From Tubiluchus corallicola (taxonomy: Eukaryota; Priapulida; Priapulimorpha; Priapulimorphida; Tubiluchidae): a DNA stretch of 64,000 nt. The stretch is taken from positions 223,694-287,693 of the forward strand of contig JAQGDQ010000164.1 of assembly GCA_030141605.1 (NCBI GenBank), read 5' to 3'. The translations under genes and the position numbers were made by a program. This document shows, piece after piece, positions 1-64,000 of the stretch (the first letter of the stretch is position 1; each line of letters begins with the position of its first letter). The notes under the pieces are model-generated. The model ran no database searches. It was not told the DNA's origin and saw only the letters and a list, made by a program, of their open reading frames with translations.

Positions 1-3000
1 TATTTAGATAAAGTATACTTTGCGTTAAATTGGGTGCAACAATCTAATCATGGCACGGCATGGTGGAACGATAAATGGTCACTACCACGATGTAAATATC
101 AGTCATATGATATAGAAAGTAATTTACGTAAAACTAAACTTATTAGACCTTACTTGCCTATTCTTTGTAAGTAAGGAGCTTGACCAAGGTCCCCGTTTCT
201 CCTCCCAGCCTTAATCAGCCTAGTAAAAGTTTAAATTATTTTCATTCAGTTTCGTTTCTGTGAACTCGTGTGGGCTGTGTGCAGCTCTTCGCATGATTTG
301 GCATGAGGTTTTGGCCCCTAAGCTACCAACTGCCTTCCTATGATAAATAATTATTGCAAAATTTTACATTTGCATGCATTATGCCCAACAATATCATCAT
401 CATCATCATTATCAACAGTGTTCATGTTTCATGCCAAATCATCCCAGAACTCACCACGAGGAGGTGGCTGCACTTGAGTTCCACCTAACTAACTTAATTA
501 AAGGTAATAATAAGATATTATCTAATAGATCGATTAAATAATTACCATAATAAATTTGTCAAAAAAATTAATCCAGCATTGCCTACTTGCAGTTGAAGTC
601 TAACTATGAAAGGAGAAAGGAACTGATGTTAAAAGAGCAATACTAGCTAAAAGTTAGTAAGTCTATTGTTCTACATAATATACAATGTACTAACTTAGGT
701 GTAACATTCTAATCATGGCACGACGTGGTGGAACGATAAATGGTCACTACCATGATGTGAATATGAGTGATCAGATATAGTAGATGTAGGTAAACGTAAA
801 CATATTTAGATAAAGTATACATTGCGTTAAATTAGGTGCAACAATCTAATCATGGCACGACATGGTGGAATGATAAATGGTCACTACCATGATGTAAATA
901 TGAGTCATATGATATACCAAGTAATTTAAGTAAAACTAAACATATTAGACCTTACTTGCCTATTCTTTGTAAGTAAAGAGCTTGACCAAGGTCCCTATTT
1001 CTCTTCCCAGCCTTAATCAGCCTAGTAAGAGTTTAAATTGTTTTCATTCAGTTTCATTTCTGTGAACTCGTGTGTGCTGTGTGCAGCTCTTCGCATAATT
1101 TGGCATGAGGTTTTGGCCCCTAAGCTACCAACTGCCTAACTAATGCCGCGATGCTTCCACAATATCATCATCATCATCATTATCAATATAGTGTTCATAC
1201 TTAGTGCTAACCATCCAGAACTCCACTAATGATGAGGCAGCTGCAATTTGGAGTTCCAGCCGCAATCACTTGTGAATGAAGGTAATAATAAGACATTATC
1301 TAATAGATCAGATTAAATAATTTTTCATTTAGTAATAAATTGTCAAAAAATTAGTCCAGTAATGTCACTTCTTGTAAAGTTGAAGTCTAACAATTATATG
1401 AGAAAGACAACCGATATACAGTATTAGATTTTTAAAAGTTAGTAAGTCTATTGTTCTACATAATATACAATGTACTAACTTAGGTGTAACATTCTAATCA
1501 TGGCACGACGTGGTGGAACGATAAATGGTCACTACCATGATGTGAATATGAGTGATAAGATATAGTAGATGTAGGTAAACGTAAACATATTTAGATAAAG
1601 TATACATTGCGTTAAATTGGGTGCAACAATCTAATCATGGCACGACATGGTGGAACGATAAATGGTCACTACCATGATATGAATATGAGTGATAAGATAT
1701 ACCAAGTAATTTAAGTAAAACTAAACGTATTAGACCTGACTTGCCTATTCTTTGTAAGTAAAGAGCTTGACCAAGGTCCCCGTTTCTCTTCCCAGCCTTA
1801 ATCAGCCTAGTAAAAGTTTAAGATATTTTCATTCAGTTTCGTTTCTGTGAACTCGTGTGGTCTGTGTGCAGCTCTTTGCATGATTTGGCATGAGGTTTTG
1901 GCCCCTAAGCTACCAACTGCCTAACTAATGTGCATGCATTATGCCCAACAACATCATCATCATTATTATCAACAGTGTTCATGTCTCATGCCAAATCATC
2001 CCAGAACTCACCACGAGGAGGTGGCTGCACTTGAGTTCCACCTAACTAACTTACTTAAAGGTAATAATAAGATATTATCTAATAGATCGATTAAATAATT
2101 ACCATAATAAATTTGTAAAAAAAATTAATCCAGCATTGCCTACTTGCAGTTGAAGTCTAACTACGAAAGGAGAAAGGAACTGATGTTAAAAGAGCAATAC
2201 TAGCTAAAAGTTAGTAAGTCTATTGTTCTACATAATATACAATGTACTAACTTAGGTGTAACATTCTAATCATGGCACGACGTGGTGGAACGATAAATGG
2301 TCACTACCATGATATGAATATGAGTGATAAGATATAGTAGATGTAGGTAAATGTAAACATATTTAGATAAAGTATACATTGTGTTAAATTAGGTGCAACA
2401 TTCTAATCATGGCACGGCATGGTGGAACGATAAATGGTCACTACCACGATGTAAATATCAGTCATATGATATAGAAAGTAATTTACGTAAAACTAAACTT
2501 ATTAGACCTTACTTGCCTATTCTTTGTAAGTAAGGAGCTTGACCAAGGTCCCCGTTTCTCCTCCCAGCCTTAATCAGCCTAGTAAAAGTTTAAATTATTT
2601 TCATTCAGTTTCGTTTCTGTGAACTCGTGTGGGCTGTGTGCAGCTCTTCGCATGATTTGGCATGAGGTTTTGGCCCCTAAGCTACCAACTGCCTTCCTAT
2701 GATAAATAATTATTGCAAAATTTTACATTTGCATGCATTATGCCCAACAATATCATCATCATCATCATTATCAACAGTGTTCATGTTTCATGCCAAATCA
2801 TCCCAGAACTCACCACGAGGAGGTGGCTGCACTTGAGTTCCACCTAACTAACTTACTTAAAGGTAATAATAAGATATTATCTAATAGATCGATTAAATAA
2901 TTACCATAATAAATTTGTCAAAAAAATTAATCCAGCATTGCCTACTTGCAGTTGAAGTCTAACTACGAAAGGAGAAAGGAACTGATGTTAAAAGAGCAAT

Positions 3001-4140
3001 ACTAGCTAAAAGTTAGTAAGTCTATTGTTCTACATAATATACAATGTACTAACTTAGGTGTAACATTCTAATCATGGCACGACGTGGTGGAACGATAAAT
3101 GGTCACTACCATGATGTGAATATGAGTGATAAGATATAGTAGATGTAGGTAAACGTAAACATATTTAGATAAAGTATACATTGCGTTAAATTAGGTGCAA
3201 CAATCTAATCATGGCACGACATGGTGGAATGATAAATGGTCACTACCATGATGTAAATATGAGTCATATGATATACCAAGTAATTTAAGTAAAACTAAAC
3301 ATATTAGACCTTACTTGCCTATTCTTTGTAAGTAAAGAGCTTGACCAAGGTCCCCATTTCTCTTCCCAGCCTTAATCAGCCTAGTAAGAGTTTAAATTGT
3401 TTTCATTCAGTTTCATTTCTGTGAACTCGTGTGTGCTGTGTGCAGCTCTTCGCATAATTTGGCATGAGGTTTTGGCCCCTAAGCTACCAACTGCCTAACT
3501 ATGATAAATAATTATTGCAAAATTTTACATTTGCATGCATTATGCGCTACAATATCATCATCATCATTGTCAACAGTGTTCATGTTTCATGCCAAATCAT
3601 CCCAGAACTCACCACGAGGAGGTGGCTGCACTTGAGTTCCACCTAACTAACTTAATTAAAGGTAATAATAAGATATTACCTATAGATCGATTAAATAATT
3701 ACCGTAATAAATTTGTCAAAAAAATTAATCCAGCACTGCCTACTTGCAGTTGAAGTCTAACTACGAAAGGAGAAAGGAACTGATGTTAAAAGAGCAATAC
3801 TCGCTAAAAGTTAGTAAGTCTATTGTTCTACATAATATACAATGTACAAACTTAGGTGTAACATTCTAATCATGGCTCGACGTGGTGGAACGATAAATGG
3901 NNNNNNNNNNNNNNNNNNNNNNNNNNNNNNNNNNNNNNNNNNNNNNNNNNNNNNNNNNNNNNNNNNNNNNNNNNNNNNNNNNNNNNNNNNNNNNNNNNNN
4001 AACGATAAATGGTCACTACCATGATGTGAATATGAGTGTTGATATACCAAGTAATTTAAGTAACACTAAACATATTAAACCTTACTTGAGACAGAAATTA
4101 TTTATTATTAGAGCTGAGAAGAAATTTATAACTTCAGATC
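1..4140. repeat. Satellite array, ~786-bp monomers in a 2359-bp higher-order repeat
   Basis: A marker word (cgacgtggtg) recurs at 721, 1507, 2278, 3080 and 3878, so monomers are 771-802 bp. At least seven landmarks spread over positions 1-1139 recur exactly 2359 bp further on (for example 721/3080, 541/2900 and 1081/3440). Three monomers therefore form a higher-order unit, and the two copies diverge at about 1139/3498. Each monomer carries two related blocks about 137 bp apart, each containing the sequence tggtcactaccatgatg or a near variant, plus a short (cat)n run. No credible protein is encoded; the open frames near 3535 and 3842 are repeat artefacts. The array is cut by the window's left edge. 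Confidence 0.95.
3901..4000. other. Assembly gap of 100 N inside the satellite
   Basis: Exactly 100 unknown bases interrupt the fifth monomer. Satellite sequence resumes on both sides, so the true array length is probably not represented. Confidence 0.98.
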
Positions 4141-5750
4141 ATTGAAGCCCAAGTTGGCACGTATAAATGATTGAACGGTAACCTGCATCTCTAAATAGAT
4201 TTGCGCATGTTGTAGCAAATAAGCTAGATGGCCTTGGTCAGCTGAGACCTAGCCGCAGGCCTGAACCCATCCGTGGGAATCCGTAACGACTGTCATGATT
4301 ATGAGTAAGCCAGCACATCAGTAGTAACCTCATACTTAGGCAAAAGGTTTTCAGAATTTTTCAGGCAAAATGATTTCTTTTCTGGGCAGTTTTTATAAAC
4401 CTCAATGAGATCTTTAAAAATAAGCCAAATATGGTCAAAACTTAGATTAGACATCAATGTAATGTTAGTTAATTTTACCCTATTTTTCTGCTTGTAATTC
4501 GGGCATTTAATGTAAGGGTTGCTGATGGAATGGAGCAATCAAATTTATTCCATTTGCATAGCCTAACGAATGGAAAAATGCAAAAACTGAGTAAATCTTG
4601 CAGACGAGCACATGATCAATTAATATAGAAAAAATACATCACAGGCATGATGTTTGTATGTTCAAAGGCAAGCGACACAATATATTTGTTGCTTAGTTAT
4701 TGTAAAGCAAGGCTAACTGGCTTAGTTTCTTTATTATACTTATGTCTCGGTATTTTGTAGTGCTTTGAAACTTCGTCTCTACATTTTGTTTACATTTAAA
4801 AGTCATTTTTCCCTACTTGAAGTGTAAATTTTGTGTAAAAATAGCTGCAGCTCTTGCAAATTTGTGTTTATGAAAAAGTGAAATCAGTTTATTTGCTGGT
4901 TAGATATTATTTGTGACTGTCATGTTGTTTAGTTTACTGACAATTGTTATCCAGTATCTGGTGTTGTTCTGAATCCCGCTGGGTATGCTTACATCACAGT
5001 GGAGGCGGAGCAATAGACCAATATATGTGACGTCAATTACCTAGATGCTCGATATCCTGTCTGTCCAGCTTCAAACACAGCACAGCCTTATTATAAACTT
5101 GAGGACTTGAGGTGAGCATTGAGGTGAGTGCCTGGTTATGTTTCTGCTGAATGTGTAATCTTACGTCATTGACTTCACATCTTGTGATGAAGTTTTCCAA
5201 TTTTTTCTATTGATACTGCCATTGTACAATGTTGTATATCCTGTTACAGGAAAACACCTTTAGATTTGTGGCTGAGGAATCATCCATGTTAATGTTTCTG
5301 TTGATTTTTTGCATGTTTGCAGCTTCGGTTTTTTCCGCATTTTCGATTTTTGTGTTCAGCAGAAAAGATTTAGTCAATTTTGCATCACTAAGCTAAGATC
5401 CCATTAAGTTTTTGTTTCATGTGGAGGTCACCACATCTGTATTTTTGCTATTTAGTTCTAAATTCTGCACATTCTTTCAGTGCATATTACTTTCATTGTT
5501 TTACCACATTTCCAAGACTGTAACCCTCAAATAGCCCTGACCATCACTTGGACTGCCTCCGTCACCAGTCATAGAAATATGAGTCGAATTTGTATCTACT
5601 GTTGTAGTCGTAAGAGCATCACATACCAGCGTCTGGATCAACATTGTCCATGCCCGTAACCATCACTTCTGACTGCTTAGTTTTCAGGTTTAGATTCGGG
5701 TTCAGTGCTTTTGACACGTTTATCTCAGAGTAAGTTGCCAAAAAAAGGCT
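4141..5750. other. Intergenic sequence, no gene recognised
   Basis: AT-rich, no recognisable exon. A CRE-like TGACGTCA lies near 5030 (tgacgtcaatt) in isolation. The 79-codon minus frame at 4299-4538 has no recognisable motif and is treated as chance. Confidence 0.5.
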
Positions 5751-5751
5751 A

Positions 5752-6039
5752 TCAATCGGCTATCACATTAACCAGCACTGTCAAACTATACACGAATATT
5801 TGTCGTATTATCTTTTTCCTTATTTCATAAAGAAAGTTTTTAGCATCATTAAGATTGTCTCCAAATAACAACCAGTTAATTTTCTCCTCTGCAGTATTTC
5901 CTTGCCAATTTATCTTCTCTCTTTCTTGATCATAAAATGAGCAATGTAGTAACACATGCTTCAAATCTTCAATACTATCATTATATTGACAAACTCTTTG
6001 ATTTTCAAGATTTCGGAATATAACCTCAGCAGCGTACAA
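5752..6039 (-). pseudogene. C-terminal remnant of a LINE reverse transcriptase ORF
   Basis: The 95-codon minus frame has the signature found at the end of many non-LTR retrotransposon ORF2 proteins: a Cys, then an acidic ED, then HVLLHCSFYDQERE, which corresponds to the usual H-x4-C-P-x-Y-x3-R block. The second Cys of the expected C-x2-C pair is missing. No upstream reverse transcriptase is visible, so this is an isolated 3' fragment. It resembles the tail of the larger minus-strand LINE at 16.5-18.1 kb but is not close enough to call the same family. Confidence 0.6.
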
Positions 6040-6289
6040 GAGCCTACTTAGAAAAGCTAAACAAAACTTGGCACAAAAGCAATCTTAGAAAATTGCTTAT
6101 GTATTTCATGATAGCATCTCTGATAGACTTACCAAATGCCTTGAAGATGTCAAGCTTTATTAACTTAGCTTCGAGTATAGCACATCAGTAATGAATCAAG
6201 AACAGAGAAAGCTCATGCAGTACGTAGCAAAAAGTTGTTTATTATTATTAAAGGCAAATGCTGATTAATATGACTTGGCAGGCTTTACC

Positions 6290-6322
6290 AATGACAATGA
6301 CAATGACAATGACAATGATAAT
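6290..6322. repeat. Short atgaca microsatellite
   Basis: About five tandem copies of a six-base unit (atgaca / atgata). Confidence 0.8.
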
Positions 6323-6614
6323 ACTTTTCTCACTCTTGCAATTATTTAAAGGAATAAATTAACTGAAGTAAGCTAATTTCCATAAGGACCGAAAACATAC
6401 AAATGTAGAAAAGCCTAGCCAGCGCACAAGGCAGTTTGGGTTTGCATCTTTTTAAGAAGAGCAGTCATGTCATTCCATCTTGCTCAGACAGTGTACTTAG
6501 ATTCAGCATTAAAATCATGGAAGCAACTTTTCTAGGTGTGATGCACAGTCAAAGACTGAAGAATCGATTTGTGGCAATGACTGCCGTATTACGACTCAGC
6601 TTTGGTAGTTATAT

Positions 6615-6890
6615 AGGATAGGATAATTACGTTAGGTAGACGAATTAAACCACTTTATGTGAAGTTAAATTACTAATTTGTTCTGTTTAATTAAGTAACT
6701 TCTCCCTATCAATAATATTTTGTCTATTTTGTTTTTATTAATTTTGCATCCCTAAGTTTTGCCGAACACATTATGTAGTTATAAATCAATCTAATCTGAC
6801 ACTCTATTAACTTACATGAGATTTTGTCGAAATAATAAGAGTTGACATTAATTAAACTAAAGACCACAAAATTATTTGTTTACAATTATC
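6615..6890. repeat. Dispersed AT-rich repeat, copy 1 of 3
   Basis: Related sequence recurs at 11238-11515 and 14553-14760. Shared words include ggataattacgt near the left side, a block around tagttataaat, and aataagagttg(a/g)cattaatta near the right. No coding capacity. In copy 2 a LINE fragment has inserted into its right part. Confidence 0.7.
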
Positions 6891-7816
6891 CAAAATGAAG
6901 TAGGAAAAGTTACTACTTACATGTCGCAAATTTTCTACTTAACGATGTGTCTAACAAAATGCAACACTGTTGTGCTATGAAAACTATATTTATTATTACT
7001 AATGTAATGAAACCTGTCAATGTTCTCTAAGTCAACCAACAGCCTTGCCCAGGTAAATACAGATAAGTACAGGTGAATGGTCATAGTCAAGTAATCAACA
7101 AGATACATGGCAAAATTCCCATTACCGCCCCCTTAAATGCGACGTCACAGAGCATTTTCCATTTGCAATTCATTTACTTACTGCTTCTCTCAGTCATGCA
7201 TAACTAGTTGATGTAACATTTCAGTGAACATTCTTGAATCTTTAAGGTAGCTGTCTGGACAATTCTATGGCTAGGATGTACTTCTTGTACTTTTCGAAGG
7301 CATCAATAACTTCTAGGAGTATATTCGTCTTTTTATGAGTATCACGTCTTCTATGCGAATTAGCTCTTTCAACTTGCTCCATTTGAATTGTACTTAAAGT
7401 AGGAGAAGATATTCCTTAAGCCATCTTCTCCAAAATGTGTAAGCCATATGTTGGATTTGCTGCCAAAGTTTTCTGTAAATCTCAAAGCTGCTAAAGCCCC
7501 TGGAGCGATTTGATTAAGGTGTCAGTGCTTCACTGAGAGAGGTTGAAGAATTCAACACGTGAATAATTCCCACCCGTATGGGTCTACTTAAAGTCCAACC
7601 CAAGCCTATCTTGGTGCATGGGGTGCTGAATGTGCCGGCTTTGTCTAACTTCCAGGGCATCGGAGTGAAGAGTGGTAAATCTTCCATGTATGACCACTTA
7701 AGGGTGTATGTGCTTCTCTAAAAATTGGATCAGAAAATCGGTTGATACAATAAGTTGATACAACTATTTCGCTATCTCTACTGCTGACCTTAACACAAAA
7801 GGCAAAACTACATTGT
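6891..7816. other. Intergenic sequence, nothing recognised
   Basis: No exon-like frame or tandem structure was found in this stretch before the minisatellite begins. Confidence 0.4.
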
Positions 7817-8598
7817 GTTCTTGGCTGCTATCAAATGTAACACATTGTCTTGTTGGCTGCTATCAAATGTAACACATTGTCTTCTTGGCTGCTATCAAAT
7901 GTAACACATTGTATTCTTGGCTGCTATCAAATGTAACACATTGTATTCTTGGCTGCTATCAAATGTAACACATTGTCTTCTTGGCTGCTATCAAATGTAA
8001 CACATTGTCTTCTTGGCTGCTATCAAATGTAACACATTGTCTTCTTGGCTGCTATCAAATGTAACACATTGTCTTCTTGGCTGCTATCAAATGTAACACA
8101 TTGTCTTCTTGGCTGCTATCAAATGTAACACATTGTCTTCTTGGCTGCTATCAAATGTAACACATTGTCTTCTTGGCTGCTATCAAATGTAACACATTGT
8201 CTTCTTGGCTGCTATCAAATGTAACACATTGTCTTCTTGGCTGCTATCAAATGTAACACATTGTCTTCTTGGCTGCTATCAAATGTAACACATTGTCTTC
8301 TTGGCTGCTATCAAATGTAACACATTGTCTTCTTGGCTGCTATCAAATGTAACACATTGTCTTCTTGGCTGCTATCAAATGTAACACATTGTCTTCTTGG
8401 CTGCTATCAAATGTAACACATTGTCTTCTTGGCTGCTATCAAATGTAACACATTGTCTTCTTGGCTGCTATCAAATGTAACACATTGTATTCTTGGCTGC
8501 TATCAAATGTAACACATTGTATTCTTGGCTGCTATCAAATGTAACACATTGTATTCTTGGCTGCTATAAAATGTAACACATTGTATTCTTGGCTTCTA
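7817..8598. repeat. 32-bp minisatellite, 24 full units plus a partial unit
   Basis: Unit starts fall at 7817 + 32n without a single insertion or deletion (checked at 7849, 7881, 7913, 8041, 8489 and 8585). Units begin with cttcttggctgc and end with acacattgt. Units at 7977-8488 (16 units) are the c-type. An a-type first base marks units at 7913 and 7945 and all units from 8489 to the end. The first two units and the last are the most divergent. Confidence 0.97.
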
Positions 8599-8599
8599 A

Positions 8600-9500
8600 T
8601 TGTTACTCTTCTGTGGTCTGGTTTTCTGTCATGAAGAAAGCCTCACGAAGTAAGACTGAGTGCTTCCACGAAGATGATAGTAAACAGCTTTGTGGTTTCC
8701 GTGACCCAAATGCTTAAAACAAAGTTAAATCTTCTTTGCGAATCAGACTTGGTTTGTTTACCTCTTAAATTGCCTGCAATTTTGTAACTGATTTTTTTTC
8801 TGAGCATAAACTGCATTATGTAAGCACAATTTTCTTCGAAAACTGCTCAAAACTTCAGCTGCAAATCTTTTCACTGTGCTTGCTTTTCCTGTGTGCTCTT
8901 AGTAATTTGCCTCTTTTTTGTTTCACTGATCAAGCAACCAAAACACGAGATGAGCAATTTCATCAGCTGCTTATTGAAGAAAGCTCACAGCATCATGTAT
9001 GTCACGATTTCTTCTTTCCCAATTTAAGTACTAGTGTCTGTCTGCCACCAGCTTCATTATTTAAAGGTTGACAGTTGTCTTATTTGCAAGCGGTTACTCC
9101 TAGTGTTAACTTTATTCAAGCAGTTTATTGAAGCTAAAGTATCTGTACATCTGCTCAGTAAATCAGCACAGTTTTGTAGCTTCTCTCCCTTCTTGGGACA
9201 TTATGCTTCTAAAGCTGAGTATTTCTTTTATTCATGTTTGTGTGACCAAAAATCACCATAAGGCTGACTAAACATGTTGCCTGAGCAGATAATTTTGCTC
9301 ACTGATAGTTTTTCATGACTCGTGTAGGTACACTTTTCCCTTAATTGTTTTGTTTTTCCACTACATAGTTGTGAGAATCGGGCAAATCTAGCTGATTTGT
9401 CATCGGTATATCTCTCGACTCTTGCTTCGTTTTGATTCATAAAATTCCTCAAATGTAAACTGTTCACTATCAAAACGTTTCTACTTCTGCTTTAGAAAGC
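8600..9500. other. Stretch without a recognised gene
   Basis: Contains overlapping open frames on both strands (for example minus 9228-9473) without family motifs. The minus frame ends just before an aataaa word near 9222. It could be the 3' part of the retrocopy annotated next, but that is only a guess. Confidence 0.3.
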
Positions 9501-9544
9501 CCTTAAGTTTGATATGTATTGTGCTGTTGGGCCTGATTTTCCGG

Positions 9545-10415
9545 CATGAGTTTGGCTATTATAGTTAAATCGTCTTGCCAGGTGCCAACCTGTTTTTCAT
9601 CTAAGTTTGCTCTTTTGGCTGCACATCGGACTTGAAAGTGGGCACTGAAGCATTTAACTGAGAAGACCCCTTTAGACACCCAATCAATAAAAGACGGCAC
9701 ATGCAATAATACATTTCCAACCAGTGTCTGTGATAAAGTGTTATCGACGGCATTACACTCATTATTTTAAATACTGCCAAGGTTTTCCTTGCCCAATAAA
9801 ATCAATAATTTTGATATTATCACGAAAAGTTTGACTGCAGAAAGTTAGATGTAAGGCAGTTCTGTAAGAGTGTTCATATCATAATAGGTAAATGGCAGGT
9901 GGTTTGATTCCAATTAGCAACCCCAGTCATCATAACTACCATTCTCATTAGCTAAATATGATAATTGCTCATAATAAGTGTTCTGACTGAGTTTACAAAC
10001 ATGAACTCCAGAAATGAATTTATAGGGCCAGCTGATGTCGGGTGCAGGTGAAAACTTTTTGCTACCAAATAAATCATCAATGTTTTTAACGCAAATATCT
10101 AGTTTCCAGTCAGCATCCAGGAACACACATTTGGAAAACTTAGTCACCCGCCAGCTTTGTAGTTTTGCAAACATAATGCCAACTTCTGATCAACCCAGCA
10201 ACTCCACAAGAACACAAAATTCAGAGTCAAAAATTTTGACTTTCTCAACATGGTCAAATACCTGGTGAAATAGCAGCATCATTTTGTTTGAGATGCCATC
10301 CATTGTCATAACAAATAATTTGAGTGAAGTTTCTATCACTTTCAGGAAATTCTCTAGAACTATGGCACCCACAGCATATTCATCCCTTGTGGCTGGTGTG
10401 ACGTAGGCCTGATCA
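9545..10415 (-). pseudogene. Glycogenin-like pseudogene (GT8 family), intronless and broken
   Basis: Read right to left, the sequence follows the glycogenin catalytic domain. Near 10410 it gives NDQAYVTPATRDEYAVGA, then a frame through 10190. A TGA stands where glycogenins usually have an Arg, so a CGA to TGA change is likely. It continues in the same frame with FAKLQSWRVTKFSKCVFLDAD, which keeps the DxD metal-binding motif (DAD), then APDISWPYKFISGV. Reading breaks at about 9918. Later pieces are recognisable in shifted frames: HLPF near 9885 and FIGQGKPWQY near 9790. The position of the self-glucosylated Tyr appears lost. A weaker match to the C-terminal glycogenin block may lie at 9545-9640. 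The core 9775-10415 spans about 213 codons with no intron. Live glycogenin primes glycogen synthesis by self-glucosylation; this copy cannot make the full enzyme. Confidence 0.85.
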
Positions 10416-10534
10416 TTTATTTCAGTTTTTAGGAAATTTTCTTCAATCCAATTTTTGGCACTAGGTGGTACTACTAACTTGTCTGCCTGAATTTAATCGA
10501 AAAAGCAGCTGTCAGCACCTGAATGTTCATAATC

Positions 10535-11000
10535 ATATGCTATTTCATATTTTTAATTTTCTGATATATAAGATATTGTTTTCTAGTAGTACTCAATTGT
10601 TTCATCTTATTTTTCAAGTATTGCCTTGTTTTCTTCAAAAGCTGCTCCTCGTCATCAAATACTGATGCAGCCTGCAAAGGTTTTTCTTCTTTTCCTCTAG
10701 TTCTAACAATGCTTTGCAAAACGTCTGCCTTTTGGGATAAAGAAGCTGATTTTACCTTAGACTTGATTCGACATGATTTAACCTGGAAGTTGAGACTTGA
10801 CTTGTGCTATCTGTAAGTGAGACTTCTGCATTGGATGAGCACGCTCTTTTCACTGTGGACTTCTGAAGTTTAACTAGTTTAATTTTAGTTCCAGAGACTT
10901 TCAACCCTTTTGTCTACAACTATTTTTCAGCTGTTCCACAGTAAGGCTACCGAACTGATCTTGTGATATCTCAGCAATGAACTTGATTTTCAATTGATAA
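10535..11000 (-). pseudogene. Coding-like fragment with SAP-domain resemblance
   Basis: On the minus strand, at about 10960-10870, the reading LTVEQLKNSCRQKG followed after a one-base frame slip by LKVSGTKIKLVKL fits the SAP motif (Leu-rich helix, GL, SG-x-K, Leu helix), which usually binds scaffold or chromatin DNA. It continues through a Ser/Lys-rich stretch, a further frame slip near 10770, and a charged helix (FDDEEQLLKKTRQYLKNKMK) to a TAG near 10540. Just downstream on the same strand a frame open from about 10495 runs into the glycogenin-like sequence. Parent gene not recognised. Frame slips make it a pseudogene. Confidence 0.45.
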
Positions 11001-11237
11001 ATATTCAGGTCTCAGCTGTGATTTTTCTAGCAGCACACAAATAAGCCTCCTAAAATGCTGAATCTACATCAAAGCCTGACTTATTTAGTCCACATACTAT
11101 GCTCGCATAAGGTATACAACCCTGTTTTCTTGATCGTGAAGACTATAAATGACAGTACTAGAATCAATGACTACCATATTCCAACTCACTTTTCTGGTGT
11201 CTATAAAATAAAAAAGTCACTACAATTTTGTACTTGC

Positions 11238-11531
11238 AATGAGGATAATTACGTCAGTTCGACAAATTAAACCCATTTATATGACGCTAAGATAATGAAA
11301 TTTACTCCAATCTAATAAACTTTTCCATATCAATAATAATTTTTGATAATTTGTCTATTTTGTCACAGTTAATTTTGTAGTTCTAAATCTTACTAAACAC
11401 AATATCTAGTTATAAATAAACTTCGCTAGTCATCGATTAATAAGAGTTGGCATTAATTAGACTAAATTGCTGGATTATAAAAATACAATATAATTAAAAA
11501 ATATGTATTTACTTACATTGTATGTTTCCAT
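11238..11531. repeat. Dispersed AT-rich repeat, copy 2, split by a LINE insertion
   Basis: Matches the repeat at 6615-6890. It is interrupted after the word atgtttccat at 11522-11531; the same word recurs at 13007-13016 on the far side of the LINE. Confidence 0.65.
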
Positions 11532-13006
11532 AGCAGGTAAGATCCTGGCACGTGTCCTACTAAATCAATTGTTGCTGCACCTGGAGAAAGACCTCCCAGA
11601 AAGCCAGTGTGGCTTTAGAGCAAGCAGAGGAATGGTGGATATGATCTTTGCTGCAAGACAACTTCAAGAGAAGTACCAAGAACAGAACGTCTGCCTCTTC
11701 ACAACATTCACAGACCTCACCAAGGCTTTTGATACTGTCAGTAGGAATGGCCTCTGGAAGATCATGGAAAAATATGGATGCCAAAAGAAGTTTATTGATA
11801 TTATGCGGCAGTTTCATGAAGACGTGATGGTCAGAGTCCTAGATGATGGAGATATGTCTGAAGCCTTTGAAATAACAAATGGGGTGAAACAGGGCTGTGT
11901 ACTCGCTCCAACACTCTTCAGCATGATGTTCTCTACCATGTTACATGATGCGTTTGAAAACACCCAGGATGGCATTAAGATAAAATACAGAACAGATGGC
12001 AGCCTCTTCAATTCCAGGTGCTTGCAAGCTACCACAAAGACTCTCAGTGCTACCTCCCAAGAACAAATGCAAAAAGAGATGGACCACTTTGCATCAGCCT
12101 GCAAGAACTACGGCCTAACAATCTCTACAAAGAAAACTGAAGTTATGTACCAACCAGCCCCAGGCGCCCCACAGATTCAGCCAAAGATCTTAGTGAATGG
12201 TCAAGAACTTATCTCTGTTGACAGCTTCACATACCTGGGGAGCACCGTTACCACAGCTGTCAACAATGATACAAAAATCAGCAACAGAATTGCCAGGGCT
12301 AGCATTTCATTTGGAAGACTCCTCTCCAACGTATGGGACAGGAGAGGCATCAGAACCACCACAAAATTGAAGGTGTATAGAGCTGTCGTCATCACTACTC
12401 TCCGCTATGCCAGCGAATCCTGGACATTATATAGGAGACACGTAAAACAGCTTAACTACTTTCACATGGGCTGTCTGAGGAAAATCCTGCACATCAAGTG
12501 ACAGGACAAGGTGCCAGTCACAGAGGTACTTAAAAGAGCTGACCTCCCCAGTGGGCAGGCCATGTGATTCGCATGCCAGACAACCGCATACCAAAGAAGA
12601 TGCTCTATGGAGAACTTGTGTCGCAAAAGAGAAAGGTTGGACGACCAAAGAAATGCTTCAAAGACAGCCTGAAGGCCTCACTCAAGGAGCTCAGCATGGA
12701 TATCCGCTCAATGGAAACCCTTGCACAATATCGCTCAGCATGGCGGAGTGCCATCACCACAGGTGCTGTTAGCAGAGGCGAAAAGAATTGAGGAGGCAGA
12801 GGAGAAGTGCAGGAGATGCAAGGCATGTGACACTGCCCATCAACAGGTCCAAACACCCAGCCTCACCTGTGCCAAATGCCAAAGAAGTTTCCAGGCCAGA
12901 ATTGGCCTAGTCAGTCAACTTCGAGCTCATCAAAGGAATGACAACCCCCCAAACTGACCCTTTATCCCTGTCACTATGGTCATCTTCGATTCGAAGGACG
13001 AACATC
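11532..13006 (+). mobile_element. 5'-truncated LINE fragment (copy A), with RT and C-terminal zinc finger
   Basis: The first frame, from about 11532 to 12501, encodes a non-LTR reverse transcriptase from motif 1 onward. Motif A is FTDLTKAFDTV and motif B is GVKQGCVLAPTLF. Motif D/E are GLTISTKKTEV and FTYLGSTV. Motif C (FADD) is absent because 45 bp present in copy B are missing near 12042. A TGA at 12499-12501 replaces a Trp codon. Two frame shifts follow (about 12550 and 12780), after which GRPKKCFKDSLKASLK and a C2H2-like segment (CAKC...ARIGLVSQLRAH) end the ORF. The fragment is flanked by the ten-base word atgtttccat. It is inactive. Clade not assigned. Confidence 0.92.
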
Positions 13007-13304
13007 ATGTTTCCATTAAACAAATTTACGTATTATGAAATTAAATGCTTGTACGAAATTACAATAACTAAAGTAAACTAAACAATGATGGGTAGATAAT
13101 ACCTGGTTTTTGGCAATGATGCATTCGTAAAATGTGCAATGGAAAGAGATCACACATAAAACGTCAAAATAATAAGCTGCTGAGTAAAATTATTTGGAGT
13201 TGATGATTGATAGTGGTTTACAAAAACTTGCTCAAATCTAACAGCAAACAATTTTTACCTACTTTAAACATTACAATTACACCAACTCCCCCACAGAACG
13301 GTTG

Positions 13305-13640
13305 ATTTTCAATAACATTTTTTCTAGAAAGTATTATAGTTAACAAGTGTTATATATTCTAAATAATAAAAACCTGGGGGAAATCTATAAGATTCAGTTA
13401 TGTACCTGAACACGATCGTTCACTATACATAGTGTGAGTCGTGCAACATACTGTTCAGAAAATATTAAAAATAACTACTGCAAGACCAGTATCAGGTATA
13501 GACTTGATGAGGTTTTTGACTGTGTCAAAAACACTGGTATCTCATATTCAGCAGTGCAGAGTAAGTCGACCCTTAATCACACATAAATTGCAGCCTATCT
13601 CAAATACTAAAGGGGCACATACAGCCAGGAGAAAATAAAT
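13305..13640. repeat. Repeat block related to 13.77-14.04 kb
   Basis: Shares actgttcagaaaa and ataactactgcaagaccagt with the blocks starting near 13905 and 15397, so a module is present three times. The frames in it have no recognisable protein motif. Confidence 0.7.
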
Positions 13641-13774
13641 ATTCGTCCACTTCACAAATTTTGATCCAGGGCTATACCGTTGCCTGAGCCCTTACCCTTA
13701 GTGTCTACTGTACAAGTTTGGCAACTCTAGGTACTCTAGTTTTGGAGTTATTCGCTGTTGTAGTGGAGAAACAA

Positions 13775-14552
13775 TAATGAACGATTTATTTCAATAACAT
13801 TCTGCAAATATTGCATAATCTTAAATAATTGAAACCTAGGGCAAATCAATAGGATTCAGTTATGTATCTTAACAAGATTGTTTACTATGCAAAGTGTGGC
13901 TTGTGCAATAAACTGTTCAGAAAAAATTAATAATAACTACTGCAAGACCAGTATAAGGTATAGACTAGATGACGTTTTTGAGTGTGTCAAAAACAGTGAT
14001 AACTCATTTTCAGCCATGCACAAAAACTCAACTTCACTTAATCGCATAAACTGTGGTCCTGGCTCAAAAACAGGAGGACACAGCACTGGACAGGACACAG
14101 AACATTCATATAAACGTAGTTTCTCTTGCCTAGTAAGTGTTCACTATGAGCTGCATGGATAACTCTGCGCACATGCAATTATTAAAGATGCACGAAAATA
14201 AATATAAATAATAAAAACCGAGGACAAATCAAGAAGATACTGCCACATAGCAGAATATTAAAAACATGTCAACAAGTATGGCTAAACATGCAAACTTACC
14301 AGATCGATGATTTTCATGTTCAGTTCGTGACATCATATATCCCTTTCCACTGCTCATCTACTGACATGATCATTCCAGAATTCCTTATCCCTTACCAAGT
14401 ACCAACATTCTTGCAGTTCATTTATTCTTCAGTTTACTGAAATAAAATAGACGAGTAAGTTCAATATAATTTTGCTTTGGCCGTGACCTGATCAGCAAAC
14501 TTAAGCACACTTTAGTTTAAGTACTTACCTGTTGTTTACCTGAAAATTTTCC
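13775..14552. repeat. Downstream block of the tandem unit, duplicated at 15377-16039
   Basis: Nearly identical over about 660 bp to 15377-16039, ending at the same ttttcc word. It contains short open frames (94 and 111 codons) that are the same sequence in both copies; no family motif is seen. Confidence 0.85.
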
Positions 14553-16039
14553 ATATCAATAATAATTTTTGATAATTATTATGTCTATTTTGTCATTGTT
14601 AATTTTGCAGTTCTAAGTCTTACTAAACACAATATCTAGTTATAAATAAACATTGCTAGTCATCGAATTAATAAGAGTTGGCATTAATTAGACTAAATTG
14701 CAGGAAATTGCTGCATTATAAAAATACAATATAATTAAAAAATATGTATTTACTTACATTGTATGTTTCCATAGCAGGTAAGATCCTGGCACGTGTCCTA
14801 CTAAATCAACTGTTGCTGCACCTGGAAAAAGACCTTCTCCCAGAGAGCCATTGTGGCTTTAGAGCAGGCAGAGGAATGGTAGATATGATCTTTGCTGCAA
14901 GACAACTTCAAGAGAAGTGCCAAGAACAGAATGTCTGCCTCCTCACAATATTCATGGACCTCACCAAGGCTTTTGATACTGTCAGTAGGAATGGCCTCTG
15001 GAAGATCATGGAAAAATATGGATGGCCAAAAAGTTTATTGATATTGTGTGGCAGTTTCATGAAGGCATGATGGTCAGAGTCCTAGATGATGGAGATATGT
15101 CTGACGCCTTTGAATTAACACACGAGGTAAAACAGGGCTGTGTACTCGCTCCAACACTCTTCAGCATGATGTTCTCTGCCATGTTACATGATGCGTTTGA
15201 AAACACCCAGGATGGCATTAACGTAAAATACAAAACAGATGGCAGCCTCTTCAACTCCAGGCGCTTGCTAGCTACCACCAAGACCCATGTAACCACATTC
15301 AAAGACTTTCTCTTTGCTGATGACTGCACTCTCAGTGCCACCTCCCAAGAACAAATGCAAAAAGAGATGGACCACTATGCAAAGTGTTGCTTGTGCAATA
15401 AACTGTTCAGAAAATATTAATAATAACTACTGCAAGACCAGTATAAGGTATAGACTAGATGACGTTTTTGAGTGTGTCAAAAGTGATAACTTACATTCAG
15501 CCATGCACAAAAACTCGACTTCACTTAATCGCATAAACTGTGGTCCTGGCTCAAAAACAGGAGGACACAGCACTGGACAGGACACAGAACATTCATATAA
15601 ACGTAGTTTCTCTTGCCTAGTAAGTGTTCACTATGAGCTGCATGGATAACTCTGCGCATATGCAATTATTAAAGATGCACGAAAATAAATATAAATAATA
15701 AAAACCGAGGACAAATCAAGAAGATACTGCCACATAGCAGAATATTAAAAACATCTCAACAAGTATGACTAGACATGCAAACTTACCGGATCAATGATGT
15801 TCATGTTCAGTTCGTGACATCATATATCCCTTTCCACTGCTCATCTACTGACATGATCATTCCAGAATTCCTTATCCCTTACCAAGTACCAACATTCTTG
15901 CAGTTCATTTATTCTTCAGTTTACTGAAATAAAATAGACGAGTAAGTTCAATATAATTTTGCTTTGGCCGTGACCTGATCAGCAAACTTAACCACACTTT
16001 AGTTTAAGTACTTACCTGTTGTTTACCTGAAAATTTTCC
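14553..16039. repeat. Right copy of the tandem duplication, internally deleted
   Basis: It starts with the same bases as 11327 and ends where the left copy ends. It lacks the segment equivalent to about 12090-13885: at 15376-15377 the reverse transcriptase reading jumps into the repeat block. A short match (act) sits at the junction. Confidence 0.88.
14773..15376 (+). pseudogene. LINE reverse transcriptase fragment (copy B), keeps FADD but lost its 3' half
   Basis: Same 5' truncation point and same upstream flank as copy A, so it arose by duplication and not by a second insertion. Motif A reads FMDLTKAFDTV, motif B VKQGCVLAPTLF, and motif C FADD is present at about 15317. One frame shift lies near 15030. 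After motif C the reading continues about 20 codons and then runs into unrelated repeat, ending at a TAA near 15420. It cannot make a full reverse transcriptase. Confidence 0.9.
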
Positions 16040-16500
16040 TAGGATCGCTATGATAAAACCTATTCCAACTTGCAGATTCGGCTTGGCCGAGTACCCAAGA
16101 TTCTAGAGTATTTCTAGAGTACCCAAGATTCCCTATTTCTGGAGTACACAAGATTCTCTATTTCTACCGATTTAGACCTTACTACGCCACTAAAGACGCA
16201 TATTACAAAGTAGTTTCTTATATTCATAAGTTTTAGTACATTTAGGCGAATTTCGGAAAACTGCTTGAACTGTGTAAACTGACGATTATAGTGGCGATGG
16301 CGACTGAACTGTAAAAAATTTCATCCTGTAACTTTTTTCTGCTTGAACATATTGAATTTCTGAAGCAATTTCATTACAACTCTATATACTGTTTACTTAA
16401 AGTTGTGTTAATTTGCAGATCTGTTTTTTAGATACTGTATTTACAAAATAACTAATTTTCCAGCATGCCAGCTTCTCTTTAATTCGTTGAAACCAAACCA
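16040..16500. other. Spacer with short local duplications
   Basis: A word close to agagtacccaagattc is repeated two or three times between 16090 and 16160. Nothing else recognised. Confidence 0.5.
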
Positions 16501-18070
16501 AATCACCCTGTTTTTAAATAGGCATTGTTATCATTGTATTGTGGTAAAGAGGTCAGCTAATTAAGTAATGACCCACTGTTTCATAAGCAGAACCACATTG
16601 ACAATTAGGTGATACCAGCGACCCTGTCGTAATTTTTACATTTTCTGAGGTACAAATCATAATTAATTTGACAAAAACAAACTCTCATTCTAGTATGGTG
16701 TACAGAGAAATTTCAAATACCACTTGAAAAGTAAGTAGGCCGCTTATTAAAACACGAGATTTAAAGATATTTAAAGAGTTAGAGTTACGGATATTAAGAG
16801 CTAAATTATTCCAGCACCGAGGCAAGAAAAAAGAATTATCAAAAGCAGTTGAGTGACAGGTGTAATTAGAAAAGTTTTCGTTATTACGGACTGGATACAA
16901 TGTAATATTCCCTACACGACGAGGTAAAATATTAAAGAGGTAATGGGGAGCTAAGTGATTCACAATTTTATAAAAGAAAGTTAGAAACACAAGAAAGTAG
17001 AGAAATTGTGCTATAATTAACTAACTATACGCTCAGACAGGTCAACGGTTGACAAAACACTATCAGTGATCAAAGAGAAAGGAGGACGTATGGTATTACC
17101 GCAATTTACACTACAGTTATCAGGAAAAAATTGTTAAATATATTACATTTGAGCTTGGTATTAGCTATAATACAGTTGTTAACTTTAAGTGGTGGAATAA
17201 CAAAGTCATGTTTGCTTTTGTAAAATGAGTTGACACTGTTCCACCAGGCCTTGTGGTAGGTTTGTGAATCGAGTAATTTAGTATTTAGTTTCTTCATATA
17301 ATCAGTTTTAGTTTTTTTTTTGAAGAATTATTATAAATATTCCTACATCACTTGTATTTCTCCTAAGATTTAGCAGTTTGATACAGTTTGCAGTATTTAT
17401 GAGATTTTCTTTAGCTTTTCTCAATTTTCTGACGTAGCTGTTAATCCACAACTTGTCCCAAGTTGGTTACGGTTCTTAGTGGCACATAGTCATCAATCAA
17501 ATTTGACAAATTAGTAATAAAATTAGCACAAACAGAATCAACAGTTTCATTTGCAAAAGTAAATTCCAATCAGTAGCATGAATAGCTTGACTTAGACCAC
17601 ACCAGTCTACTCTATTATAATAAAAAAATTCTCTTTGGTAGGAAGCTGCAGTTGAAAGATTTATAAGCTTTTACCATAAATAGAGTTACGATCAGGTGTA
17701 TATATAGGTGACATGCCACCACTCTCTGTTATTAAACCGGTAGCATCAGTTAAAATAAGGTCAGTCAAAGAGCTAGACACATCTGAAATACAGGTAGGAT
17801 GTGTTTCTAACTGTGAAAGTTGATCCTGAACAGTAAATGTTTATAATTTTAGCGAACATTGCTAATTAGCATGTCGTGAGACAATTGTAACTGATTTATA
17901 AACTCATCCACTATAGGAGCATCTTGAGTAGGAGACCGGTAGCTTAATTTCAAAAGATTAATTTCAAACCACATGAATTGAAAGTTAGTGTTAAAAACTA
18001 AATCCGTTCTTGTTGTGAAAGATATATCAAGGCGTAAAAAGCTATCCCCCCTCCCAAGCCATTACGATAT
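16500..18070 (-). pseudogene. Degenerate LINE ORF2: endonuclease, linker and C-terminus
   Basis: Read on the minus strand from 18062. GGGIAFYA matches the endonuclease GGG-x-A-x-Y block. It is followed after a slip by LDISFTTRTDLVF and SYRSPTQD, typical of the later endonuclease domain. Another shifted segment reads up to MSPIYTPDRNSIYG. 17297-17106 gives the endonuclease-RT linker (KAWWNSVNSFY...IPPL). The RT core is missing. 16990-16685 gives the post-RT block (FYKIVNHLAPHYL...RCWNNLALNIRNSNSLNIFK). A zinc-finger-like tail (CQCGSAYETVGHYLIS) lies near 16.6 kb, with a stop before PLY. The order matches CR1/L2/Jockey-type LINEs. Confidence 0.85.
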
Positions 18071-18125
18071 TCACGGAAAAAGACTTAAAATTCCTTGCCA
18101 TTCCTTGATCATAGAGGATCTATTT

Positions 18126-18136
18126 GGGGGGGGGGT
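18126..18136. repeat. Poly-G run
   Basis: About ten consecutive G; a likely site of length error in the assembly. Confidence 0.8.
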
Positions 18137-18459
18137 ACTACACTAAGTAACTTTTGTCGGTACCTAAACGATGTTATTAGAACCTCTTCGGGACATTTCT
18201 TACATCTCATCAGTTTGCTCTCATGTTTTTCCTGGACATGCTTAAATGCTACACGATTCGCAATACAATTCTTTTGCGTTTCTTACGCAATTAACTATAT
18301 AGAATTCTTTACCAGAAATTCATGTTCTTCTTAACTGCTCTGCCACTTGCTTCAAAAAGGACGTAAACAGGCATGACTAGCGTCACTAGCAGGCATTAAT
18401 AGGACGTTAATGAACACATTAGTTATAAGAATAATATATTTCAGGACGTGTACGGAACA

Positions 18460-18645
18460 GTAAGAGAATTTGAAGAAATTTCCAGGAGACTTACCCAGTG
18501 GTCTCTTTCAAATATTTCAGAACTTCAACAACACAACCTTCCTGTTAGAGTTCTTCAACTGTCTATTGAATGTGTGGCATAACCAAGAAAAGTTGCTATG
18601 ACGTCCAAGCCTGTAGAGAATAAACGTTTATGACATCATTGAAAA
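18460..18645 (-). promoter_or_regulatory. Module M1 of the CRE/X-box cluster
   Basis: On the plus strand, gttgctatgacgtcc at 18592-18606 and tgacatcatt at 18631. Read on the minus strand this is a CRE-like site, then a TAGCAAC half-site, then an exon-like stretch (CAGGAAGGTTGTGTTGTTGAAG) that ends at a good donor (actggGTAAGTc, near 18488). Related to M4 and M6. Confidence 0.55.
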
Positions 18646-18853
18646 CGTCAGATAGCATCAGCCAGCCTATTTTAGATGTCTCACAGCTAAGGACCTTATC
18701 TATACAAGCCAAGCTAAAGTAAAGCAAACAGATGTTGTAAACATGAAAATTTGTACAAATATTATTAGAATAATCGTATTTAGGACTTATTTTATACTTA
18801 TCATACAGTGACCATAATTACTTTGATATTATCGCGATTAGCTCTTACTGATC

Positions 18854-19720
18854 ATGCATAACTCTCTCTCTAAGGACACAATTATAGCATTGAAAGATTT
18901 AGAATATCACAATTACACGATACTTTATCCTGAATTAATACTAACTGAAATAAGACGAGAACACTGTTACAGCTTTCTACCAAACATCCCTATAAAGTGC
19001 GTTGATGATGTGGCATGGATCATAAGAAACAAAGACGAATTAAATGCAATAAAAAACTCAATAGAATTAAATCTGAAAAATGGATCTTATACTAAACAAA
19101 AGTAAAACTAACTCACATAATTCGTCATGGTGATGAATCATGGAAACATACAAATGTCTTGGTAGTCTGCTGGTAACAGAGAAATGCATCAAGACTGAAG
19201 ATAGTGGCATTATCAGTACACTCAAAACCCACAAAAAGTTTCTGAGAACAGGGAAACATCTTTGAAAACAAAACCTTAGTTGAAACTGCACTACTGTATA
19301 ACTCTGAGCTCTGAACATTTAAAGCAATTTATAAAGCTGAAATTGACGGATTTCAACGGTGAAATTACAGAAACATTTTGTATATCAGATGGGCAAAGAA
19401 CATTTCAAATCATGACATTATATTAATAAATAAGAGAAAAACGTTGGAAAATAAAAATAAAACGGTGCTGTTTAAGATGGATTGGGCACATGCTTAGACT
19501 AACTGAAGATAGACTAGTGAAGACAGCTCTTCAGCAAGCAATAGAACCAGCCAGAAAACCTGCAGGAAGGCAAACGTTAACAAATTTAGATTTTGCACAG
19601 CAACATTAAAACACTTCAGCACAGATCAGTGAGTCCTGGAGTGAAGTGGTGAACAGAATCATGTCCCTGGATATTGAACGCATGATTCAATGGACGACGA
19701 CAATTATCATTATTATGATT
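18854..19720 (+). pseudogene. 5'-truncated degenerate LINE reverse transcriptase
   Basis: The first 83-codon frame reads into CVDDVAWIIRNKDELNAIKN, which is the YADD motif C with Tyr-Ala changed to Cys-Val. After several breaks, RCCLRWIGHMLRLTEDRL and ARKPAGRQT near 19460-19570 match the segment that follows the RT domain in many LINEs. The 3' end runs into att/tta-rich simple sequence near 19700, as expected for a LINE tail. It is distinct from the copies at 11.5 and 14.8 kb. Confidence 0.8.
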
Positions 19721-19815
19721 ATCATATCACAAAATAAACTAAAAATTATGAAAATGAACTAAGTTTGTGATGCCCACATTGCACCAGCCTTTTCATGTAC
19801 GTTTTGCATGTTTAA

Positions 19816-22200
19816 TTACATCGCTAATATTGGGTTTCCTACCTGTGCGTTAAGTTCGGTTGGTTTTACTTCAGCGGCATTGATGATATAATTCAAAAGA
19901 TTTCGGATTAAGAATAAAATTATAACAAATGTATCGACCAGTTTTTTAATCAAACTAAAATTGACAAACAAAAACAGCCAGTCTAAACACCGAAACCGAC
20001 GAGTATTTAGACGACATATTATCAAGTTTATAATAACTATTCAGCGAGGAGTGTCAGTCAAGTTATGGCGTCTATATTGGGCTAGCTTGTGTAATTAAAA
20101 AAGGAGAAATTGGACAGAAAAAAATTAAATGGAAAAAATACAGCGAAGAATTGAGAAAGCACAGTTACAGCCTAATTTCAAAGATCTAAACGCTTGACTA
20201 TTTACTACAAGAAGTTCAGTTTATCTAACCAAAGCCTGTATATTGTATAACAAAGTGATTCGCAAATTATTTCGTTCATTGATAGAAAGCAGTGCAGCAA
20301 AATCAGAATTTTCTTTTTTTATTCTGAGCAAAATCAAAATCTATTTTCTATTACCACTGTTTCTGCCCAGCAAGTTCCAATAACATGGACATGTAAAAGT
20401 GTTGATCGTTGTACATGTACCACTTGCTGGATTAATAAATAAAAAAAATTTCACCCCCCCCCCCCGCTACGAAATGAACAATCGATATTAGGTAATGGGA
20501 GCGCGGCTGTTGAGTCTGAGTTTGTTGGTTTTTGTTTGATGAACTTAGGACGGTGTGATACCATCAAACTTTGTTTGTCAAACAAAAAGTTTGTTACTTT
20601 CGCTGTTTACACGATCAAAATGGTTTGTTAAACTAAAACTAACGAACTGGTTTGACGAAAAAACTGATCGTCTAAACGGATATAGAAGTTCACAATCAAT
20701 GCTAAGAGTGTACACTGACCTTTTCTTACACAATTACTAATTAGTTTGATCTCAGTACTTTGTAATTTAAAAGACAATTTTAAAATACGCCTCAAAAAAC
20801 TTTCCATACAAAGCTATATTACTTAGCATTATACTTCCTGTTTGAAAGACGTATTTAAATAGAAAAGAAAACTCTTGGTAATAATACGCAATGTTATTTA
20901 GACTTGCTTAAATTACTTGTTCAACGATTGACCCTTGTTCAACGGCTGCCCGGTCAGCGCAGGAATTTTAATCTACACATTTTATATAGCGCTACTGATA
21001 GTGCAAGCAATCAAAGCCACCATGTTATGTACGTGATACATATTTTCAAGACCAATTTTTTTTCAACTTTACGTAAGAAATGTGTATTCTTGCCCTTACG
21101 TGGTAATGTCTCTTTATGCAGCATGCACCCTTTTTCGTGGCAATTTCTCTTTCTTGTAGCATTGCTCAAATTTTCTCAGTCTCTTGCTCGGCAATGCAGT
21201 TTGCTTGTTTTAAGGGTAGGCACATATACTGCAGTGTTACGAGCACCCACCAATTAAACATCCCTATATGCGACAAAAATGCAAAAATGTGAAATGCACT
21301 TTCCCATACCACAAGTGTAACCGAGTCGACCCACTCGTTAAGTGTTATCCCAGCATCACAGTATGTCCACTTTAAGTAGTACATCCTGGTATGCTGCTCT
21401 ATGATGTTGTTGGGTAAGAGTGCTGACACGGGATGCACATTACCTTATACTTTGATCTTGGCTTGCATTATTAACAAATGTAAACTGGTGACAATGTTTC
21501 TGACCCTGCGGTCGGAAATTGAAGTCAATAGATACAAAATGGTGACTGAAAGCCTTTTACAAAATGGTTACTGATGCCAGCCTTTTCTTTGAAAGTAAAA
21601 CTTTGTTTTATAGAATTCGCTTTGCTTGAATTCATAGGAACAGCACTTGAAAATGAAATCGCAACTTGTAACTTTTCAACCCGTGTCCTAAGGTCAGAGG
21701 TCAAACTATCTCGGCATAACTTATACCATTCAATTTATGTCAAGGAGACGTTTCGCTTAATGTACTACTAGCTAGATCGGCTGATACTGGAGGCCTTTGT
21801 CTCCTCAACCCATATTTTGTCCCCCAGAGGGTTCACAGGTTAGCCATTTCATTGTAACATATACCATTCGATTCGTCTCATCAAGACCTTTCATTTGAAA
21901 TACTACATGGTACTACTCGACACTTGGTGCATTTCTCTTCCCGACCCACATTTTTCAGATTTTGTCCCCTAGCGGAAATATTTTCTGTACGCGCACGTCT
22001 TGTTTTGCCGCAGCAAAATTTTAACTGAAACAAAAATGTAAGGCAAAGCGCGAGGGATCAGGAAAGAATGGGAAAGAGGATCAATTCTTCTGTAAGAATT
22101 TTAACTGCAGTTATACAGCACCACAGTATGCCAAAACCAGGTAAAACCAGGTGTACAGCCTATGAAGAAATATAGCCAAGTATGTGGAAGGACCGGAAAA
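19816..22200. other. Stretch without a recognised gene
   Basis: Holds a C run at about 20453-20466. It also holds a segment at 20530-20690 rich in gtttgat/atcaaac words that could fold back, and an imperfect direct duplication of about 130-150 bp at 21690-21970 (ataccattc(a/g)att and attttgtcccc recur). No gene recognised. Confidence 0.45.
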
Positions 22201-22239
22201 ACTATATTTCATTATTCATTAATAAACAGTATAAAAATA

Positions 22240-22550
22240 TTTTATGTACCTGTAAATTTTGGCTTCTGTGCGTATCTTTGCTGCTCCTCTTGGACCTCTT
22301 ATAGGCTGCCTGTGGCTGAGTTTTCCTGCGATTCCTGCCTTTCCTGGATCTGGGATCCTGGATCCTAAGCAAGAAATGAAGAATAGGTAAGAGACCAACA
22401 AAGCTTGAGGGCTTTTGTCTTTTACTTTTTTGGATGTTTGAGTTTAACAGCAGAACCATCCTCGATAATTTAGCTAATTATGTTTCTCATGCAACTAAGA
22501 AGCTGTTGCTACGAGCTACAAGTGTTTATGATGTCACAGAAAATGACCCC
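22240..22550 (-). promoter_or_regulatory. Module M2 of the CRE/X-box cluster with two exon-like segments
   Basis: Plus-strand gttgcta at 22504 and tgatgtcaca at 22529. On the minus strand this is followed by an exon-like segment reading II-DGSAVKL near 22450. Next come an acceptor (ttcatttcttgcttag, near 22365), a segment starting gatccagg, and a donor-like aatttacagGTACAT near 22250. The same order occurs in M5. Confidence 0.55.
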
Positions 22551-22834
22551 ATATGCGAAATCGGTAATCACGTATTTTAATCTAGACATTAAAATTATCT
22601 CATACAAATCGATTCGGGTCATACAAATTGAAACGGGTCCAAAAACGGTGAAACAACAGATTTCGGAAAATGTAAGATCGAAAGTTCTGGTGTTTTGCTT
22701 AATACTTGCGTTAAAGCTACAGGTCTATAGTCATTAACTGTAGTAACTGGGTTTCTCTTTGGCACAGGAATAATGATAGACTGCTTAAACTGTTTAGGGA
22801 ATTTACAAATACTTAAAGACCAGGTCCTGTTGTC

Positions 22835-23110
22835 TTAGCTCTTCGGGCTGAAAATTGGATTGCTATTCCCCAACACGGCTGTATGAAACTGTAATTTTTG
22901 GTAATGTGCTGCTTCCGGCTTTTTCTGTACTGTAATCCGCAAGAAATGAAAATATGTAAGACTGCAAATTAGAAAAGGCTCAGAGCTTTCTCTCTTATGT
23001 TTCGGGGGTTTGAGTAGAACAGTCGAACCATCAACAACACGCAGTTTGCTAATCAAAGCCAGCCTTGCACGGCAACTAAGAAGCTGTTGCTACATCCTTA
23101 TCTACTGCAA
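22835..23110 (-). promoter_or_regulatory. Module M3 of the CRE/X-box cluster
   Basis: gttgctac at 23085 (plus) with only a weak CRE remnant (gacgtgaac) beyond it. The minus reading ISKLRVVDGSTVLLKPP after it is related to the readings in M2 and M5. An acceptor-like ...cggattacag and a segment ending aaattacag follow near 22890. Confidence 0.5.
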
Positions 23111-23239
23111 GAAAGACGTGAACAGATATAACTAACATCATTAATAAGTAAAAATATGACATCAACAGGCAAATTACACGTGCGAAAATCAACCGTTTAT
23201 GGATATGTATGGCACAGGAAGAGAATTTGAAGAAATTTC

Positions 23240-23400
23240 CACAACACTTACCTAGTCATTCCTTTTAACTTCAGAACTTCAGCCAAAGCAACCTTCCTGT
23301 GTGGACTCCTTCATCGTCTGCTGAATGTGTGTAGTGTAACCAAGAAACTACTGCTATGACTTCAAACGATGAGTAAACGTTTCTGACGTCATTGAAACGT
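23240..23400 (-). promoter_or_regulatory. Module M4 of the CRE/X-box cluster
   Basis: Plus-strand ctgctatgacttc near 23350 and a perfect CRE, TGACGTCA, at 23383-23390. The minus-strand exon-like segment shares acacacatt and caggaaggttg with M1 and ends at a strong donor, actagGTAAGTg, near 23252. Confidence 0.55.
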
Positions 23401-24424
23401 CACATCTCAAGCCTGGAAGAAATGTAAGTACCTAGGCAGCTCTGCCAGATACAGAAGAAGGAAAAAACCTGACACTAGCAACTCTCCCAAGGCTTAGATC
23501 TTCAATAACAAGAATATTAGCACAGGATCAATCTAAGACATTTTCATAATTGTCAATGATCATTAAATTAGTCGTTAATAACGAACCAGTTCTTATATAT
23601 CAGTAACAAAATACGGTTTAAGTGAGGCAACTATCACTTAGGCAGAGGAGAGAAGGTGAGATGACCAGAAGTATGAATATATTTTTGTATCATATTATAA
23701 TTACTTGCAGGTTTCACCATAATTCACAAATAGTTTGATATTCACTTACTGTAATTTGCCTACCACAACTCAACAGTCCCCAAAAACCCTATAATTTGTT
23801 TGTCAAAAAATGTGTAAGATGATAATTGCAATCATTATCATATTGCCTGCAAGATGCAAATGCAACAGCTCTCTTTAAATTATCATTAATCTGCAGTTTT
23901 TAAATGACCAAATCATAAAGCTACCTGCCTGTATGTAACAGCCGCCTGTCGACACACTGATGAAAAAAATCACAAAATATTCAAACATAAAATTACAAAA
24001 CAGAGACAACGTCACTCGTCGTTGTTTCAATCCGTTGAGGATGTCGTGAAGACAACAATATTACTTCAAAAATTTCTTAAAGACAAAATTTCTTAAACAA
24101 AATCTTAAAGACAATTATTGCGCCCATGTACCCATGGCATGCTAGCTTTTTTGCGGCACACATTTGAATGTTCTCTTCTAAAAACTCCATGATGATGAAA
24201 GTGAACCAGAACATTCCTGTTCAAGTCGCATTGCATTTCACTTCACACTAATGTTCATCCTGCAGTTCATTACGTTACATTTCATTACATTACGCTACGT
24301 TCGTTACGCTGTGTTACGCTACATTATATTATAACTAAACGTGAACTTGTGTCACAATTCTAATTGTACTGCAGTTCAGTTATTCGCTCCACTGTCAGTA
24401 AACTGGACATAGCCAAAAACTACT

Positions 24425-24612
24425 ATAGACCTAGACTTACCATTCCAGTACCATTTCGTTTACGGTACTGTTCATGTTGCAGCTCATAAACTACTATAGC
24501 CATAGACTTACCATCCAGTACCATTTCGTTTACGGTACTGTTCATGTTGCATAGACTTACCATTCCAGTACTATTTCGTTTACGGTACTGTTCATGTTGC
24601 AGCTCATAAACT
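24425..24612. repeat. Three direct repeats each carrying a short hairpin
   Basis: The word cagtacc...ggtactg (7-bp stem, 11-base loop) occurs at 24446-24470, 24516-24540 and 24566-24590, with flanking catagacttacc and gttcatgttgc. The last interval is shorter than the first because the intervening agctcataaac part is missing. Confidence 0.9.
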
Positions 24613-24822
24613 TATCATCTTGTAAAATATTCAGTTTATGATTTTTTTCATGAACTCCGGCTGTACCAGTGAAAAATTACCTAATTTTTGAACGGACCTG
24701 TAGAACTGGCTACATTGAAGGAACATAAGCAGCTATGCCAACAGAATGATATCACGTGTTGAAGGATCAGTGTGGCGTATCAAAGAAATGATATCAGACG
24801 TCAATTAAAAAACAACGTAAAT

Positions 24823-24866
24823 AATGACGATGATGATGATGGTGATGACGATGATGATGATCATGT

Positions 24867-24897
<31 letters not shown>

Positions 24898-24935
24898 ATA
24901 ATGATGATGATGACGATGATGATGATGATAATAAT
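24823..24935. repeat. gat/gct trinucleotide microsatellite
   Basis: Mostly gat units with a short ctg/gct island in the middle. Confidence 0.95.
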
Positions 24936-25999
24936 CTTCATTTAAAGTCGGCTTTTTGGATAAACAATAAACACAAGCTCCAATAAGCTCCGATTGTAAA
25001 TAGCAGTCTACAACTACATAACAGAGACTATTATTACCCCACTTTTACCCTAAATGCCATATGCCAGGCAAAGCAACAGCAGGTACCATTTTTAAAGTTT
25101 TTGGTGCGACCCGATGTCATAGAGCAGTTGTTCTACACAAAAATTAAATACTACAAGTAAATAAGCTATCACGAATCGATTGAGTTATTTTAACTCACAA
25201 GGAACGTAAGGAACCAAGGCAATTTTCGTTTGTGCGCAAAACTATCGTATTTCTTCTCTTTTTTTTTGGTTGAACTATTTTGGAGGTAAGCGTAATGATA
25301 GGGAACTACTTGTGAAGAGCAGCACTGTGGAATACCTTATCCAAAGAAATAAAGACTAGATGGTAACTGTCTGTAAAAGGTCCTCTCTCAAATGCCTTTT
25401 GAAACTGTTAACTAATGAAGCACTGATGGTTGATGATGTAAGATGATTCCAATGTTGAACTACGCGATGCCTAAAGAAATGTGATCTGATATTGGTTCTA
25501 GCTGGTTGCACAAATAACGAAGCTTTAAACAATTATTTAATTAATTTTTTTAGTTAACTAAATTCTTTTAGTTAATTTGACTTCTGCTTCAACACAGTTG
25601 GTTTGACTGTTTGTTTGGTTGTTTGTTTTTGTCTGTTACAGCAGTAAGCCATTTACTCAAAAACTATCTAGCAGATTTCCAGAAACTTTGTGAGGAAAGG
25701 CGGGTATAGAGCACAAAAATTGGAATCGTTTCGCCAGTTCTCCTTTCGCAAAACTTGACCGAACACCGCATATAAAAAAAACACTCGAAAATCACTTCAC
25801 GAGTAACCTTTACTCATTAGTGTATAGCCTTATAGACTTGATACGCATATTATTGTCAGTCTATTAATTACTACCGCCAAAATTAATGATGAAAAGGGCA
25901 GATAAACACTATGTGGAACATTCGTCCATTACTCGATAGAAATCCAATCTGCTTCTTACTGAGCGCATTCTAGTTTTCTTATAAAATCAATTCCATCAA

Positions 26000-26125
26000 A
26001 ATAACACGTGCCTTTTTTACCTACTTTTCCATTTGTGCCGTTTTTTCTATACCATTTTTACCTGCGCCATTTTTCTGTGCCATTTTACCGTGTCATTTTT
26101 CCCTGTACCATTTTTACCGCGCACC
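26000..26125. repeat. Degenerate ~17-bp tandem repeat
   Basis: The core ccattttt(a)cc recurs about seven times with variable spacers. It gives the artefactual Lys/Thr/Gly reading of a minus frame that ends at 26047. Confidence 0.75.
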
Positions 26126-26419
26126 CTATAGTCTACATACGCCCATTTTAGAGCTGCTATGCGATTTAGATAGGAAGAAAGACCAATACTTGATAAATAT
26201 GACGAAGTATAGGTGTAAGGATTCTCACTGAAATTCACGCTTGGCTCTTCCTCCATCCATATGGAATGTCACTGCGTTTTTGAACATTCATATGTAGTTT
26301 TCACGGATATAAGGTATAAGTTTCGAACAAATTTAAAAAGAACCACCAACACAATACCTGAACAAAGCAAAGCCATATTTTTCATGCCAGTTAAACAAGC
26401 AAAATAATATTATAATCTG

Positions 26420-26775
26420 TGTACCTGTAAGTCTTGCGTGCCCTGGGCTGCTTGTCGGGTTTGCGTAGGCTCCCTATTTGCACAACTTACCTTTACTGCA
26501 TCTCCTCCTAATAATGCTGCCTGCGTCCTAGCGATTTCTTGCATTTCCTGTCTTTTCCTGGCTCTTGACCTGGATCCTAAGTAAGAAATGAAAACTAACT
26601 AAGCCCACTTAGTTTGTAGCAAAGCTTGAGGCCTTTTTTCTTATTGTGGGTTTGAGTATAACAGCAGAACCACCAACAACAGTTTTACAAATGAAGATGC
26701 CTTACTGTCCAGAAACTTATAATGGGTTGCTATGTTGCTATGACCTGAGAAAGAGTGTTTATGATGTCACCAAGA
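26420..26775 (-). promoter_or_regulatory. Module M5 of the CRE/X-box cluster with exon-like segments
   Basis: Plus-strand gttgctatgttgctatgacc at 26736-26755 and tgatgtcacc near 26762. On the minus strand the reading VVGGSAVILKP matches M2 and M3. An acceptor, ttcatttcttacttag, precedes a segment starting gatccagg that contains MQEIARTQAALLGGDAVK and ends at a donor (aaagGTAAGTtg, near 26491). A further acttacagGTACACAG lies near 26423. Confidence 0.55.
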
Positions 26776-27404
26776 ATGTCCTCACTCCCAACACGCCAAA
26801 TTTGCAATGAAGAAGAAGTTTGGACAAAGTTGTCCCGTGCCTAACGGTGTAGTGATATAATTATTATCATATTATTATTCAGATTCAATTATTTAAGCTG
26901 AGCATACACTCCGTAGTCTTAAGAAGATTACCAGCTATTATGCCTTCCGTAAATCACCAATAAGATTTAATTTATATAATAAATTTAATAAAAATAATAA
27001 CAACACTTCTCTGTAGGAAGAACTGTAGGATTAATAAATACTTAAGAGAAAAGATGTAGGAACTATGAAACTTTAAAGTTTATTTTAAAAATTTAATTTC
27101 GCCTTCCCCAGTGTTGTGATTTGAGAATCTCTCCGCCCAGAGCCAAGAGGATGCTACAAGAAACGGTTTAGGGGTATATAAAAAAGAATAGTTTTTTAAA
27201 TAATTGAATACCTGCTTATTCTGAATCTAGTTGAATTGAATTGAATTCTGTCTTCGTACTTCGGAAGAAATGATTAAACTTGTACATCAGCGTTGCTCCA
27301 TTCTCTTCTAGTCCTCTCTTCCAAATTCGCTAGAAACGGTAAATGCAAAATAGTTCAACTAAATAGATAATACAGAATCGATCAGAAAAATCATTCCTGC
27401 AAAA

Positions 27405-27790
27405 CTAGCTCGTTACCTTACATCCTAACAGAGGCTTTAGCCGAAGAAACCATCCTGTTGACCTGTTTTTTCCTTTCAAGGAGCTGTAAATTTCCTGCCA
27501 AGAACCTATGGGATGAATAGAAACCGGTCTACACGATGGTGTGGGTCTCTGAAAGAGATGAAGGATTGCGAGTTGATTGAGGCAACGTTTTAGCATTACG
27601 GTTCATGGTTTTGCAAGAGAATTTAAAGAAATTTGCCTCTAAAGTACTTGCTTTTACTTGAGAATCCACCCGGAATAGAAGCAATCTACGAGGACCTCTT
27701 TGAGCAATCTGCTTAATGTGTGTAATGGCCAAGAAACTGTTGCTATGACGTCCAAATCTAATGACGAGCTAACATTTGTGACATCAGTGA
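27405..27790 (-). promoter_or_regulatory. Module M6 of the CRE/X-box cluster with exon-like segments
   Basis: Plus-strand gttgctatgacgtcc at 27739-27753 and tgacatcagt near 27779. The minus exon-like segment starts ATGGCCATTACACAC (27732) and reads THIKQIAQRGPRRLLLF. A second segment follows an acceptor, tctctttcag (near 27558), reads RPTPSCRPVSIHPIGSWQ and ends GTAAGgtaacg near 27415. Related to M1 and M4 over acacacatt(a/c)agcaga. Confidence 0.5.
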
Positions 27791-27799
27791 GGACGTCTA

Positions 27800-29570
27800 C
27801 TGTCGTTGACCACAGATATTGAAGACATCTATAGTCATAGATATCTCACAGACATACCAGATAAGTCTCTGGTATTGAATGCTTTTAATTCTGCTATTGG
27901 ACGAGGTAAAAACCGAGTGGTCACGATAACAACTTAGCATCCAAAGTGAAGCAATGCTAAAAACAGTTTGTAAATGGATAGAGGACAGATACAATACTAA
28001 CTGTGCAGTGTCATTCACCATGTTGATCTCATTGAGGGACGATGTATTTGCATCTGAACCTCCCCCCTCCCTCTTGTTGTTTCTCTTTCTGCCATCCTTT
28101 AATTATCTGCAGTGCTTTGACTAATGACTATCAACAATCGTAATCATTAAAATGACGCAGTATTTAAGGTATCAATTTTGTTTTTTTTTTATTTTATTTT
28201 GGCACAATTTCGTCGGTACAATTTAAAGTTGTTTTAGGATAAAATTCCTTTCTGTCAGTAATTTGCACTGAATCATTTGCTGCATATAATTACTTTAAAT
28301 TCAATTGATTGTCATAGTATTTGAAATATATTTTAATAAATAATAGAAATTATAAAAATGTGAAAACACCGAGGCTTTGAGAACCACGCAGATTTGTTAA
28401 TATCTTGGGATCAACATTTTTCCAATAAATTAAGCTTCCTCGGGAATTTTTTACGGTTCTTTTGTGGCAGAACCGGATCCTTGCTCATTTAAAAGGTAAT
28501 TCTGTGAGATGAAACACTGAACTGGTAAAGTTACATACGGATGCATTTACATCTTCTCTACACAACAAGAAATGAACGAAATGGTTCGGAATCAGAGTAA
28601 AAGTAACTTGAGTGTGAGCCCAAGAGTGATTTTCCTAAGCAGTCTCGCAACAAATCAGTTTTAGGCAACTTTGGTGTTGCTTAACTTCGGTAACGAATCA
28701 CACGCCGTGATTACTCACTATTGTGCATATTCAAATATCAACACGATTCCCTACCAAATCGTTCTGACGTTACAAGTCGAGATCTACTTTCTTGCCTTTA
28801 CGAGTTGACCATTTTTTCATTATATGATCCCTATTAATCAATAGTTAAAATAAACTACTTTTTATTGCGCATTATCTTTTCTGGGAAAAAACATGTTCTG
28901 TGAAATTCCTGTGCTTTTTGTCGGAGAGGAAAAATTTTCTGGGAAACGAGTCTATACCACTGCTGCCACAATTGATCCTATTTAAACATCGTTACTTTTA
29001 TTATCATAATAATAATATAGGTATAATTACATCATGGAGATATACTGTAATTTTTATCTGGGCCTGATAATTGTAATAATAGTTAACATATGTTAATATG
29101 TTAATTATATCAATAAATACAGTAAAAACTCCACTGTTAGTAGGAACATTTCTGTTACAAGGTCCTGCAGTCTTACTGTAGTGCCTACTGCAGTATCATG
29201 TGCCAACTGTGATCATGCTAACACACCGCAGATAGTTATCGAACCTGCTGATATATGTAGCAATTTTCACTCTGAAGTAACTGCTGGTTGATGCTGAAGT
29301 AGTCAAAGGTTTTTTGACAGCATGTGACAAGGTGGATTCTATTTTATATTTGCAATGATGGAAATTATCACGGTCTTAGTTAATGATACTTACAAATATC
29401 TGTCACAAATACATGTACAGCATAAATAGATTAATATGTTATACAATAATATAATATTTTCGTCTGACTACATTACTGCTAAATGCGTAATGTCGCTTTC
29501 ATTTAATTCACATTACTTGGGGAAGACCTTTCCATTTTCTGAAAGGTTTCCCTACTCGCAAATTACTTCT
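27800..29570. other. Stretch without a recognised gene
   Basis: AT-rich with T runs near 28180. Nothing coding or repetitive was recognised by eye. Confidence 0.4.
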
Positions 29571-29610
29571 TCGAAATGAACAATACAAGAGCGTTGCTGT
29601 TCAAGTACTT

Positions 29611-29822
29611 ACCCTTGCAGTTCCTTCAGAATCTTGGGTTCTTACTGGGGTCCGTACCCTTGCAGTTCCTTCAGAATCTTAGGTTCTTACTGGGGTACTT
29701 ACCCTTGCAGTTCCTTCAGAATCTTGGGTTCTTACTGGGGTACTTACCCTTGCAGTTCCTTCAGAATCTTGGGTTCTTACCGGGGTCCGTACCCTTGCAG
29801 AATCTCTAAGATCTTGGGTCGT
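29611..29822 (-). repeat. 45-bp tandem repeat, four units plus a partial unit
   Basis: Units start at 29611, 29656, 29701, 29746 and 29791, exactly 45 bp apart. On the minus strand they stay in one frame as a 15-residue repeat (VSTPVRTQDSEGTAR). Units carry a donor-like word at the unit boundary (aaggGTAAGTA or the variant GTACGG). An acceptor-like ttatttcag lies just upstream on the minus strand near 29858. It belongs to module M7. Confidence 0.9.
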
Positions 29823-30045
29823 TAACAGTGTCTGTGATATCTTGCCTTCCTGAAATAAGGAAGAACTCGAAAACACATAAACCTGTTGGTCTCGAAAGTT
29901 TAACGATTTTAGTCGTAATTTCTCAGGAGTTTAAATAAAAATTAACAAACCTCCGTCAGTAGATTTGCTGAGCAACTCCGGAGTTCTTGCCCTCTTGTGG
30001 TAACTAAGAAGCTGTTGCTAAGAAGTGTTTATGGCGTCACAGGAA
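29822..30045 (-). promoter_or_regulatory. Module M7 of the CRE/X-box cluster
   Basis: Plus-strand aagaagctgttgcta at 30007-30021 and tggcgtcaca near 30032, a one-base CRE variant. The minus strand then leads through an exon-like stretch to the 45-bp repeat. The same aactaagaagctgttgcta word occurs in M2 and M3. Confidence 0.5.
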
Positions 30046-30159
30046 AATGTCCCTAAACCGGGCTACACGTCATTTCCGTATAAGATGACATCCATCTGTA
30101 TAAATTTTGAATAAACGATTAACAAAACGCTACTATAGGGTCTATTTAAATTATACAAT

Positions 30160-30450
30160 AATTATTGTTTTTTGTACAGTTCGGAATCGTGCAAGCTATA
30201 ATCCAGCATTCATTAGCAGGTCAAACGCAGATTTTATGCTTATGGCGAGACTAGAACCTCGCTTATTATCAAGGCAAAGCCACTAAGATGAGCCACTGAA
30301 CTGGCAGAGGTGGCTTAATCACATTCAGATGTAAGTACGACTATCCTCTACAAGGTAAACAGCCAGAATCAGCATGAACCTGCTTTGAGGGAGAACAAAG
30401 TTTCTCATTCATCCATTAGCTGACCAGCCTCTGCGCCATTCTTAACTTCA
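30160..30450. repeat. Dispersed repeat, partner at 47820-48110
   Basis: Shares attcatt(a/g)gcagg, a gggact/gagact-aga block, aggtaaacaaccagaatca (one base different) and cattagctgaccag/cactgaccag with the partner copy. A degraded tRNA-like word (ctagaacctcgc) suggests a SINE origin. Confidence 0.6.
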
Positions 30451-30799
30451 ATAAGAGACATACACAAGTGCAGTGTCATTGTCAAAAGTGGGTGTTGGTG
30501 ATAATAGCTGCACGTCTGCAGACGATACTGAGACCCAAAAATCATTGCGCAAATTGCCCATTGATATATTAGTTTTTATCATGCATATCCACGCTTAGGG
30601 CACAAGGATGACAGAAATAAAAAATAAAAACAAAATCCCTAGCTTAGGCGTATTCACTACGTTCTTTTTCTGTCAATGGACGAGGCAGGCCTTCAGAATT
30701 CTACGTTAGTTGCTCCCTGGTGAAGCCATAATTGAACTATCTGGTACGCCTTTAACTGCTATTTCTGGCAACACCAGCAGTTAATATCTTGGATTCCGC

Positions 30800-30890
30800 A
30801 AGAAAGCTCTGAAAACCTTTTGCACGCCAACTGAGATTCGAACCTACGCCTTCTTCTTTCACCGTCCAATTCGCTGTGAAGAAAGTGTTT
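30800..30890 (-). repeat. tRNA-like SINE fragment
   Basis: Read on the minus strand, the RNA polymerase III B-box GGTTCGAATCTC is present near 30830. No full cloverleaf was found, so this is not called a tRNA gene. Confidence 0.5.
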
Positions 30891-31129
30891 ATATAAGCTC
30901 CTGGACGGAAAGAATGATCATTACACTTTTCTGTAAATTCGGCACTAGTTTTGCTTTCAACCTACATATTTATCTAGAACTTATAACGGTATATTTAAGT
31001 AGTAATTAGCGTTTCTGTAGAGTGTAGAGTAACAAAATGTTATATACTTAATATATTACTTTAATAAAATAACCAATAAGGCTGATATTTTAATGAATAT
31101 CAATTTTTTTAAATAATAATAATTTCGTT

Positions 31130-31345
31130 TAGGCATGGTCAAGAGATTATACCTTGAGTACCTCAACGCTTATTTTCAAGACGGTCCTGATTATTATTAC
31201 CTGCACGTTCCATCAATAAACCTTGATCGTAGTACCGGGGGTACTATTTCCCAATTCTTTGGTATGACTCAGTCGGGAGTTGAACCAGAGACCTCCCTGG
31301 CTAGCGAGCACAACTGGATGACCGGATTCTGATGCTCTCAAAGCC
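31130..31345 (-). repeat. tRNA-derived SINE, minus strand
   Basis: The minus strand reads ...gctagccagggaggtctctGGTTCAACTCCcgactgagtcatacc, with a perfect B-box near 31270. A tail runs left to about 31130. The gagtcatac word after the tRNA-like part is shared with the SINE at 53.5 kb. Confidence 0.7.
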
Positions 31346-31436
31346 GACAATTCAGAAAAACCCAAGTGACCTTCTCATTAGGCTTGCTATGTGGGTGAGG
31401 GTGACTGGCTGCCTCACATGTTAAGCATGTTAATTA

Positions 31437-32360
31437 TTATTGTTGAGCTGGTTCCATGACGAATGTACTACCCACCCCTTTAGGTAATATGGGATTCGGA
31501 AGGAAGCTCACAACACGTATACTCCAGAAATTAGCCCCTTCAAACGTGATTAAATTTCTTACAAATTTAAACGCATTGGAATTGGTGGTTGCCTCAATTA
31601 GATCTTCTGACTGTTTAGAATTTTTGCAATTAATTAAATTATAATGTTTAATTAAAATTCGCCCGTAATCCCGACTGTTAGGCGAAGTAATATGAGAACA
31701 TGACACGTGTCAGCGGAGCAGCCGATAAAGAGAGTACAGTAGTAAAAACGCAAAAATGTATCGCTGGTAAAAAATGATTGCACTTGTAGCCAGGTTATTG
31801 TCAAATTTAATGTGAAAAAATAAATACTGTACTTATTTACTTACTTAATGGCGGTCACTTATTTACAGTGATTTTATGCGTTTGTATTTGATTGTCGCTG
31901 GATTTCCGTTGAAGAATGCAGTCAATCAAATTTTTGTATTGTGACGAACAAGCTCTTTTGAGGTTTCCTCTGAATTGCATGAAAGACGAATCAGTTGAGA
32001 AATGAACGGCGAATGCAGTGAATGCTCTAGGAAAAACAGCTAAAAACAACTATACTAACGGGACCCGGAGTCCAACCAAAGCGGCTAGCCTCCCCAAGGT
32101 AAAACTTATGATTTCTTAATCTTAAGTGTAATACCTTTCATTACAAAAGCCAATATAAAAAGAATGCTCTCCCAACAGCCGGAGTCTGCGTCAATAGTTC
32201 GCGTTTGCCTCTGGATGTTAAAATCAAGAAAACACGAAGCCTTAACCGAGTTTTGTGGTCCTCTTTTCAATAAGGACAAAAAGCGCTCCTTGGTCTTCAC
32301 TTCAGAGTTTCTAAGTAATTTCTCGTGTTTTAAATTTAAGGTTTTATAATACATCTATCG
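31437..32360. other. Stretch with unrecognised open frames
   Basis: Minus frames at 31437-31706, 31855-32049 and 32106-32354 (64-89 codons) have somewhat higher GC than the surroundings and no stop, but no family motif. They lie downstream, on the same strand, of the first-exon candidate at 32440. No splice chain could be confirmed. Confidence 0.3.
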
Positions 32361-32439
32361 TTCTCCAAGCTATTTATCATATTTTTTTCTAAATAAATAA
32401 CAGAGAAATTCTATTATGATATTATTAAATTCTGTGTAC

Positions 32440-32556
32440 CTGTCTTCCTCGGACTCTATGCGTGCACCCTCGGACAAACAAAAGTTCCGCTAAATCTTCT
32501 TTTACTTGAAGAACAGCATCCTTCTCTTTAGATTTGTTAGGTAAAACGATAAACAT
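32440..32556 (-). CDS. Candidate first coding exon of module M8
   Basis: From ATG at 32556 the minus strand reads 39 codons without a stop (MFIVLPNKSKEKDAVLQVKE, then LAELLFVRG) to a donor, gacagGTACACAG, at 32440/32439, phase 0. The promoter-like CRE lies about 45 bp upstream. The donor context matches those of M2 and M5 (tacagGTACA). No family recognised. Downstream exons were not identified, so the product is unknown. It could be a noncoding first exon that is open by chance. Confidence 0.4.
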
Positions 32557-32559
32557 CAA

Positions 32560-32612
32560 AGAGACGCCGTTGTCACCCAGGTAAAGAGTGAGTATTTATG
32601 ACGTCATTACAT
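32560..32612 (-). promoter_or_regulatory. Module M8 of the CRE/X-box cluster
   Basis: A perfect TGACGTCA at 32599-32606, followed on the minus strand by TAAATACTC and then gggtgacaacgg, the equivalent of the TAGCAAC half-site in the other modules. It sits just upstream of the candidate exon at 32440-32556. Confidence 0.55.
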
Positions 32613-32619
32613 GTGTACG

Positions 32620-34114
32620 TAGTCGTCACTTAGTGAAGAGATCTGGTACGTCATCGATCGATTCGTCAGATATCATAATTATAATCGTTTAAATAATATA
32701 TTATTATTATAATAATAATACGCAACTGGATTAAACGAATTAAAATAAATTATGTTTCACCAGCTTGAACAGGGTTGTTAAATACTTAAACACTATAGCT
32801 TTAAACACTATCATTATGTTTCGATATAAATTGCTCTTTTCTTCAAATGCGAGGTGAAAGTCTCGTCAAAATTACAGAATTACAAAGTTACAAGGTTTTT
32901 GGTAGATATTGAATTAAGGTAATTCAAAAAGCACGATAATATTTTTTAATTGAGCAAATTTAGAAAACAAAAAAATAATTAGCATACGAAAGGATCGCTA
33001 TAAGCAATACGATAACATAATTACGATAAAAAAGTATTACATGGACGATTAGACGAAAACAGCAGAATTTTTATTGTCATCCCTTCCCACTTTCTTAGTA
33101 GTAACCTAATAACTGTTTTTGTTAAAACATTGTGTTTGATATGATGCTTATTACACTACTATTTTGCAATCAGGTTACCTGAAAAATATAAGTTTTTTAA
33201 TTTCATGTACATATTAATGCTATTGATAAATGTGTTTAATTTTGACCTACGTATGAATTCTTTTAATGGAAATTGCAGGCTTTCTTATAATATGACTTTA
33301 AGTTCTAATTGATTTAATTATTCTGTCTGCTAAGCTGCCGTTCTACACACAAGTTTGCTTAATTCCACTTCTTTCAACATCTTTAAAGCAAAAACTAAGT
33401 CTTTCGGAATGTTCAGCTTATTCTAAATTTTTTTAAAAATGTTTTAAAGTTTCAGCAGTAAAACTGTGATAAGCACCTCGTGTAATTAGTAAAATTAATT
33501 TAAAGTCCCGTCCATGTCATGTTTTGGCTCGCTCATTTTCAATGAAAAAGGCTGTCATCTGTTTAGAATGCAGTTAATAAACCCTTATCCTCCCATGTAG
33601 TTGAGCAATGTTTTTTGCAGGTGCAGCTACAATTATCAACTACATGTATAAACTATTCAAAGCGTTAAATTAGAGATTATTAATACAATTTTTTTTGTTT
33701 TTTGATGATCTCGTTGTCATAAACTTTTGCAATAAAAAACTGTTACTGATGATAATGTAATAGCCTTAAATAACCCAACAAAGTAACAGAATAGTTATCT
33801 TAACAAACTATACTGAACTCCCTAAAGTCTAAACTAAATAACCCATCTGGAGTTAAGGATGATTATAAATTTCTTTTACAGTTTTAAAAAAGGCATTTCA
33901 TGTGTGTACATTGTGTGGTAATTCCAATATTTTTTGTGTATTAAAGTATAGCTGTAATGAGCTGCATTTGGATCTAGAAGCTTCCCATTTGTATACATGC
34001 TTATTGTTCAAATTACTAAATATCCAAACACGAACATCAACTTGTAACTCGAAAAAGTCAGTCATGTCCACACAATGTCATTAAGCTGACTAAATTTTCG
34101 CCTGTTACGGACAG
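32620..34114. other. AT-rich stretch, nothing recognised
   Basis: Long A/T-rich sequence with no exon-like or repeated structure seen before the FGD-like exon. Confidence 0.4.
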
Positions 34115-34258
34115 GAAAACTTCCAGAGATTGTTTGAGATCCAGGAAAGGTTGCTGGGTGGTAAGAAAGAGATAGTGAAGCCAGGGAGGATGCTCATCAA
34201 ACAGGGAGAACTAATGAAGTTGTCACGCAAGGAGCCTGCGCCACGGATGCTGTTTCTG
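34115..34258 (+). CDS. Single exon of an FGD-type FYVE/RhoGEF/PH protein
   Basis: The exon is 144 bp, 48 codons, phase 0 at both ends, between acceptor ttacggacag and donor ctgGTAAAA. It reads ENFQRLFEIQERLLGG, then a segment with PGRMLIKQGELMKLSRKEP and PRMLFL. This matches the end of the DH domain linker and the start of the first PH domain in FGD proteins (pattern PGR-x-x-I-x-x-G-x-L-M-K-L-x-R-K-x-x-x-P-R-x-x-F-L). FGD proteins are exchange factors for Cdc42. The expected next exon (F-N/S-D-x-L-L-Y) was not found before the LRIG gene, nor a DH exon upstream, so it is an orphan or the gene is dispersed. Confidence 0.8.
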
Positions 34259-34689
34259 GTAAAATGATAATATAATAGTCCCTCATTTTATTTTCCTTAA
34301 AGAAATTGCTGAGAAGTGCTGAAAAAAACAAAACAGAAAACAGAAAACAGAAAGTGACAATGGTTAAAAAATACTAAAATTTGAAAAATATTATTACATT
34401 TTTTATTATTAGGTTTATTTATTTATCATTTTAGCACAACACTATAAAATACAAATTACTATAATTACAAATTGACAGTGCATTGCAGTGCTATGAGCAT
34501 AATTAACTTTTAAGCTAAGCTCGATGTGGATGACCATTAATTATGACATAAACAAGGTAATAAGAAATCAATACTCTATGCAAGCATCTTGATATAACTA
34601 TAACGAAGGGTCATACTGGACTAAATATAATTGAGACATCTGTTCACTGTTGGTTATGTAAGTCATTTGAACCTAATTAGCCACACAGT

Positions 34690-34900
34690 TTTATCATTAC
34701 ACATCCCATACTATTATTAGAAACAGTCTTTGGAGTTGGCACCCTCAATTTGATAAAAAAATTAACACCAATGATGGAGCAAATAGCAATTTTTTTATAA
34801 TTACACATCTTATACTATTAGAAACAGTCTTTGGAGTTGGCAATTTTAATTTGATAAAAAAATTAACTTCAGTGATGGAGCAAATAGCAATTGTTTTTAC
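34690..34900. repeat. Direct duplication of about 105 bp
   Basis: Two adjacent copies share attagaaacagtctttggag, aatttgataaaaaaattaac and gatggagcaaatagcaatt; the second lies about 105 bp to the right. Confidence 0.85.
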
Positions 34901-35537
34901 TATCACTCATTATCACGATCTTAACAATCCTGGCTGCTAACCCATGCATTAACTTTAAAATACTGCATTTCACCGAAAAACTATGGAACTCATGAATACT
35001 TTTCTAAAACCTCGTTTTTCGCATAAGTCAGAGAATATTAGTTACTTCGAATTCTGTTATATTCTAATATTCTGTTTTGCTATAATTCTGTTATAGATTT
35101 CTAGGGCCTCTCACGCAGATGTTCGTGGCTGTAGACTAGTGTGGCAGGGGCCCCTTTTTGGCTTATTATAAATTTAACGAGAACTTGAAGTTCATTAAAT
35201 GAATAAGTCACTCAGGAAAATATTATTGTTTGCATCAGTTCTAATCTCAGGCTTCTCGGTAATGCGTTTTCCTCTGTAACAGATGAGCTGAATGTAACCT
35301 TTCCGTGATTATTTCTGTATTTTCTTGCCAAATTTTGACGTTAAATTACAAGGGATTATTGGAACTGCTGACGGCTGGATTATCATTGCCGAGTTATGAA
35401 TCCATGACTTGTTAATCAACAGAGAGTCTTGTTTGTACACATTGAGGCATATGACAGTCAAATCAATCAATTAACGAGCTAACGAGGCTTAACCTCACCT
35501 GTTCTTGGCATTTGCTTTACGTTTTTTTAGCAATGTC
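34901..35537. other. Stretch without a recognised gene
   Basis: No exon, tandem repeat or element recognised between the 105-bp duplication and the 42-bp minisatellite. Confidence 0.4.
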
Positions 35538-35890
35538 TATGGCATTGTTTACGCTGTGCCTATTTTAGTACTACATGTAATGGTGCATAGCATTGTCAAG
35601 GCTATGCCTAGTTTGGTAATGATGGTGCATGACATCGTTAAAGCTGTGCCTTTTTTGGTAAACGTGGGGCATGATATTGTCGAGGCTGTCTGTCTTGGTA
35701 ATAGTGGTGCATGATATTGTCAAGGCTGTCTGTTTTGGTAACAGTAGGGCATAACATTGTCAAGGCTGTGCCTGTTTTGGTAATAGTCGTGCATGATATT
35801 GTCGAAGCTGTGCTTGTTTTGGCAATAGTGGTGCATGACGTTGTCAAGGTTGTGCCTGTTTTGGTAGTAGTGGTGCATGACACTGCCAAG
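35538..35890. repeat. Degenerate 40-42-bp minisatellite
   Basis: The word gcatgac/gcatgat recurs at about 35669, 35709, 35749, 35791, 35833 and 35875, with earlier diverged units. Because the last units are 42 bp (14 codons), frames on both strands stay open (Val-rich on plus, Thr/Ser/Cys-rich on minus); these are not called genes. Confidence 0.9.
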
Positions 35891-36304
35891 GCTTTGCAGT
35901 TTCGTTGGCATGCAACAAGACTCTTATATATACCATTTATATTGATATTTATCGAAGAAAGCAAACTCAGCAAAGAAACTAAAGTAGAAATTGTATAATG
36001 TCATTCTGATTTAAATATCAACCCGAAACACTTTCATTATGCATGTCAAGCAAAAACATAAAGTTTTTCCATTGACATTCCATTTTCCATCCAAGAATAT
36101 TTGTTGTTTGGAAGTTTTTTTAAATTTATTTGTAATGTTTTACCCGTAATTAATTTACACCGATACTCAGAGTTATAGTTTACTTGCAATCCTTTGTTTT
36201 GGAATGTACATGAAGCATATGGGCCTAGAGAAACTCAGTGTAGGATAATTCAAAAACAACAATACATTGATGATGGCTGCGATAATAATCGCAAAAACGA
36301 TGGC

Positions 36305-36308
36305 NNNN
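36305..36308. other. Four-base ambiguity (nnnn)
   Basis: Four unknown bases in otherwise ordinary sequence. Confidence 0.98.
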
Positions 36309-36841
36309 AAATTCAAGCAGATGTACGAAAAGTTGTTCACACGTTTTTATGTGCAAATGCGACACAAATATGAACTTCTTTCTTGTGTTTGACATTCAGG
36401 TTCAGATCGAATTTTCCTTATTGACGAAGCCTTACGTTCATTTTGGAGTTACTGTTCACTTGTAGTCTTTCGGTTTGATATATGACTAACTCACATCACA
36501 CAGTAGTTCAATGTTCATAGACTCACAGTACATTAATATGTCTGTACTACAAACAGTCTGTGCGTTTTCAATGGGAATAAGATTACAATAGGAATACCAC
36601 ATTTTTGTTAGTAGGCCTTACATTAGTGTCTGTAACGATGCATTGTGAAACCTAGCCATACTCAGCTAAATTTGGTTCCTGGTTTCTGTAGGGATTGCTA
36701 AGCGATTTGTTTGGCCGTTTAAATGAGAAACGTTAAATTTGGTTGAGTCTAAAATTGCACTAAGCACAGAAATATCACAGATTTGCTAAACCAAACAAAT
36801 GTTACAAAATCACGTAAATGGTTTTGTGACTTGAACTTCCA

Positions 36842-39245
36842 TTATGGCAAACTAGTGGCATTTGTAGCCACATCATAAGATGGCGGTGGAGGAAGCGATT
36901 TACCACTGAACGTAAATCCTTGATCTGTTGTCTCTTTGACATCTGAACCAGGCGCTGATGCTCCGGCACTTAAACCTTGATGTGGTCCACCGGGCGGATA
37001 CCCAGGATTCATCTGCATACCATAATTGCCGTATCTTGTGTTGTAGGTATTGTATCCACCAAGGCCAAAGCTTGGCCCTCCGCTGAAGGTATTGTGACTG
37101 ACTACAGTTGTACCGTGGTTGTATCCGTTTCGGTAGACCGAGGAGACTGGCCCATTATGGGCGTAACCCCTGTTTGTAATTACTGTGACTCGCCTGTTGG
37201 ATTTTCTGTAGAACAGGAGGATTAATCCAATGATTAAAAGGATAGCTCCAACACTATACAGAAGAACTTCTCCCAAGTAGTAGTACACAATAGCACTGAA
37301 ATAAACAAGTGAAAGCAAAAGTAAAAACCAGCTGTGCGATAGCGTTAACAAATGACTAATTAATAACAAGTAGCACAATGAAGAAAAAACACGATGATTC
37401 AGTACAGCACTCTGGACTATCTTCAAATCAAAAAGAAGTGGCACAAGCACAACATTTTTTGGATTTTGTAATAAACACGTTCACTGCAAACCACAGAAAA
37501 TATCACACAGGAGAGAACACAATCGGGGAAAAACACAAAGCTTGCTAGAGTTTTTATCCGCGCTGAACTCTTTTGCTGGTGTTTTCTTGTGATTGTGTTC
37601 CTTAACGCGTGTGGGTATTTTCTGCAGTGTTCAGTGTGCTTTTCCAAAAAATATTATTTAATGATTGCTTGTGCTTTTTTTGTTTGATACAAAATTATGC
37701 AGAAACAAGCCAGAGTAATTGTGTCGATTCTTATCATTAAGAGTTATCCCTATGTTATTAAAACCGGATCGTGTTCAGTTGTTGTGCAATTTAGTTTTGG
37801 GCAAGTTTAGTATTCATACTGGGCCCAGATTGTAGACCTAAAGTGTTTGTGTGTAGGAAGTAGAGGAAATGCAAAACACGCCCTCGCATTAACTTGTAAT
37901 AATAAAATTATCCGCGTAATAAAGTAACTCGTAAAAATGAGCTAAATAGTGAAGTTTATTCATTTTATTGCCTCATTAGAATATGAATACTTGTAGTAAA
38001 AAGTTGAGTTCTTTCTCAAATTACATTTAACACATTGACAACTTTTAGTAACAGTTCTTTTTTCACTTCACATTATTACTAGCTAGAAGAAAGAAAGGCA
38101 ATTCGTCAATTTATCACTGCCTTCTATTCCTTAAAACGTAGTAACAGTTCTGTTTTCACTTCACATTATTACTAGCTAGAAGAAAGAAAGGCAATTCGTC
38201 AATTTATCACTGCCTTCTATTCCTTAAAACGTAGTAACAGTTCTTTTTTCACTTCACATTATTACTAGCTAGAAGAAAGAAAGGCAATTCGTCAATTTAT
38301 CACTGCCTTCTATTCCTTAAAACGATCCGTATTCTCCTGCCTACTACTACTACGCTCATTTCCATTTTTTGTAATTGCCAATCGATGGCAGCACAAGCTT
38401 ATACTTGTATATTATGGCTCCAGCTTCAATTGGCTGTTAATAAGATCGACTGGGTATTATAAATTAACGTTAAACACAGTATAACACGAGCTATTTATAA
38501 TTATTTTTAAGTACATGTACTGATGTGAAGATGTTGTTTTAACTCTACTAATGTTAAAACATTAAGCTGTTTTTAATAGTACGAAAATCACAGAGTCATA
38601 ACATTCAAACACTCGTAACGTCTCTTTATTTTTTAAGGAAAATGCATCTTCAAAACGCCGTCACGGACTTAAAATAAAAAAAAACAACTTATAGTCACCT
38701 ATAGTATACTGTGGTCAATAATAGTTACGTAGTGTTACTATATTACACTCAAGTAATATTTTGTTACATGATTTAACACCCAACTGCATTACTTAACAGT
38801 TATTTATCAGTATAATGTTATTTCTGCTGCACCGTTTCTCTTGGATTCACCATGTAGCAACTTAAGTACTATACATTTTTAATTTTTCCTCATTTTTGTG
38901 CAGATTTACTGTTCTAAGCTTTCGGAACTTTGACCCTCGAGTCAACATCGAGGTTGGATTAGGCGCAAAAGGTGGTGCAAAGATGACAAGTGTCTACTAC
39001 TCAGATACATTAAAATATTTTTAAATATTAAAATATAAAAACAATCTTAGTTTTTAGTAGGTAACCAACCTGAAATTTAAAACAACCATAGCACTGGTAA
39101 ATAGAGCAGACATGATGATGCCTCCAACAAATGACAAAGAGCCAAGTACCAAGAGTACAATAGCAATCATCCGTTTCTTATGCTCTTTTGTCTTCAGTGC
39201 AGCTTCATTACTCTGCGGAAGAGGTGCTGTTTCCACGGGAACCAT
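36842..39245 (-). CDS. Two-pass membrane protein with C-terminal PPxY motif (two exons)
   Basis: Coding exon 1 is 39245-39070 (ATG at 39245-39243, good context after gctgtc). It is spliced at ttcagGTTGG to exon 2, 37295-36842, after acceptor gtttatttcag; stop at 36842-36844. The joined reading is 630 bp, 209 residues. Residues 26-48 (MIAIVLLVLGSLSFVGG...) and about 69-88 (VLLYSVGAILLIIGLILLFY) are membrane segments. The short loop between them carries a sequon, N57-F-S, created across the splice junction. The tail (about 95-170) is rich in Gly, Tyr and Asn, and ends with a PPxY motif (PPSY, 196-199), the usual ligand of WW-domain ubiquitin ligases of the NEDD4 type. An acceptor (tttcag at 39261) in front of the ATG implies an upstream noncoding exon. 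Family name not recognised. Confidence 0.85.
38048..38328. repeat. 93-bp tandem repeat, three nearly identical units
   Basis: acagttc recurs at 38051, 38144 and 38237, exactly 93 bp apart. The units differ by very few bases. It lies inside the intron of the two-pass membrane protein gene. Confidence 0.95.
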
Positions 39246-39479
39246 GACAGCAAAATTTTGCTGAAACAGACAGTATTAATAGTAACCGTTAGTAAACGGT
39301 AACCCGATTGGTCAGTGTGTTCATCAAGGGCTGTAATGCTTCACTCAGTTTCTGAGATTGAATACAATGCAAAAATTTAATCTCAGAACCTTGAAGCTAT
39401 GTAACTGTAAACTACGTTAATTGTAAACCTACAGCTAAGTAAATTTTAATACCGAATTTGAACCGTAGGAAATGTGAAA

Positions 39480-39600
39480 AGTTGTAATATAGCCTGGATT
39501 TGAACCAGGGACTTTCTGCCTACAGAGCAGGCGCCTTGAACAAACAAACCACCATATTCCTCAGTGATCAACGCTCTCCATGGTTCACCTCTTATAACTG
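39480..39600 (-). repeat. tRNA-derived SINE, minus strand
   Basis: The minus strand has a T-arm, CCTGG-TTCAAAT-CCAGG, with perfect B-box near 39500, and an anticodon-arm-like gcct...aggc. The acceptor stem is not convincing, so it is a SINE rather than a tRNA gene. Confidence 0.65.
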
Positions 39601-41650
39601 ACCGACCAAATTCAGTGTTTCGAATCTTCATATACTATAAAGTCAGTTTAGCTAATTGGATTAAGACATGTATTAGTTAATTTAATAATTCTTGGCAGTT
39701 TCAAATCCTATTAATGACTATTAACCTGACTTCACTTAGGCGTTCCTTAAACGATCTTAACATACTCGTGTTATTAACGACAACGCATCATCAACGGAGC
39801 AAAAAGAGCGAAGACTGATTCTGCACATCAACAGGAAAACAGCTAACTTAAGGTATTCACTGTTGAATAGCCTTACAACACAGGACACATTCTCACAGTT
39901 TGCACATTTTCAAAGCTTAAGACACGGCCAAAATTCCGTTACGTGTAGAGGGTTTCATTTGATCCATGGTTAAAAATTATCCGTCCTCATTGATACCTGC
40001 ATAAAAGTGAAGACAGAAATCTGCACGTTTTGACTCCGAAAGTAGCAACATGTTTGGAGATTTTTATGATGAAAAGTTTTCAGTATCTGTAAAGTTCGAT
40101 CACAAGCATTTGTTATTACTGAAGCATTTGCTGAAATTGTTCAATTGTGGTGCTTTTACTGGCCTTGATTTCGAAAATTTGCCGCAGTTAATGTAATAAA
40201 AGAATAAAAGCAAGGACAGTCACTCATGCTTAGAAAAACTTTCTTGAACTAACAAGATTTAAAGATGTCTCGAAAAACACATTTTCCTGTGGCAATATTA
40301 TAGCATCGAGCTAGCAACTAAAGTACCTGCACAAACCATCATGAATACATATCCATGGCAATATACTTGACATTTTCCACCTGATGTTGTCCCATTTGGT
40401 GAAATAATTTATTTCGTGCAAGTTCTGGATTATGTACTACAATGTGTCATGCGACCTGCCTTTCAAATGACTAGATAACCAAGCAAGGAGAACATAATGA
40501 GAAAGATCAGGACGCCAGAAATTGAAAACCTGGGTAAAGTAATACTATCTACTTTATATTTGATGAAAATCGGTAATTCTTGATTGTGAAATAACCCAAA
40601 TAGAACTGAGAAAGGTCACAAAAATTACCCTATAAACTGCTAATTGAGATTACCCTCACATGGTTGGGGGAAGTACACCCAGCAACCTACCACGGATTGA
40701 CAAGATAGATTTCACATGTATACATACCTGGTTAGACTATAAAAACACTTCTCTATTTTACGATTAGTAAGCTTGTAAAATTCTCTATGCCACAAACGCA
40801 ACCTACATTTTTGCACTGTTACTACATAAATGGACCGTACCATAGACGTAATTGCTTTTATCATAACAAACCAGCAGTCACAACTTGAATGTGGACATTG
40901 ATGTTTAGTAGTCATGGTAGAAGTAAAATCAATTGCTTTGCTCTTGGTAACTACAGACGACTGTTGCATTGGTGGCTGTATGACAGTTGGTGCTACCGCT
41001 TACATGTTTCCCTAATTAAATATCTATACAATAATAGGAAGAATAATTGTTGCAAACACTCTAGCCATGGCTTGATTTATGCCAGGGTAGCCCGAACCAC
41101 GTTGAGTTCGGGAGCCCTCAACATAGAAACTGAATTGCATTAATTTATTAATTAAATTAAATGACGTAAAAAGTAAACTAAAGTTAATAATAAAAAAATA
41201 GAAGTTAGATTAGATTTCGAAGAAGACATATTTTGATTTTACTATTCTCGGTTTCATTAACGTTAAGAATAATTTTAACTACATTTTTAGTTTCTAATAA
41301 TTATAAGTCAGAGTGTAATCAAACAATCAAATTATAGATGATCAGGTAAGATATGATTGAAGTGTTTTGATTCAAATTTCTTGACGTAAATACAAATAGG
41401 CCTAATAATGATTCACATGGAATTCACAAATACCAGCATAAATTATTTTCCACTAATATTTTACAGCTATGATAATGCATCTCAAAGTAAACAATGATTA
41501 CAAACAATCCGTAAACAGTACTTACAAACAGTAAACAGTACAAAAACTAAACTGTGTTCTTATTATCACTGCTGAAAATGTTGAAGCAGGTCTTTTAGTT
41601 TCATTATTAAAACTCAGCTATTATAACTGAGCTATTATAACTCAGATCAT
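39601..41650. other. Intergenic stretch, no gene recognised
   Basis: Includes a hairpin at 41091-41112 (CCCGAAC / GTTCGGG with 8-base loop). Nothing else was recognised. Confidence 0.45.
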
Positions 41651-41656
41651 GTAGGG

Positions 41657-41660
<4 letters not shown>

Positions 41661-41707
<47 letters not shown>
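41661..41707. repeat. (TA)n microsatellite
   Basis: About 23 consecutive TA units. Confidence 0.97.
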
Positions 41708-41709
<2 letters not shown>

Positions 41710-41848
41710 GTAGAAGAAAGTCTGCATTGGCTCTCACTTCCGGAAGGTCAAGCAATGTACTGTAAATGTACAAAAAACATGATTTAGGGTAAAATCAAAA
41801 CTGTTTAAATGAAAAACTGAACTGTATTGCGAAGGAATGTTACGTTTA

Positions 41849-42223
41849 TTATGCATTTTCCATTACATTTATAGACCTCATATTTGTCCATGATTTCAAG
41901 TGTTTTTTGCGTTCTTTTTTTAACCAATGTTCTTGCAATGCAAACTGTAAGAACAGTAACCGAAGCGTTGGTCGCTCAAACAGTTTTTTTGCCGATAGAT
42001 GGAGATATTGCTTTCTGTTTTCTAAATATATAGGTACTCAACTGTTTTCTGGAGTACCCATACATGCTCTGCGTAAATTGTTTTCTACTGTTTTAATGCT
42101 ATCATCAGGGCACTGTACTATACAACATGCTGCAACCGAAAACATCATTCTCTGGGAATCTCTGTCGTCTCCCAAAATCACAAGGATTATCCTTGATATT
42201 GAGCCGGATTCCGCCATAACCAT
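41849..42223 (-). pseudogene. Unrecognised coding-like frame with one internal TGA
   Basis: The minus strand from ATG at 42223 (a second ATG at 42217 gives MAESGSIS) reads 61 codons to a TGA at 42040-42038. It then continues in the same frame for about 62 further codons, with a Lys/Arg/Leu-rich reading (LFERPTLRLLFLQFALQEHW), to two TAA stops at 41851-41846. Only one stop in 125 AT-rich codons is unusual. A 113-codon frame on the opposite strand overlaps it. No family recognised. Confidence 0.3.
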
Positions 42224-42950
42224 TCACTTAAATTACTCATTCCCTTAGTGTACAAAATTTAAATTCTGCTGATGTTCATCAATAATAATTGATTTTCTGA
42301 TAATTCATTATGGATGATCTTAATTCCAGGATTGTTAAGTGAAGGAATGCAAGTTTAATATCTTAGAATATAAAACTACGAGTCATCATATTGTGATAGG
42401 AAACTGACCTATGGGCGACTTGTAATGCCTTACCAGTCTTTTCAGCACTTTCAGCTTCCTGGTTTCGATTTTTAATTTCCTTCTTTCGTTCACATTGATT
42501 TTGTCATAAAAAAACTTAATGAATTAATTAATATGAGTTTATTCCACTATAGGTTAGCAGCTACATTGTAATAAATCGTTGGCAATTTCGTGTATGAAAA
42601 ATGTATGAAAATTACTTGACATTTCGAAATTAAGAGAATAGCTTTTGTTGCTGCATTGAAAAAGAAAAATAATATTGTAATACATGTTTGAATAGAAAGT
42701 AATAAAGTAAATGTAAAATTCTTCGAATTTGTTTAGTGTTCCGTAAGTCTCTTTCTTCATAATTTTTAAGGCCAAGCAGAAATTTAATAAATTTTTCCGT
42801 GTCATAAATTTTTTTGACATTGATGAATATAAAAATACATTGTTGTGTTTTGTAAAAAAAAAGTTAGCATGTTGTTCAACACCTAACAAGAGCACTGGAA
42901 GCCAAAAATGAAAGTTTAAACAAACGTTTGGAGTGAATAATCAGAATACG
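42224..42950. other. AT-rich upstream spacer of the LRIG-type gene
   Basis: Nothing recognised. The 113-codon minus frame at 42554-42895 is Asn/Phe/Ser-rich and looks like chance. Confidence 0.4.
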
Positions 42951-42954
42951 CCTT

Positions 42955-43324
42955 ATAGTGGAGTACGGGAGGAGAGATTTATTTTCGGCGCCGAATGGCT
43001 ACGTTTTTCATCTTTAGATGGCGCCACGCACAACAGTTCCCGACATTGTATTTTTCTGCGCGTGCGCATTGAGCGTTAGATGTGTAGAAAACCGAGCTTC
43101 AAGCTACAGTATGAATAGTGTGCGTCTTTCTACTGTTGTGATAAAGGGATGAATATTTTCTTTGCGAATTTTGCGTAGAGTGTTCCAAAACTGAAATACA
43201 CAGTGACTCAGTGTAATAAACTGAGAATGTGACGACGTAAAATTAGCTTTGTTGGCGTTAATATGGACTTGTGACCGTGAAAAACTTAGGAACATTCTTC
43301 TTGGCTTAAGTGAAAGGCTCCAAA
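42955..43324 (+). promoter_or_regulatory. Promoter and 5' leader of the LRIG-type gene
   Basis: GC rises here. TGCGCGTGCGCA at 43057-43068 matches, on the reverse strand, the NRF1 consensus YGCGCAYGCGCR. A YY1-like word, aaaATGGCGGC, overlaps the start codon at 43322-43332, and gatggcgcc occurs at 43018. Both motif types are common in TATA-less housekeeping promoters. No TATA box was seen. Confidence 0.6.
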
Positions 43325-43503
43325 ATGGCGGCGTGGTACTTGGCTTTGGCGTTAATTTTGTCCAGTTTAATGACTAAATGTTTTTCTGAAAGGCAGAGTA
43401 TACGGTGTCCAGAAATTTGTACGTGCTTGGGCTCGCTAGTTGACTGTAGTAAAAGAGGATTAACACGAATACCAGAGCGTTTACCAGTTTGGACTCAAGT
43501 TTT
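43325..43503 (+). CDS. LRIG-family gene, exon 1: signal peptide and LRRNT
   Basis: Start chosen at ATG 43325 (AAAATGGCGG), not an upstream GTG frame. Residues 1-21 (MAAWYLALALILSSLMTKCFS) form a signal peptide. Residues 28-41 hold the LRR N-terminal cap cysteines (C28, C32, C34, C41), and the exon ends ...RIPERLPVWTQV. This is the typical LRIG opening, in which the cap is followed by a leucine-rich repeat about every 24 residues. The donor is TTgtaagt, phase 2. LRIG proteins are single-pass membrane proteins with LRRs and Ig domains; the vertebrate ones restrain receptor tyrosine kinases and tune BMP signalling. Here the Ig and membrane parts lie beyond the window. Confidence 0.92.
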
Positions 43504-46500
43504 GTAAGTTTCTTCTTAATACAGTAAACTAAGGGATCACAAAAGTGCGTTATTTTTAGGGTAACATTTTGCAGCTAATTCGAAAAAATTGTGTAGACAC
43601 TTTATAACTTAGATCTATGAATATTTTTGCTTTGTGTTTTCTTAGGACCGTGGGAAATTCAAATTTCTGGTTTTTAAGACATCGAGGCCTGTACGATTAT
43701 GACAATTCAATTTAGTGTATTGCACAAATGTGATAGCATCAGTTGAGATATTAAATCTAGTAATACATGGATGACCCCCTCCCAGACTCGGTCCTGATAA
43801 TAGTATTCAAAGTTGATGATTAGTCACACTTTGTAATGTTGTTTGTTGTACAGGAGTTTGCTGTAATATGGGCAGTTTAAGGGAGTGAGTGTTTGCATGC
43901 ACAGTTAAAGATGTTTGAGTACCAAAACTTCACGTTTGTGGTTATCATATTATGAAATGAATTATGATTAGGTCTAACTATGCCAGGTAGAACAAATTTG
44001 CTTTAGGTTAGTTAATGAACAAATAGTGTGTGTCATTCACATTTTTCAGCACCACCTCTCTGTCAATTAAATATGTTTAGGTTAATTGTCATATTTGTAT
44101 AGGCCTACGTACATCTGTATGCTTCATGTAGTAGATAAAGGTACATTATTTGTTTTAGGCATATTTTGAATATTGTTATGGATTTACTGTTTTGTTGCTT
44201 AACAATGATTTGTTTTACGTTGATGCTAAATAGACAAGTTCCTGAAGTTTGCAAATTTTGCTGTTTCGATTAACTAGTATAAAATTTGCTAGGTCTACGT
44301 GTTTTAGTTCGTAATTGGCAGTATAATATCTGTCATCGAGTCACTCATTCAAATTTTGTTATCACTTTTCTGATTACACCCATTAAGTTTTCTGATGTGC
44401 AACTTTGACTAATTTGGATATGTAGGCTCTGCACTTTTTAAATTTCTGCTTAGTTCCTATAAGTGGAGTTGCCTTAGTTCTGGACGAATTCTTTGCTTTA
44501 TTTTCTGCACATGTTTTGGGTTTTGCTATGTATTCCAGATCGAATAATCAGTTTTATTAGCCCCACTGAGAGCACAGAGCTACTTTTTCAGTTTTTTCAT
44601 CATTCCGTAAACACATGTCGAATGTTACCTAACACTAAACAGGGCTGACAAAACACGGGACGTGTTGTTTTTATTATAATAATGTTTATTCGGTCCGTTG
44701 TGTAAATAATTATCCTGCACTGCAAATTTTTTGGAATGCATTGATTGGACGTGATAGTGGTGCGAAGTCAACCACGTGACAGAATAGAAAAATATCTCAA
44801 CTCCGCAAGTAGATATTTGGGTTAATTTGACGTTAAAAAATTATTAAACAAGCAGGAATACATCTATGTTTAACCATGTCCAATATGGGGCTTTGTTAAT
44901 ATGCTGTACTAAGTTATATACCGATAGATGTTACAGGCATTGTGTCATGCTCCAAAACAATACTGTATAGTCTTTGTAAATTAAGAAAATCTGCATAATC
45001 TGCAAACTTAATTCAAACTAAGGGACATAAGACCAACTAGTCAAAGTTCATAGATGTGCTTCATAATAGCTTGTAAAACAATCTGTTGCTTAAAAAAATT
45101 GCCTGTTAGTTGAGGCCTGTTTATATGCAAATTTAAGAGATCGGTTTTTTGTCAAATAGCATTTTATCACTAGCACGTCTAACTGCAGAGTGTGTCTTTT
45201 TACAACAGTTTACTATTTAAGTAATTTCTTGTTCAGGGTGCAGTAAGAAAATTTCTGCCTCTAGGAAAGAAATGTAAAAGTAATTACATTATAAAGTCTA
45301 CATACTCTGCTACTATACATAGTATATAAATATAAAACTTTGAGAAATAGTTCAGAATTTACACATTCAAAATTTATACTGTCACTCAGGTTTCAGTTAA
45401 TTTTTTACTGGTATTTGTAATTTGTTATCTATCTACCTCTAATCTTAATTTGCATACTGTATGTGCAAATTTTTGAAGTTTAGTCTGATTAGTCATAGGG
45501 TTTCATCCAATTTCTAATTTATTCGGTCAGTGACTTTTACATTTTATTACAAATAATTGTAGTCCATATATAGTTTATACTTTAATAACGTGGTCACGAG
45601 CAAGCCTTTAACTATATATGTATATTATACATATATATATGTGTGTGTGTATATATATATATGCATTCACACAACCGCTGTCTTACAGTTGCGCGATTTA
45701 CATCACGTTTTATTAAATCATAATGGTCTGAATGAAAGGACTACTTTCAGTAAGGTTCATTTGTTTTGATGAATTGTTTCAATGTGATCAGACATGCATA
45801 AAAGGCAAACTTCTGATTTAATTTAGTCTTACCAGGGCTTATTAAACACTGCAGTTCCTGGCCCTCTCTTACGTTCGTGCGCGGCTAGTTATTGATCTGC
45901 TAGTTTATACAATGTATAATGATCAGCACTTTAATGATCAACGCAGTGTACGAGTCGCTATTTTTCACTCTCCATCAAGTTCTAATGAACTGTGCGTGTC
46001 ATACACGGAGTTGGACAGGGGGCGTTCTTAGGCCCTGCATTATTCCACCGAACCTGGGACTGACATCTTAAAAACGCTGATTAATGTTTTGTTTACCATC
46101 ATGCTGGGGCAATCCGTTTATCCGGGACGGATTTTAGTTGGCAGACACCTCTAGAGGCGCCAAAAATTGAAAACATTTAATTAACTGCAGACTGCACCTG
46201 CTTAATAACAGTGGGCAGCTTTATGATACTGATGTTGATAAGGTAGTTAAATATCATTAATCATGTTAATATATAGCTAGAAATTGGCTAAAAAATATAC
46301 TAAATGCCCAAGGGCTAACTGCATTAACAGTCAATCTAATGTTACGGTATCTTTTTATGTTGTAAGAGAGTCAAACTTTGCAGAGTTTTGTGCTTTTTTC
46401 GAGTTAACAAGTGGATGTTTTTTAATTTTACGATTTTTAAAAGTGACTTGAACTGAAGATAGAGGTTTTAATCATTTTTGTATGTTAGTGATCATCAAGG

Positions 46501-47819
46501 TTGTGGAAGTGCGGGACATTCACCAAGTTGTGATCATGACATATTAAAACGATTTTGCTTTGCCAAATATCCTACACTGTACGTTAAGTTTAACAGCCTT
46601 TTAGCATAAAGTTGTAGAAACTGTTTACTTTTATTCACAAGTTTTGTTTACACCCATAACACTTAGCTAGCCTCGTTGCACTGATAAATCTAAGATGAAG
46701 TGTTTGACTCGTGAAGGCGCTGTATACCTGTGCATTTAATTCATTTGTAGACCTATTCAGCCTGCTGCAGGGCTTACAGTCTTACACCTGGATGTGTAGC
46801 ATACTCAATACAACCTAATTATATCTCGCCTGAGAACTGTACAATATGCCCTGGATTATATTAAGCACTTTCATTGTACAGAGCCAACACTCGCCCTTTC
46901 TTAATGTAGGCCCGTAATCCAGTCTCGAGTGAGGGCAGGGGCTTTGCCCAGCCTCTTGAAATTACTTAGCAACCAGGGTGATAACGAGTGATGTAGTATA
47001 GGTAGCAACAAGGTGGTAAGAAGGGTTTAATCAGGTTTTACCTGCATAACAATACAGGTACATGTTGTTGAAATGTTTGTATATGCCAATAATACAGGTA
47101 CCTGATTGTCCAGTTGTATTCACAGCTGTGAGAAATAAACTTTTATTTTATGTGGAACTCTTTTGTCGTTAATCTTTAACCCAAACTCGGAGGTGGAGAC
47201 TTAACTTCAAATTTTTTGACGCTCGGTATTACGATTTGCAATTTTACATGACGAAACTGTATCACTTTCTACAAGCATTAGGGAATTCTCGGAAATTCTT
47301 GATTCACTCTTATTTTGTACAATCATTGTCTTAGACGTAGAAACGTACTTTTTTGTTACTGGATCATGCTCTGTAGTTCTTGCAACTCAAGCCTTGCTGT
47401 TCTTGCTCGCTGCGTGCTACACGTGTACACGTTCTTGTGTGCGTTGTATCACGGTTTTGTGTATTTTTGTTAAGCAGTATTTACACTTGTCAGCTATAGA
47501 CTATTTGCTGATCAACAAGTTGTACATGTTTGGGTACACCTCGCGCAACACATACTGATAAAATGATCCTTTATATATGCTGACAGATAGTATACCATTC
47601 TTATGTGTGTGTGTGTGTGTGCGCATTTTTTTTTAGCATTTATATTGCGTGAAAACCAAAAAAATGTGTCCCTTCATTAATCAGTAAAGCTGATAATCTT
47701 TCAGTTACTACCATTGCCGTAAGTGTGTGGACTTGTTTTACTCAATTTTTCCTTTCTTGACACTAACTACTTCGTCCTAGTGCAACTAAGTACTTGTGTT
47801 CTAACTAATCGGGATTTCG

Positions 47820-48110
47820 AGTGCTAAACTTTTTTGATATCTTGCGAACTGTAACCCGGTATTCATTGGCAGGGCCTGCTTAACATGAATGGCTGTGGCG
47901 GGACTGGAATGTGACTCATTATTAAAGGCAGTCCTTTAAGATCAGAGATTGAACCAGAAGAGGTGCCTTATCTATGTTCAGATATGAATGCAACCATCCC
48001 TCAACTAGGTAAACAACCAGAATCAGTGTAGCAAAATGAAACAGCTAAAAGCTATTATTGAACATGGCAGTCACCCAGCCATTCACTGACCAGCTTCAGC
48101 GTTGCTTTGG
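47820..48110. repeat. Dispersed repeat, partner of 30160-30450
   Basis: Same orientation as the partner, with shared blocks listed there. Divergence is high, so this is an old copy. Confidence 0.6.
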
Positions 48111-49983
48111 TTGCTAAGTGCATCCCGTGACCATTTAGCTATATTTGCTCGCCTCAGCTTGAAGAAAAATGTAGATTGGTCTGCTACTATCAGCAGTATT
48201 ATAATTTATATATAGACTTAGTGTTTTCTGTTGCATAACTTGCATAAGTGCAGCAGGCATGACTTCATGTGATTTATTTCCTTTATAGTTAGTTGCTTTT
48301 GAACGGCCGTTGCCGTCATTATGGTTAAAAACGTCATCCGGTTTAACTGCTTGTGAAACTATCAAACTCTTAGCTTATAACGCTTTCAGTTTTTAGCGAT
48401 TAAAATTCGTCATTTGGCGAAACTGTTAGGGTCTGGCTCATAGGATTAATGTTGCTTTTTATGACTTTCAAGTTTTGCCGTATAAAATTGCGATAAAATG
48501 CGAACCACGCAGCCATTCTGCAGGTTAGGCGTATCAGGCGTAGCCGTAACGCGCCGATATAAGTGTGGGTTAAATATACCGGTGTTGGCGGCAAATTAAT
48601 AACACTGCCAGCGCGTGTTTACTTACAAGAGCTAAAGATGACATTACATTCTGTAGAGATTATACTTGACTTATCTTGGTGCAAGATATGCAATTATAAC
48701 AGGAGATAAATAAATGTACATGTAATGTAGTCCTGGGGACATGTTTTGAGGAACTAAGTGTTAATGGGGGGTGTGTGGTGGGGTGTTATGATTGTAACAT
48801 TACAGCTGAAAGTTGTACATCCTGAAACCAATAAATTTATTTTTTTAATATAACGGCGAGTTTATTTGTCCAAGTAAAACGTAATTTATAAACCGTCTTC
48901 GGCTTTTTGAGTTTAATGCCTAAAAAGTTAATTGAACTACTTCGGTTTAATGTTAATTATCTCTTTTCTTGTTTACGAGTGAAGAACTTAATTACTTGCG
49001 TCGTCATAAAACTTTAATTAATAATTAAAATGATTTCGAAGTGCATTCGCTAGCCTGTATGTGAATGAAAGTTTTCGATTAATTGAAAATTCTTGAAAAG
49101 CCGAGTGATTAAATTAATTTTGTTTTTACTGAAACACACAAATCGTTGCATGTTAGCGTGTTATTGAATTGTGAGCGTGCCTTTAGATTTTTCATTCTTT
49201 CCTGTGATGTGAGTCATGTGACCATTCAATGTTACAGAAGGTTACTTTTAATGAAGTAGGGATTTAATTATTGCTGCTAAAAATAAGTTAAATAAGTATT
49301 TGTGAAGGTGAGGTGAATGAAACCTTTACTGGCGTTTAAGGTCTATTTTAATTTTAGATTGTAATTGTGTGTCCCTAAAATATGGTTTTGAATCACTTTT
49401 TTTATAAACATCTAGTATCGCTTAAAGTTTATATTTTAATGATGGTGGATTAGTAGTCTCAGCGTAAAATGTGCGAATTCTGGAATTAAACCCAATGGCA
49501 AAAACACGATTTATTTACCTTCGCCCATTTAACAGACATCATCAGCACTAACGGCTATTTAGCGACTAAGTCAAGTTGTAATAAGAAATGATTTGCTTTG
49601 ATTTCTGACAATTTTTCATTAAAGTTTTTCATGAATTTATGTAAATAGCTTGCGGTTTAGGTGAAAAATGAATTTGGATACGCTTTAAAGCTTATCATAA
49701 TGAAGCTTGCGAATTTTTGCTTAGTAAACTTCGTTCACTTCACTCTCATAATTTTATTTACAGGACCTGGTAACCGCCACGCATTCGTTTTTGTGCCATT
49801 GTGGAAACTGAACCTTTGTATGTTTTTTGTTTATTGTTTTCAGTTTTTACCACACACGCAGAACATGCATTCTTGCTAGGCCTCTTCGTAACCTGGCAAT
49901 CTCACGATCACAATTTCAAACTTTTTGATCTCATCGTCACATCCGTTTACTAAATCAATAACTTCCCTTTTTAATTAAACAAT

Positions 49984-50220
49984 TTATTGGCGGCAATTCT
50001 GTAATTGCTTAATCTGCCGGGCAATCTCGTGGATTTGTACGAACATTCCCACAAGCAAAACTCCCGTGTTTCCTATAGTTATAAGACAATTTATGCTTTC
50101 CTTACAAGATTGGACAATACGTAACCGATGAAGCGATGCGGTATTCTCGCCCGCGGGACACAAATCCAACACAAGTTCTTGCACCTGAGCAAACGAACTC
50201 ACAACACTTGAAATCTGTTC
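49984..50220 (-). CDS. Unrecognised coding-like frame inside LRIG intron 1
   Basis: The minus strand reads about 78 codons to TAA at 49984. It contains FAQVQELVLDLCPAGENTAS, a hydrophobic stretch (LITIGNTGVLLVGMFVQI) and a Gln/Arg/Lys-rich end (HEIARQIKQLQNC). GC is higher than in the surroundings. No ATG starts it; a weak acceptor-like ctgaacag lies just upstream. It could be a terminal exon of a nested gene, a decayed retrocopy or chance. Confidence 0.3.
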   Translation of the reverse strand, partial: EQISSVVSSFAQVQELVLDLCPAGENTASLHRLRIVQSCKESINCLITIGNTGVLLVGMFVQIHEIARQIKQLQNCRQ

Positions 50221-53200
50221 AGTTTAATTGAGATGTCACCTGGGCGGGTCCAATAGGCGAAAGAGAGGGATGACCACTTGTCAAGTTTGTTCAGGTGATC
50301 AGGCCTTGAGAGAAGTGTATCCTTAGCCCGTTATCAGTGCCTTAGAATTGTTACATTTGCATTGTTACATTTAGGTGTGTGATTGATGTTTATAACAAGC
50401 CCCTGTATGCCTTGTTTTCTCAGCAAATATTATTTGTGAAGACTTGGAAAGATTGGTGCCACTCTTTCATACATGTATACATTTAAGCAGTTATAATCAT
50501 TTTCTCCTAGCAGCATCTGCAGCTGGTACAATTATTTATCGTTAATTGATACTGCTTCTTTAAAGACTAAAACTTCGTTTATATTGTCATTACTAAATAA
50601 ACATTAGGCGACATGTAGTATAAAATCGTTAATATAAAAACACCAATAAATTTATACTTAAATTGGCCGTTTAAATTTTATGCTAAGTCAGTGTCATTAT
50701 TTATTACAAAATGCAGTAACAACTATTTGATGCCTGTACCGAAAAACTTTAAGCTTTTAATAGAGATCGAGCTGTTTAGTATATGTTTTTTAATGTCTTT
50801 AATGTAGAATGCACATTTGACTCGTGTAGGAAAGTAACTTATTATTTTAGTCAAAAGAGTTCGCCAAAGAATTTAAAAATTCAGCAAGAAACGACCTGCA
50901 TTATTAATTGATGTTTTAATTGTCTGCATGGTGGTTGATCCTGTCACGCGCAAGTCGTGAACATGAATATTATGAAACGTTCGATCAAAGCTGTTGAGAA
51001 ATTTGTGTGATCACGTGACACCTCACGTCATCAACGTCTCCATCTCAAGTCTTGGTATGTACAGCATGTACTTCTACAGATGTGTATGAGTCTGACCCCC
51101 TGCTGTATCTCCTTTACAACTAGCAGTCTGCTAAGCTGTGATATGCTCGTTTAGCGGGTGTGATGATAGCCATCGGCCTATTCATCTTCCAATCTGTTTT
51201 CTAGATCAGCCGGGACGTTGCTTGATGAATTTTTTGCTGGCCGCGTCTGTAGATGGGAAGACGACGTATTGTCTCATCTAAATCCATTTTCAAGATTGTT
51301 TGGTAGTTCCGGAGTTTAATTTTTGTAGGAATAAGTCCGAATGTTCAGAGGAAAAAATTGTCCAGTAGCCTGATAATTTGCTTACTTCTGAAATTCAGCA
51401 TTAAAAAGGAAATTTGACGATACGTAAAAGAAGTAATTTCCTAAAAAATATATTTACAATATAAAGCAGGAGTGCAGGAATTTAACAATCGCTTGACTCT
51501 TTTTTATGTAACAGTAAAAGAGAAATATTGTCGAACTGGGAATAGTAAAAATCCGTCTGATGTTATCTCGTGCAAGTTAGTGTCTAAAATCAGTAGAATA
51601 TATGACCTTAGGTGTTGACATTGTGTTGCGTTTTAAAAAAATTCTGGATCTTTCTTTTTTAAAGTTCTATACCTTTTCCTCACTTTTGAAATCATTTAAA
51701 AACCTCTTGCAAATTTAAGCACCATTTTCTACTTGATTTTATTAAATAAGGTTGTTTAATTATTCTGTGATAAAATTCGTCGACATGTACGTCTAACTAA
51801 AATTTGTTGTTATTATAATTTAACTTCAGTAAATTAACATTGTATATTTAAATTAGATCTTACAATAAAACGCTTCAACTTCGGTTTAATATTATATTTT
51901 TGATGTCAACTAACTGCAAAACAAGTTGAATGACAAGTCTGTTTTAAATCACTACTTGTTTTCCTCGCTGTAACTGTTTTCTTCGTTTTACTTGTTTATC
52001 TTCTTGTTTTGTTGTCTGTTTCATTCGAAAGGAATGTGGCCTTTGGAAATGATTCCGCCGTCACTTGCTTTGCTTTGAAAACACGTTTTATTTTGCTTTT
52101 TAACAGTATAAACTCATTTATTATACTGTAGCTATAAATTTGTTACCGTTCTGTCTCCTCCATCTTTATCACTTACGTCAGGATTTCCCGTATATGACGT
52201 CACACGAAATTCCCGCAGTTCCGCGTTTTTTATGGACACCTCCTAAAGTTCTACAACTCTGGCAGCATCCAGTGGTATAATAAATGGAATACAACCACCT
52301 ATATACAGCGTTTAGTATAAATCATTTACTGTCTACGATCGCTTTATAGTGTGCGCAGTTTGTAATGTGTGGGTGATAAACATTCAACTTGTTTTACTGT
52401 TCTTGCCACAGTGTAGGCTGGTTTCAGCTTTTTAGAAATTGACCGATTTTTTTTTATTTAATTACAACATATGTGTGGGTACTGTAGTGACTGTAGCAAG
52501 TTGACTGGGTGGGTGACTCAGGCGAGGAAACGGGCATTCAGGTTTGGAATCTGTATTTTTAAAACAGGTATGATAAAAACCTTCGGAAGGAGTTAATTAA
52601 CCTACATAATTTAGTAAGCTCCTGTAGTGGTACTTCACTTCTGGTGTGGACTTTAAGGACTAATCATGTTCTTATCCTATTGATTTTAAACTCGTGTTAG
52701 AGACATCTCAGTTTGGTGTAGACATAAGGATCTTATAATATTCTTTTCTTACGAGTATAGATACTCTACGGCATACTCTACTTACCCTACAAATTGTATA
52801 AAACAATACAATAGTATATAAAAGTGTAGGGTCCCTGTCCGTTGTCTTGGCCCCTGACATGATGCTAACCGAGCTTGCAAAAAATTACTTTGCCCTTTTG
52901 AAGATTTAGGACCTTGACCTTTGAATTTTTGAACCAAAAAGCATTGGTCCAGGTCTTGCTTGTGGCCCACTGCCCAGATTAATCCCCTTGGTGATTATAA
53001 CGTCATCAGTTTTGATTCTATTGTGCAGCCAAACACAAACACAGAGGGACGAGACTAAATGTCTTGTTTAGGCTCCGGCAGACCGACTGTTGGTTAAAGA
53101 GAAACTTAAGTAGATCAACTTGTTTATTTTCGTTTTGGCCATCTTCGTTTCAAGTTTTATTTTCACGAATTTAATTAATGCTCAAGGTTTACTAATTCAT

Positions 53201-53439
53201 AGTAGTTGCACCTCACTTGTGTGAGTGTATGGCTTGCTGCTCGCGTAATCTCTTATATTTAGCGACGTACCGTCACTTGTTCCCTGAGAAGTTTATTTGT
53301 TGACTGTGTGGAGGTTTAATTATTTGTGAAACGCTTTAACAAAGAAATGTTTCTTTAAATTGAATTATCTAACTGTATGCTTCTGCAAACATACTTTTAC
53401 GAATCTAATAATAATAATTTAGTTTCGGACATAGTCCAG

Positions 53440-53580
53440 GGATAACACATTACCCCCCCCCCCCGCGTTTTTTGTATGACTCTGCAAGGAGTTGAACCTG
53501 CTACCTCCCAGCAGGTAAGCGACCACACTACCATTGCGTTACGCCACCTGGTTGACTAGCATTAATTAATTTAATTGTTT
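53440..53580 (-). repeat. tRNA-derived SINE, minus strand
   Basis: The minus strand reads ...ggcgtaacgcaatggtagtg (A-box-like)...GGTTCAACTCC (perfect B-box) then ttgcagagtcatac, a tail word shared with the SINE at 31.2 kb. It lies next to a C run at 53453-53464. Confidence 0.75.
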
Positions 53581-53806
53581 TAAATATTTTAATTTTGAAA
53601 TTGTAGTGTCATAGTGTGTCACATAAGTTTGCCAGTCCCCAGTCCTTTGTTGATAACTCTACTACAGTAACCTTGAGTTGATATTAAATTTTGTTTTCAA
53701 TTTTTCATTAAGAAATTAATGCCTTGTGTCCTCTGACTTTTTCATTATACATGTATAGAGTTTGATTGTTAATTAACTACATATTTTACGTTTGCTTTTA
53801 TTACAG

Positions 53807-53878
53807 GGACTTGAGTGATAATTCGTTGCAATCCATTACTGTTGAAAGCTTGTTGCAGCTGAGTGCTTTGGAGACCCT
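53807..53878 (+). CDS. LRIG-family gene, exon 2: one LRR
   Basis: 72 bp, 24 codons, phase 2 to phase 2. It reads LDLSDNSLQSITVESLLQLS, then ALETL, a canonical extracellular LRR (LxLxxNxL). Acceptor ttattacag, donor CTgtaagt. Confidence 0.92.
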
Positions 53879-54547
53879 GTAAGTACAGCTCTCTGCTAAC
53901 TCCATTATTGCATTGTTTAATAATGTTGAGTGATTGATTGCATTCACTAATTGTAACACCAATTGGCTAATCAAAATTGACTTGGTTCAGAGATTGTGCT
54001 TAACCTTGGTGAAGTTCAAGGTGACAGCAACCATTATCATTCAATTATTATTATGATTATGAGCAACCTTATTTAACCATACTTGTAAATTACATAGGTA
54101 GCTATTATTTCAGGACTGTGTTTTAATTATGTTTTAGTACCCAACATTTGCAGATTTATAAATACTTGCAAGTGTTTAATGGCTGTTTAAAGCTATTAGA
54201 AACACAGTTACTTAATCACCTTTTAATAATGAAACACCACATTCTTGTATATTCAGATTATGCAAACAGTCTTCAAATAGCAAGTATTGTTAACCTTCTG
54301 TTTTTTTATTGGTAAATGGTGATAATGATGGGTCAGTATTTTAATGTTAAGTCGGTGTTTAACAAATGAACTGTTGTTTTAATAATGCAAATGTCTCTTT
54401 TGACTCTTGAAACAGTTTGTTAATCACATTACAAAGCTTTTCTTATAAATTGTTACACTTCTATGTAGTGACATTTTAATGCTGTAGTAAATAGCTGTCA
54501 TTCCTAAAAGTGGCGTTGTGCATTATAAATTCATGATTATTTTTCAG

Positions 54548-54619
54548 AAAGCTGGATGGAAATCGATTAGTCGAGATTCCAGTGTTGAGGAACAAACCAA
54601 ATCTGACAACATTAAGTCT
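54548..54619 (+). CDS. LRIG-family gene, exon 3: one LRR
   Basis: 72 bp, 24 codons, phase 2 to phase 2. KLDGNRLVEIPVLRNKPNLT then TLSL. The IP after LVE and the missing second hydrophobic turn are as in the matching repeat of LRIG proteins. Acceptor tttttcag, donor CTgtaagt. Confidence 0.92.
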
Positions 54620-56631
54620 GTAAGTTGATTAGACCACTTTGGGTAATTACTTGATTGAATGCGAAACTGCAGCATCAGCGCACTAATACATTGTGAAAAA
54701 ATAGTTTATAGCGAATATTATACCTGTGATGACAAGTTTTGTTTGTGGTTATTTCAGATTTTTAGGTTACTCACTTCTAATTATGACTATATACGCCTAT
54801 CTAATTATACGTTGTTAATACTGATGTGCTTGGACAGCATCTATGACCATCAGCACCACCAGCAACAATATGAACAACTATGATAACAACAGTAACAATC
54901 GTAACAGCAAAACAATAGTGACAGCAATAATATGTTACTATTTATTTCTTAGCTCAATCTATTTTGGGTGTTCAATAAGATTATTTATATGTGTGTGTAT
55001 GTGTGTGCGTGCGTGCATGCGTGCGTCCGTGTGTGGTAATCACACTTCTTCTTAAGATTTATGGCAAGAACAGAAACAGCTTTTCCGGCACGTTTCACGT
55101 ATATAAACACATATTCTTTTTTATTAAAAATAGAACATTTCTATACTTCATCCTTCAACATGAATCATAACTCATAAGTACTAAATACTAGTAAATAATA
55201 ATAATAATTGTGGTACTTATCTATCAAATTAATACCAAAAAAAATTGGTAACATGTTGTTCCAGCAAACTGGTTTGTAAGTAACATTAAAAGTAGGACAG
55301 GCTGAACGACCCCTATTTCTTGGAAATGATAGCACATAAAATGGTTATGTGTGTCTTGTGTAAAGGTAATTGTATTTTATAGTGCCAGGTTTGTTCATAA
55401 AATAGTAAGTCTATGTGATGTAGTTGTATGCAGATTAGCGAGTAAGAGTTGAGTGACATTTCATAACCATACAACTTTGTATAGGAACGTATCTACCCGT
55501 ACTAAACGTATTTATATCTGTGCGAGTCGGTGACAATTTGTGATAAGCTGAATCGTTTTAGTGCATTATGCAATTACACTGGATGCTTCGACGTCTTTCT
55601 TACCGAATTATATTGCAAACAGTACTTATCTCACACTGTTTTCATTTTATAATAAATTTGGACAGTAGAGATTTGAAATAAATGCATGTGCAGCAGCTGT
55701 ATTTTCCTGTGACACTGTTAAAAATTTGAAAATTGCATTTAAAGATGATCGGTTTTATCTTTTTTGGCACACGCTTAGCTAAGATCGACTTAATTGCAAA
55801 TTAAGTAGCTACTTGACATAAGTAAAAAGTCACACCGTGCATACATTATCATGCCACTTGTTTTTTCACCACGGCAACGGTAACCATCGCTATGGAATGT
55901 GGTCAACTGTCATTCGGTCATTAATCAGAGCCTTCACCAAGGTGCTTTGCCACAATGCTGTGTGTAATATTATCAGGCAATAACTATGGTCTATGATCTT
56001 GTCACAGAACTATAGATACCTTTACACATGTTTAACACAAAGAGTTATAAAATGCTTGGGTGTGTGAGACGCATGCTCGCAGAATTTTAATTGCTTTGCT
56101 TAACATCTCACACATTTTAATTTCTATATCACACTAATTTAGTTAACATGGGGAGATATTACATGGCTGTGTGTTCACTGTGTTATAGCTCTTCTGATTT
56201 GAATTTAGAAAATACACTTTCTTTATTTAGCAATTCACAATTTTAAAGCTCTGCTTGCTTGTATGCTTTGCCATGCTAATTCTAATAAAATTTTACATGC
56301 TCGGTGGAGTACATGTAGAGCATTGCCATTCCACATTGAATCAACTCTTTTACAATTATAAAATAGAATAAAAATAATGAATAGAAGATACTGGCAATAA
56401 ATGAAGCACTTAACACTTTTTTGTTCATACAAGCTTTTTTTATTAAGGCACACAAATACTGTCGCCATCGAAAATTAAATATAACATTAAAGATTTCTGT
56501 GTTTATTTGTATATAACAAATAGTTTTTTGCAAAGAAAAAATTCCAGTGCTACAACATTATTTTACTTTAATAATAGCAACAGCAGAAAATTGATTTGCA
56601 TCTGAGAGATGTAAACCGCTTGGTGGGATTA

Positions 56632-56916
56632 ACTTAAACGCCTTGTCTTATCAGGATTATCCATTTGGGCGACATGATGCTTTAATAAATCCTGCAGACA
56701 AATTATTAGTTCCTGATAAGTTTGAATTCCTTCGTATATCGGTTGGAGCTGATAGCCGTTTAATATAATAATGTTTATTGAAGGTCTTAAATCAACATGG
56801 CGGTTGTTTGTACGCGGTGTATAACTCTTAACTTGTGACACCTGTGTTAACAACCCATCAGCGTGGTCTTGGTCCACGTGGGGTAACTGCCAGCGAGTGT
56901 GCGAAACGAGATTCTT
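56632..56916 (-). CDS. Unrecognised exon-like frame in LRIG intron 3
   Basis: On the minus strand a possible acceptor, gcaccctgcag (near 56919), precedes about 93 open codons to a TAA near 56632. The reading includes LPHVDQDHADGLLTQVSQ and LNGYQLQPIYEGIQTYQELI. Amino-acid use looks protein-like, but no family is recognised and no partner exon was found. Confidence 0.25.
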
Positions 56917-57240
56917 CCTGCAGGGTGCAGCATTTTTTAAATTCAATATAAAAATCATATAACTGTATATATACATAATAAAACTGTGTACGTTTTTTTT
57001 TGCTCATTGGTAATTTTCATGTGTATGCAGTGAAAGTTTATCTGGTATCGCGTAGCATTGTGCTACGTGATTTCACCTGATTGCTATGCGATTTTAAATT
57101 TGATACATTTATTGCTTTACATTACGAAAACACAGAAAATCTGGACAAGGTCTTTGGAGTTTGAACATTACTAATTTATTGTTAAAACACTACAACTTTA
57201 TTAAAACTTTTAATTTACATAGTTAAAAAATCAAATCAAA

Positions 57241-57272
57241 CGTTTTGACAGAGCTACTGCTGTCATCGTCAG
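57241..57272 (-). ncRNA. Hammerhead-ribozyme-like core remnant
   Basis: The minus strand reads CTGACGA, then a perfect 6-bp stem TGACAG / CTGTCA around an 8-base loop, then AAAC. This resembles the hammerhead catalytic core (CUGANGA, helix II, GAAA), with the conserved G before AAA replaced or absorbed into the stem. Helices I and III and a cleavage site could not be identified. Such cores are known from retrozymes and Penelope-like elements in animals. Probably a decayed element end, not an active ribozyme. Confidence 0.3.
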
Positions 57273-60200
57273 TGGTAAATGTTTACAAACATACAACCAG
57301 TTTTACAAGAGATTAGTATTAGTTGTTCCTTTTTAAAATAAAATTGTTTTTTACTCATGGTTATTGAAGACAAAATGAAGGTTCTGTATTTAACGTTCTT
57401 AGAGCCTTTGATAATCTGTAGCAAAACAACTGTAATTGAAGCTTTTTGCAAGTTTAAACGAAGGTGTTGAAAAACATGCATTTAAGTACACCCACATAAG
57501 TTTAGTATTCATTGATGCACGTGCAAGCAATTGATCTACATAGTAATAAATTTTTGGCCTAAAAATTTTTTGGTTAGGAATGTGCTATGTAGTAAGCTAA
57601 TGACTTCAAATAGCAACAAGTGCCAACATTATATCGATGAATAGCGAATACTAGGATCGCGTAAAAAATTGCAAATTGCCAATACCTTGAAGTAAACATG
57701 TGGTTTGTAACTATTTATGCCCGAAGTTCAACTCATTTCATTGTATGTGTATGTATATGTACCCAAGTCAATCCAATCTTTCCTTCCACGGTGCAGGTTT
57801 GCTGGTAAATTTTATTTGATCTAGACGACAGACTTTCTGATTTTAAATTTTAAATTTTTGTACCAGGAGTTTGTTTTCAGATTGTGGTTGGTTAAATGCG
57901 AATGTTTATTGTACTTGTAGATGGCGGATTCTAGTATGTAACCAGCCAAAGGGTTTCTTGATTATCATTTTGGCTGTACATGAAACGATGACTAAACATC
58001 ATGAAACATGTGAAAATAGAACCCCTTTTCTTTATTAATGTGAATTTAGACTAAATATTGCATTTAGAATTTTCTTAGTCATTGCTTTACAACTGCAAAA
58101 TCTTGCTATAAATGATGCGCATCTTGTACAGTTGCCTATTAGCATTTTCTACAAAAAGAAATTTCAAAAGCGGCGCATCGTCCGGTATAATTGCAGCCGG
58201 TTGGCATGGCAACGATAAACAAGCATCTGGCATGCTCATTGATCACTTAATAGGTTTCAAGCTGACAACACGGCGAAAAGAAATGTGTTTGGATGAAATG
58301 GTGCGCAATAGCTCTAAGCATTGTAATGAGATAGCCAGGGTATTATCTACTGAAGTGAGAGAGCCGGGGATCATTACACTCACCTTTAGAAAGCTGGAAA
58401 TTAATAGCCACTTGTAACTTTGTATATGGTAAGTAAGGAAACTCGTAAAAAGTGACTTCAAAGAACATTTGAATCTGAGGAAAGGAGTGCAGGTGGCCGC
58501 GTGGGATGGTGTGGGAAGTGAAAGAAGAGGTTCTTTTAAGTCACCAGATGGTAAACATTCGTCTTCCTTTGGAGCAAATTTTACTTTAGACAGGTCGAAA
58601 AGTACACTGCCTACTTAATTACGTGCATACTAGTAGACAAATTCACTTCATCAGATATTCTACTTTTCCTATTTGAAAACCAGATTTTTACTTGTAAAAA
58701 TAAAGTTGCAGTCGAATGCAAAAAAGTCTTTTGAGTGTTTTCAAGTATTTGTTTGTTATACATGTACTAGTAAATGTTCAGCTGTGGTGGTTTTACATGT
58801 TATTATACGGCTTGTCCTTTTTACTTATGACTGGTTAGTTAGTTTAGTTTAGTTTAAAACATCAAGTTTCTACCCTGCAATGAAATATCTCTGTAACCTA
58901 ATGAGAATGTCATAGTGTTATATTTTATGACTTTGAGTTAATTCTCGTGTTGCAAATTCGCAGAAGCAGATTAGTTGATTACATTAATCGATTTAATTAA
59001 CAATCATACAAAAACCAAAATATAACAATTTGCATTATGAATACAAAAAGTTGACCATCTTTAATTTGACCTTAAGTAAAATAATAATCATGTTCTTTTA
59101 CGTTACACACTAATACGTACTGAATGAAATTCTGATTCCATACGGATCTTAAGATGTTTCTGGAAAGCAAAAAGGACCGCGTTATGAGTTTGCTTTAGCC
59201 CAAATAAGATAGTGCTTTTGTGGTGGAAATCTTTGACAGTCTTTGATCTTCTGCAGTTTCTTGATGTTGCTCTAATGCTGATGCAGAATGCTCTGAAAGT
59301 TAGCTTTCTTGACATGATAATGACATGGTCTGTAGTCTGCGCTGTCAGTCACCCGAAATTTTATCCAAACTCATTTTGTTTGAAGATACACCGGAAATGT
59401 TATCCAAAGCTAATTTGTTTGAAGCTAAACAGAACACGTATCACTTCTGCTGTTTACAAAAGCAGAAAATCCTTTGCTAGTGCTGTTGGTCAACAGCCAA
59501 CGTCAATCACTTTTGGCGGTCTTTTTTCAAAAATCAAGTAAAATGATACTGGTTATCAAAAATCTGATCATCGACGTGCCTGTTATCGCCGTGTTTTGTA
59601 GACACATTTTAGAAATAATACTAGCTTGTACAAATTGTCCTTTATTAAAGTTTTCTCAACAAACAACTAACCGGTCCACTTCCGAACAACTGTCTCTATC
59701 TACTGATTCCTGTCCTTAGAATCTTTTATACATTCAGTCAAGTAAGTTGAACAGCGACCAACCTAAATGTCATTCTGTGTAAAACATTGCATGAAGCTAT
59801 GTCATCAAGTTTGCCTAACTTCCAGAGACTGTTTTCTTCTTCACAAAATAAAATGAAGGCTAATGTAATATCCTTAAGTCATTTGGCTTCCTAAGGTTAC
59901 CACAATACCAGTGTCACTCACAATAAATGTGACTTTCTGTTGCTGAATTGGAAAAAATATTTTTGTATTCGGGAGAGTTATCTCCTCTTTCGGGGTCTTT
60001 TGGGGAGTTATTTTCTCTCTGTGTCACATGACCACTTACTGAAGGTAACCATGACACTTCAGACCATGGGGCGTGTTGGTTTGGAAGCATGTTACCCTTC
60101 GATGACGAAGTTGTTTGAAGCAAGACAGGTGGCGCATCTTGATGGCGCTATGCATCAACAATCTTCTCTTTGATATCGGATAGCAATTTGCTCTCGATTA

Positions 60201-60617
60201 GCAGTTTGGCAGCTTTGCACATGTTGCGAGTTGCTATGACACCGGGATGCTGTGCAGCGTTGTTTATTTATGCTCTTCTCTCCTCCGGTAGGATGTTTCA
60301 GTCTCAGCTGTTCAGGGGAATCTCTGTCAAAACTAACCAACATATTCATTAAGCGTGGCCAAAAATAACAAAGTGTTCATGCAGGGCATTTGGTGGGAAG
60401 AGAAAGGGAATCAGCGAAAAACAAAAGCTTTCATTCATAAATTAATTTTAGACAATTTCAATGTACGTAGTACTAAGTACAGTTGCAGTTGCCACTTTGC
60501 CATAAGAGTACATGGCTTGCAGTAATTGTGGCATTGTGAATGCAAGATACCAAACTGTTGAGAATTTTTTACCATGAATTTCATCATTCCTTTCACAAAC
60601 TTGTTTTTTTAAGAAAT

Positions 60618-60672
60618 AGTAATAATAATAATAATAACAAAAAGAAGAAGAAGAAAAAAGAATAACAATAAT
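60618..60672. repeat. aat/aag microsatellite
   Basis: Mixed aat, aac and aag units. Confidence 0.9.
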
Positions 60673-62498
60673 AGTTTTTTAAGTGCACTATATAAAAGTT
60701 ATCTCGGCACACTTTACACAAAATACACTTAACGTTACATTACGAGAAAAGAACACCGCATGATGTAAAGTAAAATGCATAAATTGTTAAAGCGATTTTA
60801 ACATGACTTCCTCCAGGTTTAGTGTACTTTAAAACAGCTGATTCCAAGGGAGTATTACACATCAATAGACTGATTACTTATGTTAAAATTTTTCCAATGT
60901 CACACACAAGTTTCTGTTACATCATCTTCTTTTGGTGGTCCATGATGTATATTTTTCACTACAGCTAGTTGGTGACTTATCGTGCAAACCAAAATACACA
61001 AAAGGATGCAAATAGGAGGGATGCGGCTGATGAGATTTGTGTAATTATCTGTGTTGCTGTTGCTGCTGCCTTAGATTACTCATGACAAGGATGAGTCAGG
61101 TTTATTATCTCTGAAGAGGGACTATTAATCTAGGATTTAGATGCGGTGAATTATGGCTTAACTTGTGTGATGTGTCATCCATTAAAAGAACAAAGCTGAT
61201 TATGCCATTTGGGAATGAAACTGGCTGCTCATACTAAGCTCCACAGACCTACATTTTTTTTAATTGGGCATCTTGACAATGTAAGCAAATGTAGGCAGCA
61301 TTAAATTTATGTAAGGTTACTTGACTGAATTGTTTATTGACTTTTCTTCTTTTGAATTACAAATGCAAATAAACCTGGAACTTGTTGAAGCTATGAAATG
61401 AAAACAAGTATATCCAATACAGCCAGGACAAGAAATACTCAATTTTTATACGATATTATGTGCAATAAGTAAGGTTGGAATTACAGTTTAGGCAATGGGC
61501 TTTTACAAAAGTGGTATTTTAATTAAGGTTGCCATTGCTAATAAAAAGTGTAATGATGTCTAATTTGATGGCTCTAATACTCCAAATTGGCGAGGAATTA
61601 TAAGCATAGCGGCTTCCCACAAATACTGGTTCAAGTTTCTTCCCGGGTTTATCATGCACGGGCTTATTTAGAGATTATTTGCCAGTTCTTTGCAGCTGTT
61701 TGGATTTGGAGAGGATTTTAAAAGCAGTTTGAAGTAAGCCTTAAGTGCTGATTTGAAGCATCATGCTACAGCGGCCTTGTAAGACTGATAAAAATAGACT
61801 AGCTGCAGTTTTTTACGTCTTCAACCACAAGATGCATGCTGGAGTTAATCCGAGTTGATCTCGTACAGCCATTCCAAAAAATGTCGCACTTCTAAGTGGG
61901 CATTGTACTGACAGCACTTCGCCATCTATGTACGGGAGGTTTGCCCCCTATGTTTTAAAAATATGAACATTCAAAGATAACCTATGAAATGTGTGCATTT
62001 CTTTTAAATAGTCGTAGAATTTGTGAAATGTGCAACAAAATGATGTCTGACATACTGTCAAACTTAATTCAAAAGCGCATTCTAGTTCATTTGGGATTAC
62101 CTTTGCTCATAAAAGTAACTTTTTAAAAAAATTCCTAAATCCTTGTATCTGTTTTGCGTAGTAATGTGCACAACGTGTAATTTCTTTAATCAGGCCTCCT
62201 GCTTCGGGTAACATGGTGCAATTTTCTCAACTGCCTGTTTACTCCCAATTTCACTGTTATTGTCCACTATCAGGAAATGCCATCTATTGTTAGATGAGGA
62301 AAACGTTTAGAAAACTTGTTATAGAAATGAATGAGCTTTTGCTACAGCAACATCTTGAGAAACACGAATACGCATTGTTGACAAAACTCTGGACTTTAAA
62401 GGGCTCATTGTTGATGCTGAGTCACACTCAAATTGGTCTATTACGGCTTTAGAAAAAATTTTCTGACAACCATTGAGCACGTTTTCCTTCTATTTCAG

Positions 62499-62636
62499 TA
62501 AGAAGAATAAAGTGGCGTCCATTTCGTCAGAAAGCCTGACCATTTTACCTCAGCTAACCTCGCTGGATTTGGAAGGGAACCATGTTGAAAATGTCACATC
62601 CGGTTTGTTTGTGAATGGAAGTCGACTAGAAAGTTT
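62499..62636 (+). CDS. LRIG-family gene, exon 4: two LRRs
   Basis: 138 bp, 46 codons, phase 2 to phase 2. KKNKVASISSESLTILPQLT, then SLDLEGNHVENVTSGLF and NGSRLESL. Two sequons (NVT, NGS) fit an extracellular position. It corresponds to the LRIG exon that carries two LRRs. Confidence 0.92.
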
Positions 62637-63077
62637 GTAAGTGTTCGAAAAAGCAAGGCTGACTGTTTGTGCATTATTTTTATAGCCAGAAGCACTCTTT
62701 TTTGCATTTTTGCCTGTAGAATGGCAAATCTGAAATAACATTATTTGCACTTGCAAAGATCCTGTGATCACTTTTGGGTTGTTAGTTACCGGTATTTAAA
62801 TTTCTGCTCCTGGTATTAGGTATTATTTTTATTATTAATTTCATATTACTTAACTGTTTTTTTGTTAGTTTTTTGCATTCTTAGCAATTTAAGTGTTGAA
62901 ATGACATGTTCCGCTTTTTGGCCCACGTTTTACAATTTGTATTTTACAAAGGTATATTTTTCGATATTTACAATGTTTTTGATATTAGTAGTAACAGAAA
63001 TCGACGGTAAATTCAACTTGTGGGCAACTTGCATTCCTTTTTTGACATCTGAAAATGTCTTTTCTTTTTAATCTCAG

Positions 63078-63227
63078 AATCCTCAGCAGAAATCGAATAA
63101 AGCATTTCAGCAGCTACAGCTTTGATAACCTGACACGTTTGGAGGTGCTGAAGTTAAACAGGAACGAGATAGGCCATCTAGCAAAGGATGATCACTTGTT
63201 TGCAGGCTTGTCCAAACTCAAGACACT
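63078..63227 (+). CDS. LRIG-family gene, exon 5: two LRRs
   Basis: 150 bp, 50 codons, phase 2 to phase 2. ILSRNRIKHFSSYSFDNLTR, then LEVLKLNRNEIGHLAKDDHL and FAGLSKLKTL. The extra residues around KDDH make it slightly longer than two standard repeats. A sequon (NLT) is present. Confidence 0.92.
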
Positions 63228-63434
63228 GTAAGTTTCATTGTCAGTTGCCAGTTAAGCAGCATTTGTTCAGGCTAACGTTTTGGTTGATCTGGATAAATTA
63301 ATGAATGGCTTATTTTTTTCTATCTGAAAATTACACCGCTAATATTAGTTTAGCTGCCGGAATGGGTGATGTGCTCAATTTTGTGGGATACAAGAGATGA
63401 ACTAGTAATCTACTTGTTGTTGTTTGGACAAAGA

Positions 63435-63495
63435 TTAAGTAAAGTAAAGTAAATAAAAAAGTAAAGTAAGCAAAAAAGCAAAAGTAAAGTAAAAA
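63435..63495. repeat. agtaa-rich simple repeat in intron 5
   Basis: Degenerate tandem aagta units. Confidence 0.85.
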
Positions 63496-63688
63496 AACTG
63501 GCTCGTGTCATTTGAAAAGTTTTAAAACTTGTTTGAAAAGTTGATTATATTGAAATTTATCACAGTTTTGAATTACATACGATCTTTTTTACTGCATGTT
63601 TTTATAAAATATTAAAGCCAACTTTTTGTAGGCGGCAGTGTTGTTATATTACAGCGTCAAACGCCAATGTTATCTTTGTGTATTGCAG

Positions 63689-63832
63689 AGAGTTGAGTAG
63701 AAACGACATTACGGAGATCGAGGGCTTGACGTTTCAAGGTTTGAATAGTTTACACGTACTTAAACTGAAGCATAATAAGATCAGTACCCTACACGACGGC
63801 GCCTTTTTTGGGTTGGATAAACTTCAAACTTT
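63689..63832 (+). CDS. LRIG-family gene, exon 6: two LRRs
   Basis: 144 bp, 48 codons, phase 2 to phase 2. [20 protein letters not shown], then [19 protein letters not shown] and FGLDKLQTL. The segment [11 protein letters not shown] and the DGAF-x-GL that follows are the most conserved part of the LRIG ectodomain and make the family call firm. The donor is TTgtaagt at 63833. The gene continues to the right: no stop and no LRR C-terminal cap in the window. Confidence 0.94.
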
Positions 63833-64000
63833 GTAAGTGTGCTCTTTTGTTTACACGCATTTATTAATTAAATATTTGTTTAGCTGATTTCTCACTTAGA
63901 ACTGTATTGCTCTGTTGTGATTTTATTCCTTACAGGAGATAAACGTCTTACGTATAGCGAAAGATATCACATGTTGATATTTGAACTCGTCAAACGTTTT

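Follow-up and report, generated by a model that had tools for sequence, protein, structure and literature searches.

What do the eight modules on the minus strand of this locus serve? Each joins a CRE-like word, in most cases with TAGCAAC, to a short exon-like segment. A sequence-only reading of the 64,000-nucleotide stretch of the Tubiluchus corallicola genome analysed here (the window) had proposed a tandem family of genes with fast-changing products, alternative first exons of one gene, a cluster of noncoding RNAs, or promoters carried by a repeat.

We searched the whole window for TAGCAAC. On the minus strand the word ended at 18598, 22511, 23092, 26732, 26740, 27745 and 30020, and occurred again at 48116 and 60236, both beyond the module cluster. 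As that reading had it, most modules (six of eight) carry TAGCAAC; its place is taken by TAGCAGT in the 23.35-kb module and by TGACAAC in the 32.6-kb module. TGAYGTCA was exact at 18.6, 23.35, 27.75 and 32.6 kb, and CRE-like words with one mismatch were found at 22.5 and 26.75 kb (TGACATCA) and at 30.0 kb (TGACGCCA). The 23.1-kb module has an exact CRE at 23157-23164, 72 bp from its TAGCAAC, and a one-mismatch TGATGTTA that lies closer. GTTGCTATGACGTC occurred in the window at 18592 and 27739 only. Counting as a pair any CRE (up to one mismatch allowed) with TAGCAAC 8-60 bp further along, we found seven sites in six modules on the minus strand, one module having a doubled TAGCAAC, and one site on the plus strand, at 57611. 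The Markov-1 expectation was a mean of 0.37 and a maximum of 2 in 60 sequences, both strands summed. The minus-strand pairs are thus real and above chance; their spacing slightly exceeds the proposed 20-35 bp, the first bases of CRE and X half-site lying 19-41 bp apart in seven modules and 72 bp apart in the eighth. The modules possess the CRE octamer of a CRE plus X-box promoter. The full 14-bp X-box palindrome was not found in them, which carry RGYAAC and GTTRC half-sites only, in everted order.

By sequence, the modules fell into type A (18.6, 23.35 and 27.75 kb), types B/C/E (22.5, 26.75, 30.0 and 23.1 kb) and a more divergent type D (32.6 kb), all on the minus strand. Module A1 (18495-18660) has the CRE TGATGTCATAAAC, a second CRE half and TAGCAAC, with an exon-like segment running to GG/GTAAGT, and has paralogues on contigs C1744, C147 and C1525. 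Module A2 (23250-23410) carries TGACGTCAGAAACG and TAGCAGTAGTTTCTTGGTTAC and ends at AG/GTAAGT, and module A3 (27650-27800) carries TGATGTCACAAATG and GACGTCATAGCAACAGTTTCTTGG. Module B1 (22200-22560) combines TGACATCATAAACAC and TAGCAACAGCTTCTTAGTTGC with an exon-like segment; module B2 (26400-26790) combines TGACATCATAAACAC with the doubled TAGCAAC, and its donor AAAG/GTAAGT is present in all six aligned copies. In module E (22900-23165), TAGCAACAGCTTCTTAGTTGC stands next to an exon akin to those of B and C147. Module C (29780-30060) contains TGACGCCATAAACAC and TAGCAACAGCTTCTTAGTTACC, and the end of its exon overlaps a tandem repeat of 45 bp (29605-29800) whose donors are of the GTAAG or GTACG type. 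Module D (32437-32625) has TGACGTCATAAATA and the donor GACAG/GTACAC, found in six of six cluster copies. The GTAAG/GTACAC donor-like sites were mostly conserved from copy to copy; the donor of A3 appeared weak by eye.

Are these modules part of a dispersed repeat? A repeat-borne promoter should occur in many copies and in both orientations. A 20-base module core gave at least 27 matches in 343.5 Mb, the reversed pattern used as control gave none, and the matches belonged to copies of the cluster and to a small number of distant paralogues. Hundreds of copies were likewise missing from the search with whole modules (at least 7-11 matches genome-wide). Because of this distribution, we rejected the repeat: the modules form a small family. 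They occur on 15 contigs, or about nine groups after merging near copies. In the blocks that align, the likeness between cluster copies is mostly 87-98%, and the distant paralogues retain the CRE, TAGCAAC and a TTCTTGG-like core. We also considered a wider genome-wide class of CRE+TAGCAAC promoters. Of the 18 strict matches (a lower bound), 17 belonged, by eye, to the module family (control 2), the match on C2110 being the one judged not to be a member, and so a wider class is not claimed.

The exon-like segments look noncoding, since 16 of 17 indels in these parts break the frame when the window is compared with the diverged cluster on C1744. Among the proposed readings, a noncoding RNA cluster fits, as do alternative promoters or first exons; a tandem family whose peptides change fast is a poor fit. 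For B2, C and D, the ATG frames present in near copies are not kept in C1744. The one exception to the lack of a conserved reading frame is a frame of 20-21 aa at 18309-18374, just past the A1 donor, which is kept in five of five A1 copies and has lost three bases in frame in C1934; four of its five changed codons relative to C1744 are replacements. Small basic sperm-protein genes, suggested to us by a basic frame at 22.2-22.5 kb, were disfavoured by the same test.

Downstream of the modules and on the same strand lies a tandem array of noncoding units of about 0.8 kb (1-4045 minus, with 100 N at 3901-4000), which extends leftward beyond the window in L022. The array lies outside the coordinates of the original observation and was not part of that finding. 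The nearest module is 14.5 kb away, with LINE fragments between. The units are predicted to carry a self-cleaving HDV-like ribozyme, and in the main group also two copies of a conserved hairpin, HP. From ribozyme to ribozyme, seven measured units spanned 769-805 bp. Tandem noncoding repeats also make up the arrays of C1713 and C1525. In one pair of window and C1744 units, identity was 93.9% and 87.0% for the ribozyme halves, 95.6% and 100% for the two hairpins, and 82.0% for the rest.

Predicted ribozymes lie at 280-482, 1867-2039, 2639-2841 and 3441-3640, all minus, the cut of the first being predicted immediately 5' of the G at 482. Their predicted elements are P1, P1.1, P2, P3, P4 and J4/2. 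The descriptor returned 25 rows, that is, 14 sites, in 296,647 bases, all within or beside arrays, as compared with one in 889,941 bases of Markov control. Genome-wide, the core pattern had 69 matches on 11 contigs (control 0). In the alignment, 97.9% of 389 cells were paired, versus 24-40% when slid. Both-sided changes occurred in P2, P3 and P4, and none of 500 shuffles reached the covariation score, which establishes the fold; the number of doubly changed pairs was reached by 52 of 500 shuffles and that of pair types by 490 of 500. The 7-bp P1, counted from the cleavage-site G, forms all seven pairs in 13 of 14 distinct rows, C1744_b breaking one. P3 abuts P1, has a 7-nt L3, is paired in 97.6% of cells and shows a both-sided A-U to G-C change. 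The two-pair P1.1 pseudoknot is paired in 100% of cells and invariant, and thus gives no covariation signal. P2 (96.9%) and P4 (97.6%), with one both-sided change in each, close the nested double pseudoknot. The J4/2 catalytic C (C-N-R-A) is present at all 14 descriptor sites, where CGAA, CAAA or CTAA precedes the 3' strand of P2, a motif that the descriptor itself requires; it is lost in C1744_b. The alignment omits one of four C1713 copies and all those on C67, C77, C379, C1545, C1797, C1934 and C205; from C2237 it includes the 18.8-kb copy alone, three of the others having a decayed P1 5' strand. Rfam HDV models scored 18-26 bits against a 44-bit cut-off; with RF02682 (HDV-F-prausnitzii, gathering score 44 bits) the copies, which we do not assign to that family, reached 18.4-26.2 bits (E 0.4-4), and the cmscan alignment covers P1, P3 and a GCUAAG stretch. 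With cmscan, no hammerhead family turned up to E 5 at positions 1-3950 of the window or in eight other loci. We rejected a reading of the ribozyme core as a splice donor (CGTG/GTGAGT). This donor is lost in C1713 and C1744 (CGTGGCGAGT), and the P3 pair is kept in all C1713/C1744 rows except C1713_b.

Do modules and arrays belong together? An array lies downstream on the same strand in 9 of the 15 module-bearing contigs (seven with ribozyme, two with hairpin only); five show no array and one is not judgeable. Order and strand are kept in all nine contigs that have both, including loci where, apart from the promoter core, nothing but hairpin or ribozyme still aligns. As a matter of fact, for C205, found through the ribozyme pattern alone, modules were predicted beforehand, and TGACGTCATAAAC and TAGCGACGGTTTCATAGTTA were found 1.6 kb upstream on the sense strand, with three mismatches to the core pattern and a degenerate X half-site. 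The C67, C379 and C1545 arrays run into the upstream contig end, so modules there are not visible. In C2237, whose array begins at most 2.9 kb from the contig start, 8 kb of sequence lying upstream of the 18.8-kb ribozyme held no CRE-X pair. On C147, C47, C1902, C354 and C2295, neither a ribozyme nor a unit match was found, and these contigs are not among the 100 of 117 hairpin matches listed; on C147, about 9 kb downstream held neither hairpin nor ribozyme. Module-array loci are related by duplication, and the co-linear cases are therefore not independent.

Since the family stands upstream of ribozyme repeats at several loci, the locus may make a long self-cutting RNA. All eight modules probably serve a small family of genes as promoters and noncoding first exons. 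We consider it fairly probable, from the sequence comparisons, that they are alternative promoters and first exons of one minus-strand noncoding RNA gene, a member of that family, whose transcripts would self-cleave into array units. The modules would act as alternative Pol II promoters, with CRE, ATAAA-like element and RFX half-sites, and the gene body would take in the array. Transcription from one promoter would pass through it, spliced or unspliced, and the ribozymes would cut 5' of each GGAACUC, giving RNAs one unit (about 0.8 kb) long, which would have 5'-OH and cyclic-phosphate ends and could be ligated into circles. The sequence itself shows the module family, the ribozyme fold (by covariation), the tandem arrays and the co-linear order; that transcription crosses the 14.5-kb gap, that the RNA is cleaved and forms circles, and that expression is germline (CREM/RFX-type) is what we infer.

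It is unlikely that modules and array are separate entities co-travelling in segmental duplications, the former giving short independent noncoding transcripts and the latter being a ribozyme-bearing satellite not transcribed from them. The gaps of 1.6-19 kb, the high likeness of cluster copies and the five contigs without recognised array are consistent with such a separation, but the constant order and strand in nine of nine contigs, even where little else aligns, argue against it.

HP bears on another possibility. One full copy lies at 2258-2334 (minus), and the other eight of the window at 38-112, 701-777, 840-914, 1487-1562, 1625-1699, 2397-2471, 3061-3136 and 3199-3273; two more are interrupted by the N gap. 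With its 19-pair stem, two arms of about 22 nt and 117 pattern matches (control 0), HP might be a small-RNA precursor, the array being mainly a small-RNA cluster and the ribozyme a processing aid. HP is indeed present in the C1525 and C1820 arrays, where descriptor and core-pattern searches recognised no ribozyme. However, its covariation is weak (80 of 500 shuffles reach the score), its loop is about as conserved as its stem, which is unusual for microRNAs, and no Rfam microRNA matched in window 1-3950 to E 5. A microRNA or other small-RNA role of HP is a rival that we find quite unlikely, and that is compatible with self-cleaving transcripts. Other Rfam matches were weak and below cut-offs: RAGATH-30 on the opposite strand of the array, SNORD75, U12 and SCARNA7, and, within a part of L012 rich in CTG, isrG and mir-6132.

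It seems improbable that the whole locus represents one large mobile element of a non-LTR, Penelope- or Terminon-like type, whose 5' end the ribozyme would serve as in R2/RTE LINEs. HDV-like ribozymes are reported in R2, RTE and L1Tc-type elements (PMC7761336, PMC3774820, PMC4035085), and the region contains LINE fragments. Yet the ribozyme matches are confined to 11 contigs, and neither an ORF of at least 100 aa nor a ribozyme directly upstream of an RT ORF was found in the window's units or in 12.6 kb around the C2237 copy. Finally, it is very improbable that the modules are first exons of a family of genes for fast-evolving peptides, such as small testis proteins: the basic open frame at 22205-22477 minus, the A1 frame and the CRE plus RFX half-sites, reminiscent of testis promoters, would fit them, but frames break or are lost in C1744 and the A1 frame lies past the donor and changes mostly by replacement.

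If self-cleaving transcripts from the modules are the right reading, conserved promoters upstream of HDV-like arrays would amount to a dedicated gene for a self-cut, possibly circular RNA. Tentatively, it might represent a novel type of noncoding gene in animals, in which a CRE/RFX-type promoter bank, probably active in germ cells, feeds an array whose regulated transcript cuts itself into many near-identical 0.8-kb RNAs that close into circles. Since the spacers decay but promoters, ribozyme and hairpin are conserved, the family allows a direct test of ribozyme arrays as selected genes versus selfish repeats.

Genomic HDV-like ribozymes are known mainly from LINE 5' ends and a few introns, and ribozyme-bearing tandem repeats are known with hammerheads. 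The copies here share the P1-P1.1-P2-P3-P4 pseudoknot, 7-nt L3 and J4/2 C-N-A-A with those of R2, RTE, L1Tc/ingi, CPEB3 and RF02682 (F. prausnitzii), but score below the Rfam cut-off and stand in tandem units beside a promoter cluster instead of at a LINE 5' end or in one intron. A promoter with small exons followed by a long tandem array recalls hsr-omega and the C19MC/SNORD116 host genes, which are tandem-repeat noncoding RNA genes and are not known to contain a ribozyme. RFX2/CREM-type spermatid promoters similarly have CRE and RFX half-sites near the start, here a presumed one with putative promoter activity, whereas the modules have everted half-sites only (AGCAAC N8-10 GTTRC) in place of a 14-bp X-box. 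The genes governed by RFX2 and by CREM in mouse are reported to be mostly different ones (PMC4498915). Metazoan non-LTR retrozymes and newt satellite 2 are likewise noncoding tandem repeats with a ribozyme per unit, of the hammerhead type and 150-450 bp long, as compared with HDV-like and about 0.8 kb here; newt satellite 2 has an snRNA-type promoter within each repeat. Such repeats yield self-cleaved monomeric RNAs in linear and circular form, and retrozyme copies number in the thousands (mussel has about 5,000; PMC7229834), in contrast to 11 contigs here. One review has ribozyme tandem repeats depend on read-through transcription and describes plant and metazoan retrozymes as apparently promoterless (PMC7761336), and an LTR promoter is reported in N. 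benthamiana (PMC9695139). In the present family, a putative upstream promoter region is conserved.

The eight minus-strand modules of the window, each with a CRE, an X half-site (TAGCAAC-like) and an exon-like segment, fall into types A (A1 at 18.6, A2 at 23.35 and A3 at 27.75 kb), B (B1 at 22.5 and B2 at 26.75 kb), C (30.0 kb), D (32.6 kb) and E (23.1 kb). The motif positions claimed by the sequence-only reading were confirmed in the window, and the modules are real. A search for a CRE (up to one mismatch) followed 8-60 bp on by TAGCAAC returned seven minus-strand sites, corresponding to six modules between 18.6 and 30.0 kb, and one plus-strand pair, as compared with a chance level of 0.37 on average and 2 at most in 60 Markov sequences. 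Two modules, at 23.35 kb and at 32.6 kb, were without an exact TAGCAAC. The spacing of 20-35 bp proposed earlier held, slightly widened, in seven modules, wherein the CRE-to-X distance was 19-41 bp, and failed in the 23.1-kb module, wherein it was 72 bp. The donor-like sites GACAG/GTACAC and AAAG/GTAAGT were kept in 6/6 D copies and 6/6 B2 copies, respectively. At the exon end of module C we observed a 45-bp tandem repeat of 4.4 copies (29605-29800). With a GTAAG- or GTACG-type donor in the repeat copies, this exon may have several alternative ends.

A possibility was that the modules were repeat-borne promoters with hundreds of genome-wide copies, but whole-module DNA searches gave at least 7 to at least 11 matches for each. 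Judged by sequence, the modules are a small family. Near copies of the window cluster lie on C1797, C77, C1934 and C61, with aligned blocks mostly 87-98% alike. A diverged cluster on C1744, whose longer blocks are 72-80% alike to the window, contains a single A, B, C and D module, arranged as in the window; the window cluster has additional A and B copies, ~4.2-4.8 kb apart. In the 343.5-Mb assembly, the core TAGCAACAGNTTCTTRGYTR with up to one mismatch matched at 27 places and the reversed pattern at none, which added C47, C1902, C1713, C354 and C2295 as module contigs; CRE-X patterns added C147, C1525 and C1820 (13 matches against 0, and 18 against 2 for a second pattern). In alignments, promoters and first exons were related across the family, reading TGAYGTCATAAAC and, after a gap of variable length, TAGCAACAG..TTCTTRGTTRC, and the RFX half-sites of the aligned promoters stood in everted order. 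X-type modules, three on C1713 (stretch L014), one on C354 (L015) and one on C2295 (L017), have the start CAGACGTCTTAAARAAG in common. A 50-bp tandem repeat has formed at one of them.

The exon-like parts look noncoding when the copies are compared. In these segments of the modules A1, B2, C and D, 17 indels separate the window from C1744, of which 16 were not multiples of three (2/2, 6/6, 5/5 and 3/4, respectively). Frames that open with ATG and span 15 codons or more, present in near copies of B2 (all but the C1934 copy), C and D, were not conserved in C1744. As evidence to the contrary, one minus-strand frame of 20-21 aa, just past the A1 donor (18309-18374), was kept in 5/5 A1 copies, with a 3-base in-frame loss in that of C1934. 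It lies in a stretch of high identity to C1744, with four replacement and one synonymous codon changes, and no such frame was found in the A2 or A3 alignment rows. Most likely it reflects chance plus local constraint, albeit it may encode a tiny peptide.

Comparison of the sense strands revealed that the window and C1744 have a second feature in common: downstream of the modules lies a tandem array. In the window it spans 1-4045 on the minus strand and runs on into the stretch to the left (L022). No long ORF was found in its units. A 785-base unit gave at least 58 matches on at least 18 contigs among the matches listed, full-length on C67, C1545, C379, C1797 and C1744 and nearly full-length on C77. 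Where the rest of the unit failed to align, two pieces were still alike. One is a hairpin element, HP (ATCATGG...CCATGAT), retained on C1525, C1820, C1538 and C1056; the other, retained on C1713, is a piece of 50 bases, which has a 23-base partner. As a 35-place pattern with up to three mismatches, HP was matched 117 times, and the control not once. Units measured ~1.6 kb in the array of C1525 and 2.7-3 kb in that of C1713.

The 50-base piece corresponds to the 5' half of a predicted HDV-like ribozyme, whose fold, completed by the downstream partner, comprises P1 GGAACUC/GAGUUCU, P2 GUGCAGC/GCUGCAC, P3 ACC/GGU with L3 UCCUCGU, P1.1 CC/GG, P4 AUGAUUUGG/CCAAAUCAU and J4/2 GCGAAGA. The P4 loop was roughly 100-130 bases in the window ribozymes, and a compact form occurred on C1713, where 104 bases were aligned, and on C2237, where it has 87 bases. 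A strict descriptor returned 25 rows, that is, 14 sites, in 296,647 bases, every one in or beside arrays, against 1 row in 889,941 Markov bases. In an alignment of 16 copies, 14 of them distinct, the paired cells made up 97.9% of the total of 389, as compared with 24-40% when slid, and both-sided changes were present in P2 (G-C/A-U), P3 (A-U/G-C) and P4 (A-U/C-G). None of 500 shuffles equalled the real alignment in covariation score or in share of paired cells; the number of doubly changed pairs was reached by 52 of them and the number of pair types by 490. Rfam RF02682 aligned at the site with 18-26 bits, below its cut-off of 44, so it is structure, rather than Rfam, that supports the HDV-like assignment. 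With up to three mismatches, the ribozyme core pattern had 69 matches (49 exact) against 0 for the control, on 11 contigs (C67, C77, C379, C1545, C1713, C1744, C1797, C1934, C2115, C2237 and C205). In one window/C1744 unit pair, identity was 46/49 and 20/23 in the ribozyme halves, 43/45 and 45/45 in the two HPs and 525/640 in the remainder. Decayed ribozymes were also seen: the second C1744 copy was without the 3' half, and three C2237 copies had lost the P1 5' strand. A different repeat array (L044, C2237:10601-18600) contains several ribozyme-like pieces, some with decayed P1. The C1934 array reverses its orientation at the distal end (~284.7-285.2 kb), where one ribozyme and two HPs lie on the opposite strand. 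In the window, 100 N stand inside the ribozyme array (3901-4000).

Modules and array were found together on 9/15 module-bearing contigs, namely C2115 (that of the window), C1797, C77, C1934, C1744, C1525, C1820, C1713 and C205, and in 9/9 the array lay downstream on the module strand, after a gap of ~1.6 to 19 kb. In the arrays of C1525 and C1820, HP was present and the ribozyme was not recognised. The C205 array was located by the ribozyme pattern only, and an upstream module was predicted before looking; within the 6.8 kb examined upstream we found one sense-strand CRE (TGACGTCATAAAC) and then TAGCGACGGTTTCATAGTTA, a degenerate match to the module core with 3 mismatches. Unit and ribozyme searches, together with the 100 of 117 HP matches listed, gave no recognised array on C147, C47, C1902, C354 and C2295, and C61 starts inside the module cluster, so that array presence cannot be judged there. 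As for arrays with no module, C67, C379 and C1545 end within the array on the upstream side, the C2237 array starts at most 2.9 kb from the contig start, and the pieces on C1056, C596, C2339, C4 and C1732 are short or decayed; this check covered the array contigs except C1538. All nine linked contigs are related by descent and several are near copies, so they amount to about six separate cases at most.

Other features were noticed in the window. Between modules and array lie duplicated LINE reverse-transcriptase-like frames, recognised by eye (11494-12498 and 14735-15417). A 408-bp piece is repeated 1,487 bp apart (14065 and 15552), and a 32-bp tandem repeat occupies 7810-8598 (24.7 copies, 98% matches). 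The minus strand also has a frame of 212 aa (36845-37480) that includes a transmembrane-like stretch; it is 100% identical in DNA on C2115, C1797 and C1711, unlike the adjoining module cluster, which differs by ~3.5% between C2115 and C1797. A tRNA-like gene lies on the minus strand at 39485-39558 (Rfam RF00005, 39.9 bits), where ARAGORN reported no tRNA. The LRR exon at 63537-63833 (Pfam LRR_8, E 2.9e-13) resembles LRIG-type receptors.

Collectively, the best reading is a family of noncoding genes, with the modules as the promoter end and, unexpectedly, a ribozyme array as the other end. In the simplest account, a transcription unit would comprise, in order, several promoters, small noncoding exons and a self-cutting array. 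The sequences themselves show the structure, the family and the arrangement, and from these we infer that this unit is transcribed and that its RNA would be cleaved and ligated. The tissue might be suggested by likeness, since the CRE and RFX sites of the modules recall spermatid promoters. Yet mouse RFX2 and CREM act on gene sets that are largely separate (PMC4498915), and germline expression of the module genes is therefore a guess by analogy.

A limited literature search, by titles and abstract starts, found no description of tandem arrays that carry an HDV-like ribozyme and stand under conserved promoters. HDV-like ribozymes are known in R2, RTE and other LINEs (PMC7761336; PMC3774820; PMC4035085), and hammerhead tandem repeats are known in many animals, yielding RNAs in both linear and circular form (PMC7229834). 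According to a review, promoters seem to be absent from the retrozymes of plants and metazoans (PMC7761336), though one is reported in N. benthamiana (PMC9695139).
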